From: Arctopsyche grandis
Lineage: Eukaryota; Arthropoda; Insecta; Trichoptera; Hydropsychidae
Reading direction: 5' to 3'
DNA length: 64,000 nt
Assembly (NCBI RefSeq): GCF_051622035.1
Contig: NC_135365.1
Coordinates: 28,210,001-28,274,000, forward strand
Shown: piece after piece, positions 1 through 64,000 of the stretch
Numbering within the stretch: the first letter of the stretch is position 1
Layout of the letters: every line of letters begins with the position of its first letter
Made by a program: the position numbers and the translations under genes
Notes under the pieces: model-generated
What the model was told of the DNA's origin: nothing
What the model saw: only the letters and a program-made list of their open reading frames with translations
Database searches by the model: none

Positions 1-869
1 AAAACATCAGAAAAATAATACATATATTTAAGAAGTCACCGGCGAAATATACAATAATATTGAAAAAAGAAAATAAAAAATTTAAATTATTATTGACTGT
101 AAAAACGAGATGGAATTCAATGGCAATTATGATAAGATGATTCATTCAAGATTCATTAAAATTTCTGCTTAGTACGTATGTAATTACCATTTTTTTTAAT
201 TTTCGAATATATTCGAATATTCGAATAGCTCTTGATTTACTATTCGATATTTGAATAGTTGAAGTCGACGAATATTTGAGATCCCTAGTACACATTCTCT
301 TGGAATTAGAGGTTGTGATCGAGAAATGTCGTCTCGAGATTTCTCGAGAATTTTCGAGAAATTTTGATTCTCGTTTCTCGAGAATATTTTATTGTAAAAT
401 TTTGACACAGACACACATACTAACAAATACACAGAGACACATTTGTTCTAAATCATGAAAACGTGATCAGTGCTTCTGAGTTTGAATCAGTCAAAATCTC
501 GAGTTCGAATTTTCGCATGATCACAATACATCATTGTTACTATGTACATAGATAACGTAAAAAAAACTACCTAGGGTTAGATTATCTGGCTCAGAATTTA
601 GATTTTTATTATTTTGACTTGAATTCTACATACATTTAAACACTATTTGCACTAAAATTCGAAAATAAGTCCTATACATTTTATTTTATTTCAATCGAAC
701 ATGTTCACTCACCACAGCGACGAGTGTACTAATACAGATACAATACAATAATACAATTAATTCAAATATTTTCATACAATCCAAATTCATACAAACGTCA
801 TCCACAGTGACAAATGTTTGCAGCATTTTATTATAGAAATTGGCGCACCCAAGACGCTAAATAACTTGA
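1..869. other. AT-rich intergenic DNA, no gene seen
   Basis: No convincing coding region. Positions 195-290 hold runs of TTCGAA/ATATTCGAA words and 310-390 hold repeated CTCGAGA/TCTCGAGAA words that fold on themselves. Similar ATTCGAATA words recur near 45,235, so this is probably decayed transposon sequence. The 430-500 patch resembles, inverted, part of the hAT-like MITE near 61,790-61,870. Confidence 0.5.
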
Positions 870-871
870 TA

Positions 872-1005
872 TCTGCAAGAGAGATTGGAAAAGAGATTCC
901 AATTTAAAGGAAACGTTTGAATGAAAAATAGAAAAATTGGCAAACTTTGAAGGAAAACGATCAACCTGGAGCCTAAACCAATGTCTGACCAACAGCTACT
1001 AGTTA
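872..1005 (-). mobile_element. SINE fragment (central domain only)
   Basis: Shares words such as AATTGGCAAACT, ACGATC and ACCTGGAG with the better SINE copies at 4.8, 10.3, 22.0 and 52.1 kb. The tRNA-like head and the tail are not recognisable. Strand follows from the orientation of those copies. Confidence 0.5.
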
Positions 1006-2045
1006 TATTTGGAAATTAAACCCCGTTTAATAAAGTCGAAACATATTTAAATGGATTTTTAGGTTAAAAATAGTATTATCAAATTCGCTCGACCAAAATA
1101 GTTCGTTTCATATTCTGCACTCTTTAAGGTCTGTTCATACTATCACAGCACAGACCGTTGCCTGCACGTCAACAGCAGTACGAAAAATATTCCTTATTAC
1201 ATTAGATTCATATATTATTTTATTTTATTTCAATCGAATATATTAATAACATAGTCGAAAGTATTCAATAACACGATATATAACGTATGTATGTATGTGC
1301 ATATTTTCCAATACGATTTCCACCGCGTATCTCAATTTGCAAAACGCCGGAAAATCGATAAGATTGGATAAAATTCAACTTCGCAATTCGATATTTAAGC
1401 TTTCACATACATACATATATTCGAAAATTATTCTCCCCTCCCCCTCAATAAATCGTCCCCGTTTGCAGATAATGGCCCTGCCGTTATGTAGTGTGATAAA
1501 CAGATTACGAGTAGGCTCTCGCTAAATTGCGCAAAAGCGAAGCCCCCAAAATTAGCGAAAAGCCCACGAGCAAAACATCACAGCGCCCTTTTGTGCCAGC
1601 CCCAAAATTAGCCCTGAACATGGTTTCACGAATCCGCATCCTAATGCGCTTTGGCCTTTTACAGAAATATTCCAATGGTGCTGTGCAATTATATTTCGAC
1701 CCAAAAACCATATTTTTGTAGTGTTGTAACTTTCTTGGACGCAATTCATCGGATGATCGTTACGGAACTTGCAACGAAAAGTTCGTGTATATGTATTAAC
1801 GAGCAGCGTGGACTTTTGAGCAGGTTTTTTATATATGTACATACATTTTTTATATATGTATATATTTTTTTATATATTGTCTTAATTTTAACAAAACAGA
1901 AGAGGCTTGTTTTTAAAAAACTTTTTTTTATTATTATTTTTTATTTTTTTCATACGTTTTAGTATTTGTCAAAGAACTTGTCATTTTTCTTTGAGTGCTT
2001 CAATATTGAATCAATCATGTACAGCATCTCATATGGAACCATATA
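1006..2045. other. Intergenic, no supported gene
   Basis: Short open frames at 1,500-1,960 have no recognisable domain and overlap on both strands. Positions 1,520-1,620 carry a repeated phrase (CCCCCAAAATTAGC / GCCCCAAAATTAGCCC), suggesting a degraded repeat. The rest is AT-rich with no signal I can name. Confidence 0.5.
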
Positions 2046-2530
2046 TATTTATTTATTTATTCTAAACAGACCATTGTGGCATAACAGGAATTCCTAAAGC
2101 GCCACAATGGTCAAAAAATACAACACAAAAAAAAACAAAATAACAATTAAACATAAATTAATACATAACGAAAATAATATACTCATCAATTATACATAAA
2201 AAAAATACATTTGAACATAAATACATCCATACATAAACATAAAAAATAGCATTTAATAATAGCAGATAAAGTAAAAATATCAAATAAAAAATATAGCATA
2301 AGGAATGCCTTGCACCTACAGCCAGTTCCAATAAATATGTAAGAAACAACTACAAATACAAAACATCCCTGTAAGGCCCAAATGGAAGAGAGTTAATCAA
2401 AATTTCACTCATAAATCACAATCAATCATGAAAACAATGATGAGCGCAGACTACCAGATAAATGGGTTAGAGTAATTTCCGACAATTTACGCTCACTAAG
2501 GTGGAAAATATCACATTCAGTCTCGATGAT
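2046..2530 (-). mobile_element. 5'-truncated LINE 3' end (family A)
   Basis: Read on the minus strand this is the last part of ORF2, the 3' UTR and a tail of TAAA-type repeats (plus-strand ATTT repeats at 2,047-2,061). It is near-identical to the adjacent copy at 2,531-4,091 up to about 2,527. It carries the family's terminal hairpin at 2,071-2,110. Confidence 0.75.
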
Positions 2531-4091
2531 ATATATCTTAATATATTTATTTATTTATTTATTTATTTTAAACAGACCATTGTGGCATAACAGGAATTCC
2601 TAAAGCGCCACAATGGTCAAAAAATATAGCACAAAAAAGAAAAAAAAAACAAAATAACAATTAAACATAAACATAAATACATTCATACATAAACATAAAA
2701 AATAGCATTTAATAATAACAGATAAAGTAAAAATATCAAATAAAATATAGCATAAGGAATGCCTTGCACCTACAGCCAGTTTCAATAAATATGGAAGAAA
2801 CAACTACAAATACAAAACATCCCTGTAAGGCCCAAATGGAAGAGAGTTAATCAAAATTTCACTCATAAATCACAATCAATCATGAAAACAATGATGAGCG
2901 CAGACTACCAGATAAATGGGTTAGAGTAATTTCCGACAATTTACGCTCACTAAGGTGGAAAATATCACATTCAGTCTCGGCAGCAACGATTTCATTAAGA
3001 AGTCGGATAGCTCTTGGAATAGGAGCCATTCGAAAAAGGACTGTGCGGGCAGGAGGTACAGCCAGCAAATGATGATGTCTACCACGCACATAGTGATTAG
3101 GGACATAAAGTCCCAACTGCTCCAGCAACAACGGGCATGACGTATTACCACGTAAGAGCAGGAGAACGAAACGAATTAATGAGAAGTTTCTCCGAAGTTC
3201 AAGGGAATTATACCCAAGCATGCCCAAAAGGAAAGGAGTGGGGTAGAGATATGGGTAATACCCATATTCTTTCCTATATAGAAAACGAAGAAATGCTTTT
3301 TGCACTTTCTCAATCATCAGAGAGTAATTTGCTTCATGCGGATTCCACACAATCGCATTATACTCTAGCTTACTTCTCACAAGCGAATTGAAAAGCAAGC
3401 GAGAAGACAAAGGATTGGAGAATAATCTTGCATATCTCAAAACAAATCCAAGTCGACGAAAGGAAACGTCAGCGACTTTCTTGATATGGTTGTGAAAGGT
3501 GAGCTGAGGATCAAAAGTGATACCCAAATCGACAATAGATTCCACACGCTTCAACAAGACGGATCTAATGGAATATCCGTGACAATAGAGCGAATGTGCA
3601 TGTCCATAGCTCATAATTGCACATTTGTTTAAATTAAGTTCAAGGCCTAAACTAGAACTGAACTCCAAGACAGCGTTAATATCAGCTTGAAGGAGAGAGG
3701 CTTGCCTCTCATCCTTGACAGCAAAAAATAATTTAACGTCGTCAGCAAACAAGAGACATGATGCATTACATAAAACTCTAGGGAGGTTATTAATAAGAAT
3801 TGTAAATAGTAATGGGCCTAAAGTGGACCCCTGAGTAGCACCAGATCGAGTAAAAAATGAAGGAGATTCATAAAGACCATATCTAACAAATTGCTTCCTA
3901 TCACTAAGATAAGAAGCAAAGAGTTTAAGAAGACGCGTTGAAAAACCCACTTCAGCTAACCTGATCAAAAGAGCGTCATTATTGACTTGATCAAAGGCTT
4001 TACGAAAGTCAAAGTAGGCTACATCAACTTGCTGACCAACGTCAACTTTAGACATGATCAAATGTGTGAAGCAGGCGAGATTATATATCAT
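2531..4091 (-). mobile_element. 5'-truncated non-LTR retrotransposon (family A, CR1/Jockey-like)
   Basis: A LINE copy ending in ATTT repeats (2,545-2,569 on plus). It keeps the terminal hairpin at 2,577-2,616 and about 1.2 kb of reverse transcriptase ORF, but no endonuclease or ORF1. It sits head-to-tail with a shorter copy of the same family at 2,046-2,530. Clade assignment is by motif appearance only. Confidence 0.8.
2880..4091 (-). pseudogene. LINE reverse transcriptase, C-terminal two thirds
   Basis: About 400 codons are open with no frameshift. Visible reverse transcriptase motifs are a YFDFRKAFDQV block (motif A, with its aspartates), the GATQGSTLGPLLF block (motif B) and LLFADD (motif C, catalytic DD). 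After the polymerase core come the typical LINE thumb and C-terminal segments. The N-terminal endonuclease and the start of the polymerase are missing because the element is 5'-truncated, so the protein could not act alone even though the frame is clean. A near-identical C-terminal piece recurs at 11,783-12,416 and a diverged one at 44,788-45,048. The element is dead on arrival, typical of incomplete target-primed reverse transcription. Confidence 0.85.
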
Positions 4092-4314
4092 CGAAGTTTA
4101 TATATCATCGAAGAATAGAAACTGAATATCTTTCCACTATTATTTTTTTATTTTATTATTATTTTTATTCAAAATTGTTTTCATTATAAAATCGTATCGA
4201 TCTAGGTGGAATCACAAGAACCCCATCAGTCAAAGTATGTATACAGAATATTATTTACCCGTATCATATGTAAGTCCGACGATGAAAAATTTCGAGGTTA
4301 TGTATGTACATCTA

Positions 4315-4580
4315 TGTTATAACTAGAGGTAGGATAGTTACAGTGCTATCCATTGTTCGGCAAACCTTTAACAATGCATTTACAACCTTTGAACAATACA
4401 CGGCCCCCTCAGGCTCCGGTGACTAGTTATAACTAAAGGCCGGATAACCAAGGTGCCGTCTTGAAAAAAACGGACCCAGTGGGTGCTGTTTATTGTTCAT
4501 TGCTCTAGCTTTGTAAATAGAGCTAAACTGCCCCGATTCCTGGAAAAAGCACTGTGTCTATCCGGTGTCTAGTAATAACA
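4315..4580. mobile_element. Two adjacent palindromic MITE copies
   Basis: 4,315-4,433 begins GTTATAACTAGAGGTAGG and ends with the inverted GACTAGTTATAAC. A related unit continues from about 4,427 to 4,580. A third copy with the same AACCTTTAACAATGCATTTA core lies in a TTC27 intron at 57,853-57,999. No coding capacity. The superfamily is not identifiable from these ends. Confidence 0.6.
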
Positions 4581-4584
4581 CATA

Positions 4585-4993
4585 TGCTATAGACCCCAAT
4601 GCGCCTTCATGGACAATTAATTACAATCAATGCAGCATTTTATCATTACATAAATCACTGTATTTCCAGAAGCTGAAGAACACGACATAACAATTAATTA
4701 ATTAATTAATTACAGAATTAATCCATTGAAACATTTACGGATTTAGATTTTGCACATAATTCTTACAAATTATAAACACAATAAATACAGAAGATTTGTG
4801 ACAACAATAAAGATTATTTTTGCCTATTTTGAGGAACCGTTTCAACAGTGATCAGATAAAATTGGCAAACTCTGATAAGAAACGATTGATTCGGAGTCAC
4901 AAATACCCCCAAATCTAACCAGCAGTATGGCGGATCGAACCCACTGATCACTTGGTGCTAAACATACACGCTACCATTAATCCATACTGGCTA
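4585..4993 (-). mobile_element. tRNA-derived SINE
   Basis: On the minus strand it starts with a tRNA-like head. A box-A-like TTAATGGTAGCGTG is followed by a box-B-like GGTTCGATCC (4,932-4,942 on plus), then a shared central domain (AATTGGCAAACTCTGATAAG on plus). The far end resembles the CCAGGAAGGC end of other copies. It lacks a CCA end or a foldable acceptor stem, so it is not a tRNA gene. Confidence 0.7.
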
Positions 4994-5517
4994 TGATCCA
5001 TACGTCATCTGTCATATGATTATAACTAAAAACGACGGAAGTAACTCTGTTAAGATAATGCTTACGATTATTACGAGCCTTATATACATAGTATCCTTTG
5101 TGTGTTTTCGCAAGAACTTCATTAGCAAAGTTTGCAGTCGTTTAAGATTCGCTTTCGCCAAACGCCTTTTACGGCAGAATGTAGTCCCCATATTTAAATA
5201 CTGGACGACGTCGGATAATCTGCAAATGACTAAACAATAGTATAATATAAAGGTTAATAGTCTCAGGATAGATGGTATCAATGCAGAGCAGGCGACAGTC
5301 CAAATTCGAGACTTCAGATATATTTAACTTTTGGTCGAAATAGGCGCATATATCGAACATATCGAACAGTCAACATTTTTTAACATTCATTATATAACGT
5401 ACGACTGAAGTAAAAAAATATACATATATATGACAAATAATGAAAGCCTATAATGCAAATTTTATAAGATATAGTGTGAAAATGAAAAAGTTATAGGCGT
5501 TTAAACAATTAATCTAC
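4994..5517. other. Intergenic, no supported gene
   Basis: Overlapping open frames at 5,012-5,360 on both strands have no recognisable motif. I see no repeat boundaries here. Confidence 0.45.
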
Positions 5518-5923
5518 TTGGAATCTTAATCTACTCTCTTCCATTTGGGCCTCGCTGTGATTTTATTTTTTATTCATATTTTGTTTTATTTTATTTTACT
5601 TTTTCTTTCTCCTTTGTATATTTTTATATACTATTTTAATTTTGTTCATTGTAAACAAAGAATGGGATTTATGGATTTTATTTTTAATTTTTACACTTTT
5701 GTTATTTTTTTTTTCTCTCTGAATGATGTATTATTTTCCTTTTGTTACTTTTTTTTATTATTTTATTTTACCATGTTTTCTGCTTTTGCTTTTTTCCTTT
5801 ATTTACAGTTTACTTGTTTTTATATCATGTTTTTATATATTTTTCAAATGTAGGCCATTGTGGCGCATTAGGTTCTTCCTGTAATGCCATAATGGTCTAA
5901 AACTATTAAATAAATAAATAAAT
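5518..5923 (+). mobile_element. LINE 3' UTR and tail (family B)
   Basis: Starts with CTCTTCCATTTGGGCCTCGC, which matches in inverted orientation the 3' UTR of the LINE at 44,453-45,083. It runs through a T-rich 3' UTR, ends with the shared hairpin (5,855-5,894) and a TAAA-type tail (5,906-5,923). The hydrophobic open frame across it is UTR, not a protein. Confidence 0.75.
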
Positions 5924-6229
5924 TATAATTTGACAAAGCAGTGGCAAAGAGGCAGATAAATACGGCAATTATATGTATGTACTTCAAGAAGATCGATATT
6001 TTAGTATTTTTCAAACGTGTATTGTAGTATTTTCAAAGTTTTTCAAACGGTGGATTTGATTTCCACATATATTGATGACCAAACCGAGCAAAATGGCAAA
6101 GTTTGAAAACGATCGGAAAAGTGTGGATATAAAACCCAAATTTCGTCGAAAAATCAAAAGCAACCTAATATAAGGCTTGTAATAAAAAGCAACTTAATCG
6201 AAGTGTTTAAATAATCATTCCAATTGTCC
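5924..6229. other. Intergenic with a dispersed repeat
   Basis: 6,145-6,190 (AAGCAACCTAATATAAGGCT) recurs at 13,935-13,975 just before the Jockey element. The neighbouring AAACGATCGGA words recur near 20,645. Otherwise featureless. Confidence 0.4.
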
Positions 6230-6640
6230 TATATCCAACTTATTTATGTTCAATGACAACACTCATCTTAGAGATAACTCTTTTAGAATCCTAAAAGAAA
6301 AATTGAACAAATTGATTAGATATTCCTTCTTTTCAAACAGTGGTTTATGTTTGGAATAGTCTTCCCAAAAATGCAGTATTTTCCGAAAACCTTAATATTT
6401 TATAAACCAAGCTAGATGTCTTTCTTAAACTTAAAGGGTATATATAATTCTTATTTTCGCTCTTTTTCCTATTATGCTGCACATTAACATTAGAATAATA
6501 TAATACTATGATTACTAACCATATTAAATTGAAAAATAGAACATGATCAGTAGATCAGTAGCTATTAAAATAGATATAAGATGTATTGTCAACATAATTT
6601 CGTAATAATAAAAGGCATTTAAAAATCAAAATCAAATAAT
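6230..6640 (+). mobile_element. LINE 3' fragment with a Jockey-element 3' UTR
   Basis: 6,330-6,430 translates to a decayed LINE C-terminus (a VYVWNSLPKNAV block, then a stop, then KLDVFLKLKG). It is followed at 6,455-6,640 by a sequence that matches the 3' UTR of the full Jockey element (18,146-18,326), including the AAAATC-type tail. The coding part does not match that element's ORF2 end. Confidence 0.65.
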
Positions 6641-7870
6641 TCCTCTTTTCCTTTCTTTATATATTTTCTAAGTTATCATTTCATTCTCCCATTTTTTATC
6701 TCTTTTTTTTATTTTCAATTATCTAGTTATTTATTTTTCTTGTTTACTTTTGCCGCCTCCGCCAAGTATGTTAAATAAACAGTATTGTATTCATTTAAAT
6801 ATAGCGCTTTCAATACACTAAAGTGCATTTTCACATAAGAAGATGCAAACAATATTACGAGTCGACGAAATCGGTACACTTTATACAGTTGCGGAAATCA
6901 AATGCATTTTTCATACGAAAAATTGCATTCGAGCACTCCCAGGGAAAACTTTCACACGCGATTCAATATCCGGAAAAACCGGATACACGTAAATTCATAC
7001 ATTCAAATGTACATACGCGAAAACGTTCGATTCGTCCATCACTGGTCGAACGTGCAATTCTGCAGTTCTGGAAAAACATCTTTCAGTATTGGATTCTTCA
7101 CGGAAATGATATACTAGCTGGTTTATCTCACGACAGATATATGGAAAACGCGTAGGGTAAACCACCGGTGTATTTTTCTTGGAATTTTTATGAAATTCAA
7201 CGAAATTAAATCCGCTCAAGTTTGCCGCAATAAAGCTTCATTAGAGACTATTACCCACGACCGTAACGTCGAGATAAGCTTATGCATCCCCGCAACCACT
7301 TTATTCCGCAATTTATTTCAACTTAAATATTATTCATATCCAGACATGGTACATACATACCTATGGGTAAGCGTGAAAACACACCCACTGAATTTGCACG
7401 ACGTTGCCATAAACAAACAGCACTAGTTTTGCTTGTTTAAAAGCCAAATTTCAACTTATGTAAACGGTTGAAGGTTCAATTCTCCTTGATAAATAAACAA
7501 CCAAATGTTTTTAATACGAAATTTTCAAATAATATACATATGTACGTACGTCTACCATATTATAATATATGTGTATAAAAACGGACGGGATATATGTATG
7601 TATGCGCGAGTACATCAACCAGTATGGAGATTTCAAAAAAACAAATTTTAGAATGCCAGAAATATGCATATATTGTGCCCATAGATATTTATTATTAAAT
7701 AGCAAATTGCTAATGAACTATTTCAAAATTAACAATTTCAAACTAAAACTAACCACTATGTATAATATAACAAAATGAACAAAACAATAATAAATAATCC
7801 TAACATAGTATAATATAATCCAAACGTAGCATTTGATTAAACTTACATATACATATGTATATAATTACGT
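6641..7870. other. Single-copy-looking intergenic DNA
   Basis: Overlapping open frames at 6,820-7,220 on both strands show no domain or codon pattern I can support. The sequence is higher in complexity than its surroundings and carries no transposon ends that I recognise. Small ATGTAC/GTACAT microsatellite-like words occur at 7,540-7,600 and 7,845-7,865. Confidence 0.45.
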
Positions 7871-8410
7871 CATCTTCTACAGAGGTATTCATTAACACCC
7901 CTCAAGAAAGGTGTCACGACAACTGGCTCTCGAACCTTTAACTCAACGGCTTAACGCGCACGAAATTTCACTCACGCGACAACTGGCTCACGGGCATTAT
8001 TACCTTTGGAACTACCGGTACTAAAAACTAAATAAATGCTTTTGAAAATCCGCAGACTTGTCAAAATAACTGTTGTGAGGCAGTTGTCGCGTGAGTGAAT
8101 TTTTGTGCGCGTAACGCCGTTGAGTGAAAGGTCCGTGAGCCAGTTGTCGCAGAACCCTCAGGAAAGCACCAATATTACTAGCACCTCTAATGCTCTCAGG
8201 AAGGGCATTGCATATTTGAACACCTCTGTGGAAAACACCTCCTGCAATTTTTGCTTTCTTAACTCTATCTATAATTAATTTATTCCTATTTCTAGTTTTA
8301 TAATTATGTATATTCCTATTCCTAACTATAAGATTATTAAAATTTTTGGGCAATAGATTCTTATCTAGCTTATATACAAATTTTAAGGTGCTTAATTTAA
8401 GATAAACACA
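7871..8410 (-). mobile_element. LINE C-terminal fragment (family C)
   Basis: Minus-strand frame from 8,353 encodes a LINE C-terminus with a GGVFHRGVQICNALPESIRG block. The same block (GGVFHRGVLMYNALPECIRS) is seen at 56,590-57,000. The frame is broken near its end by the foldback insertion at 7,915-8,155. Confidence 0.65.
7915..8155. mobile_element. Foldback element inserted in LINE family C
   Basis: Arms of about 75 bp are inverted copies: ACAACTGGCTC..TTAACTCAACGG..CACTCACGCGACAACTG on the left, its complement ending GAGCCAGTTGTCGC on the right. Flanks CCCTCAAGAAAG and CCCTCAGGAAAG look like a diverged target duplication. Arms are built of GCGACAAnTGG/TCACG phrases, as in other foldbacks in this window. 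Confidence 0.65.
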
Positions 8411-8760
8411 CGCGAATGCTTAATTTGATAAAATAAACACACGCGAACGACGCGCACAACCAATCAGCTTGAAGTGGCCCACGTATAATTAAAACCTTTG
8501 ACCAATTAGAGGAACTTATTGTCATTCTGACCAATGGGTGCATTTTAAGCATCCGCTATATAGATGTGGCATGACGAGGAGACGCGGGGAAGCAGGGAAG
8601 CGGGGAAACGGGTGACGGGGTATTGAGATCCAAGCGATGGGTGACGTCAGCGTCAGATAGGCTGTGCGGGAACGTACACACATACAAGACACACACTCAT
8701 ATTCAATCATCATTTCGAATGGGTGAACGGGTTGGATCGGTGGGCGTGTAATGCGCGCAC
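8411..8760 (+). promoter_or_regulatory. Promoter-like cluster (CCAAT boxes, TATA-like, CRE)
   Basis: Three CCAAT boxes (about 8,458, 8,500 and 8,529) precede a TATA-like CTATATAG at 8,556. A full CRE core TGACGTCA follows at 8,642. GC content is clearly above the flanks. No open frame downstream is convincing, so this may be a promoter for an unseen exon, a promoter from a mobile element, or chance. A small tandem repeat (ACACACGCGAA) precedes it at 8,406-8,447. Confidence 0.35.
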
Positions 8761-10095
8761 GCGTCTATAAATTACTTTACATAATACTTATATATAAAAT
8801 ATAACTTTATTTTAATTCTTGTATCAATTCCTTTCCAAAACCACCCGTCGAAATCAACGGGCACAACACTGGTTGTATATATGTAATTTGTGAAACTGCT
8901 CATTTCATGAAGTCGTCAATTTGTCCATAAACTACATATAGCTTTTATTAATAGAACATATTGTAACGTACAAATTAGATGATTGGTGCTCGTCAACCAC
9001 TGGTTTACTAGCGCTGATCACCTGATCTCACGTTCGCACCAAAAAACCCTCACCGTATGAATACAACAACCAATAAGGTCTAATGAAAAATGTTCGGTTG
9101 AATCGTCGACCAATAATCTCTCTGTGCTGAGAGTACATACAGGCTATGTATAAACATTTGGCGGATCTGTTCCGTGCTTCATTTGGAGCTGAATTGTCAA
9201 CGGAATAACAATAAACTCCATTTACCACAACTTGCTGCGCCTTTCACTCCGATCCAACCCCTATTCAAGTCAACGCTACAATATTTTAAAATTAAATTTC
9301 GAAAAATTTCAATTTCAAATAGGTGGTACTACGGCTCGTCGTAATTTTCAAAGGACTGGAAAAATTAAAAGGCGGTTTTTCTGGACCTTCACTCTCGTTG
9401 TGGAAAATTGCCTTTGATGTTCGAATTTTCACTCGAACATTTAATTCGGTTATTCAGACCGATCGGTTTACGAGAGGATGGAGTAGTCTTTTTCCGTGAG
9501 AAAATTAAGGGAGCCAGTCAGTAAAAGTACTTTGTTCGAACCAATCAATCAAAATCATTCGAAGACATTTACATATATATATTACAGATAAGATTTATTA
9601 GAATGATGTAATGGTTGCTTATTTACATCGATCTAATGACCAGTAATAAGGGAGAAACTATGAGTGATTCACCTTCTTTCAAATTTCCGTGTTTCCTTTG
9701 TATCTGTTCGCTAATCTATGTAAATCGCAATGTATTCTCCATATTGTATGCATACTCGTACATATGTAAATGTAAATGCGAGCTCAATAGGAACTGATTT
9801 TGAACTAACCTAGTATGAAGCATGTTAAGTTTCTAAAAGCCACCTTCGCGACTAGGGGGTTTCCAATCTAGATTCGATTGAATCTTCTTCCCAATACTTG
9901 AACCCCTGCGGTTTATCCGTGAAATCTTTATTAAAAAAGGACAAAGCTCCCAAACTTTCTGTATCAAAGCAATGGTAGAGTAAAAGTATTTTATGTTGCA
10001 AAAAAGATTATTTTTATGCCTGAAGCAAAAATATGAATGCTCAAAATGAACGTGATTAAATGAATAGAATAAAATGTTTCGCCAAACATAAACAT
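8761..10095. other. Intergenic, no supported gene
   Basis: Short open frames at 9,028-9,417 and 9,615-9,797 have no recognisable domain. 9,300-9,480 is of fairly high complexity but not identifiable. ATGTAC-type short repeats are scattered. Confidence 0.45.
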
Positions 10096-10395
10096 TATTT
10101 ATTTATTTATTTTTACATATATGTATACCAGGAAGGCCGTACAGGTAACCCCAATGCGCTTTCCTGGCCAATTACAAACATTTCAGCATTTTTTTAAGAC
10201 ATCTATGAATTGTACATAAATTTTATTGTACATTAATCAATCTCAAATAGTGGTGACATATGTAGTAGGTAGGAAGGATATTTAGCCAATTTTACCGGGA
10301 ACCATTTCAACAATGAAATCAGAGAAAATTGGCAAACTCTGATAGGAAACGATCGACCTGGAGTCACAAATAACAAGGTCTGACCAGCAGCACTG
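10096..10395 (-). mobile_element. SINE, head missing
   Basis: On the minus strand: shared SINE central domain (AATTGGCAAACTCTGATAGG on plus), then the CCAGGAAAGCGCATTGGGGT end, then a tail of ATTT repeats (10,096-10,112 on plus). The tRNA-like head is absent. Confidence 0.65.
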
Positions 10396-10650
10396 CATAT
10401 TTTATTTTATTTTATTCTAAACAGACCATTGTGGCATAACAGGAATTCCTAAAGTGCCACAATGGTCAAAAAATATAACACAAAAAAAAAACAAAATAAC
10501 AATTAAACATAAATTAATACATAACGAAAATAATATACTCATCAATTATACATAAAAAAAATACATTTGAACATAAACATAAATACATCCATACATAAAA
10601 AATAGCATTTAATGATAACAGATAAAGTAAAAATATCAAATAAAAAAAAA

Positions 10651-11630
10651 TTCGGGTGTGACCAACCCATGACTTTATCTATGTATTTGAGGAATATAAG
10701 AAGGTTACAAAACAAAATTCGATATTGAACTAATAACTATGATAGCGATACAAATTGATCGCAAATATATGCAAATACTTTCACAAGACAAAATTTCTAC
10801 TTCCGGTTGGCGGATTTTGTTCAAATTTTTTTAATTATTTAAAATCAGTATAATTATTATACACATTTAATATCAAGAGGATAAAAATAATTTAAAAGGT
10901 CAAAATAAAATAATGAAATATTGTTTTTAAAAAAAATACTACTTCCGGTTTACGAATTCTGACCAAAACGTAACCAAATCTAAGTTAGTACATTAACAAC
11001 ACAAATATAAATTTTCAGCTTAATACGTTTAGGGGCGTGGACAGGATCCAGGCGACAACATTTTTGACCTTTCTAATAGGAGAAAATCCCACTTCCGGTT
11101 CATTAAATTTGCTGATTTTATTTTTTATTTTTACTTAAAATCACTATCTCTATTGTACACAATAAATATCAAGACGCTTAAAATAATTTAAAAGGTCAAA
11201 ATAAAATAATGAAAAAATAATGAAATATTGTTTTTAAAAAAAATACTACTTCCGGTTTACGAATTCTGACCAAAACGTTACCAAATCTAAGTTAGTACAT
11301 AAACAACACAAATATAAATTTTCAGCTTAATACGTTCAGGGGCGTGGACAGGATCCAGGCGACAACATTTTTGACCTTTCTAATAGGATAAAATCCCACT
11401 TCCGGTTCATTAAATTTGATGGTTTTATTTTTTATTTTTACTTAAAATCACTATTGCTATTGTACACAATAAATATCAAGACGCTTAAAATAATTTAAAA
11501 GGTCAAAATAAAATAATGAAAAAATAATGAAATATTGTTTTTAAAAAAAATACTACTTCCGGTTTACGAATTCTGACCAAAACGTTACCAAATCTAAAAA
11601 ATCACAAAACTTCATCTATTGTTACTACGT
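10651..11630. repeat. Insert with about 307-bp tandem repeat units
   Basis: The phrase TACTACTTCCGGTTTACGAA begins at 10,937, 11,244 and 11,551, giving two periods of 307 bp. A diverged partial unit starts near 10,795 (TTCTACTTCCGGTTGGCGG). No coding capacity. The ends carry ACTTTATCTATGT and ACATAGATAAAGT, which are reverse complements. Confidence 0.7.
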
Positions 11631-11782
11631 ACATAGATAAAGTAAAAATATAGCATAAGGAATGTCTTGAACCTACAGCCAGTTTCAATAAATATGTAAG
11701 AAACAACTACAAATACAAAACATCCCTGTAAGGCCCAAATGGAAGAGAGTTAATCAAAATTTCACTCATAAATCACAATCAA

Positions 11783-12416
11783 TCATGAAAACAATGATGA
11801 GCGCAGACTACCAGATAAATGGGTTAGAGTAATTTCCAACAATTTACGCTCACTAAGGTGGAAAATATCACATTCAGTCTCGGCAGCAACGATTTCATTA
11901 AGAAGTCGAATAGCTCTTGGAATAGGAGCCATTCGAAAAAGGACTGTGCGGGCAGGAGGTACAGCCAGCAAATGATGATGTCTACCACGCACATAGTGAT
12001 TAGGGACATAGAGTCCCAACTGCTCCAGCAACAAGGGGCATGACGTATTACCACGTAAGAGCAGGAGAACGAAACGAATTAATGAGAAGTTTCTCCGAAG
12101 TTCAAGGGAATTATACCCAAGCATGCCCAAAAGGAAAGGAGTGGGGTAGAGATATGGGTAATACCCATATTCTTTCCTATATAGGAAACGAAGAAATGCT
12201 TTTTGCACTTTCTCAATCATCAGAGAGTAATTTGCTTCATGCGGATTCCACACAATCGCATTATACTCTAGCTTACTTCTCACAAGCGAATTGAAAAGCA
12301 AGCGAGAAGACATAGGATTGGAGAATAATCTTGCATATCTCAAAACAAATCCAAGTCGACGAAAGGAAACGTCAGCGACTTTCTTGATATGGTTGTGAAA
12401 GGTGAGTTGAGGATCA
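11783..12416 (-). pseudogene. LINE reverse transcriptase C-terminus
   Basis: About 210 codons nearly identical to the C-terminal part of the reverse transcriptase at 2,880-4,091 (shared block LGFVLRYARLFSNP). The polymerase catalytic motifs are absent because the copy is 5'-truncated. Codons upstream of 12,416 in the same open frame come from unrelated flanking DNA. Confidence 0.8.
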
Positions 12417-12439
12417 CTCAGATAAATATACTCAGAAAA

Positions 12440-12535
12440 ATTGTTTTCAATCGAGGTCAGCTCATGGGATCGAACCCGGTGCCTCTCGACATTAAGCAAA
12501 AGCTTAACGACCGAGTTATGCTGCTGGCTATGTAA
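12440..12535 (-). mobile_element. SINE tRNA-like head fragment
   Basis: On the minus strand it contains TCGGTCGTTAAGC (box-A-like) and CGGGTTCGATCCC (box B). It is followed by the CAGCAGC word that flanks heads of other SINE copies. Body and tail are missing. Confidence 0.5.
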
Positions 12536-12664
12536 AATGTAAAAACAATATTATCAAAATAGTGAAAGCTAAAGCAATTCTTCAAACTTTTTACCTTTTT
12601 TAAATAAAATGCTTGTCGACACAAAATCGCTAAAATAGGTCCGATGTATAAGAAAAATCGAATG

Positions 12665-12873
12665 GAACACATTAACGATAAAATAAAAATCGTTTATTAA
12701 TTTTGAAAATGTACTTTTCAATTTATTCACATTTTATTGAAACTCGAATAACAAGAATAGACATATTAAATATGATAATATGTTTTAAATTTAAAATATT
12801 ATCAAAGTATCAGCACAAATTCACAAATACACTTTCAAAATTAATAAACGATTATTATTTTATCATTACTGTG
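12665..12873. mobile_element. Foldback MITE
   Basis: Left GATAAAATAAAAATCGTTTA..TTAATTTTGAAAATG is mirrored on the right by TTTCAAAATTAATAAACGAT..TTTTATC. Arms are about 45 bp around a 120-bp AT-rich spacer. No coding capacity. Confidence 0.6.
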
Positions 12874-12924
12874 TTCTATTGGATTTTTCATTAGACCTGT
12901 TTTTAATATATTTATATTACTTAC

Positions 12925-13045
12925 TTTCCGTTGCGCGATTTTGTTGCCGAGCTATTTTGGTTTGCTCTATTTTGTCGCTGCGCGGTTTTGTCCAAGTGAT
13001 TTTATCCCCGCGACATTGTTCCGCGCGGTTTTGTCGGGACACCGT
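12925..13045. repeat. Single arm of a phrase-repeat foldback
   Basis: Tandem degenerate phrases of the type GCGCGATTTTGTTGCCG, CTGCGCGGTTTTGTCC and CGCGCGGTTTTGTCGGG. The composition resembles the arms of the foldbacks at 26.8, 39.2 and 62.6 kb, but I find no matching inverted arm nearby. Confidence 0.45.
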
Positions 13046-13995
13046 GCAGTACATATTACATACATACATATAATAAAGGAGGTATGTAAAAAATAAAAAT
13101 AGAAACACTTTGAAGTCTTAGTATTAGTAAATATACTTAAAGAGTTGCTGCAAAGAGAGGTGGAAAGTCATTGAGACTTTCTCCAGGGATAAGAAATCAG
13201 TCTGGATGTTGAAGCACAAGTATCTATGCGCATCTTGTATGTCTATGTGCGCCCTGTTCCCTAATTTGAACGCAGCATTGTATTACAAAAGAAGCTCTTA
13301 AAAAAACAAAACAATAAAAAATTAATGGTTTAGCGTATATTTGAAGTAACTTTTAAAAACTCGTCGACTTTCATAACTTGTGACGAGTAACGTATGCGTC
13401 GCGATAGCATTCACGGCCACCTTTCCTCCCCATTTTCCCCATCCCCATTCAGTCTACGGGGTTGATAAGAGGTCACACAAAGAGCCAGAGGGTAGATCGT
13501 ATATTAAAGTGTCCTTAGAGCCGGCGGACGTAAACAAAGAATCCCGGCAGGACGCCGGAAGTGGGAGGACATTTCGTCCCTCGCTTAAAAGAGATAAATG
13601 GAAAGGAAACGGTCTTGCTTATTTATAAGAAATTACTAGACATTTGTCTCTAGTCCCCTTTCGCGTTTGCTGGACTTTGCCTTTGGGATTTTCGATTAAC
13701 TCTGTATTTCCCGTGTCTTGGCGAGGTGACGCACAGTGGCTCGAATGGTACCAACTTCATTGAGTCAAGACCGATTGATGCACTATTTACACTTACGTCA
13801 AACTGTAGACGTTTTTACCTGTAATATGGGTTCCCGTTTATTTTTAGTGAGCTAATATTTGCAATGAACAAATAATTTTAAGTGTGATAAGGTAAGGCAT
13901 GGCATGCCTAGGTAGACTCCTAGGTAGACATACGAAAAATCGAAAGCAACCTGATATGAGGCTTGTAATAAAAAATAGACTACTTGAGACTTTTA
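13046..13995. other. Intergenic; GC-richer unique block at 13,380-13,720
   Basis: No gene recognised. The 13,380-13,720 block is of high complexity and not repeated in the window. It could be regulatory or an unrecognised exon fragment; the open frame there (82 codons) has no domain. 13,935-13,975 is a dispersed repeat shared with 6,145-6,190. Confidence 0.4.
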
Positions 13996-14172
13996 AATTT
14001 GATTGTCACTCGTCTCTCGACACTCCGTGAGAACGGACGTGCCGAAGACGTACTCTCTGTGCGAGCGCTCATAATACAGCGATACGCCATACCGTCAAAA
14101 AACCCACACCTTTTAACATACACAACTAACACCCCCCACAAAACGAACACCAAAAGAACACATGTTGGCACC

Positions 14173-15381
14173 ATGCGAGGATCCAACCTGAAAAAGCGAA
14201 TTAAGAAGACACTGATAACTACAACCGAAGCTCCTCAACCAGGCTGCTCTCAGACCGCTCAGATGGAGACCGAGTGGCAGTTTCCAAAACATACGGCAAA
14301 GAACGTGAAAGATGTTGCTCCTGAATTTAAAATTCAGGAGAAAAACAAATTTGAAGGGCTCTTGGAAGTTTCCGATGTCCCCAGAAGCGGTGGAAGAATC
14401 CCGCCCATCATCATGACAGCTACTGGCACTCACGGCAGCATGATCGAGTCGATCAAGAAGTTTATAAAAGACTTCACAATGACTTACATTGGTCAAAATA
14501 ATGTCAAGATACAATGTAAAAGTCTTGAAGACTTTAAAAAACTTCGGGATGGTTTGACACCAGACCGACAATTCCATACCTTTTCCAGGAAGGAGGAAAA
14601 GGAAATAAAAAGTGTCGTACGTGGCTTGCCGAAATTGCCGGAAGCTGATATTAAAGATGACATCATCAGACAGGGATTCCCTGTAACCAAAGTCATACAG
14701 ATGAAGACGAAGGAGCCTAGGAGCAACGCCACCGAGCTATACTTGATGTTCTTCGAGCCATCGGTATCGGGAAAGAAGATTAAAGAAATCCGGTACATCT
14801 GTTACACAAAGGTCAGTGTCGTTAAATATACTAGTAAATCACAAAATATTACTCAATGTTTCAGATGCCAAGAATATGGACACGCTGCGAAAAACTGCAA
14901 TCGGCAGGCCAAGTGCGTCAAATGTGCCGGCACTCACCTCACCGCACAATGCAATCAAGGAATAGTTACCCCTGCTGTCTGCTCAGGCTGTTCAGGATCT
15001 CACCCCGCTAACTTCAAAGACTGTCCAAAAAGACAGAGCTATCTGAAAATGCTGGAATCGAGGAAGAATCGAGCATCAATTGTCAAAGCCAACCCTTGGA
15101 AACTCCCAGTGGTGCAGCCACAAAATATCCCGGTCGTTAACGATCATAACTTCCCAAAGCTACCGACCATTAAAACTCCTTCACCAAATATCCCAAATAT
15201 CCCTAAAAAACCCCACCAACCAACCAATCCCAACATTCAACCAACAACAGACCTAACTTCCATGGCGTCTATGACGAAGATGTTGAAGATCCTCCAGGAG
15301 ATTCGTGCCAAGGCCAGCGGTTGCACCGACAAACTAGAGCTGGCACTCATGCTTGTCGAATATCTCGATGTCTTTGATTAA
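14173..15381 (+). CDS. Jockey-type LINE ORF1 (Gag-like nucleic acid-binding protein)
   Basis: 402 residues starting at the ATG at 14,173 (context CACCATG). The open frame continues upstream to 13,984 but only through a non-ATG start outside the element. The N-terminal 130 residues are basic and low in complexity. The middle (about 140-210) holds the RRM-like Gag core usual in Jockey elements. Then come three CCHC-type knuckles near residues 228-290: CFRCQEYGHAAKNC, CVKCAGTHLTAQC and CSGCSGSHPANFKDC. A proline/asparagine-rich stretch follows. The protein would coat the element RNA. It overlaps ORF2 by 29 bp in a different frame. No internal stop, so this ORF is still intact. Confidence 0.88.
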   Translation: MRGSNLKKRIKKTLITTTEAPQPGCSQTAQMETEWQFPKHTAKNVKDVAPEFKIQEKNKFEGLLEVSDVPRSGGRIPPIIMTATGTHGSMIESIKKFIKDFTMTYIGQNNVKIQCKSLEDFKKLRDGLTPDRQFHTFSRKEEKEIKSVVRGLPKLPEADIKDDIIRQGFPVTKVIQMKTKEPRSNATELYLMFFEPSVSGKKIKEIRYICYTKVSVVKYTSKSQNITQCFRCQEYGHAAKNCNRQAKCVKCAGTHLTAQCNQGIVTPAVCSGCSGSHPANFKDCPKRQSYLKMLESRKNRASIVKANPWKLPVVQPQNIPVVNDHNFPKLPTIKTPSPNIPNIPKKPHQPTNPNIQPTTDLTSMASMTKMLKILQEIRAKASGCTDKLELALMLVEYLDVFD

Positions 15382-18058
15382 CGGGAGGCGCCTGAACATT
15401 CTAGCTTGGAATGCTCGTGGACTTAAGAATAAGATTGACGAACTAGAGTCGGCGATCGGTGAGTACTGTGTTGACATAGTTTTAATCTCCGAGACCTTCT
15501 TAAAACCTCATATCCGTATTAACCTACCTAACTTTAACTGCTATCGCGAAGACCGAGAACAGCATGGAGGGGGAGTTGCCATTTTTATAAAATCTTCAAT
15601 TAAACATTGTCGCGTAATCACTCCGCCACTAAAAAATTTAGAACTAACCGCCATCGAACTAACAATTAACAACACCCGTCACATAGTAGCATCCGCTTAC
15701 AATCCTCCCCAAAAACGATTATTGGCATCCGATCTTAACAAAATATTTAACATTGGTAGTTCGGTAGTGGTAGCTGGTGACTTTAATGCCAAACATCCGT
15801 TATGGAGTTGCGTAAACACTGACCTACAAGGCACAACTCTTTATAAATACATTCAACTAACAGATATAATCTTACTTCATCCGGATACATACACACACTA
15901 TCCCACAAATAACTCACAACCATCCACACTAGATCTTGTCCTCGTCAAGAACTGCCCAAAAATATCGACACCAAATGCCCTTCAAACCCTGTCGTCTGAT
16001 CATCTCCCGATAATCTTCTCAATCGACGGGAAACCCGAGGAAATCATCAAGCATAGTTGGGATTACGGGAGAGCTAACTGGCGAGAGTTCAAGTCGTACA
16101 TAAATGACCAAACCATTCTTACTTCTACCACACTCACAAACAAAACCGAAATCGACAGCTCCATAATACACCTAACGGAATCAATAACTCGATCCAAACA
16201 CCTTCACATACCTAAGACACAATACATTGAACACAAATTAGAGATAACTGACTTTGTTGCAAATCTAATTAAAAGTAAAAATAAACTCCGTAAAATTTGG
16301 CAAAAATCAAAAAATCCAGCATTGAAAACATTAATTAATAAGCTCACATATCAAATTAAAATTAGAATCAAAGAAATCAAAAATGAAGCTTGGTCTAAAA
16401 AATTAGAAAAATTGAGCTCAGTTGATGGCTCTCTATGGAAATTAGCTAAAGCGATTCGCAGGACAAAAAACTCGATTCCTCCATTAGATGATGCAGGAAT
16501 CTCAGTGACGCGTGATTGCGACAAAGCAGAACTATTATCAAAATCCTTCCAAAAACATCACACACTCACACAACATTACAATCACATACCAACGCATAAT
16601 AAAGTCAACCGGTCCATTAAAATCATCACAAAAACTCCCACTAACAGTACTAAAAATATAAAATTGGTGCATCCGTGTGAAATCCAAAATATAATACGTA
16701 ATTTAAAAAATAAAAAGGCACCTGGGCGAGATTCAATAGATAATATAACAATCAAACAACTTCCATTTAAAGCTTTAGTCTCACTATCTAAAATATTCAA
16801 CGCATGTTTACTCACCGGGTATTTTCCAGAATACTGGAAAACAGCCAACGTAATTCCCATACTTAAGCCCGATAAAAGCTCAAAAAACCCGGCCAATTAT
16901 CGACCCATTAGCTTACTTTGCACGCTTTCAAAAATTCTGGAAAAAATAATCTACACACGTTTACTTAAAGTCGTAAATAAGAAATTAATAAATGAACAAT
17001 TTGGATTTCGCACTGGACATTCCACGACCCAACAGCTAACAAGACTAACTGAACACGTGACGAAGAACTTTAATATGAAGAGAAGTACCGGAATGGTATG
17101 TCTCGACATAGAAAAGTCCTTCGACACGGTTTGGCACGATGGACTCATTCATAAGCTCCTTATTAACAAAATACCAAACTACCTAATTCTCATCATCAAA
17201 TCGTACTTAACTCGTAGAAAGCTAGTGGTTAGCGTAAATAATGAATTATCGTCTCCAAAAATAATCGCAGCTGGCGTTCCGCAGGGGAGCTTGCTTGGCC
17301 CACTCTTGTTCTCCATATATATAAATGACATACCTATTCCAAAAAACTGTCACATAGCCCTATATGCAGATGATACAGCTTGCTTCACAAGTAGCAAAAA
17401 ACCAGACACTATTCTTAAAAATCTTTAATTTGCAATTAAAACAATGACTGAACACTTCAATAAGTGGAAAATTCAAATCAATCAAACCAAAACAGACGCC
17501 ATATTCTTTAGTGTTAGAAAACATAAGCCAAGTTCAGATCTGAAAATCCCCTCTGGAGAAAGTCTGAAATGGCAGTCAGTAATAAAATATTTAGGAGTAA
17601 CGTTTGATAAAAGAATGAGATGGGCACCTCACATTGAGGCAGCGAAATGCAAGGCGATGCGGGGTATATCCTCAATATATCCAATATTTAATCGCCATAG
17701 TTCTTTATCAACGCTAAATAAAATAAAATTATATCGCGCGCTCATATTACCATTATTAACCTATGCTTCACCTGTATGGAATAACGCCTCGAATACTAAC
17801 CTTTCCAAGCTCCAAGTAATATAAAATACATCCCTTAAAATAATTTATAATACACCCATATATACTAACCTGAAAAAACTGCATGCTATATATAATATTC
17901 CGTTTGTTACAGACATTACTAACAAACTAACCAGTAGATTCTATGAAAGAATCACTAATAACCATACTAACACACTTGTGAAGAGTCTCGGTGATTACAA
18001 CAAAATGTCTATACCCTTCAGGTATAAAAACAGATTACCTAAACACAATCTGCTTTAG
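15353..18058 (+). pseudogene. Jockey-type LINE ORF2 (endonuclease and reverse transcriptase) with two stops
   Basis: 901 codons in one frame, with in-frame TAA at 17,426-17,428 and 17,822-17,824. Residues 1-220 are an APE-type endonuclease (LNILAWNARGL start, VVAGDFNAKHPLW, SSDHLPI end). Residues about 440-700 are the reverse transcriptase: YRPISLL, FGFRTGHST, CLDIEKSFDTVWHDGL (motif A), GVPQGSLLGPLLF (motif B) and LYADD (motif C). The first stop falls soon after motif C, so the truncated product would keep both catalytic cores but lose thumb and C-terminus. The rest of the frame is undisturbed, implying recent inactivation or sequencing/assembly differences at two sites. Confidence 0.88.
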
Positions 18059-18340
18059 GTCATCGACTTTAGATAGTCTTTAATTAATATTATGTATTAG
18101 ATGTACTATGAACATTTATAAGGATTGTAAATAGGTTTTTGAGCTCTTTTTCCTATTATGCTTTAGATTAACATTAGAATAATATAATACTGTGATTACT
18201 AACCAAATTAAATTAAAATTGTAAAATAGAAAATGATCAGTAGATCAGTAGCTATTAAAATAGATATAAGATGTATTGTGAACATAATTTCGTAATAATA
18301 AAAAGCATTTAAAAATCAAATCAAATCAATTTGATTGTCA

Positions 18341-18559
18341 AATAATCCTTTACAAACGTATAAATTCTACATATGTATGTATGATTAAAAGAAAAATTGA
18401 CATCATAAGCTATTTTCGCTTGTGGTTTCTTCAAAGGAAGTTAATAATTTATCTATATTATGTACATACATATGTATATATGTATCCACATATAATATTT
18501 GTACATACCTACATATATGATTGCTTCAGTTAAAATACTTGCGGTCTGGATTGTTTTGA
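18341..18559. other. AT-rich spacer, nothing recognised
   Basis: Short ACATATGTATGT-type words at 18,465-18,490; no gene or element ends seen. Confidence 0.4.
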
Positions 18560-19900
18560 TTTTATTATTATTTATGATGGCATAAATTTATTTTTATTTT
18601 ATTTAATTTAAATTGGCACACATACAGAATAATATATAAACAAGAAAGCAGTATAGTGAGACAAAAAAAATTATAAATACAAATAAAAATATAATATTCC
18701 ATGTAAAGTGAGCACCACATGTTAATATAAGAAAAAAAAAAAGAAAAATTACAAAAACATATCAAAAATTGAAAAAAAAAAAAAACAATGAATAACAATG
18801 AAGGTGAAGAATCAAATCAACCACAGATTAGCTTCTTCACCTTAGCCCTAAAAAATACTGAAAGAGTCAGCAAAAAAATCGGACAATCATCTAAACCATC
18901 ATAAAGACGGCATATACGTTGGCAAATTGGTGGATAAAACAGATTTTTACATCTGGTGAATCGGACATTTCGTTCAACCCAGACGTGTCAAGGATACCAT
19001 TAGCAATCTTGTATAAAATTAACAAATCAGAGACCCCTTCTGCGCTGAGACAAACTTGCGATCTTGAAAAAAGAGAGTCTGTCATTATAAGATGGTAACA
19101 ATTTAACAAGACCAGTCTTATGGGATAAATGGCGCAGAAAACGCTTCTGGATCGTCTCTAAATTTGTGAGTTTGGTAATAAGGAGATATATTAGCGGTGT
19201 GGTCTAGTGGTAAGTGTTGTATTCTATCGTGCTATAGGTTACGAGTTCGCTTCCCGCTGGAGTGTCATTGCTGGCCAGACCTTGGTTTGACGAGGTCGGT
19301 CGTTTCATATCACAATTTGTCAATTTTTCTGATTTGAAACGATTCTTGTGAAATTGGCATTATTATCCAATTTTCTGTGGCGAAAAAACCTAGAGTTAGT
19401 TATTGAGTATTGTTACATGAATAAGTTATTCGTTGTTATTTATCGTACGATATTTGTAATATCTGACCATAGATGTCAGATATTGTTCAGATTTACATGT
19501 ATTAATCAATATGTGAACCAGGAAGGCGCATTTGGGGTTTACCTGTTAAGCCTTCCTGGTATATGTTTGTATATATGTATGTATAAAAATATGTACTATG
19601 TATGTAAAAATAAAATAAAATAAACAAATAAATTACTGCGAACCAAACTGTTATAGAGCAATATTAGAGTATGCGGATTCTTAAAGGGCTTCGCAACTCG
19701 GCAGATAATTCCCAATAGTTTATATGGTTTAGTGACTATATGGTTAAAATGTTCATTAAATGACAGTTTGCAATCTATTAGAATAACCAAGTTTCTGGCA
19801 CAGTTTTTCGTTATAAGGTCTTCGTTATTAATATTGTAAATGAAGTGATTTATATGGACATACCTCGAATTAAACTATTCGTGTGCACTATTTAATTACC
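18560..19900 (-). mobile_element. LINE fragment (family D) interrupted by a SINE
   Basis: Minus-strand coding remnants lie on both sides of a SINE. 19,623-19,880 reads as a reverse transcriptase C-terminal block (DCKLSFNEHFNHIVTKPYK, then ILLYNSLVRSNL). 18,890-19,190 reads as the end of the protein (DLLILYKIANGILDTSGL). 18,560-18,880 is an A/T-rich 3' UTR. CR1/Jockey-like by appearance. Frames are broken. Confidence 0.6.
19191..19622 (+). mobile_element. tRNA-derived SINE, near full length
   Basis: Head with GGTCTAGTGG (box-A region, 19,201-19,210) and GAGTTCGCTTCC (box-B region, 19,243-19,254). Then the shared central domain (CGTTTCATATCACAATTTGTC..). The 3' module CCAGGAAGGCGC..GCCTTCCTGG can pair with itself (19,519-19,560). 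An A/T-rich tail ends it. It interrupts LINE family D. Confidence 0.75.
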
Positions 19901-21256
<1,356 letters not shown>

Positions 21257-21270
21257 CGAAATTAATGAAT

Positions 21271-21315
21271 TTCGGTTCTACCGGTAGTATATTTAATACT
21301 ACCGGTAGTACCGAA
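21271..21315. repeat. 45-bp near-perfect palindrome
   Basis: TTCGGTTCTACCGGTAGTAT on the left is mirrored by ATACTACCGGTAGTACCGAA, with a few A/T bases at the centre and one mismatch. It sits 18 bp beyond the (TA)n tract. Confidence 0.75.
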
Positions 21316-21914
21316 ACTGCTATTACTGGTAGTTTGATCGCATTTTTAGAAAGAGTGAGAAGAGAAAAATTGTATAGGCACTTAGTTTCGTGTGCATTGT
21401 ATGTACATACATATATATACGTATTTATAAATAAATAATACAGTAAAATCTTATCATTGTTAAATCCCACTTTTTCCTCATGTTTTTCCCCTTTTACAAT
21501 CCGTTTCATTCATTCATAGTACCAGTTCGAATGTAAATAGTTGCATACATATAATAGATAACTTTATAGATAAATAATCCACAAATAAGTGCAAAATACC
21601 GCAAACAAGTACATATGTAATATTATGAACGATAAAATTGTTTTCAAAATATATTGTTTTTTTTATTTAAATATAATCTGTGGCTACTTATCAAATATGT
21701 CAAACCATAATATTAGTGAACATCCACAGAAACCAATATATTAGTGAACATCCACAGAAACGTATGTGGTAAAATTTTTCAATGTGCATCATTTTAAACA
21801 ATTCAGCGAAATTCAGTAAATACATTTTAATTAACATCCACAGAGACAATGGTGGTCAAATTTATACATTTTCAGCATTTTATACACTTCGGCGAAATTC
21901 GAGATTGCTGAAAA

Positions 21915-22115
21915 CATGAGATTTGTGAGAAAATGGTTTATTTTGCCAATTTGTTGGAACTGTTTCAATGAAAATCAGATAAATTGGCAAACTGTGATAA
22001 GAAACGATCGACCTAGAGTCACTAATCCGAGGTTTAGCCAGCAAAAACCAGTGGGATTTGAACTCGTGACCATTTTGTTCAAAGCATTATATGCTAACCA
22101 CTAGTCTATTCTGCT
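21915..22115 (-). mobile_element. tRNA-derived SINE
   Basis: On the minus strand, a head with CTAGTGGTTAGC (box-A-like) and GAGTTCAAATCCC (box-B-like), then the shared central domain with CGATCGTTTCTTATCACAGT. It is truncated near 21,915. Confidence 0.65.
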
Positions 22116-22815
22116 GGTAATGAAGAAGAAGGAATATTTCCAAATCCCAACATTATTATCTTCTTTCTCGTTGTGCTCAGTGCTGAATGTCGTGGTCATT
22201 TCCTATCACCTGGGATCCAAACTTTTTCCCCGACCTTTTTTATACGTGGCCTTAAAAAATAGATCAAACTCTATTTGGCAAAGTCCATAACTTCCATACG
22301 TCTGATTACAAGCCTCTTCTATACTTCATTTTCACATTCAAATATCATTAACATAGAACGGTCATTGACCCAAAAGTTGCTAATTTTCTGTACATTTTTT
22401 TTTTATAATCTTCCAATTCCTGACAATTTTGTACCAATTTTCTCTAGCCATCCATTCAATATTCATTGACTCTTTCTTTGTACAATCTTACAATGTATAT
22501 GCAGCTGCTCTGATAACAACTCCTACTCACCTATGTATTATACCTATATGTGTATGTAGTATATCTTTGTACCATCTATTCCTTGACATTTTGCATTATA
22601 AATGATATTTTAGTCTCCGAACTGCATACTATCTGTATAGTCTGCCACCCGTATATTTGTTACAATTTTGTCCATTCTTCAAACCCATTTTGTTATACGA
22701 CATATTTAACAAACTTACGTACATCTTCCAATTTCCTTTTTTATTTCGAACAATGTCAGGCAATCCAGCTTGTATTTTCTACAATGATACTCAATTAGTT
22801 ATTCTAAACTTCTAG
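22116..22815. other. Intergenic or intronic, nothing recognised
   Basis: No domain in the short open frames. If the Kelch fragment that follows is part of a larger gene, this would be intron. Confidence 0.35.
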
Positions 22816-23200
22816 AGTGCGGGGATCAATGGAAAGCTGTACGTAGTAGGTAGTTGTGAAATTTATTTCGTGGCAACCACTTTTATAGCCAGTGTGGAAT
22901 CGTACAATCCAGATTCCAATCTTTGGACACCGTTTTGCAATCTACCTAGTCCACGAACGGGTACCAATATGTGCCTATTTCAAAATGGGCTCATTTTCGT
23001 AGGTGCGTCAAAACGATCGTTCGATTTTAAATAATGATGTTTTCGACATTTTCATTAACACAATTACATATGTATGTTCTATGTGCAGGTAGAAAATCCA
23101 TAAAAGGTATTCTGAATGAAGTTCTGCACTATGACGCCATCACGAACACCTGGACTTCTCTTCCAGCACTCAATAAATCAATTACACTTTCCTGGTGTCG
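22816..23200 (+). pseudogene. Kelch-repeat gene fragment, two exons
   Basis: Exon at 22,816-23,002 follows an acceptor TTCTAG and ends at a donor GTGCGT. The next exon starts at 23,089 after TATGTGCAG. Joined in phase they give a Kelch pattern: GINGKLYVVG, then SVESYNPDSNLWTPFCNLP, then GLIFVG and GRKSIKGILNEVLHYDAI, TNTWTSLPALN. The W-T-P and Y-D-x-x-T-N-x-W spacing is the usual Kelch blade. Kelch propellers have five to seven blades; only about two are here. No BTB or BACK domain is seen on either side, and the second exon runs into an RTE-type LINE remnant at about 23,205 without a clear donor. It is probably a partial gene duplicate, or two internal exons of a gene extending outside the window. 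Intact splice sites argue against a processed copy. Confidence 0.65.
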
Positions 23201-23204
23201 GCTG

Positions 23205-23700
23205 ATGCAGATTTTTAATCGACGACATTTATCATGCTATAAACATTTGTGTTGTGTTTTGCCAGTGATGAAGTATGGATGTGAAACTTGGACATTGAAC
23301 GCCAAGTTTCTGCGCAAAGTCCAATACACTCAAAGATGTATGAAACGTATGCTTGACATGACGAGGAAAAACAGGAAATGGAATACGTGGGAGAGAAGTA
23401 TGACAAGGGTTGTGGATATAGTGGATAGAGTAAAGAGATTAAAATGGCAATGAGCGGGCCACGTGGCTAAAAGAATGGACGAAAGGTGGACAAAAAAAGT
23501 GCTAGAATGGTACCCGGAAGAATGAAAAGGGCTAAAAGGAAGACCGCATGGAAGATGGGTGGACGAAATTGGGAAAATTAGGGTGAGATGGATGAGATGA
23601 ATGAGATTTGCGCAAAACAGAATGGAAGCGTGTTGGAGAGGCCTTCATCTAGGAGTGGATGGCGAATGGCTATAGACAGTGTAGATGATGATGATGATGA
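23205..23700 (+). mobile_element. RTE-type LINE 3' fragment
   Basis: Encodes a decayed C-terminus: VMKYGCETWTLNAKFLRKVQ, then a KRLKWQ..GHVAKR block with stops, then a degraded CWRGLHLGVDGEWL end. It finishes in GAT repeats (GATGATGATGATGATGAC), the tail type of RTE elements. The same family lies inverted in a TTC27 intron at 54,417-54,962. Confidence 0.75.
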
Positions 23701-25210
23701 CATGTTTGTGTATATTGAAATAAATGACAGTAAAATATTGTTCATAAATTGTTTTTTTTATTGAATTTATAAATATGACTGTCTAATAAATGAGAACAAT
23801 TTTTGTAAAATTTCATTTAAGTTCCTCAGCTATTGTAAAAACACAAAATATTCACTTTTATATTACAAATTCTGAATGATGATTTATTGATATGGTAGCA
23901 AGTTCATATTAATCATAAATTGGATCGTAGATGTCATTTCTCCACAATAGCTGATATCAACTGTTGCTGACGATTCCATTACTCAAATTTTGATTCAATG
24001 TTTTTACTTGTGTGAAAATTTCAAGAAAATCAACTCTGTGGATATTGGTCAGCAATTCATTATAAAATTTGGCCCGGATAAACAGAAATGTAAACCATCT
24101 AAAAATAGTCATTGCGTATTAATTTTTATGTATGTACATATTTAATAAAACATTACACAGTGGAAATGACCACAAAGCACGTCCCGTTCAAATGTCACAA
24201 TTCGTCTAAATAAATAAGCGAACGTTTTCGAATTTTTCCTCCTTTTATGCGTTCTAATGACGGTCGTTTGTTAAACCTTTGAGTGGCAATTAAGAGAGAT
24301 TTCGTTATGAACGAGACCATTTAAAGTTGCCCGCTTTATCTTGCGCGCGGCAATTATTGTATAAAATATAACAGTTCGGTCGAACGAACCGAGCCGCTAA
24401 TTAGTTTTCCCCTCGGCACCGAAACAGTTAACTGTGAATTTTTCGGAAACATCTGCGGCGGCGATAAATATTAGAGAAAGTCGCGTGTTGGCCACGCACC
24501 GTTCATCATTGTCAATCGGCGAAAAAAATTCATGCGCCGCGGACTTACTTTTTCCAGCTATTAGCTTATTAGCTAACAGATATTTTGACTTTCACTAAGA
24601 TTAGGTCTAGTATAAAAGATAAAGATTTAAAGACCATTTAAAGATAAATATTAAAAGAAATTAAATTCATAATAAATGAAAAAAAAAAATTTACAATCAA
24701 AAAAGAGAAAAAAATATATTCTAAGCTGTGTATTAAAAAAACTCTAAAGTCCCATCAGATTATTCGTTAATTTAAATGTAATTTTACAACATTGATTTGT
24801 CAAAATAAATAACATAATTCCAATCAAGCACAAATAATATACATATGTTACAGTGAAAGCATATTCCAAGTGAAAATATATTTTCAATAGTGAAAATATA
24901 TTTTCACCAATTCAAGCAGTGCACATGTATCAAACAATAAATTTACAACGTACTACCACCCCTAAAAACCCAATCTTAAAAGAATAGGGCCAACCCTAAC
25001 TCAACCTAACCTAACCTAACCCTTAAATAATACCAACCCTGACAATCTAATATTAAATGAATAAAACCAATCCTGAAAATGTGACTGGTTATGATTTCAT
25101 TGAAACGTCAGTGTAAATATATAATTTGACTTGAAATATAATTTCACTGTGACATTTTTTCTACAAATTATAAAATGGTGTCAGATATGGCAAATAGAGT
25201 CTGTTATAGT
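23701..25210. other. Intergenic; high-complexity block at 24,180-24,560
   Basis: No gene found. 24,180-24,560 is GC-richer, unrepeated in the window, and contains TAATTAG, CAATTAAG, TTAACTG and ACGAACCGAGCCGC words. It looks more like a conserved regulatory element than like the AT-rich background. 24,995-25,022 carries four CCTAA units. Confidence 0.4.
24995..25022. repeat. Short (CCTAA)n run
   Basis: About four CCTAA units, matching the insect telomere repeat TTAGG on the opposite strand. A similar run is at 58,672-58,692. Far too short for a telomere; interstitial. Confidence 0.6.
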
Positions 25211-25599
25211 CAGTGGCGGATCAAGTAAATGGGGGGCCCCAAGTGCATTTAAATTTGAGGCCCCCACTTCAGTAAAAAAATGTTAAATCGTTTTTTACCA
25301 TGCTTGTATATGGTTTTTCATTAGGATCTTACAAAACCATATTTTTTATTTATTTACTACATACGTACATATACATATGTACTTGAAACACTAATAGTTT
25401 TAGGAATAAAATAGGTACTATTTTAAAATACTATGTAAAATAGGTATTATTTTAATTTATTCTCAACTAACGAACGTATTGTGGAAAATGATAATAGTTT
25501 GTAAGTTGTAAATTTTGGTGGAAAAGGCCCATTTCTGGGGCCCCAAGGATCGATGGCCCTAAACGCGCGCTTATTTTCCTGTGTGATAAACCGCCATTG
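25211..25599. mobile_element. hAT-like MITE
   Basis: Begins CAGTGGCGGATCA and ends AACCGCCATTG, imperfect inverted ends. Flanking octamers GTTATAGT and GTTACCTA match at five of eight positions. Subterminal GGGGGGCCCC and GGGGCCCC words are mirrored. No transposase. Confidence 0.6.
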
Positions 25600-25659
25600 G
25601 TTACCTACTTTTATATGTATAATTTACTTACTATCTATTCAAAATACTTAATATAGCTT

Positions 25660-25860
25660 AGTGCACTGGAAAAGCTATTTCATACCAGTAGAGAGGTCGT
25701 GGGTTCAATTCCTAGCAAATACGCTGCTGGCGAGATCTTATGATTATTATAACACAGATCGACCGTTTCATGTTAGAATTTTCCGATTTTTCTAGCTTAA
25801 TTTTTATGAAGAATCCAACAAATCGGTATCTTCTCCCTTAGTTTCTTACAAATTCAAGTC
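25660..25860 (+). mobile_element. tRNA-derived SINE
   Basis: Box-A-like TAGCTTAGTGCACTGG and box-B-like GGGTTCAATTCC (25,701-25,712). Then the central domain with GATCGACCGTTTCATGTTAG. The 3' module is lost. Confidence 0.6.
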
Positions 25861-25999
25861 TTTAGCATCTTGAACTTGTTGAATCTTATAAATATATGCT
25901 GCCAACATAATGTATTTCTTGAAAATTTTCTGTGTATAAAAAATATTGTTCACTTGATATTATATGTCCATATGACTCAATATTGTCCATATGACTCAA

Positions 26000-26480
26000 T
26001 TATATATTATACTAGTGGTTTTACCCGGCTTTGCTCGGTATTTGTATTATAAACCGCTTAAAAATGGCCAATCTCATAGTAAACAATTTATTTGAATCGA
26101 AAAGTAAATATATCGTCATAGAAACTTACCTTTTTACAAAGTTCCCAACAACAGTTACATATATACATACATACATACATACATATGTACATATATACAA
26201 AGTCTCTTTCGAAATTATATGTATATTAGATTATATTCTATGTACTGTTATGATTAAAAAATTGTTAGTAGTTATGTACAAAATTAATCTAAACCATATG
26301 CGTCGCCTTAGGGTTACTCCTGTCATGGTACATTTGATGTATGTAATAAAAATAAAATAAAACAAAATATGTTAATTCGAAAAGTAAATATATTGGGGGC
26401 GAATTTATTTGAATCGAAAAGTAAATGTATCTTCATAGAAACTTACCTTTTTACAAAGTTACCAACAACAGTTACATATA

Positions 26481-26511
<31 letters not shown>

Positions 26512-26715
26512 GTTCATATGTATATACAAAGTCTCTTTCGAAATTATATATTATAGATTATATTCTATGTACCGTTATGTTTAAAAAATTGTTACTAGTT
26601 ATGTACAAAATTAATCTAAACCATATGCGTCGCCTTAGGGTTACTCCTGCCATGGCACATTTTATGTATGTAATAAAAATAAAATAAAACAAAATATGTT
26701 AATTAAATTACAATA
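26000..26715. repeat. Tandem duplication of an about 310-bp unit with (CATA)n
   Basis: Unit 1 (about 26,094-26,374) and unit 2 (about 26,400-26,710) share GAATCGAAAAGTAAAT, CTTACCTTTTTACAAAGTT, a CATA microsatellite, and ATGCGTCGCCTTAGGGTTAC. Upstream, TTTTACCCGGCTTTGCTCGG resembles a phrase common in insect repeats. Open frames here are repeat-derived. Confidence 0.65.
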
Positions 26716-27005
26716 CATACATTTTGTTAAAACAATCAATATTATTCAATGTAATATTAATATTCAAAATCTACCTCAAAGCTGGTTACGCGACAATTGG
26801 TTCACTTCCAAAAGGTTCAACGACAAAATGTACCCGAAAATTGGTGCACTGGCAAAATGAACCCGCGATAACATCTTCACGCGACAAATGGTTCACGCAA
26901 CAAAATGATCACGCGACAAAATGTCCACGGAAATAACGTTCAAGCGAAAAAATGTTCAAAAGTCCTAAATTTTCCTATTTTAATGGAAAAAGTAACTTTT
27001 TATTG

Positions 27006-27053
<48 letters not shown>

Positions 27054-27137
27054 TAGTTTAAATGTTTCTTATTTCAATTGAAAAAATTACTTTTTAAGCG
27101 TATGAACTGCGGATGACATTGAATTAGTTTATATGTC

Positions 27138-27312
27138 AGGGCTTCTCAACCGTCTCCAAAATTTTCTTAATTTCAAATGAATAATTTTCTTTTACTTTAT
27201 TTAAATTTGTAAAATTACATTTAATAACATCTATGATAAAAAGTAAATCCGCTTAAAAAGTAATTTTTTCAATTTAAATAAGTAAATATTGGATACGGTT
27301 GAGAATCCCTGA
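27138..27312. mobile_element. Small hAT-like palindromic MITE
   Basis: CAGGGCTTCTCAACCGTCTC at the left is mirrored by ATACGGTTGAGAATCCCTG at the right. This CAGGG-TTCTCAA terminus is typical of hAT ends. A third related copy of the end lies at 27,392-27,412. Confidence 0.5.
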
Positions 27313-27449
27313 CATTTGAACTAATTTAATAACATCTGCGATGTATACAATAAAAAGTAAATTATTCATTTGAAATTAAAAAAAATTTAGATACGGTTGA
27401 GAAGCCCTAACATTTAAACTAATTTAGTGAAATCCGCGATAGATATATG

Positions 27450-29370
27450 CAGTGGCGGCTCGTCCATACGCACTGCAGTACTGCAGCACCCCCAAGGAAT
27501 TTGAGAAAAATATTAGTAAAATACTTTAGACACCCCAAATGCCGAGCCACTGGACACGATACGATGATATTTGGCTGATATTAATTTCACCGCTAATTGT
27601 TGTTTAAAATACAAAATTGAAAATCAACTAGAATGTAAAATCGAATAAAAAATATAAAAAAGTAGTAAGTACATATGTTAGTATTATAGTATCCTACCAT
27701 AAAAATACTTGGCTAACTATAAACCACACAAACTAGTGACGAGAAAACAAAGAAAAATTCACGTGTTCATATATGTATGCCTTAGGGAAAAATTTCGGCG
27801 AGTGCGAAAAGTATTTCAGTTGAACTTTCAATGCTGTGTATACGGCGATAGGTGGGGATGGGCGATTGGGACAATAGTATTTCAGTCAAATTTGCTACCT
27901 GCGCATACGAGAGTCAGTGGGTATCGCAGTGGCGAGTTGTCCATAGTGGGTTGGCAATAGCCAAATTTTCCCGTGTGGGTACCGCTTTCGAGCAACCTCT
28001 CCGGTCACCAAAAAAAAATACGCCGATAGATGCACAAAAAGTATCTTTCTCATACCGATGATGACATTTTTTTAAAAATTTGTCCAGTTTTGGAGGAGAG
28101 AATAGGAGAATGCGAAACCTCGATTTTTTCAATTTAAAATACGTTTTATCTGGTCGAAGCGCAACTGTCGCATTCACTCAATATATATATATTGTCGCAT
28201 TCACTCAATATATACATACACTCAATACATATATTGAAGAAAGGAACGGTAACAAAATTAAGGTTTCGGGTGTACAGCCCTCTTAAGCTCGCCCGCACAC
28301 CGATACACCCAATAATGATCATACATCGCGGTAATAATATCAGAAAGTGAGGCATCGTTTATGATTTTGTGCAGTACGGTTTTCGATGGAATATGCCGAG
28401 TGGGCGAAGGAGGGGCGCGGGGGCAGCTAGCAGCTTGGTCCGTACTGCACTCCCAACAGTGCTATACACATTTCTTGTTGCGTTCGTGTGCGAACTAAGT
28501 GCGCATGTAGAAATTATTTATAACCAGATGCAATCTAGTAATATCGATGCATTTTCAATTAAAGAAAACTTAAAAAGTTTTACTAATGTCATTATACAAA
28601 TACGAATAGTATTCTATATATCTAGTATTCTATATAATAGAGATTCTTATAGCGAATAGTAACCAAAAATATGTGATGCATATATTATATGCATATATTA
28701 TCGCACATATTATAGAATACAAAAGTATGTGCGATGTTATTATTAAGGATATACTTTTTCTAATGAATGAAAAGCTGTGATATTATTTAATAAAGAAAAT
28801 TTTGAAAAGTACTGAAAGAAAATGCCAATGGAAGATCTACTACTAACCGTTGAATCATATCCAATGATAGATAAAGAAAAACTTCAAACTGAATTAGAAG
28901 TGTTTTATTCAAGAAAAGAAATGCATAGTATTAATGATTTATTAATATTTTTAAAACTTATTTTTGCAATCAATGTATCCAAAGTTCGTGTGGAAATAAC
29001 AAAACTTATTCAAATTCTGCTTACAACTTCAACTACCTCTCAGCCAGAACGGTGTTTTTCATCAATAAATAGAATAAAGACATACATATGTATATAATAA
29101 ATACAATGGTTCAAGAAAGATTGACGGCTTTGTCTATGCTGTCAATTGAAAAAAAAATGATTATGAACAGTAAAAAATTTAACGAAAAGGTGATAGACCT
29201 TTTTTCAAGGAAAAAAGACAGAAGAATCAATTTTTAAATGAAATAAAATACATATAATGTTTAATTGTGATAATTTTGATGTTAATAGTAAAATATAATC
29301 CAAATAAACATTTTTTTTATTTTTAATCAACCACAGCACCCCCAGATATCTTATCCACGAGCCGCCACTG
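27450..29370 (+). mobile_element. hAT transposon, decayed, with 8-bp target duplication
   Basis: Starts CAGTGGCGGCTCG and ends CGAGCCGCCACTG, flanked by perfect GATATATG octamers (27,442-27,449 and 29,371-29,378). Both TIRs are followed inside by AGCACCCCC. It carries a remnant transposase in its right half, and 27,985-28,286 matches the TTAA-ended family seen at 34,834 and 46,035, inserted inside. Confidence 0.85.
28480..29217 (+). pseudogene. hAT transposase C-terminal remnant (ZMYM1-like)
   Basis: An early piece (QSSNIDAFSIKENLKSF near 28,530-28,580) and the main piece from 28,822 (PMIDKEKLQTELEVFYSR..) lead to the hAT dimerisation region: ILLTTSTTSQPERCFSSINR then IKTY. In hAT transposases this block, with the SxERxFS motif, is essential for dimer formation. 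The frame is broken just after IKTY by an ATATGTATATAA-type insertion; beyond it the expected continuation is visible at 29,103-29,217 (QERLTALSMLSIEKKM). The catalytic DDE region and zinc finger are missing. Related to the ZMYM1-type hAT proteins by motif; the exact subfamily is uncertain. Confidence 0.75.
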
Positions 29371-29513
29371 GATATATGTATATAATACAAAAAAAAGTTA
29401 CTTTTTCCATTAAAATAGGAAAATTTAGGACTTTTGAATATTTTGTTGCTTGAACGTTATTTCCGTGGACATTTTGTCACGTGATCATTTTGTCGCGTGA
29501 ACCAATTGTCGCA

Positions 29514-30037
29514 TGCCCCTCAAATCTATACCTTCTCGATATGTCGTTGCTACATGCATACATATCTAACATATATTTAACTTATATAATAAATACAGAC
29601 GATTGACCATATCAACTATTGTTGATGATTTCCATGTGGTGCTCACTGTAAATTGAATTTTATATTTTCATTTGTGTTTATTATTATTTTTTATCTCACT
29701 ATACAACATTATTTTTATATTTTATTCTGTATGTGTGCCTATTTAAATAAATAAAAGAAATAAATTTCATTCATATTTCTTGATTATTCGATTAGATCAT
29801 CAGTCGAATGAGTCTTTTTTCATAAAAATATCCACAATGAACGTTAACATTATGTAATATAATATTTATGTATGTACATATATATTATACACAGAAATTA
29901 AAAAAAAATACACCTACTCGTCGTAATGCACATACATATGTATGTACATACACATATGTACATGTATGATATTTACTGACTAGGAAAGCAATAGCTTTAA
30001 AGAAAATTGTTACGGTAGAAATATGTGCATGAGAATA
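29514..30037. other. Spacer downstream of envelope-like gene 1
   Basis: AT-rich, with ACATATGTATGTAC words at 29,930-29,965. It would hold the 3' UTR of the minus-strand gene ending at 30,038; I cannot choose a poly(A) signal with confidence. Confidence 0.4.
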
Positions 30038-32635
30038 CTATATATTCAAGGAATCGTTGCTGTCAAATACTTTCATTTGATTCGTTTTGCTTAAGCCGGG
30101 GCCCGATGAAAATTGTGCCATAGGTCGATTTCTTTTAAATGAAAGTCTGTTTAAGATCGTTTGCTTCTTTAACACTGTTCTCTGATCACTAGTCTCCACT
30201 TGTCTAAACTTTATGCCATCTTTTGTCTGTTCCATTTCCACGGCTTTTTTCGATTTGTTTGTATTTTCGTAGTGTTTTTTCTCGACACCTGCTTTTGGAG
30301 AATTTGATTTTTCCGGATACAATTGAATAGCTCCCAAATCGTTACTTTCATTCGGAACATAATTGTAGGTTGTAGCTTTACGTTTCTCAAATGGGCCCGA
30401 CTGTCCATTCTCGGCTTCGTTTGATTCGGCCTCCTGGTTAAATGTGCATCTATTGCATTTTAAATAGGAACGGAATTTATAAATTGCTAAAATGATTAAC
30501 AGTATCAGAACAACGCCTACTACTAATGCAGAGCATATGTAAACGGTTAGATTATTCGACTTAATTTGGTTCACTTCGTATGAAGAGTCTTTGAGGTCGA
30601 TCAGATCGGCTTTCAACAATCTGGCTGGTTTCACTGTATCTTTAATTTTGGCAAACTTTTCAGAAGTGCAACAAATGTCATTCCAAATATTCAAGTAGCT
30701 TTTCGGTATCGGTAATGTGCCGTCTCCTGATGTGCTCGAATCAAGCTGGAGAGAGTTTGTGTGAGCTGAGCAATCGTCAGGAATCGTCAATATTCCAGAG
30801 CCCATGACGTTTTCCTCTGTAGGATCTTTACCGTGACAATCCATGGTCATTCTATTGGTTGCTGTCAGAACGTAGATCCAACGCCTGTTTGAAATCTTGT
30901 GCCAAACGTTCAAACTTCCGTAGATTACACGAACATCACACTCTTCAGGTATTGCTGGAGTGTATTCTGTCAACAATTTTGTCTCGCAAGTTGGTAAAAA
31001 GCCCGTAGATGCTATCGTTTCAGATTCGCAAAGATATTTATCTTTGGAAAGTGTTTTGCAATCTTTGATAGAGTCCACGTATGTGTATGAGAGCTTGTCC
31101 GTCGACATGGCCAAGTGGGAGTGCTTCGGATCAGGTTGTATGAACAAGAATAGGTCAGGCTTCGAAGGATCTTCGGCTATCGGCATGGGTAGGTATTTGT
31201 AAAGGATAAATTCGTTCTTCTTCACCAGTGGTATTCTGAGAACGAAAACTATTATACCGTCTTCTACGAAACTTATCACTTTGGAGAGGTCCATGAGAGA
31301 TTGTATGTATTCTAATTTAGGTGGATAGGGCAACTCGCTGTTTTGGCTCACGTCATAGATGTTCTTCGACAACTCGTCGTATATTCGCTGATGGGATATG
31401 ACGGCTGTGTGAAGTATGTCCTTCTTGGCGAAGTTTATAGAGATGAGCACATCTCTGAGAGTGTCCGAAATTAATTGGAGATTGCCTCGAATACTCTCCA
31501 TCCAAGTGTTCATTTTGGTCCTGACATCCGAATTGTCGATCAAGGTTTGAAGTCCTAAAGTTTCTTTGTTAAGATCCAATGTCTCGCCATATTCCTTAAA
31601 TACTAGATTGTTTCTGATGCTGCCAACGCTACTCAACTGTCTTTCGAACTCTTGAATTTTGAATTTGTCTAGTTGAGACACCTTCTCTTCTATAACCTTA
31701 CTTAAGTTTCTCAAGCTTTCTTCAACTATATCTTGATTCCTTCTCATTGTCTTCATATCTTCTTCGACGGTGTTCGTTTTGGGTCTTATTCCGATTACTT
31801 CATTATTAAATACAATTGTCTCCTTTTCGTCCGACCGAAGCTTAGATACAGCACTTTGAAGATTTCTCAAGTCTCGCTCGGACGCACCTGTAGATTTAGA
31901 ACTTGTTCTCTTCACAGATGTCGATAATTCTAAACTAGTGAGCTGTGATTCGCAAGACGACATCAACATATCTAGACTGCCTCTTGGAGCCGAAAAAGAA
32001 CTAGTCTTTTCGTACATTTCAATTTTTAAACTTAACACTTTGGCCTGCTCCAACATTGTATTCATAGACTCCAAGGTAGGCTGCACATATGAAATGTTTA
32101 CATACGTAACAACATCCAGAGGCTGAGTTGATATTTTGACCCGTCCAAGTGGATCAAAGTATAATCCAGATCCGCTTGTTGAGATTTGAGCATATTGTGC
32201 TTCAGCGATGGTCAGAATCATCAAGACAAACCTGAAAATTTAACCAGAAATCACTTATTTATCCAATTTTTATTGTAAAAATGCTTTTAGTGAATATAAT
32301 ATTAATATTCGTATCATTGGATTGATCAACAAATATGTATACTTATGTATATTATACTCTTTGAGTCTTAATAGATATGTAGATAAATATATGAATGCAC
32401 ACTTCTACCAATAATAATAAAATAAGTGGTTAAGCTTTTTTTTTAATCTTTCATTTTTAAGATTTTTTTTTTTTTTTGTAAAAAAGTAAATAAATAATTT
32501 GCATGCTTTAATGTGAGTATTAAACATTATAGAATATTTATGTTTGAATCAAAATATATTGATATTTTGATTCAAACATAAATATTCTATAATATTTAAT
32601 ACTCACATTATAGCATGCAAATTATTTATTATCAT
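30038..32635 (-). CDS. Envelope-like membrane glycoprotein, copy 1 (Baculo_F/errantivirus Env family)
   Basis: Main exon 30,038-32,231 (730 codons, no stop) starts after the acceptor TTTTCAG. The candidate first exon is 32,607-32,635 (ATG, 29 nt, donor GTGAGT), which would complete a signal peptide ending near TIAEAQ. Family marks: GLYFDPLGRVKI near the N-terminus, a central coiled-coil-prone region, then IPLVKKNEFILYKYLPMP, TCETKLL, GSGILTIPDDC and a CC pair before the membrane span (about residues 559-584). The cytoplasmic tail is 144 residues, much longer than in its two neighbours, with YNYV and YENT tyrosine motifs. The furin site and hydrophobic fusion segment of the family are missing: only VKRTSS remains there. 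Probably non-fusogenic. A full frame beside decayed LINEs suggests selection. Copy 1 is furthest downstream of a same-strand triplet. Exon 1 is tentative. Confidence 0.75.
32488..32635. repeat. 148-bp near-perfect palindrome
   Basis: Two arms of about 70 bp meet at 32,559/32,560 with almost no loop. Both contain AATTTGCATGC, ATGTGAGTATTAAA and TAGAATATTTATGTTTGAAT in opposite directions, with few mismatches. The right arm contains the candidate first exon and donor of the gene at 30,038-32,231. Confidence 0.85.
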
Positions 32636-32864
32636 ATATTTCATTATACATAGAATAAACTATTAAAAACTTCACCCTTTGAAACGTATCAATTTAGCTG
32701 ACTGAAGAATAAGCAATTAAAAGAAAGGCTTCATAAGATGTTATGTGGAAAAACTGTATTTATCAATAATTTTTATACAACAGCATCAAAAATGGCTAAA
32801 ATATTATATACATATATAACTTAAATTCAACACATACAAAATTAGTCATTAAATTATGTCTAAA

Positions 32865-34763
32865 CTAGATTCGAACATGTTCCAGCATTTGCATGGCCAA
32901 ATTATTCCTCGGCATTCTCCTGATTTTACTCATCACTATCTTATACATCACAATTAATGATAAAACTAAAATGACTAAAGCTATGCTTATATATGCTATG
33001 ATCGGCACAACACTTTCACGATTTTCTAATTTATCTTTCGGCATTCGATAAGAATTTTTTTTGACAAAGGATATATCACTGTGAGTCATCTCCAACGGCA
33101 CCATTTGACCTCTGAAAGTTTCCAAATTTTCAACCGTACAACAGTCGTCTTTGTAGAGAGGGAACAGAACTTTTGGAGATGTTAAATTCTTCAAATCAAT
33201 ACCATCAGCTCTAAATTCATTGGCACCGGAGTACGCATTGCAATTTTTCGGCAAGTTAATAATTCCCGACCCCGAAATCAATTCATCATAAGAATTAGAC
33301 CCGTCACAATCTATTGAAAGCCTCTTGGGACTGCTCTGAACAAACGACCATCTGTTAGCATCCAGTTTGTGCCAAAAGTCGATATTTCCATACATAACTC
33401 TCAAATCACACTCTTTAGGAAGTGAAAGCACTTGTTTGGTCAGTAGTTTAGTGTCGCACGTGGGTCTCTTTTCAGTGCTATGAATGTTCTTAGGAACACA
33501 CATTCTAGTGCCTTCGTAGAGCTCGCTACAATCATCAAAATCCACATAAGAGTAACTCAACTTATCGTTCGACAATGCCAAATGGGATGATCTGAAAAAT
33601 GACTGAACGAACAAGAAGAAATCTCCGATCCGAACTGGATACGGCACGCAATTATACAGCATGTACTCCATCTTACTCACAAGAGGCACATTCAACACGA
33701 ACAACAATGTCATATTCATAAATTTGCAAGTAACGTCTGACATCCGTAATATGCGTTCTATATTGTTCAAAGAAGGATATAAAGGTAATTCGTCGTTCTC
33801 TCCCGTTGCACTGTCGATCAAAACTTGGTGCAATTCCTTCGAATTCACTACAGCACTGTCGAACACATTGCTCTTGCTCAAGATGACTGCATTTCGAATC
33901 GTCTTCAACTTATTCTGAAACGCGTCAAACTGAACTTTCATGCTCATCAATAGGGATATCATGTTTGATTCCAGCTTCAGATTTTCGATTTCAGTCGCGT
34001 GGTTCTTCAATATGTCTACATGTTTCGTCAAAATGGCCCCATACTCGTCTAGGATGACGCTGGTTCTATTATTTTTAAAATCCAAGTTCTCCAAAGTATT
34101 TTTGTGATTTTTGAGTATAATCCTGTTTTCTTCAGAGAACGATATCTTTTGAGCTAGCATTTTGTTAAATTCTTGAAAAGCCTTCTGGAAAATATCCAAT
34201 TTTTCTTTGATATCTTCCAGAGACGAGGTTTGATCGATTATACTGGAATTAAAAACTGAAAACTTTTCACTTACATTGTGATAGTACATATCTTGTTCAG
34301 CAGACAATGCATTTATGGCTCTCTCATACTTTTCATAGCCTGGAAATACCATGTTTGTGAGCCAAATTAAACCATCAAAAAATGATTGAGCAACTTGAGT
34401 CACCAGCATAAAACTGCCACCAACCCATCGTTTAAATCTGTTCGTGGACTCTGAGGACAATAACTCTTTGATTTGAATGGAATTTTCCTTCATGATACTT
34501 CCTAATGATGTTATCATCTCCATGCAAGGATTATCCGAGTCTATAAGCTTGATAATGTTGCACATGACTTCGACTTGGACAAGAGCAGTCATGTGGATCG
34601 GGAACTCATCACGTATGAAATTTAAATCAACGAACGTCACGACCTCTAAGCGATCGCTCGACATTTTAATCTTGCCGACTGGATCGAAATATATTCCAGG
34701 TCCATCCTCAGACGCGGTTTCGACGAAATCATGTCCGAATGCAGGCGCTATAGTCACTAGCAT
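32865..34763 (-). CDS. Envelope-like membrane glycoprotein, copy 2, with furin-like site
   Basis: 632 codons, uninterrupted. The acceptor TTTTTGCAG lies one base before the ATG, so the exon begins A-ATG, the same phase as in copies 1 and 3. The true start is therefore probably in an upstream exon not located; the ATG could also serve itself. GIYFDPVGKIKM marks the family N-terminus. Residues 109-112 are RFKR, a furin-type site, followed by a hydrophobic run to about residue 140, the position of the fusion peptide in baculovirus F proteins. Then coiled-coil regions, LNVPLVSKMEYMLYNCVP, paired cysteines (TCDTKLL, LPKECDLRV, GSGIINLPKNC, DDCC), a membrane span at about 585-607 and a 22-residue basic tail. 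Of the three paralogues it looks most like a working class I fusion protein; whether it functions is unknown. 633 bp separate it from copy 1. Confidence 0.8.
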   Translation of the reverse strand: MLVTIAPAFGHDFVETASEDGPGIYFDPVGKIKMSSDRLEVVTFVDLNFIRDEFPIHMTALVQVEVMCNIIKLIDSDNPCMEMITSLGSIMKENSIQIKELLSSESTNRFKRWVGGSFMLVTQVAQSFFDGLIWLTNMVFPGYEKYERAINALSAEQDMYYHNVSEKFSVFNSSIIDQTSSLEDIKEKLDIFQKAFQEFNKMLAQKISFSEENRIILKNHKNTLENLDFKNNRTSVILDEYGAILTKHVDILKNHATEIENLKLESNMISLLMSMKVQFDAFQNKLKTIRNAVILSKSNVFDSAVVNSKELHQVLIDSATGENDELPLYPSLNNIERILRMSDVTCKFMNMTLLFVLNVPLVSKMEYMLYNCVPYPVRIGDFFLFVQSFFRSSHLALSNDKLSYSYVDFDDCSELYEGTRMCVPKNIHSTEKRPTCDTKLLTKQVLSLPKECDLRVMYGNIDFWHKLDANRWSFVQSSPKRLSIDCDGSNSYDELISGSGIINLPKNCNAYSGANEFRADGIDLKNLTSPKVLFPLYKDDCCTVENLETFRGQMVPLEMTHSDISFVKKNSYRMPKDKLENRESVVPIIAYISIALVILVLSLIVMYKIVMSKIRRMPRNNLAMQMLEHVRI

Positions 34764-34833
34764 TCTGCAAAAATCAAAAAACGAATTGCGTTACTCTCCA
34801 TCACCTTAACGAGGACAGTGACACTTTGGACCC

Positions 34834-35463
<630 letters not shown>

Positions 35464-35869
35464 AGATTCGTGCTCTTCATGAAAAAATTCAAGTACTATT
35501 CTTGTATCAATGTGATGAAAATAAAAAAATCACTACATTTTATAAACCGGAAGTGGGATTTTTTCCTCTTAGAAATGTCAAAAATGTTCTGTCCCACACC
35601 CCTGAACGTTTTTGTCAACGCGAAAGAAGCACACGCCGAAAAAGCGTAAACAATATCATATTTTTCAATTGTAAATAATATCACTCACTATAATTCTAAA
35701 TTAATTAATATTGTAACAGATAGAATTTATCCAAAAAAGCTTCTATCAACTTTGTAAATTACTTTTTAGGGGAGGGGAAGAAGGGGTCAACTCAAGATTT
35801 GCTTCTAATTTTGTCATTTTTACATGATAAGCTTCAACGCATCCATTTGGACATGCTTAGCACGGTTCG

Positions 35870-36165
35870 GTGATTATTCCGCACAAAACTATCTCGTGCA
35901 CGTCACTAAAATATCGGTCATGGAACATCAGACATCCGAAAATTCCATCCATCAAGATTTACCCACGTGAAATATCATACTAACGAGAACTTGAGTGCCA
36001 GATAATACGTATTCGTGATTTTCGTGACATAGATTGTCGTTTGCGCAATCGCAATGTGCGAAATAATCCATTTACCGCTTTATTGCGGATTATTACGCAC
36101 ATTGCGATCGCCCAAAAGACATTTTTTGCCATGAAAATCGCGAATACGGAATATTTATTATGTTA
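35870..36165. mobile_element. Foldback/MITE with long hairpin
   Basis: 35,999-36,070 and 36,088-36,160 are inverted copies (CGCAATGTGCGAAATAATCC against GGATTATTACGCACATTGCG, extending outward through ATTTTCGTG and CATGAAAAT). The left portion CGGTTCGGTGATTATT recurs at 60,853 and 62,560. Confidence 0.65.
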
Positions 36166-36177
36166 CTTATATTGTAG

Positions 36178-36650
36178 GTTTAAGAAACGACAGTGTTATC
36201 TAATATAATGTTATAATGAAGTGTGTTCGTTTTGTCAGCTCTCGTTAATAAAATTTGGAAGAATCCATGAAATTTTTATAAAAATCACATTAAAAATTCA
36301 AGTAGCAAATATTTTTTTCAATTATCAAAGCAAACTTTCTAATGCAATCTGTATCCGTCATTTAGAAATGCGCACAACTTTTTTGTAATGTACATAAACT
36401 TTTTTTAATGTACAAATTTTTTTTAAATGCACATTTGTTTATAAAATGGACGTTTAAATTGTTCCGATTCCATAATTGATTTGTAGCAACGATATTTATC
36501 TTTTGGGTTCAGGAAACGACAGTGTTATCTAATCTGATGTTCAAACAAACTTTGTTCGTTGTTAAACTTTTTTTTTGTCAGCTCTCATAAATAAAATTTG
36601 GAAGAACCCATGATTTTTTTATAAAAATCACATTAAAAATTCTAATTAAT
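36178..36650. repeat. Tandemly duplicated AT-rich repeat
   Basis: GAAACGACAGTGTTATCTAAT at 36,185 recurs at 36,512, each followed by AAATTTGGAAGAA and ATAAAAATCACATTAAAAAT, a period of about 327 bp. The middle (36,296-36,455) matches 58,790-58,945 in a TTC27 intron. Confidence 0.65.
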
Positions 36651-36942
36651 AATAAATAAATGAATTTATTTTTAAATATATCATATACATACATATACAT
36701 AAAGAGGCTATTAAAGTTTTGTCCAGCTATTATTGCAGTTTTTAAATTAAAATTTCAGACCTACTGACCAGAATGTACAGACTATTTATTTTAATTAATG
36801 ACTGTTCATCATAGTTATTGACCATTCGTTATATGTACGAACCATTTATTACAATAACTGAACAAAAGCTTTTAAAATCACTGAACAATATTTACTGACT
36901 ACTTAATGCTACGACTATTCGATGTAATAAAAATGAAAGCTT

Positions 36943-39900
36943 TCACTTCCTTCGAGCAACTATAAGCTTTTCATTTGTTAAATTCTCCGGATCTACTTGA
37001 TCCACGTTTGTTGTGCCTCTGTTCCTGAACCTCACTGCTGCTTTGTACACGACGAAGACCAGCAACATAGCCAGTATGGTCAAAAACACGTACATGACGA
37101 TAGCGAGATGTCTGTTCTGACCCACGTTAGGCAGCTCGTACGCATATTCCTCTAAAGATTCGACATCTGACACAAATATGCTGTTCGGTTTCAGCTTCTC
37201 CTTCATGTCCTCCATTCTCGATGAGGAGCAGCATTCATTGTCCTTCAGATTAAAGACCGTCGCAGGCGGTTTAATACTACTAGGCGAGTACCCAGAACGA
37301 AGCAGATTGCTCTTGGAAGTTTGCACCGTGCAATTCAATGGAAGATTCAAGATACCCGATCCGACTATATCGTTTTCTATTGAATTCTGTCCCTTGCAAT
37401 TGATGGTCACTGTCGTTTTCTCGCTCTGGGCAAAGATCCATCGATTGTTGCGCGTCTGAAGCCACAGATCTACGTCGCCGTACAAAAGCTTCACCTGACA
37501 ATCTACAGGTAGAGTGGAGACAAATCCAGTCAACAATTTAACTTCACAAGTTGGTTTCAAGGCCACTGAATAGGACCGAGGCACTTGGCACAGACGCTCT
37601 TCCTTGGAGAATTTCAAACACTTGTCCAAATTCAGATAGACGTAGTTGGCTGAATCCGTCGACACGGCCAAATGTTTTGTCGAAGATGGTTCTATGTACA
37701 CGTACATGTCTGGTCTCAAACGATCCTGGACAATTGGAAACGGCAACGGTTGGTATACTAAGTACCTTCGCTTGTTGACTAGAGGTATTATTAGCTCGTT
37801 AATCATACTTTTTTCTTCACCATACGTCACCACTTCGGAAGAATCGATTATCAACTGCATGTTTGTTAGCTGGAGGTGGTACAGCAATTCTTCATTGCTT
37901 CCAAGAAAATCTATGTTTTTAGACAACTCATCGAAGATTTGTTCATGGCTTACTATTACTGTATTTAGAGTGTTGCCTCGGCTCAAGTGGATCGTTTGAA
38001 GAATATCGTCGAGTTTCTTCTTAAACGCGCTAAATTTGTTCTCCGTAGTCATGAGGAGTAGTGTCAACTTGTCTTGGATCTTCAAATTGTCCATTATGCC
38101 CCTGTGCGCGATCAACGTCTCATTATTTTTGCTCAGGATGTTCCCGTACTCTTGTAGCTTTTCTTGAGCTTCCTTCGACCAATTATCCAAGCTAATCAGT
38201 TTCTCGGCGTGATCTTTCAGCTGATTCCTATCAGCCAATGAAAAAATTTGTTCCTGTTCCAACAAGTACGACACATTGGCCAACTTCTGGTATAATTCTT
38301 TCTGTCCCTCGTCTATCTGGTCACTTTTGTGGTATAATCCTTCCAACGAGGACTGTATCAATAGTATTTTATTATCTGTTTCATATTGGTCATCTTGCTG
38401 TTTTGCGGCTAGAGCATTTAGAGAACTATTTATTTTCTCAATGGATCTGCTCGATCGCTTCACTTCTAGAGATTGTGAGATGCTGTTTTGTCGAGATTTG
38501 TTGTCTTCCAAGCTACTCTTCAAGTTCCGGATGGTGGTTGCGCACAGGTTTTCGCTGTCAAAAGCCGTGACGATTTTGCAAAAATTTTCCACCACGTCTA
38601 AATTTGTCAACATATCTTCATTTTGCTCTTGGATGAAAGTCAAGTGGGTAACAATTTTCAGATGCAATTTTTGGCTTAAAAGTCTAACTTTTCCAACGGG
38701 ATCGAAGTATATCCCAGCGCCACTATCGATATATTCCACATAGTTCTGCCCTAACGCGATTCCAAAAGAAGCCGCCAATCTGAAATACAACCATTTCAGT
38801 CAATAAATAACCTTATAAATCGAACAAAATACATTATTGAATTTTCATTCATTTACATATGTAATTTAATTATTGATTGAAACGGTTTTCACAGAATTGA
38901 CGACTACTCAGATCATAAAACGATTCCTCTTTTAAATATAACTTGATAACTTTTGAATAGTGTCAGAGGGCATGCATAATATAAATGCTAGTTTAAAGTT
39001 GTAAATGTAGAAAAACAGATATACATACATACATATATGGTTCTATTGAAGAAATACGTATCTAAACGTCAGAATCCAAGCAGCAATTGTCGAAATTTTA
39101 ATTTTTAATATTAAATTAAATAATTTTTTTTTAAATAATTTTTCTATATAATCTATATGGTGGCACGACAAATCGGCGCAAGCCAACTTATCACCGACCT
39201 TTCGGTGCAGACAACTCAGCGCAACGACTGTTCAGCGCGTGAACTATTCAGCGCAACGATAATTCAGCGCAAAATCATTTTTTTCAATAATCTTTAAATG
39301 CGTTTTCATAATTACTATATTGAAATTGTCGGCCATATCTACATACATGATAATTTCATAAATGCGAATAAATTTATTTGATACTCTTTTTGCCTTGAAA
39401 TATTACGCAAGAAGGGTTTCTAAACTAAGACCGCAAAAATTTATTTTTAAACAGGGTTTCTAAACCAGGCAGCAATTTTTTTTTTCAAATAGTTTTTTGG
39501 TTTCCAAACTTTTACGTAAGCAGGGTTTCTAAACTAAGCTTCGCAAATCGTCATTATTAACTTTGCTTTTGATGAAATGGGAGAATATTTTGTTTTCGAT
39601 TTTTCTACCAAAAATTATGTTTTCAAATCCTACGTATTCATGGTTTCTCAACTGAGTTCCGCAAAAACTATTTCTTAAAAAGAGTAAAATCTTACGTATG
39701 AACGGATTCTAAACCAATGTTCGCAAGCCCGTCTTCATGGGTGCTGCTATTCATATCTAAAATGTACGCGTATACGTATGTAAGTATGTATTGACGTATT
39801 TATCGACCATTGATTTAAATTATCGTGCATTTCAATGGGTGACCATATCGTGCATTTCAACCAATTGAAAAAAGATGCATTTGCTGTTCGTACTACTTAA

Positions 39901-40876
39901 TCATTGGGTCTTCAAAAAATTTTGCGCTGAATTGTCGTTGCGCTGAATGGTCCATGCGCAGAATTGTCTTTGCGCCGAGTTGTCTGCGCCGAAAGGTCGG
40001 CGCTAAGTTGGCGTGCGCTGAGATGTCGGTTCGCCAATTTATATACATATAAATTTATCTATTAAAAATAAAATTTAAACTAAAAATAATTTAAATCCCA
40101 TTATTCTAGTTTGTGAATTTCGAAATAAAAGAAAACTACCGATAGATGTCGCTTTTAAAAACAAAAAAAGTTACCTAACTCAGCGATACCCAAAACACCT
40201 TAACCTAAAAGTCATATTTGTTCAACAGAAAAAAAGTTTTGCAATAACTCCTCCCCCCCAACCCAAACTGCAAACTGTACATTTTGGATTTTAAAAAGTA
40301 ATTAAATCAATCGGAAATTTTTACACATATCGCTTCTTGAAGTTTCGCCAATGATATATTATTCGTTCTTTCCTTATTTGTGTATGTAGGTTGTTTTAAA
40401 TGTATTTTTTCCCTCCTTATTTGGTGCCAATCTTATCAACTCCCGATAAACTCCGTCCCCCAATATTGTGAATTGGTCTTCTACATACATAAATCTCCGA
40501 CATTCAGACTACCAAAATTTTATTTAAAAAATTGATGAAATATTATCTTTGCATGTTCTATGATGGTTAGCCCGTCATACGAGAGATGGTATTCAAAAAG
40601 TTGATTTAAAAAAAAATCACATTCAATTTGCATCAATTGTATTTCTTTGTATCAATTAGCATCAATAATATTAGTAAAAAAATAACGCATAAAAGGATTA
40701 AAAAAAAAGAAAATTCCGTGACGCATAATAGGTCGAATTCGGCAACGCAGATTAAAATCAAGTTCATAAATTAATTAAACCAAAAACTGCATTTGTATAT
40801 AAATTGTTCTAAAGAACTTGGTTCACGAATCGGGTTAAAATTCAAACTGTACTCACAATAAGGCAAACGCTTTCAT
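36943..40876 (-). CDS. Envelope-like membrane glycoprotein, copy 3, two exons
   Basis: Exon 1 at 40,857-40,876 (20 nt) is ATG plus five codons plus TT, ending at donor GTGAGT. Exon 2 at 36,943-38,779 follows acceptor TATTTCAG. Joined, they give a textbook signal peptide (MKAFALLLAASFGIALG). About 618 residues in all. GIYFDPVGKVRL is the family N-terminal mark. The furin and fusion-peptide region is deleted, with VKRSSRS left at the spot as in copy 1. Coiled-coil-prone middle, then IPLVNKRRYLVYQPLPFP, TCEVKLL, GSGILNLPLNC, ECC, a membrane span near residues 562-583 of exon 2 and a short basic tail. The 2.1-kb intron contains a foldback element. The start context is CAAGATGA. Likely a retained host gene of viral-envelope origin; function unknown. 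Confidence 0.8.
39163..40040. mobile_element. Foldback element in intron of envelope-like copy 3
   Basis: Left arm 39,163-39,290 and right arm 39,923-40,040 are inverted and made of repeated phrases: CAACGACTGTTCAGCGC, GCAACGATAATTCAGCGC on the left, TTGCGCTGAATTGTCGTTGC on the right. The 630-bp spacer carries GGGTTTCTAAACTAAG phrases at several places. Confidence 0.7.
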
Positions 40877-41279
40877 CTTGAAGGTTGGAAGTTCTTATTT
40901 CTTCTTTTTGTCCGATGTAATACATAAGTACAAACTATAAGTTTGCACAACGCAAACGTATACACATGTGCACAAGCGGCACTAGTCAATTGCGAATCGC
41001 CAACTGAGCTTATCTTTTGCGAACATTATATTTACCGACTTATCAGGGGCTCCCAACCCGTGTCCGCGGGCATCATGGCGCTTGCTGACTGATTTTTGTG
41101 CGCTCGCCACTATTCCAGTGACAGAATTTTTTTTAATTTTATTTAAACGACTTCCTAAAATACTCATTTAATAATCATGTAATTCCAACTCATTTGTCAG
41201 CATAATTCGACATATTTATGTTATCTACACTGCACTGGATACTCACTTTAAAATGTTTTTTCTATTTCCTTCTTTCTCT
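40877..41279. other. 5' flank of envelope-like copy 3
   Basis: This would contain the promoter and 5' UTR of the minus-strand gene starting at 40,876. No clear TATA box. 41,040-41,110 (CCCGTGTCCGCGGGCATCAT) looks like a piece of a hAT-type end. Confidence 0.35.
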
Positions 41280-41412
41280 GTCCAGCTGTAGGGCTTCCAA
41301 GCCGGCTTAAACCGAAACCGAAAAGCCGGCTTTTTGACCATTTTTCAAAAATCCGAAAACCGGCTTTTTATGGTTTTCTTTAATTAATGTTTTTTTCCTC
41401 AAAATTAACAAT

Positions 41413-42464
41413 TGTAACAAGACGTTCTCCCGAGTGTTCCTTCAGTTGGTAGCGGTAGGAATATTTAAGGTGGCACCAGTGACTTTACCGCGCCAACACC
41501 ATACTCCTCTCGAGCAGTATCGAGAGCGATTCTCTCTACCACCAGCCGTCAACCGGGAAGGACCTCCCTATCCAGCATCTCCACCGAGCGTCTTCAGAGA
41601 CGCCCAGAGATCACCATCTTGTGTCCACACGAGGCAGTACGGAGTTTGTCTCCTGCCTCCCCCTCCCGCTGCTGTGACCCGACCAGCGGTGCTTCAACGA
41701 GAAGACGACCGCAGAGCCAGCTTCCCGACCAAGAGGAAGCTGTTAACAACGAATACGATTTGCAGTCAGAAACCTCCCCGACTATATATATAACACTATC
41801 CCAAGGTTAGTCCACGTTTCCATATAACCCAACCCTTGGAAGAACGGAGTAAACGCCCTCTGGACCTCCCATCGCGAGATCAGATAAGCGCGAATTACGA
41901 TCCACCCTAAGTGATCGTCACACAATCCACACAATCCACATAAACCCCATGCATTTCTTATCTCGAACATATTCGAAGAATTGTATTGACCAGTGATTAT
42001 GCACGTGCATCCGGAGCTACACAATCTACGACCAACCCCAAGTGATTGACATATAGCCCACACAATTAGTGAATCCCACACTCTTCTTAATCTAAGGAAA
42101 TACAACGAACAAGTGATTATACACGTGCATCCGTAAATAAGTACGATCCATGTAATCTGCTTACATCCCACACATTGCGAGTGTATTCCCAAAAGTGCAA
42201 GTGATTAGTTATTGTACACGTGCATCCTGTCCAATAAAAAACAAACACTGATTTCACTGCGATCCCGATACATCCTGTAAACTATTGATATCTCTCAACA
42301 CTTCCTGTAAACTTAGTATATAAGCCATGTATTTTAGATAACAAATTAGTCTGTATTGAATATTTGTACTGAGTAGTTCTTTCAATAAATAAATATTAAA
42401 ATATATTTTTTTTATTGAAAACCCGAGTCCACAACATAATTCGCGCGTAAATGCGTTCGTTACA
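41413..42464 (+). mobile_element. Solo LTR, 1,052 bp, CAAT target duplication
   Basis: TGTAACAAG at the start and GTTCGTTACA at the end, flanked by CAAT (41,409-41,412 and 42,465-42,468). It holds a TATA-like CTATATATATAACAC (41,780) and AATAAATAAAT (42,386). AGTGATTATGCACGTGCATCC and two variants recur at 41,992, 42,111 and 42,206. The 119-codon open frame inside is not a recognised gene. No internal retroviral genes, so LTR-LTR recombination is likely. Confidence 0.8.
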
Positions 42465-42594
42465 CAATTATGAATTTCAAATTTCTATGAAAGATAAAAA
42501 TAAATGTATATAAACTCTCTGGGTGACCGTGAAAAAGTCGAAAATATTCGTTTATCATGCATACATATGAAAAACGGTTAGTATATACATATAT

Positions 42595-42764
42595 CAGTGG
42601 CGTGCGGTAAAACTCTCTCTCCCCCCCGTCGTACATCCTAACTTAATTTGCGCGAGCAGGATACAACAGGAACAAGAGGAACAGACTTTTCCTCCCGTAT
42701 CTGCGCGCGCACATTTAACAAGGCTGTATGACAAAAAGAGAGATAATTTCACCGCATGCCACTC
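42595..42764. mobile_element. hAT-like MITE, 170 bp
   Basis: CAGTGGCGTGCGGTAAAA at the left mirrors TTTCACCGCATGCCACT at the right. The flanks ACATATAT and ATATATAT are a possible duplicated octamer. Confidence 0.65.
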
Positions 42765-42778
42765 ATATATATACATAG

Positions 42779-42890
42779 TACCGTTTACCATGCACCCTTT
42801 TTTTTTGATCTTTCGATTTTCGATCTGTGCCTTCCGATATTTGTTTTTTCGGCCATTTCACTTTCGGTCCCGTGAGGGAGACCCAAACTC
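42779..42890. repeat. Dispersed repeat, inverted copy at 45,935-46,046
   Basis: CCGTTTACCATGCACCCTTT and the GATCTTTCGATTTTCGATC words that follow recur inverted near 45,970-46,046. Non-coding. Confidence 0.6.
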
Positions 42891-43487
42891 TCTTAGGTAA
42901 TAGCCAATAGGCGTATATTTCTTTGAACAAAAAAAAAGCTACATTACTTTCTTTCTTGAGCAGTTTCTTTGAGATTTAGTAATGGAACAGGTCATAAACC
43001 AATCAAATATTCTTGAAAGTATGTAGTTTCAATGGCCTACCCAACTTCGGGTATAGAAAACATTATTATCGTACATCCTTGTCAACAACAAAATCGCAAA
43101 TCCTTGTCAGTAACAAAAAAGTAGTCGTTAAATCAAATGATTTATGGCAAAATGCATAGAAATTTCCGAAATATAATTGATTTTTCTTCGAAGGAATTGG
43201 AAGCCTTTTAAATATTGAGGCCACATACCTACTTTTATTATGGATTTAAAATGTTCGTGATATTTAGAAACGCTAATGAATTTGTTTCCGAAATTTGCAA
43301 CGGTTGCTTTTGGATTTTTCAGCTAAAACAGATGCGTAAAAACAACTTTGAAATCTCTTTATCTTTGATATCTCTTTATCTATATCTTTGAGTCTCAGCA
43401 GTTCTTAATATCTATTCACGATTCCACAATTATAGTTTTTCTGCGAGGATACACATTATTTTTTTAATAATATATTCTTGATAGTAG

Positions 43488-43757
43488 TGTAGGATATTAA
43501 TATAAAATGATTATAATTATGTATAATGATGTGGCTCATGCCGAACAGTTGGTATTATGCACTGTATGTATTAATGTTAAGGTTGGTACTACCGAACCTT
43601 GTCCGGGCGACAGTAGTAGGCGTCGCGCCTTGACGCGCCGGTTGCGTACGCGCATCGATTACCTATTGTTCTAAATAAACATATAAGATTGAATTGAGAT
43701 CGCTTTTACTTGTCTCTCTCTCCTGCAATCCTCCCTACTACCCAGCGGACTTCCTAT
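43488..43757. mobile_element. Probable solo LTR, 270 bp
   Basis: TGTAGGATATT start and CGGACTTCCTAT end, flanked by AGTAG (43,483-43,487 and 43,758-43,762). It has AATAAACATA near 43,673 and a GC-rich middle. The 3' terminus departs from the usual CA, so boundaries are less sure. Confidence 0.5.
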
Positions 43758-44446
43758 AGTAGCTTATTTAAATCATTTAATTATTTGTGCGTATTTAGGA
43801 ACTGCCATTTTACGGCTGTGATATATTATACAAATTGTATTATTTGTAAAATTTGTAATAATAATATAAAATAATGATCTTATGAAGGTTCATAATGTTC
43901 ATCACTAAATTTAATTTATAAAAAACAATTTTATTGCATAATATAATGTATATTTACATTTTTTTTTTCGATATAAAAATTTTAAACTTAAAAAAAAAAT
44001 CTTATTTATCTAAAACCGGTGAAAGCCGGCCAACCGGCTTTTTATTTGTAAAAAAACCGAAAACCGCCTTTTCATTTCGGGTGGTTTTTTGGAACCCCTA
44101 GTCCAGCTGTGTTAGTCTGTTACGGACGAAAACACACCGAGTAGTATGGGACGTCACGTCCTTCAGTTTATCATCATTAACAACAACAATGCACTCAATA
44201 CAAGGGAAATAGATCTTTCCAGAATCGTGCCATTTTTCCACTACTGACGATGCTCGCAGTATGACCGGTGAGGAAAATGGTTTTATCGTTTTATTTACTG
44301 ATCGTGTTGGTTACTCACTTCTAAGCTTGCAAGTCGTGGAAAGTTTCTGTGTTGATGAATTAAGATTTGCTAAACCCTTTGAGTGCTGATGTCTTTTCTG
44401 TTGAAGGCCCGCCACGCTGAAAATTTTCGCCGACATTTCCAACTAG

Positions 44447-44452
<6 letters not shown>

Positions 44453-44491
<39 letters not shown>

Positions 44492-45083
44492 TTAATATTT
44501 TTGGACCATTGTGGCATTACAGGAAGAACCTAATGCGCCACAATGGCCTACATTTAACAAAGATAATACAAGTAAAAAAAAAAAAACAGAAAAATTAGAA
44601 AGCAGAATAAAAAAATAATAAAAAGTAACAAAAGGAAAATAATAATACAAATAAAATAGTACATAAAATGTACAAAGGAGAAAGAAAAAGTAAAATAAAT
44701 CAACAAAATATGAATAAAAAATAAAATCACAGCGAGGCCCAAATGGAAGAGAGTAGATTAAGATTCCACTCATTCATCACATTCAAATTAAGAAAGTAAT
44801 GATGAGCGCAGGTTACCAGATAAATATGTTAAAATAACATCCGATAATCTACGCTCCCCAAGGTGGAAAATATCACATTCAGGGACAGCAGCAACGATTT
44901 CATTGAGAAGTCGAATAGCTCTTGGAATAGGAGCCATTCGAAAAAGAACTGTGCGAGCAGCAGGTACAACCATCAAATGATGATGTCTACCACGGACATA
45001 AGTATTAGGGACATAAAGTCCCAACTGTTGCTGGACAACAACGGGCATGACGTATTACCACGCAATAGCTGGAGAACGAAACG
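44453..45083 (-). mobile_element. 5'-truncated LINE (family B)
   Basis: Minus strand: ORF2 C-terminus, 3' UTR, hairpin (44,506-44,546) and a long ATTT-repeat tail (44,453-44,493 on plus). AATTATTT appears on both sides, a likely target duplication. Its 3' UTR matches 5,518-5,923. Confidence 0.8.
44788..45048 (-). pseudogene. LINE reverse transcriptase extreme C-terminus
   Basis: 86 codons matching the end of the family A protein (blocks GRHHHLMVVPAARTVLFRMA and RLLNEIVAA), diverged at several positions. No catalytic motifs; a truncated relic. Confidence 0.75.
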
Positions 45084-46034
45084 AAAAATTATTTAGAAAT
45101 CCGATAGAAAGCAGGTATAAAAATTGTAGCTAATCCAAACAAACCTTTTTGAAGTCACGGTGTACTTTTTACCATGAGAAAAAATGGCGATGCACCAGAA
45201 TTAAACGGCAAAAAAAATATGCCGACTAGAGTTTCAAAGTATTCGAATATCGAATAGTAAAATTCGAAATATTCGAATAGTTTTAAACAATAGAAAACAG
45301 TGGGAAATATTAATTAATTAAAAAGAAAAAATAAATTTATCGTCATACGTAAATTGACGAGTATAGTATCATTTCCAGTTGTATTTTTAAATATATTGTG
45401 AGACATAATAAAAAGGTTCGCTAGCCCTGCAATAGACTAATAGAGCAATGCTCACTTGGTTGTAAATCTTTATTTTTTTTTTGATTTTCCAAAAAATACG
45501 AGACCAAGTAATTTTAGACATTAAGTAATTTTTTTTCTTACAGAATGTTTTATGTATTAGAAAATTCCTCACACGCCACTCGTATGAGCAAGTCTTATGT
45601 TTGTATATAAATATGTAAGTATATTTATATGTACATAGGTACGTACATATTGATAAGAATTCGTGGAATTGACACTATGTGGTTTCCGTTGATTTTTTTA
45701 TGGCAAACTCAATATAACAAAGTTATTTATTTACATGCAATATTTACCCAAAATTGATATAACATTATCTAACTTTTTACAGGGTGGTCCCGGGGAAATA
45801 GACATTTTTGTAATATGTAAGTATGGGTGCAAACCCGACGGGTCCAAGTCGAATCCGGGTCCAAAATCAAAATCAAAAACTTCCTGATTTTAAATTATTT
45901 ATTATGTAAAAGGCGATAAAAACGGGTCTACCTCACGGGCCCGAATGTGAAACGCCCGAAAACGCAAATATCGGAAGACAAAGATCGAAAATAGAAAGAT
46001 CTTAAGTCGAAAGATCAAAAAAAAGGGTGCATGG

Positions 46035-46341
46035 TAAACGGTTCATCATCGGTATGAGAAAGATACTTTCTGTGCATCTATCGGCGTATTTTTTTAAAAA
46101 TCGACCGTTAAATAAGCAAGCTGGACTCGTGTCGTGGGTGTATAAAAGAGGCGATTTTATAGATTTTTGGCGGCTCCTAGCTCCTTTAAAAAATAATTAA
46201 TCAAAAAAATAAAACGATAGATGCACCCCAATGGTGGATATCCATAGCATATTAAAAAATAATTTCTCTAGCGCCATAATTGAGGAAGGGAGAAGTATAG
46301 TACGTTTGTATGGACAAGGTGCTGCTGTCCAGCCCTCTTAA
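46035..46341. mobile_element. Fragment of TTAA-ended MITE
   Basis: Ends CCAGCCCTCTTAA like the element at 34,834-35,463 and shares GGTATGAGAAAGATA and GGCTCCTAGCTCC with it. The left end is lost. Confidence 0.6.
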
Positions 46342-46893
46342 TACTCGAAATTTTAAATACCCTGACCCGGCGGGTTTTGAAGGCCGGATTTGGGTCCGGG
46401 TTTTAAGACATTACCCGGCCGGGTCGAGTGCGGGTCGGGTCGGGTCCAGAAACCCTACTCCTCACTCCATGCCACTTAGGAAAACATGGTAAATAATTCT
46501 TTCCTTGAACCGAAACTTCGAAAACGAGAAATCAACAGGGAAAATGTATGCGTCCAGCAAGACGGGAACCATACAGAGCTTCACTGGCTGCAGTCCGACC
46601 ATTGCTCACTAATCGTCTAATTTCACACTTTGGGTAATGTCCCTGGCCTTTCCATGTGTGATTTTTATTTTGTATAATAAAGGTTTGTTTGGATTAGCTA
46701 CAACTTTTATATTGGATTTCTAAATAATTCTAGTTGGAAATGTTGGCAGAAAAGAAATTTCGACAGAAAAGACGTCAGCACTCAAAGGGTTAAGCAAATC
46801 TTAATTTCATCAACACAGAAACTTTCCACGACTTGAAAGCCCAGAAGTGAGTAACCAACACGATCAGTTAATAAACCGATAAAACCATTTTCC

Positions 46894-47316
46894 ACACCGT
46901 CGTCGATGCCAAACTCACTAATTTATAAGAATCTAAGTTTGCTGTAATCGATAATCCAAGTGTAACCTTAGATCGAAAACTGTAGTTGTGTTATTTTTCG
47001 TAGTTTTTGATTTTTATGTACTATCATCATCAGCAATTTCCTAAATAAATAAAAAACCAGAACTTGCTGTAACGGTTTCAAAGATCTTCAAGGATACTTT
47101 TAGCACAGAGTTCCACGGAACCTGAATAGGTGTTCTGCTAAAATTTTGCTATGGTTTTATAGGCTGCAACACATTTAAACAACTTCTACCTCAAATTGAA
47201 AGGCGAGTAATAGTCAATCTCCACTGATGTTTATGAAGAATTTAAGCACATACAGGCGGAGAGTTTGAATAGAAATTGGATATGGAAATAAAAATTGTGG
47301 AAAAAGTATTACAATA
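46894..47316. other. Intergenic, nothing recognised
   Basis: AT-rich DNA between two transposons; no gene, no repeat ends. Confidence 0.4.
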
Positions 47317-47320
47317 TACA

Positions 47321-47606
47321 TGTGGGTGGAATTCCTGAATAGATGACGCTATTCAGGACCACGATGGGATGTGGCGGTGGAATTGAAGATCAAACACGTG
47401 CGTTTTCAGTCATGTTGTTAAAACGACACCACGCGGTGGTTTAACGACCAACCGCCCCCAGTGGAAGGTTAACTTCTACTAACTGTAAAATAGCGGTCCT
47501 TTCGCGCCCTCTGCCGCTTTTCCATCCCCTCTCTACAATCGGTCGTAACATACCCTTTCTCAGCAATAGCCCATACATTAGCCTTTCGTTCAATCCCAAC
47601 ACTACA
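47321..47606 (-). repeat. 3' LTR of the gypsy-like element
   Basis: 286 bp, TGTAGTGTTGGG..CCACCCACA read on minus. The purine-rich AGGAAAGGCCGAG just inside (47,607 side) could be the polypurine tract. Confidence 0.9.
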
Positions 47607-48302
47607 ACTCGGCCTTTCCTGACCACAAACCTGCCCTCAGGTTTCTCTCACCTGCCGGGTCATTCCTCAATCATACTACACATAATTTTCAGACATACTT
47701 CTGAATAATCCCAGACATACTTCACAGTAGTCTTCAACATACTCCACAATAATCTCAAACATACTCCACAGTAATCTTAAACATATTTCAGTATCATATC
47801 AAATTTTTCACGTTTCAATACAATTCAATCTTCAAAAAAAGTTACACACAGATTATCACAATTAAAGTTACACATAAATCATCACAATTGCAATTTAAAA
47901 TCATTACAAGAAATACATAGCATTAAAATCCACACCTTCACATCGGAAACAGATCACATTTTAAAACCATTACAAGAATTACATAGCATTAAAATCAACA
48001 CCTTTACATCGGAAACAAATCACATTTTAAAACATCACTAGAATTACATTTCAATACAATTATCTCATATTCTTCTAGGCATGTAACCAAATTAAAACAT
48101 TATTCAACATACCAAACACTCGCCAAAACATGAAAACACTAGAATAATCAATAAAACATTAACAATATTTCAAATCATAACTACTAACAAAATAAAACAA
48201 TAATCAAATATGATGTAAGGCTTAACTAAAACCCCTCCGGGTACTCCACTTATTCTCTAATTCACTGACACACACTTCACTTCAATCGGCACAACCTAAA
48301 CA

Positions 48303-50042
48303 CTATCCGATGCCAGTCGCGATTCCACGCGGCTGTCCGATGATGTTGTCCGCGATGGACCTCCCGTCGCCCCACGGCTTTCCATATGGTATCTTGCCAC
48401 ATATGAAGTTGACCAATATCGTTCCTGGTTCACCGATATATCCAAAAACTCCCTTCTTAATCCATGGTCTTATTTTATTTTCCATTAAAGTAACATCAAT
48501 CTGACTACGACCGAGCTTGAAAGTGAATACATTGTCCTTTGGTGTTGAAATTTTGACTGGGTCTCTTATTCCTTCTGGTGATTTATCCATATCTTTTTCT
48601 TCATGTTTCCCATTTTCTTCGTCTTCATCTTTAGGATTCTTCGAATGACCATGAGACCCTTTACTGAATTGACCATCGGGCGGTTCATCTTTATTTGAAA
48701 ACGCCATGTCTCCGTTGTCCCAAAGCCTTCCAATATGCAAACCATCACCGTCCATACTTCCATCACCCATGTCCAGGCCTCCATTACCCGTGTCCTCACT
48801 TCGATCACTCATGTCTACACCGTCCTCTTCATTATTGGAAACGTCTATTCCACATGGTTTGCGATGCTTACTTTCATCATTCTTCATCCTAATTGAATCT
48901 GTGGTTGATGATCGATTTTCTGTGTTCGGTCGCACTGAAGAATAGTCCAGATGAGCTCGAGACGGCGACGCTGGAGGCTCTAAGGGGGTCCTCACCATCT
49001 GACCATGTGACATGTTTGATGTTCCATCAGCCTCGCTTGAACAGGAATCGTTGGGTTCTGCATGAGCAGACATCTCTTGTGAAGCCCGTTCTTCTTTTTC
49101 CCTCCGCAGACTCTGTTCCAACTTGACCTCGATCGGAACTCGTGGTTTTGACGTTTTATCGCGTTCCACTTTGATTTTTTCTTGCTCTCCATCCTTCAAG
49201 TCCGAATCAGCCCTCCTTACTCCTTCCGCAGCTTTTCTACGAATGGCACCGGAGCTGTTACATTGGTCTCTTACCACAGGAACACTTTCACTAGTGATGA
49301 TGCCGCATCGATGTACGAAGTTCTCGCCGGCGAGGTTGTCTTCACTGCCTGTGTCGATCAGTGCCGGCGTCCTCGCCTTGGGTCTCCAGCTGCCTCCAGT
49401 TGAGGGTGCGGGCACTGCTTTGGCCGTGGCTACGGTTGCGGCTGCTTCTTCTGCCTTTACCTTTTCCACCAGCCCTTCGAAGGCGCTCAACTTGTCCCTG
49501 AACTCCTTCAAATTGCGGGCACCATGCAGCATCCCCTTCATAGAAGACCTGCCAGGGATCCCGTCGATGACGTATTCCATGAGGTCGCGATCCTCGATCG
49601 AACCCACGCTCGCGATCTCCCGCATCCGGTAAAAGTACTCGTTGACCGATTCCTCTGACGTTTTCTGCGACTTGGACAGCCTCCTATGGACTGACGCCCC
49701 ACTCACCATCCGAGCGAACTCCTCCAGTAATGCGCTTTTGAGTTTCTCCCACGAATAGACCCCATCTTGTATGCGCAGGAACCTCTCGGCCACCCCCTTG
49801 ACCAGGCGTTTCCCAAACAGCAGCTTTTCCATGCTGCCCCAACCTGCCGAGTGTGCGACTTCTTCGATCTGCGCCACCCACTTTTCTACCGGATAGTCGT
49901 CGTTTCCGGTGAAAATGGGGACGGCGCCCTCCATGTCTTGGAAAGTCAGCTTGGCTCGGCTGGCGACTGGCTCTTCTATCGCCCTCTCCCGAACCCCTCT
50001 CGACGTCCTACGACCAGATGTCGGCCTCCTCCTCCGATACAT
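48303..50042 (-). CDS. Gag-protease fused to an RBM25-like PWI segment
   Basis: 579 residues in one frame; the start ATG is 31 bp after the primer-site block. Residues 30-200 look like a gypsy-type Gag (WEKLKSALLEEFARMVSG; VNEYFYRMREIASVGS; LKEFRDKLSAFEGLVEKV). No CCHC knuckle. Residues 227-247 hold a retropepsin-like active site (ALIDTGSEDNL, D-T-G at 230-232), but the protease seems to stop soon after. Residues about 260-495 are a Lys/Glu-rich, then acidic Asp/Gly-rich stretch not typical of retroelements. Residues 497-550 match a PWI domain as in the splicing factor RBM25: LMENKIRPWI then YIGEPGTILVNFICGK. The domain is cut short after its middle and followed by a 29-residue unrelated tail. 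The uninterrupted frame suggests capture from spliced RNA. Confidence 0.8.
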   Translation of the reverse strand: MYRRRRPTSGRRTSRGVRERAIEEPVASRAKLTFQDMEGAVPIFTGNDDYPVEKWVAQIEEVAHSAGWGSMEKLLFGKRLVKGVAERFLRIQDGVYSWEKLKSALLEEFARMVSGASVHRRLSKSQKTSEESVNEYFYRMREIASVGSIEDRDLMEYVIDGIPGRSSMKGMLHGARNLKEFRDKLSAFEGLVEKVKAEEAAATVATAKAVPAPSTGGSWRPKARTPALIDTGSEDNLAGENFVHRCGIITSESVPVVRDQCNSSGAIRRKAAEGVRRADSDLKDGEQEKIKVERDKTSKPRVPIEVKLEQSLRREKEERASQEMSAHAEPNDSCSSEADGTSNMSHGQMVRTPLEPPASPSRAHLDYSSVRPNTENRSSTTDSIRMKNDESKHRKPCGIDVSNNEEDGVDMSDRSEDTGNGGLDMGDGSMDGDGLHIGRLWDNGDMAFSNKDEPPDGQFSKGSHGHSKNPKDEDEENGKHEEKDMDKSPEGIRDPVKISTPKDNVFTFKLGRSQIDVTLMENKIRPWIKKGVFGYIGEPGTILVNFICGKIPYGKPWGDGRSIADNIIGQPRGIATGIG

Positions 50043-50072
50043 TGTAGCACGTGGTCTTCAAACTGCCGCCTA

Positions 50073-50090
50073 ATCCCGGACGAGCCTCCA
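50073..50090 (-). other. Primer-binding site, tRNA-Pro-like
   Basis: Minus strand TGGAGGCTCGTCCGGGAT begins two bases after the 5' LTR. It differs at one base from the proline-tRNA primer site used by gammaretroviruses such as MLV (established knowledge). This marks the orientation and the 5' end of the element. Confidence 0.8.
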
Positions 50091-50092
50091 AT

Positions 50093-50378
50093 TGTGGGTG
50101 GAATTCCTGAATAGATGACGCTATTCAGGACCACGATGGGATGTGGCGGTGGAATTGAAGATCAAACACGTGCGTTTTCAGTCATGTTGTTAAAAAGACA
50201 CCACGCGGTGGTTTAACGACCAACCGCCCCCAGTGGAAGGTTAACTTCTACTAACTGTAAAATAGCGGTCCTTTCGCGCCCTCTGCCGCTTTTCCATCCC
50301 CTCTCTACAATCGGTCGTAACATACCCTTTCTCAGCAATAGCCCATACATTAGCCTTTCGTTCAATCCCAACACTACA
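50093..50378 (-). repeat. 5' LTR of the gypsy-like element
   Basis: 286 bp, same ends as the 3' LTR and almost identical to it. Promoter and poly(A) signals are expected here; I could not fix a TATA box. Confidence 0.9.
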
Positions 50379-50382
50379 TACA

Positions 50383-51010
50383 TAAGGTGAAAATAATACA
50401 ATTTTTAATACAAGAGATAAAATTCAATTTTGCATTTCATCAGTTGAATTTTCTTGCCTTAGATGAATGGCTTAAATTTTAAAGTAAATGAAAAGCCAGT
50501 ACTTTTAAAGTAAATGAATTGAATTAAAGCCATTAAATGATTTCTGAGCGAGTTTGTTAGAAAAATACCCCAATATGGCAAAACAAGCTATTTTTGTCTT
50601 ACTTCCGTTTTCTACATTCTATTTATGCGAATTCTACCCCACATATAAGAATTGAACTCCCCTTTGTTGTTCCTGATATCAAGAAGATTTGCGATTCAAG
50701 GACTAAAAATCATCAAAGTCGTTAAGAGCTTTGTTTACTATATTTAAAAATATTTATGAAAGAGATAATAAGTGTTTCAATAATATATTTTATTTTATAT
50801 TTAAACCCAACTTTAAAAGTGTTCCGTTAAAACTTCCGGGTTTGTAAAGTGTTCCATTGCATAAAAAGTTTGGTAAACCCTGTTTTAGGAGATGCAGTAT
50901 CAAAAATAAAAATAGGCTCAATAATTGCCGACCTTCGGTAGAAAATGGCACTTGAAATTTATTACGTATGTATGTGGAAAATTTTTCAAAAACAAAGATA
51001 CAAGTCACAT
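50383..51010 (-). other. 3' flank and likely 3' UTR of TTC27
   Basis: Minus-strand AATAAA at 50,794-50,789, about 217 bases after the TTC27 stop, is a plausible poly(A) signal. Otherwise AT-rich and without recognised elements. Confidence 0.45.
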
Positions 51011-54000
51011 TCAAGACATTCGTTTTTTCAACTCGATAGTGAGATCGTCCAACAACAACTGCAAATTGGCTGCTTTCGCCTCGTACTGGGGCAACTTCTC
51101 CTTCGACAGAACCCTCACAACAGCCTGAACGGTGAGTCTGGCCGACGAGAGCAATTCTACAATCTGACTTCTGTTCACGTCCGATTCGTCGGACTTCAAT
51201 TCTAAACAGTCGATGGCTATCGATTCAGCCAAACCAGATACTTTTTCGCACAACATCACATCCGTTCCCCAATTAGCAGTCTAAAACAACAAAGGCACGA
51301 ATATAGCAATACAACAGAACACCAACCTACATGAATAAATCAGAATCAGTTTTTACCTGCGTAAGTTTAGCGTAAGATTTGAGCAGTCTTTGCCCTTTCA
51401 ACAGTGCATTCGGACTAATATCGGCATAAAGCTGCCACAGAGCAGGATCATTCGGATGAACGGACGATATTCTACCAAACAATGATAATGCTTTTGGGAT
51501 GAGTCTGAAAAATACATATATAAATGAATTTTTATAACTATTTTCATGTTTAACTATAGAATATATGCATTTCTTTTAGACATGATTGTTTTACAATGAA
51601 GATCAATTTCAATACTTTGTAACACTGCTTTTGAAATACATACAATTCAAAGCTAACATAACAAATAAAAATAAAATTAAAATTATTAACAAATAGTAAT
51701 ATTAAGAAATGCGAAAAAATCACACCATATTTTTTTTTTTGTTACAAAACAATATACACTCGTCATTACAGATTGCTCCAATGCGACGGGTGTACGTTAA
51801 CGAAATACAGAATACATAAACAATCAGAAATCAGAAATACAGTAATACATATACAACCAGAATATATAGCATATAACAATTAATCAGAAATAATAATCAT
51901 AGAGACATCTATGGATTATTTTTTAGATTTTTTTTTTTGTGTACAATTTTTATACATATAATAAATACGAAATTATAGAGATGTCTATAGAGATATCTAT
52001 AGATTTCAGATTACTGTGAATAATTATTACAAATTATACACAGGCAGATTTTTGTGACAACAGGAATAGATCTAATACCAATTTTCAGGAACCGTTTCAG
52101 CAATGATCAGATAAAATTGGCAAACTCTGAAAGAGAAACGATCGATTTGGAGTCACAAAACCCCAAAATCTAACCAGCAGATTTGGCGAGGACTCGAACC
52201 TTTGACCTCAGTGGTGCTAAATATATACGCTACCATTAAGCCAAACTGCTGGCTTATATACATATAATATCGCTATTATGTCTGTATGTCTGTTTGGGAT
52301 ATTGCTCGCCACACTATAATAGTCGTTTCGATTCGACATACATATGTTATGTACGTGACAGCTAAACCACTGCCAAAACGTATAAACGAATTCAATAACA
52401 AAAGAAAAAACTTATACACCTACATATATATAATATATATACTAATATATAGTATGTATATATGTAATAATGTACGCCATTGTGGCGCATTAGGTTCTTC
52501 CTGTAAAGCCACAATGGTCCAAAACTACCATAAAAAAAGGTTGTGGCTATTTGCAGGTACTATATCTGCGACAGGCGCGAATCCTTCTGCGCATGCGCGT
52601 GAACTTATAATCCGATTATAATTTCTTACATTTAATATATGCTAGACTTGTTTAATCAATCGTTCATTATATATGAGGCAAATAAATTTCGCACGTTATT
52701 ATAATAGATTTATATCATTTAGCTAGTTCGCGGCTTGTACTTGTATGTAGGTATTGTTACGTATACTAAAAAGAGTCGCCGAGTAGTTGAAATCGGATTA
52801 GCCCGAGTAGCATTCCAGAGACTGTGTGACCGTTATAATTGGTTTCGAGGATTATCTCCCCCCGAATGCACTTAGCGGGGGTAGCCGTCTCATTCCGGTA
52901 GAGTTCTCAGAATCGGTACCGTGAGACTGGGTGTCGTGGGAATACATATCCGGGTACATGCCTAAACCTTAGGGAAGTAACCGGATGCCTTGAGCGACCG
53001 ACCCGTTATAAGGCGGTACATAGGCGATATCATGTCATTCTGGACTGAGCACTGCCAGTGCGTGTATCTCCTTAATCATCAATAAATGCTGTGAGACGAC
53101 TTTGGCCTTTTACTTGGATCCTTCACCCACCCCTACGCAACAATATTATACGTTGTATATGATAATAATTTTCTAACAATTAATAATATTAACTAATTTG
53201 GATTATATTTTTTACTCTACGTCACTTTACGAGTTCGAACTAAATTTTAAGAGGTTTTAATCAAAATTTTAACAGTAAACACGCTGACAGTGACAGTTCA
53301 CACGCATGCGCAGAAGGCTTTGCGCCTGTCGCAGATATAGTACCTGCAAATAGCCAATAATTCAGATATAGTACCTGCAAATAGTCAATAATTTGCAGAT
53401 ATAGTACCTGCAAATAGCCACAACTATAAATAAATACTATTTGCTAACAATGTTTCCTCTTGGCAGAAAATTCACTTATTCAATTATTCATCAGAATCAC
53501 CTGGATTTGGCACAATTCTATACTAGTAAGCTAGCGCATGTTTACTTTACAATTTGATTGTTCATTTTGTAAATACTATTCGTTTCCACCCCACCTTGTA
53601 TATGACTCTGACTTACCTTCCGGATGCATTTCCATCGACATCCACTGTATTTTCCAGTATAGCTTTGACGAGAACCGTCAAAACTTCAACGTCCAAATGT
53701 TTAGTGCGTAAGTCCAGAATTCTATGATAGCTACGTATCACATCATCGAAATGACCCGTGTCCAAACTCACTATGAGCATATTTTCCCATACCTATGAAT
53801 GAAAATATAATTATTACAACAAAAAGTCACTCCAACCGCTTCGTTTCGTACAAGCTATCATAAACCTACATATATCAGTTTTTATACTGGTATTTACCAA
53901 CATTTTAGATTTGAATATTACCTGCCAATTATCATAGTTATATTTGAGAGCTTCGCTCAATGCTTTGTGCGCCCTCTCCTTATTCCCTTGTTTCACGTAA

Positions 54001-57000
54001 ACTTTGGCCAGATTATTCCACGCTTCGAAAGAATTCGGCTCCAAGTACGTATACCTTCTGTAGGCTGTAGCAGACAGTTCCCAATTTTCAACAACCAGTG
54101 CGGCATACCTTTAACACAAATTGTAATAACTCAACTGAACGTCCCAACGACACTAACAATCGTAATTAAAATTAAATTCAATAATAATACACAGCTTACC
54201 CCAACCGTAACCACACGGACTCTTGCAATGAATTAATTTCACATGATTTCTGATAATGTGGAATGCATTCCTCGTATTTTTTGTTCGAGAACAAATAGTT
54301 TCCCCAGTGTCTTTGGGCCCGACTGCTTTTACGTTGCGAAAAATCCCACGCCCTCTCGTACAATTTTACATTATCTGAAATAATAACATATATGTTAATT
54401 AATAAATAATATTATATCATCATCTACAGCCGCTCACCATCCACTGCTGGCTGAAAGCCTCTCCAACACGCTTCCACTCGTCTCTGTTTGGAGCAACTCT
54501 CATCCATCTCACCCCACACATTTTCCTAATTTCGTCTAAACATCTTCCCTGCGGTCTTCCTTTTATCCTTTTGCATTCTCTCGGGTACCATTCAAGCACT
54601 TCTTTTGTACATTTTTTAGCCACGTGGCTCACCCATTGCCATTTCAGTCTGTTTACTCTATCCACTATATCCCTTGTCATACTTCTCACCCACGTGTTCC
54701 GCTTCCTGTCTTTCCTCGTTATGCCGAACATACAGCGTTTCATACTTCTTTGAGTGCATTGGACTTTGTGTAGCATCTTGGCGTTCAATGTCCAAGTTTC
54801 ACATCCATACGTCATCACTGGCAAAACGCATTGATCGAAGATATTTTTTTCCATGCTGAGGGGCATTTTTGATTTAACCTTGAAGGACGGAGCGTCGAGA
54901 TCAAACGAGTGTCCCGAACCGGGGGTCGCGTAAAGCCCCAGTATTTTGTAATCAAAATACAAGTTTTCTCAATACAAATGGGTTCAATATATATCTTATT
55001 AATTATTTTATACATCAACATAAAAAAGTTTTAGTCGTATAGCATGTTTTTGACTATATTTTCGTATTAAAAAATGACGACAAGCATCGACATACGTTCG
55101 CGCATAGGTAAGGCCAACAGGCGACTTCAGTCACGCGCCCAAAGCGACGAAAATATAGCCGTCTCTTTCTCTCGCATTGATTCATCGATCAACAAGAATC
55201 TGCAAGCAAACAGACAAAAACATGACTTATCGCTACCGCCTTTAAATCATACTTTGGAACGTAGAAATGTATAAAAGTATTTTTTACGATGTACCCCTTT
55301 TCTAAATCATACAAAATGTATTAAAATAAATTTCTTATAGTTCATTCTAGGAATACAAGAAATATAGAGTGTATACATGGCTTTGAAAACCACGTAGTTA
55401 TTACGAAAAACGTAAAAATTGGGGCACTTGCACACCCCACTTCTGTGAGGGAGGGTTAACCGTTTGCCCGCAGCCGTCTTCTATGGAAGCTCTGGGCGAC
55501 AAGTCTGTAGCGCGGCTGTTTCCATAGAATTTCTGAACTTTGCACGGGATTTTGAGGCTTATATGCACCTATATCAACTGTTTTAACCGCTTAGACGCCC
55601 AGCCGACGCGCTGAGCGTATAATAGATACGGCTGTTTGCGCCTTAAGGCGCTTTGGGCAGCTGAGCGGTTAAGGTTCAAAATTGGTTGAATATATTATAT
55701 GAGAGTTGAATGCCATGTATTCAATTTGCTTAAAAGGAATATATACCAGTCAAAATTAGTTTTTTGTGGAACCATACTGAAACCTCGTTTATGTGACGTC
55801 ACGACTTCATACAATTATTGAGACGATACGTCTCAACTGTATGAAGAATGATTATTTGACAATTAATCCAAAACTACGAGATATATTATGTATTTTATTG
55901 TTTAAAATAATACTTGATGTGTTAATTAACATATCTGGTTACTTGAGTAAATATTAAAATCTGTATTTAAGGTCGAAAACTACAGGGCTATATTTATTGC
56001 CGCGGGCAAAGAGTTAAAAACAACATTTATTCGTCTGAATGCACTCCATCCTAATTTCATACGTCGTACGTCTTATACTAGTGAAAAATTTTCCATCCAA
56101 CAATCATTAAACGCTTATTAAATCACATACCTGTAGCATCTCCTAGAAGGCAATACAACTTGACGGTCGGTTTGATATCAATCTGCTGTTGAATTATTTC
56201 AGCAGCCTACAAATAAAAGCATAAAACAATCACTCATCTTAGAAGCAAACTTTAAAACAGTCGAATTTTATACAAACTTTATGGCGCAGCTCCAAAATGG
56301 TGTAACACGCGATGACTTCTTCCCAAAGCTGCAACTTCAAGTACAAATCGAGAGCCGCTTTGACCAATCCGATACTTAGCAACAGATCAGCTAGCTGCGA
56401 ACGCCAATCGATCGCTAACGATAAACCACTACTCCAAATATATGACAACCTACAAATAAGATACTCATTAGTTCAAAGATCGAAGATTCAATACATATTT
56501 TATTTATTTATATATATACATATATCTTAGCTATAAAGCTAATTTAAAAAATACATCTTAATTACTGAACTCTAAAATTCATAATTAACTTATATGTACT
56601 GTCCGTTACAGAGGTGTCTCTTCGCACCTCGCAAGAATGCATCCATGGTCCTAGCAGACCTGATGCACTCGGGGAGGGCATTATACATGAGCACACCCCT
56701 GTGAAAAACACCCCCAGCTGTCTTATTTTTTCTTACTCTACTTACAACTAGTTTGTCCTTATTTCTAGTATAAAAACTATGTTTATCACTATTCCTTATT
56801 ATATAAACATCAAAGTACTTAGGCAATAACTTATGATCTAACTTATAAACAAAAGACATTGTAGTAATATCAATGAGCATCAAAAAATCACGTTTTTGAG
56901 TTACCAGAGCGGAGACTAACCAATCTTTACTTACTTTGACCCACTGAATTCGAATATGATAATGATTTTTGTTGGTTGGTGATCGTTTAAAAAAATGCAC

Positions 57001-60000
57001 AATTTTTACAGTTTTTTGGCTTTTGCGGTCTTTAACTCAAAATCTAGTATTGCTGTGCTCAAATTGAGTATTGGAATCGATAGTCAGATGTTTTTCCCAT
57101 TGATTGTGATATTTCATTGCTTTAAAATACTTATAATTAATTGTCTAGCGAATTTTAAAAGTAAAAAATATATTTTTTTTTACAGATTTTTTTTCCGTGC
57201 TATTTTTCATTTATTTGGCATTTAAATTGCAATTACCGCTTGAGTTAGTACGTTTAGATAAAAAAAAATATATTGAGATAGAAAACCAATCCTTATAAAC
57301 GTGGTGAAATAAAAAATTTGCCAAATAAATGAAAAATAGCACGGAAAATAAATCCGTAAAAAAAAATATATTTTTGACTTTTAATATTCGCTAGACAGAT
57401 GTATTTTACAATTCTTAATTACCTTAAAAATATCGTTTATATGTATACATGATTATTAGATTGAAAATGAACACTGTAATATTATTATATGTTATAAGGG
57501 AGGACGAGACTATAAGCCGTTATTTAACCTGCTTATCACAGTAGGTTGTGGTCTGTTGAAACTATTTACGATTTCTTCGCACTGCATCATCGCTCTTTCC
57601 ACGGTCCTCTTATTATTATTTTCCAATTTACATTTGATCAATAAAGAACATATTCTGGTCGCCCACGGGCCATGCTTTTGACTCAAAAGTATATTCACAT
57701 ACGGCAATAGTTCTTCATCTGCGAGAGTATCTTTCGGTTGAGAGCGTTGCAAATATTGTCTAAAATAATAAAAAATTCCAAATTTATTATTGCTCGGATC
57801 ATTGAACTTGTTTTTATCACACGAATGTAACCAGATCTTGGCCTTTATATGGTTATAATTAGAGGTAGGACCGGAAGCGTGCCGTCTATTGTTCGATTGT
57901 TGTAAATGCTTTGTAAAAAAGGTTCGGCAAACCTTTAACAATGCATTTACAACATTTGAACAATGGACGGCCCCCTCAATGTCCGGGCTTTAGTTATAAT
58001 CATTATACGTTTGGTTCAAACGTTTTCCCATACAATCGCTCTGCTACATATGAAGGGCTGAAAACCAGACTGGTACAAGCGACATGTTTAAAAAAATCTG
58101 GTTCAAGTGCTAAAATAATAGTATATATGAAATGTCACTTGTACCAGTCTGGTTTTCAGCCCGTCATATGATGTAATAAGTTACTCAATATATGTATATT
58201 ACATATACATTAATGCATTAATGTGCATATTACATTAATATGCAAAAATGACAATCTATTGTGTATTTGACGATTCAATCCAATTGTCAAAATAATATGG
58301 GTACGATTTAACTGTACATTGAGAAAAATAATTTGTATCTTAAAAAAAATGTTTGTGCATTAAAAATGTGCGTTATTTTCGGTGCATTAAGCAATCTCGT
58401 ATTGAGCATAGAATAAAATATTAAAGTGACCATTAAAAAATATGAAACGATCATTCGAAAAAATAGATTTTAGCATTAGAATGGATACAAAAAGTGACAA
58501 CGTTGCAGTCTTCCGCTATTGACAACTATCAACTGTTTAAAGTGTTTACTTTTGTAAACGGGAACGGGAACGGAAACGGGAACGAGAACGAGAACGGGAA
58601 TTGCATGCGTTGTTGTGGCATTGCAGCGCATGCCGGGTTCAGCAAGTCTTAAATAAATAAATCCAACCATAACTTAACCTAACCTAACCAAACCATAAAT
58701 AAATAAAACCTAACCAAATGTTAGTTCGTATTTTGGTATTCGCGACGTTGTCGATACGGTTCATCTGTCATTTTAATGCACATTTCATCCATTTAAGTAG
58801 CAAATATTTTTTTCAATGATCAAAGCAAACTTTCTAATGCAATCTGTATCCGTCATTTAGAAAATGCACAGAAACTTTTTGTAATGTACAAATATTTTTT
58901 TAAATGCACATTTATTTTATAAAATGGATGTTTAAATTGTTCTCAAATAATATTACGTCACTAGAGTTACACATGTCAATATATTATATTATTAAACAAG
59001 CGACATTACATTGTGTTCAAGCAGATCATTTGCTCGACACTAGTCAGTTCAGTGGTGGCGTTTTCTTTGATGTCTAAAAATTGGATATTTTCAAGTCGCA
59101 AATCATCATCTAACTTCAACGGGACCATAAGGAATGAATGTGGATGAGTTTCAGCCGCTGCCAATCTCGATTCCGGTTTTTGAACTACTATATCTAAATT
59201 CAATTGTGGAAGAGCCTCCTGTTGAAACTTTGTCCTCTTTCCGAGAGCTCCTAAAATGAAAACAGAAATACAATACAATAGTTGAACTATAACAGTGAAT
59301 ATTTACATATATATTATAACAAATCCAACCTTTCAATTCTAGCGAAACTCCAGCGTAAGACTTCGCCTTTTGCAAACAGACTTCAGAATTTTGCACCCGT
59401 CCATACAATAAGTACACTTGGTTCAATTCCAGATTCAAAAGAGACTTCAAAACGTCACTCTGGAGACTTTCTTCATACTTCAAAAGCTTGTCCGTTAAGT
59501 TTTCTAGTATCTTAAATATACTCGGACTCAACTCCTCCAACACTTTCTGATATAAATAATAAAATCTCATCTGCCACCAAATGCAAACCTAATAAAAAGA
59601 AACAATTTCAAATAAATCCCCATTGAACACAATCCATAATATATTTATCATTCAATTTTATGTACTATCGATATCCAATAAAATATTTATTAATTTAATA
59701 TTAATATAAAAATATTGTATAGGAATAGCTGTAGCATAAATCATTTTTTGGTAATATAAATAATACATACATATGAAACAATGAACATTCAAGATCCAGA
59801 TCCTTCATTAAGAACCAAGAACATGCTACTATTTGACCTCCATTCATGTTTTCTCAAAAATATTCCATTACCAATTCAAAAACACATTTCTTACAAGTAA
59901 AATTTGGTTTATGAAGGCATTTAACGAGAGGTTTCCAGAAATTTTGAGCAAACCGTTTCTGGAAACCTGCTGGATGACATCAATGGATAAAAGAAAGCAA

Positions 60001-60515
60001 TCTGTACTTACCATTGATTCTGGCAGTGCTTTGAATATCTCCATAGCAATCATTAACAATTCTGAACACAATATAGTAGGACATATTTCCTCTCCGTCTA
60101 AAGCAAGTTCACTCGCAGCCTTAACTTCGCTCGGCCACTTGGTCTCTATCATATTTTTGATTTCTTCGTTTGGTCCGGTCCAATTTATTTCGCAAAATGC
60201 ATTTATACTGGCGATGGCGACGACCAATGCCCTGTTCAAGTCTTGAGAGGTTTCCTGCTCAAAGTGTTTCGTCAAAGCGGAGGCTTTGACTTTATCATTG
60301 AAGAGGATATTCAGCACCGTGTCGTCCATGGCAGAGCTCCAGCTGCCGTTCCATAGCAGTTTGACATACTCTGGATATTCTACAATGTATGAACACAAAA
60401 ATAAGACAACGACGTAGGTTAGCAAATTGAGAATTGTGCAAATTTAAATGTCACCTTCGACGTTCAGGTCTTCGTCAAAATTGCACAGCAGCACAGAATC
60501 TAATTTTGATAGCAT
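51011..60515 (-). CDS. TTC27: Tetratricopeptide repeat protein 27 orthologue (TTC27/Emw1 family), 12 exons
   Basis: Exons, all with GT-AG and compatible phases: 60515-60455, 60379-60012, 59588-59330, 59250-59010, 57759-57529, 56449-56278, 56206-56131, 54374-54200, 54108-53922, 53792-53617, 51504-51357, 51280-51011. Total 2,364 nt, 787 residues, close to the 843 of human TTC27. Recognisable family blocks: INWTGP (exon 2), RTVERAMMQCE (exon 5), LWEEVIACY (exon 6), KLYCLLGDAT (exon 7), SSRAQR and YEECIPHYQKSCEIN (exon 8). TPR units with YLEPNSFEAWNNLAKVYVKQ and ALKYNYDNWQVWEN span exons 8-10, residues about 470-600. The TPR superhelix is a protein-binding scaffold. The yeast relatives (Emw1) are essential, but the precise biochemical role is not settled. 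The start ATG at 60,515 gives MLSKLD. Introns are full of transposons, yet every exon is clean. Confidence 0.93.
51765..52256 (-). mobile_element. tRNA-derived SINE in TTC27 intron 10
   Basis: Minus strand: head with CTTAATGGTAGCG and box-B-like GGTTCGAGTCC (52,193-52,203 on plus), central domain (AATTGGCAAACTCTGAAAGA), then an AT-rich end whose limit is unclear between 51,765 and 52,045. Confidence 0.65.
52470..52530 (+). mobile_element. LINE terminal hairpin remnant
   Basis: Only the 3'-terminal hairpin (52,477-52,517, CCATTGTGGC..GCCACAATGG) and a few bases remain, the same motif that ends LINE families A and B. It directly precedes a foldback element. Confidence 0.65.
52540..53424. mobile_element. 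Foldback element split by a solo LTR
   Basis: Ends are inverted: GGTTGTGGCTATTTGCAGGT at the left and TACCTGCAAATAGCCACAAC at the right, with the right arm carrying three tandem copies of the CTATTTGCAGGTACTATATC unit. Subterminal CGCATGCGC words are shared. A second copy in the opposite orientation begins at 63,480. Lies in TTC27 intron 10. Confidence 0.75.
52755..53142 (+). mobile_element. Solo LTR, 388 bp
   Basis: TGTTACG..CGCAACA ends; flanks GTAT and ATAT differ by one base from a 4-bp duplication. It has GTTATAAGG (TATA-like, 53,007) and AATAAATGCTG (poly(A) signal, 53,081). The uninterrupted target is visible in the sister foldback at 63,755-63,772, which confirms the boundaries. Confidence 0.85.
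54417..54962 (-). mobile_element. RTE-type LINE 3' fragment in TTC27 intron 7
   Basis: 180 codons open on minus: VLPVMTYGCETWTLNAKML, RLKWQWVSHVAKK and a C-terminal APNRDEWKRVGEAFSQQW block typical of RTE-clade proteins, then a GATGAT tail (ATCATCATC on plus at 54,417). It lacks endonuclease and polymerase cores. Confidence 0.75.
55456..56017. mobile_element. TTAA-ended MITE (piggyBac-like) in TTC27 intron 7
   Basis: TTAACCGTTTGCCCGCAGC at the left mirrors GCCGCGGGCAAAGAGTTAA at the right. A second internal palindrome, TTAACCGCTTAGACGCCCAG..GCTGAGCGGTTAA, lies at 55,583-55,672. Non-coding. Confidence 0.65.
56590..57000 (-). mobile_element. LINE family C C-terminal fragment in TTC27 intron 5
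   Basis: Minus-strand frame of 136 codons with MSFVYKLDHKLLPKYFDVYI and GGVFHRGVLMYNALPECI, matching the fragment at 7,871-8,410. No catalytic motifs. Confidence 0.65.
57160..57390. repeat. Inverted repeat in TTC27 intron 5
   Basis: AGCGAATTTTAAAAGTAAAA..ACAGATTTTTTTTCCGTGCTATTTTTCATTTATTTGG at 57,146-57,220 is mirrored by CCAAATAAATGAAAAATAGCACGG..TTTTTGACTTTTAATATTCGCT at 57,318-57,392. It is a foldback MITE of about 250 bp with arms near 75 bp. Confidence 0.65.
57853..57999. mobile_element. Palindromic MITE in TTC27 intron 4
   Basis: GTTATAATTAGAGGTAGGAC at the left, GTCCGGGCTTTAGTTATAA at the right, with CAATGCATTTACAAC in the middle. Related to 4,315-4,580. Confidence 0.6.
58052..58172. 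mobile_element. Small hairpin MITE in TTC27 intron 4
   Basis: CATATGAAGGGCTGAAAACC then AGACTGGTACAAG is mirrored by CTTGTACCAGTCT then GGTTTTCAGCCCGTCATATG. Arms are about 40 bp around a 38-bp loop. Confidence 0.75.
58557..58605. repeat. GGAACG minisatellite in TTC27 intron 4
   Basis: About eight hexamers of GGAACG/GAGAACG in tandem. Confidence 0.85.
58790..58945. repeat. Dispersed repeat shared with 36,296-36,455
   Basis: Near-identical over about 155 bp (AAGTAGCAAATATTTTTTTC; CAATCTGTATCCGTCATTTA). Non-coding; lies in TTC27 intron 4, just before exon 4 on the plus coordinate. Confidence 0.75.
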
Positions 60516-60958
60516 TTTAATGGTTTGTGTATTTATAAACAAATTCAATAGTCCAAGAACATTTTGTAAGCAATGATATTTTGACGTTTCGCGCACGTGG
60601 GTCTTTCTAGGTTATAACAAGCTTTATATCAAGCATTGCGTCGTACTAAAAATAATAACATTTTCATTTTACTTTGACAATTTAACGCCGTTTTACCCAA
60701 TAAAACCAATCCATAATTAATTATTTTATTACAACTCTTGTTTTGTTAATATTCCAATTGATTTCAATTTATATATTATCAAAAGTTTGAAATAAACATA
60801 AATACATACATCAAAGGTCCAAAACCTTATTATTATAAAAGCAAAGTTTAAACGGTTCGGTGATTATTTCGCACAACGTAACTTAAATCTCGATGACGGA
60901 ACATCTGGCACACGAAAATTCCATCCATCGAGAGTCATACGTACTGTAACTATCGTAC
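60516..60958. promoter_or_regulatory. 5' flank of TTC27 with foldback remnant
   Basis: Immediately upstream of the TTC27 start; it should contain its promoter and 5' UTR. No TATA box stands out. From about 60,850 the CGGTTCGGTGATTATTTCGC repeat begins, which also occurs at 35,874 and 62,557. Confidence 0.35.
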
Positions 60959-61118
60959 TGTGGCGGCTCGCTATACGACATGGTCGAGTTTGGTCACCTT
61001 CCTGCGAGTGGGAACCAACTCGGCTGTGTTCAGAGTAGCTACCTCACTCTGCCTTCAGCTATCATAAATAAAGCACATGCATCAACATGCCAGTCGTCTC
61101 ATTCGCTCATCCCCCATA
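60959..61118 (+). repeat. 5' LTR of TRIM-like element
   Basis: 160 bp, with AATAAAGCAC as poly(A) signal near 61,066. Confidence 0.85.
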
Positions 61119-61528
61119 ACTGGTGACCCCCGATTTCGAGCCACGCAGCCTCGATTAACTCAACATGCCGCCCATCCCAGCCTCCCCGAATCAGGCGGGT
61201 AAGCTATGAGCCGCCTTTGTCGCAGCACAACAACAACAACCTACAACTAGCGAGTCCAGCCACGACCTCAACGTCAGCGCCGCAGTGTGTAGGAACGAGC
61301 CGCCACTGCATATGAATGGGGGAACGAGTGAGGTGGCGATCTTTAAAGCTGGAGGCAGAGTCATGCGCGATCCAGTACACATAGAACGGCCATCCAGCAC
61401 CACAACATTCTTCCATTCTTCACACGACACACACCACCTCAGCACCATCATCATCATCAAGGCCCCGTCCGTCCCCACGAGCGTCGTCACGCCAGGACGG
61501 GCGGCAGTTGCCAAAACACCTCCACGAG

Positions 61529-62090
61529 CACTGGCGGATCTAAGGGGGGTGCAATGGGTGCCATGGCACCCACTTTGGATGAATTTAATTTCATATATAA
61601 TTTTGATTTTTCATATTTAAATATGCATATTATTCACAATATATTTATATTTTTACGAATATATTTTAGTTCCAAGTTCCCCTTATTGTTTTTGCATATC
61701 TGCAATACCCTTTCAGGTAGGGGGGCTAAGTTTAATGTTAGATGAAAGTAACCGTTCGTACTGTTCAAATTCTCATAATTTACTCGAGAACTCGAGATTT
61801 TGACTGATTCGAACTCAGAATCGATCACTGATCACATTTTCATAATCTAGAAAAAATGTCTGTGTGCCTATGTGTAGGTGTATTTTGGTGATTTTTTTGA
61901 ACAACGTTAGTCCTATCGAACTGAAACTTAGTATCGGTTACTGAAATTCTTATCGAAACCACGTGCATTTTTTTATGCAGTTTACTCTTTTTCGATTATC
62001 TTCATCACATATATCTTGTATCAATGTGATGAAAATAAAAATCAATTCCAAAATGGCCCCCACCTTGGCCATTTTCTGGATCCGCTAGTG
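61529..62090. mobile_element. hAT-like MITE nested in the TRIM element
   Basis: CACTGGCGGATC and GGATCCGCTAGTG ends, flanked by perfect TCCACGAG octamers (61,521-61,528; 62,091-62,098). No transposase. Confidence 0.85.
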
Positions 62091-62368
62091 TCCACGAGGC
62101 ACAACGACTCACAATCATCAACCATATCGATGCCCCTGCCGACCCCGCCGCCCCACCAACCGACATCAGTCTCGGACGAGCGGCGCCGCCGCAGCATCAC
62201 AGCATCACGTCACCGCCCTCGAATCTACCGACCATTCAGGGCGGTACACCAACACAGCGGATGACCCACGTCAACAAAAATTTTTCTCTCCCAACTTAAT
62301 ATTTTTTTTTCTCATTCTCTGATTATATAATTGTATATATTGTATCGCTGATGCTGAGGGAGGAGTGA

Positions 62369-62547
62369 TGTGGCGGCTCGCTATACGACATGGTCGAGTT
62401 TGGTCACCTCCCTGCGAGTGGGGACCAACTCGGCTGTGTTAGCTACCTCACTCCGCCTTCAGAGTAGCTACCTCACTCTGCCTTCAGCTATCATAAATAA
62501 AGCACGTGCATCAACATGCCAGTCGTCTCATTCGTTCATCCCCCATA
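62369..62547 (+). repeat. 3' LTR of TRIM-like element, with internal duplication
   Basis: 179 bp. It is 19 bp longer than the 5' LTR because the AGCTACCTCACTCnGCCTTC segment is present twice. Confidence 0.85.
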
Positions 62548-62567
62548 GTACTAATGGTTCGGTGATT

Positions 62568-62838
62568 ACTAGTCAAATGTGAACCGGTAACAGGATAACC
62601 GGTCACTCTAGATCGGTCACACCCAAAAATTGGTCACGAGAAAACTGGTTACACCCGAAAATTGGTCACACCCAAAAATGCGACCAATTTTTAATTTTTG
62701 GGTGTGACCGATTTTTTGTGACCAATTGTCGGGTGTAACCAGTTTTCTCGTGACCAATTTTTGGGTGTGACCAGTTTTAGTGTGACGGGTGACGACGTGT
62801 GACCGATCTAGAGCGACCGGTTCACAAATGACTAGTAG
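62568..62838. mobile_element. Phrase-repeat foldback element
   Basis: Outer GACTAGTAGTC-like ends (ACTAGTCAAATGTGAACCGG against CCGGTTCACAAATGACTAGT). Arms of about 130 bp are built from TTGGTCACACCCAAAAA and CTGGTTACACCCGAAAA units. Non-coding. Confidence 0.8.
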
Positions 62839-63479
62839 TCCGTTTACCGTACTAACGAGCACTCAAGTACCAGATATTCCTTTTTTTCGTAGCAACAATT
62901 TTCGAAATAAAAATAATCCGTTTACCGAAATAAACATGGCCAACGACTATAATGTTTTCCCCACCATCGAAATGGTGATCAATTTTTAATTATATTTAAT
63001 TTAATAAATATAAAATCCCATCGGGCGACGACTTTCAAGCAGTTGTACTTTATTATTATTATTAATACACATTAAAAAATAATAACCATAACATTTAATG
63101 ACCAATTTTACCAATAACAATAAAATAAAAATTCAATCAATCATCTCATTTAAATTCACTCATCTTGAATCTCATGAAACTGACCAATTCAGCAAAGCGA
63201 CAATCAAATAGGTTCAATAGGTTGTATATACTGAAGGCGTGTACATGATTTGTTTAATTTGTCATATATATTTGAACGTTTATTTTTCATTTTACGACTT
63301 TTTATTCTTTTAAAACTCCCACAAACCAATACGAATTGAACACTTCATAAAAATCACACCGCGAAACTTGTACTACGTGTTTATCGACCAATCAGAGAGT
63401 GGTGATCATTTTTTGTTTTGAGATGGTAACTAAGGTGTGGTAAAGGTTTTTTTCTTAACAATAGTTATAAATTAACAAT
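62839..63479. other. Intergenic, nothing recognised
   Basis: AT-rich DNA with ACTAACGAGCACTCAAGTAC shared with 35,972-35,992 at its start. No gene seen. Confidence 0.4.
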
Positions 63480-64000
63480 GGTTGTGGCTATTTGCAGGTA
63501 CTATATCTGCAAATTATTGGCTATTTGCAGGTACTATATCTGAGTATTATTGGCTATTTGCAGGTACTATATCTGCGACAGGCGCAAAGCCTTCTGAGCA
63601 TGCGCGTGAACTGTCACTGTCAGCGTGTTTACTGTTAAAATTTTGTTTTAAACCTCTTAAAATTTAGTTCGAACTCGCAAAGTGACGTAGAGTAAAAAAT
63701 ATAATCCAAATTAGTTAATATTATTAATTGTTAGAAAATTATTATCATATACAACGTATAATACCTACATACAAGTACAAGCCGCGAACTAGCTAAATGA
63801 TATAAATCTATTATAATAACGTGCGAAATTTATTTGCCTCATGTATAATGAATGATTGATTAAACAAGTCTAGCATACATTAAATGTAAGAAATTATAAT
63901 CGGATTATAAGTTTACGCGCATGCCCAGAAGGCTTTGCGCCTTTCGCAGATATACATAGTACCTGCAAATAGCCAATAATTCGCAGATATAGTACCTGCA
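63480..64000. mobile_element. Foldback element, cut by the window end
   Basis: Inverted-orientation sister of 52,540-53,424 without the solo LTR. Three GGCTATTTGCAGGTACTATA units at the left; the mirrored arm starts at about 63,915 and runs off the window. Confidence 0.8.

Follow-up and report, generated by a model that had tools for sequence, protein, structure and literature searches.

The 64,000-nucleotide stretch of Arctopsyche grandis DNA analysed here (the window) carries, at 47321-50378 on its minus strand, a non-autonomous LTR element of 3,058 bp whose long frame runs from Gag into part of the splicing factor RBM25. We are highly confident of its origin and type, namely an LTR element, probably Gypsy-like, that carries RBM25 sequence derived from host mRNA. 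The original prediction, made from the sequence alone, described one frame joining Gag, a protease DTG motif and a PWI segment captured from RBM25. That frame is present as a 579-aa ORF, in which the DTG motif is genuine but the protease is reduced to a stub, and the capture is borne out by alignment to an intron-bearing RBM25 gene in the same genome.

Structure of the element and source of its RBM25 segment

The element begins with TG and ends with CA, and its paired LTRs and target site duplication (Table 1) identify it as an LTR retrotransposon. The putative primer-binding site is one that we take to be tRNA-Pro-like. The gag part alone matched Pfam Retrotrans_gag (PF03732) with an E value of 1e-5 and 26.1 bits against a cut-off of 24.1, and the score obtained with the whole ORF fell just below the curated Pfam cut-off. 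No RT or integrase was found by Pfam in the fusion, the sole long ORF of the element, indicating a non-autonomous derivative. The 3' part is AT-rich, and no ORF of at least 80 aa, hence no env of a retrovirus or errantivirus, lies between the stop of the fusion and the 3' LTR. Rfam and tRNA scans of the window were empty. The term Gypsy-like, in preference to BEL or Copia, is a provisional assignment based on the gag-protease-RT layout of an autonomous relative (locus L065).

Table 1. Features of the element in the window (position 1 is the first nucleotide of the window)
Feature	Position	Strand	Basis and remarks
5' LTR, 286 bp	50093..50378	-	repeat pairing and genome-wide LTR search; 1 mismatch to the 3' LTR, at 47424
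3' LTR, 286 bp	47321..47606	-	repeat pairing and genome-wide LTR search
Target site duplication TACA, 4 bp	47317..47320 and 50379..50382		flanks; TGTA when read on the minus strand
Putative primer-binding site TGGAGGCTCGTCCGGGAT	50073..50090	-	sequence only; after the 5' LTR
Fused ORF of 579 aa (Gag, then protease stub, RBM25 module and a tail read out of frame)	48303..50042	-	ORF list and shuffles
Gag part	49375..50042	-	Pfam and DNA alignment to the autonomous relative
Two protease remnants, ALIDTGSEDN.. and SESVPVV..	49265..49377	-	alignment; joined at ACTAG, 49291-49295
Captured RBM25 module	48393..49244	-	spliced host exons a to i, with internal in-frame deletions and an end inside the PWI domain
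Truncated RBM25 PWI domain, residues about 496-551	48390..48557	-	structure-sequence match to 3v53
Stretch from the autonomous relative's 3' end (pol C-terminus, out of frame to stop 48303, then 3' UTR)	47607..48393	-	91.6% to C11:1710051-1711010
Two tandem 66-bp units, 91% alike, in the 3' UTR	47891..48022	-	repeat search

Third-codon GC marks residues 250-554 of the ORF as a foreign block: the value is 0.70 before, 0.37 within and 0.80 after it, and the log-likelihood gain was 35.2 against a maximum of 12.1 among 200 permutations. No shuffle left the frame open among 2,000 dinucleotide shuffles each of the captured segment and of the whole ORF.

In the ORF, residues 497-552 gave a match to 3v53, the PWI structure of human RBM25 (E 4.9e-10). 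With the last 99 aa alone the match improves to E 1.6e-11, and no second PDB sequence was matched by this query at E up to 10. The match is thus significant, and it stops at residue 75 of the 119-residue chain, in keeping with the predicted truncation. The window ORF did not match Pfam PWI (PF01480) at E up to 10, and a complete PWI domain was accordingly not found; we attribute the missing match to truncation and divergence of the domain.

The genome searched was the assembly of the window itself (475.7 Mb, 189 contigs, written below as C numbers). Its best place for the human RBM25 PWI query is C3:10888666-10888824 (E 2.6e-16), within a host RBM25 gene at C3:10885801-10889300 that comprises at least nine exons (a-i) with AG/GT borders throughout and an open spliced frame; the exon bearing the RPWI motif matches human RBM25 3v53 with an E value of 1.5e-21. 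Residues 267-554 of the window ORF align to the spliced host frame in a single blastp match (E 2.4e-52, 40.8% identity), so that about 290 residues are of RBM25 origin. The charged stretches are included, and the Lys/Glu-rich and acidic segments that the original prediction had suspected of being host-derived align to RBM25 as well. Five host exon junctions (a|b, c|d, d|e, g|h and h|i) are crossed gap-free in the window element with the introns absent, and a sixth, b|c, is crossed in a copy of a second family, B1. The weakest crossing is a|b, where two overlapping matches meet, and 16/24 bases are identical across c|d. The window copy has lost, in frame throughout, the final part of exon a, portions of b and c, and a stretch covering the end of e and most of f; the single blastp match contains eight indel runs relative to the host, every one in frame. 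Junctions crossed without introns indicate that the captured block derives from spliced mRNA. The alignments show that RBM25, rather than another PWI protein, is the source, and the module seems to start near the end of the RBM25 charged region and to stop inside the PWI domain.

Two other accounts of the similarity were rejected. Chance is ruled out by the 3v53 matches, the shuffles and the third-codon GC block, and SRRM1 is ruled out as the source of the PWI segment, an SRRM1-like host gene having been found separately in the genome.

Copies, autonomous relatives and Gag backgrounds

A genome search with the captured block found 31 near-full copies plus fragments among the best 40 of 237 candidates scored. 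We analysed 30 fetched loci of this family, A (L003-L032, L003 being the window copy), with the overlapping loci L033-L062 left out of counts. The fused ORF is intact, at 576-605 aa, in 28 of the 30, and the further fusion copies that the original prediction had proposed to look for are present; the exceptions are L013 (346 aa) and L024 (530 aa, with an internal start after a stop). LTR pairs could be aligned in 27 copies, in two of them with a 1-nt gap; the paired LTRs are identical in 16, and no pair falls below 98.6%; L012 (one LTR found) and L021 and L032 (badly aligned) are left out of this count. The identical pairs indicate that family A moved recently. The 4-bp target site duplications match in 24/29 copies, although many of them are TATA and chance matches are possible. 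At C2:14295890-14299318 (L030, L062), two A gags lie close together on the same strand and the target site duplication of L030 is unmatched; a tandem or recombined pair is possible.

The closest autonomous relative of family A lies at C11:1706219-1711298 (5.1 kb); it contains a frame of 1,264 aa, and its LTRs are 97% identical to those of the window element. The window element has the composition of a TR-GAG: its LTRs, shared with an autonomous relative, enclose one Gag ORF. Leader and gag are 92% identical in DNA to the relative from C11:1706461 onwards. A deletion at about 49375-49377, where the two matches overlap by 3 nt, removes the CCHC nucleocapsid stretch of the relative, and a C-x2-C-x4-H-x4-C motif occurs in 0/30 A ORFs, once in the relative L065 and twice in the B1 copy. 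A second deletion lies inside the protease, at a 5-nt microhomology (ACTAG), after which the RBM25 block follows. The block ends within the PWI domain where the identity to the 3' end of the relative starts, and the tail PYGKPWGDGR..GIATGIG is not RBM25 because the pol C-terminus of the relative is read there in another frame. At this 3' join GCTGG is common to host RBM25 and the autonomous relative, and the relic L068 reads NVLAGKLFGD. The joins fit template switching, without proving it. A search for the RT of the relative gave 100% matches within long frames at two loci and fragments elsewhere, compared with 32 places for A.

The PWI piece was found at no fewer than 150 places in the genome, comprising 32 A places, 1 relic at C1:15989937 and 117 others, where the class of places not individually read was assigned by score alone. 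Searching with the human RBM25 PWI added at least 38 non-host places, the relics L067 and L068 included, to give at least 188 non-host places in all. Frames at the listed PWI places reach at least 576 aa in 28/32 A places and at least 500 aa in 68/117 others. Among the matches listed, a non-A gag lies within 2.5 kb of 46/117 other PWI places, so that a Gag fusion is shown for only some of them, and a PWI place lies within 2.5 kb of 66/114 non-A gag places.

Three Gag backgrounds were read with the module: A, B1 and B2. In the B1 copy (L064, C12) the module is preceded by a Gag that bears two CCHC knuckles and shares only about 31% identity with A Gag. In the B2 copy (L072-L073, C9) the N-terminal part of Gag is different and an extra RBM25 fragment, REMLAQAGPIDSDSSGAGETPD, lies inside gag; the copy also has the knuckles of B1, PWI and repeats of module pieces. 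The gag listing contains many full-length B1-like gags and many knuckle-only places, mostly in frames of about 480-635 aa. B1-like gag also occurs inside gag-pol frames, at 88-89% identity in frames of 1,162-1,325 aa and at 93% in one 2,151-aa frame, which indicates that B1, too, has autonomous relatives. The 5' region of the B1 copy is LTR-like, with 85.5% identity along 200 bp to DNA that lies behind the gag-pol frame at C9:11877534; no second copy of this region was found in the downstream stretch fetched. From the module into the 3' UTR, the A and B1 copies are 77.6% identical over 608 nt.

Some further observations concern exchange and duplication. In 3' pieces, the A tail is 80-84% identical in DNA to the region that follows the C9 gag-pol frame on its 3' side (L075), although the RTs of the two families share only 46% identity, hinting at a 3'-end exchange between families. 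Near-identical family B places are spaced along C9:3090121-3285541 (168-aa PWI frames) and C41:1786151-2222384 (521-aa frames), suggesting duplication of element-bearing DNA. An insert at 973-1261 in the module of relic L063 has inverted ends and, on inspection of the translations, looks MITE-like. No relatives of the element were found in the viral_contigs, genome_contigs and plasmids collections.

Selection on the module and alternative explanations

Across all pairs of the 28 A ORFs, pN/pS is 0.49 for gag and 0.59 for the module; single-pair module values among A range from 0.34 to 0.84, and 5/6 intervals include 1. Between the host and A1 modules, two computations gave a dN/dS of 0.46 (0.33-0.65) and 0.45 (0.27-0.77). 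The values are 0.74 (0.43-1.27) for A1 versus B1, 0.90 for A3 versus B1 and 0.77 (0.30-1.93) for the PWI part; against relic L063 they are 1.03 for A1 and 2.23 for A3, the last with a very wide interval (0.78-11.62). The A and B1 modules read contain no stops, and the dS between them is about 0.25. In a neutral simulation, the share of runs that left 277 host codons stop-free fell from 11.9% at 60 substitutions to 4.4% at 90, 2.1% at 120 and 0.7% at 150, each count being an assumed value for the element branch. Amino-acid constraint on the module thus appears weak, and frame-keeping is, as judged from these comparisons, better supported than sequence constraint. The conserved frame in turn argues that the fusion is translated. 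We put the usefulness of the RBM25 tail as a protein at close to an even chance, slightly on the lower side.

A serious alternative, to which we give somewhat under an even chance, is that the RBM25 block has no protein function and is carried along by a non-autonomous element that succeeds by its right length and intact LTRs and 3' end, the open frame mostly reflecting youth. The A copies are indeed very young, relics with broken modules exist, the PWI domain is truncated, and the interval of the A1-B1 dN/dS includes 1. Youth does not readily account for the B1 comparison, however: the A-B1 split long precedes the present A copies, as the dS between the modules shows when set against the LTR pairs, yet both modules are open. 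The exclusively in-frame indel runs, the pN/pS values across the A ORFs and the low stop-free share in the simulation at 120 substitutions also count against this alternative, although the share at 60 substitutions is less telling.

An improbable alternative is an RNA-level role of the block in place of a protein one, whether in packaging, stability or nuclear export or by purine tracts that resemble exonic enhancers. The DNA that A and B1 share covers the block and the 3' UTR next to it, as this reading would have it; such a role nevertheless would not require that the reading frame be maintained in both A and B1.

That different elements captured RBM25 independently, twice or more often, is very improbable. 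The low identity of A and B1 Gag and the additional RBM25 fragment in B2 gag could be taken in favour of this, but the modules share derived features, and the 3' tail and 3' UTR are shared too. Two derived deletions relative to the host, HRRRPLVPLDYGD -> R---LWD and QVKSLIDKIPT -> PV-----KIST, are common to A and B1, and A1 and B1 agree against the host in 27/137 compared columns, which makes one capture the most likely origin of both. Relics L067 and L068 are 75-78% and relic L063 is 85-89% identical to the window element, and this greater divergence places the capture before the present A copies arose.

That the segment is an ordinary retroelement domain of autonomous relatives, a reading with nothing found in its favour, deserves almost no credence: no RBM25-module match was found in the 2.6 of 5.1 kb read of the autonomous A relative (L065, L074), and among the matches listed a PWI place lies near 0/14 gag-pol frames above 1,100 aa (0/12 frames within 8 kb on the same strand; 0/2 autonomous A loci within 10 kb), so that the prediction stands on this point also.

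Proposed mechanism, known systems and other features of the window

The most economical view would be a TR-GAG-like element, mobilised in trans, whose Gag bears a host-derived tail. On this view, spliced RBM25 mRNA of the host entered a Gypsy-like element; template switching in the course of reverse transcription is the most likely route, with DNA-level capture from an existing RBM25 retrocopy as a possible alternative. The RBM25 stretch sits in place of most of the protease, RT, RNase H and integrase, leaving only a Gag-RBM25 fusion, while the retained LTRs, leader and 3' end would presumably allow copying and integration in trans by the enzymes of autonomous relatives. Recombination may later have passed the module to, or kept it in, other Gag backgrounds. 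If translated, the fusion could use its RBM25 part for RNA binding or as a charged C-terminal tail; the aid to packaging suggested in the original prediction would be a further candidate role, though set against weak amino-acid constraint.

RBM25 is described as having three domains that possibly bind nucleic acids, and one study reports for human RBM25 that binding of a G-quadruplex RNA needs the RE region and not PWI (PMC10639069). Nucleic-acid binding by the module is therefore plausible and RNA binding possible, yet PWI alone does not imply RNA binding. Single-sequence structure models had mean pLDDT values of 42.2 and 44.5, the model of the truncated PWI being of very low confidence (pLDDT 42). 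In family A the RBM25 tail may stand in for the deleted CCHC nucleocapsid, an attractive idea, although a helper Gag could equally supply the CCHC function. The broader proposal, that the module is a transferable host-derived Gag domain conferring a replicative advantage (nucleic-acid binding that replaces CCHC in A, or interference with host splicing of element RNA) and recombined among at least three Gag lineages to more than 100 copies, we regard as tenable though unlikely.

Bs1 of maize reportedly has a hybrid ORF composed of several transduced cellular genes. It is presented as an LTR element with cellular mRNA sequence captured into its ORF (PMC5408686). The window element shares this arrangement and differs from Bs1 in its animal host, in the presence of one RBM25 module at more than 100 places and in three Gag backgrounds, and in having autonomous relatives in the genome. 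Plant TR-GAG elements are characterised by two LTRs, a single Gag ORF, no pol and a related autonomous element as presumed enzyme donor (PMC8704663). All of these features recur here, whereas the fusion of Gag to a captured host gene and, in family A, the loss of the CCHC nucleocapsid set the present element apart. LTR-mediated retroposition in metazoans is said to have been treated by Tan et al. in 2016. Such retroposition is described with intron-free host sequence between LTRs, microsimilarity at the joins and a template-switch model (PMC5408686). The first two are found here as well and the joins fit the third, but here the chimera gave rise to a multi-copy family of mobile elements in which the Gag fusion is intact. 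Oncogene-capturing retroviruses also hold a host gene inside an LTR element and are mobilised by helpers. Retroviruses with captured oncogenes are named in another source (PMC6431247). Helper mobilisation is presumed for our element too, which differs in being a genomic element of a sequenced animal, in carrying a splicing-factor gene and in that no env was found.

The prediction had called host mRNA capture by LTR elements rare in animals outside oncogenic retroviruses. Its rarity agrees with the word "occasional" in one review, but oncogenic retroviruses are not the sole animal cases (PMC5408686, PMC6431247). A literature search on retrotransposon, gag and RBM25, and a broader one, showed among the papers listed none on such an element, judging by titles and listings. 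Such capture has precedents; the copy number, the intact fusion and the spread over Gag types make this element an unusual variant. Among animals it is a clear example of spliced host mRNA carried in an LTR element and then amplified and shared among element families. With the parental gene, autonomous relatives, relics and young copies in one genome, the steps of capture, frame-keeping and module exchange are open to direct reading. Should the fusion be functional, a portion of a splicing regulator would be a recurrent Gag domain, with a bearing on how Gag gains RNA-binding parts and on encounters with host RNA processing.

Elsewhere in the window, 30038-38790 on the minus strand holds three tandem envelope-like ORFs of 728, 632 and 615 aa. 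The first two match Pfam Baculo_F (1.1e-35 and 4.3e-25); the third has no Pfam match and is 29% identical to the second (2e-85). The sole long direct repeat found in 28000-41000 (36164-36299 and 36493-36642, 78%) lies between these ORFs and does not flank them, and the ORFs are possibly a cluster of host-retained env genes. The window also contains LINE-like sequence at 13984-17428 on the plus strand, with an ORF at 15353-17428 that includes an endonuclease and an RT, and a LINE-like, RT-bearing ORF at 2880-4091 on the minus strand.
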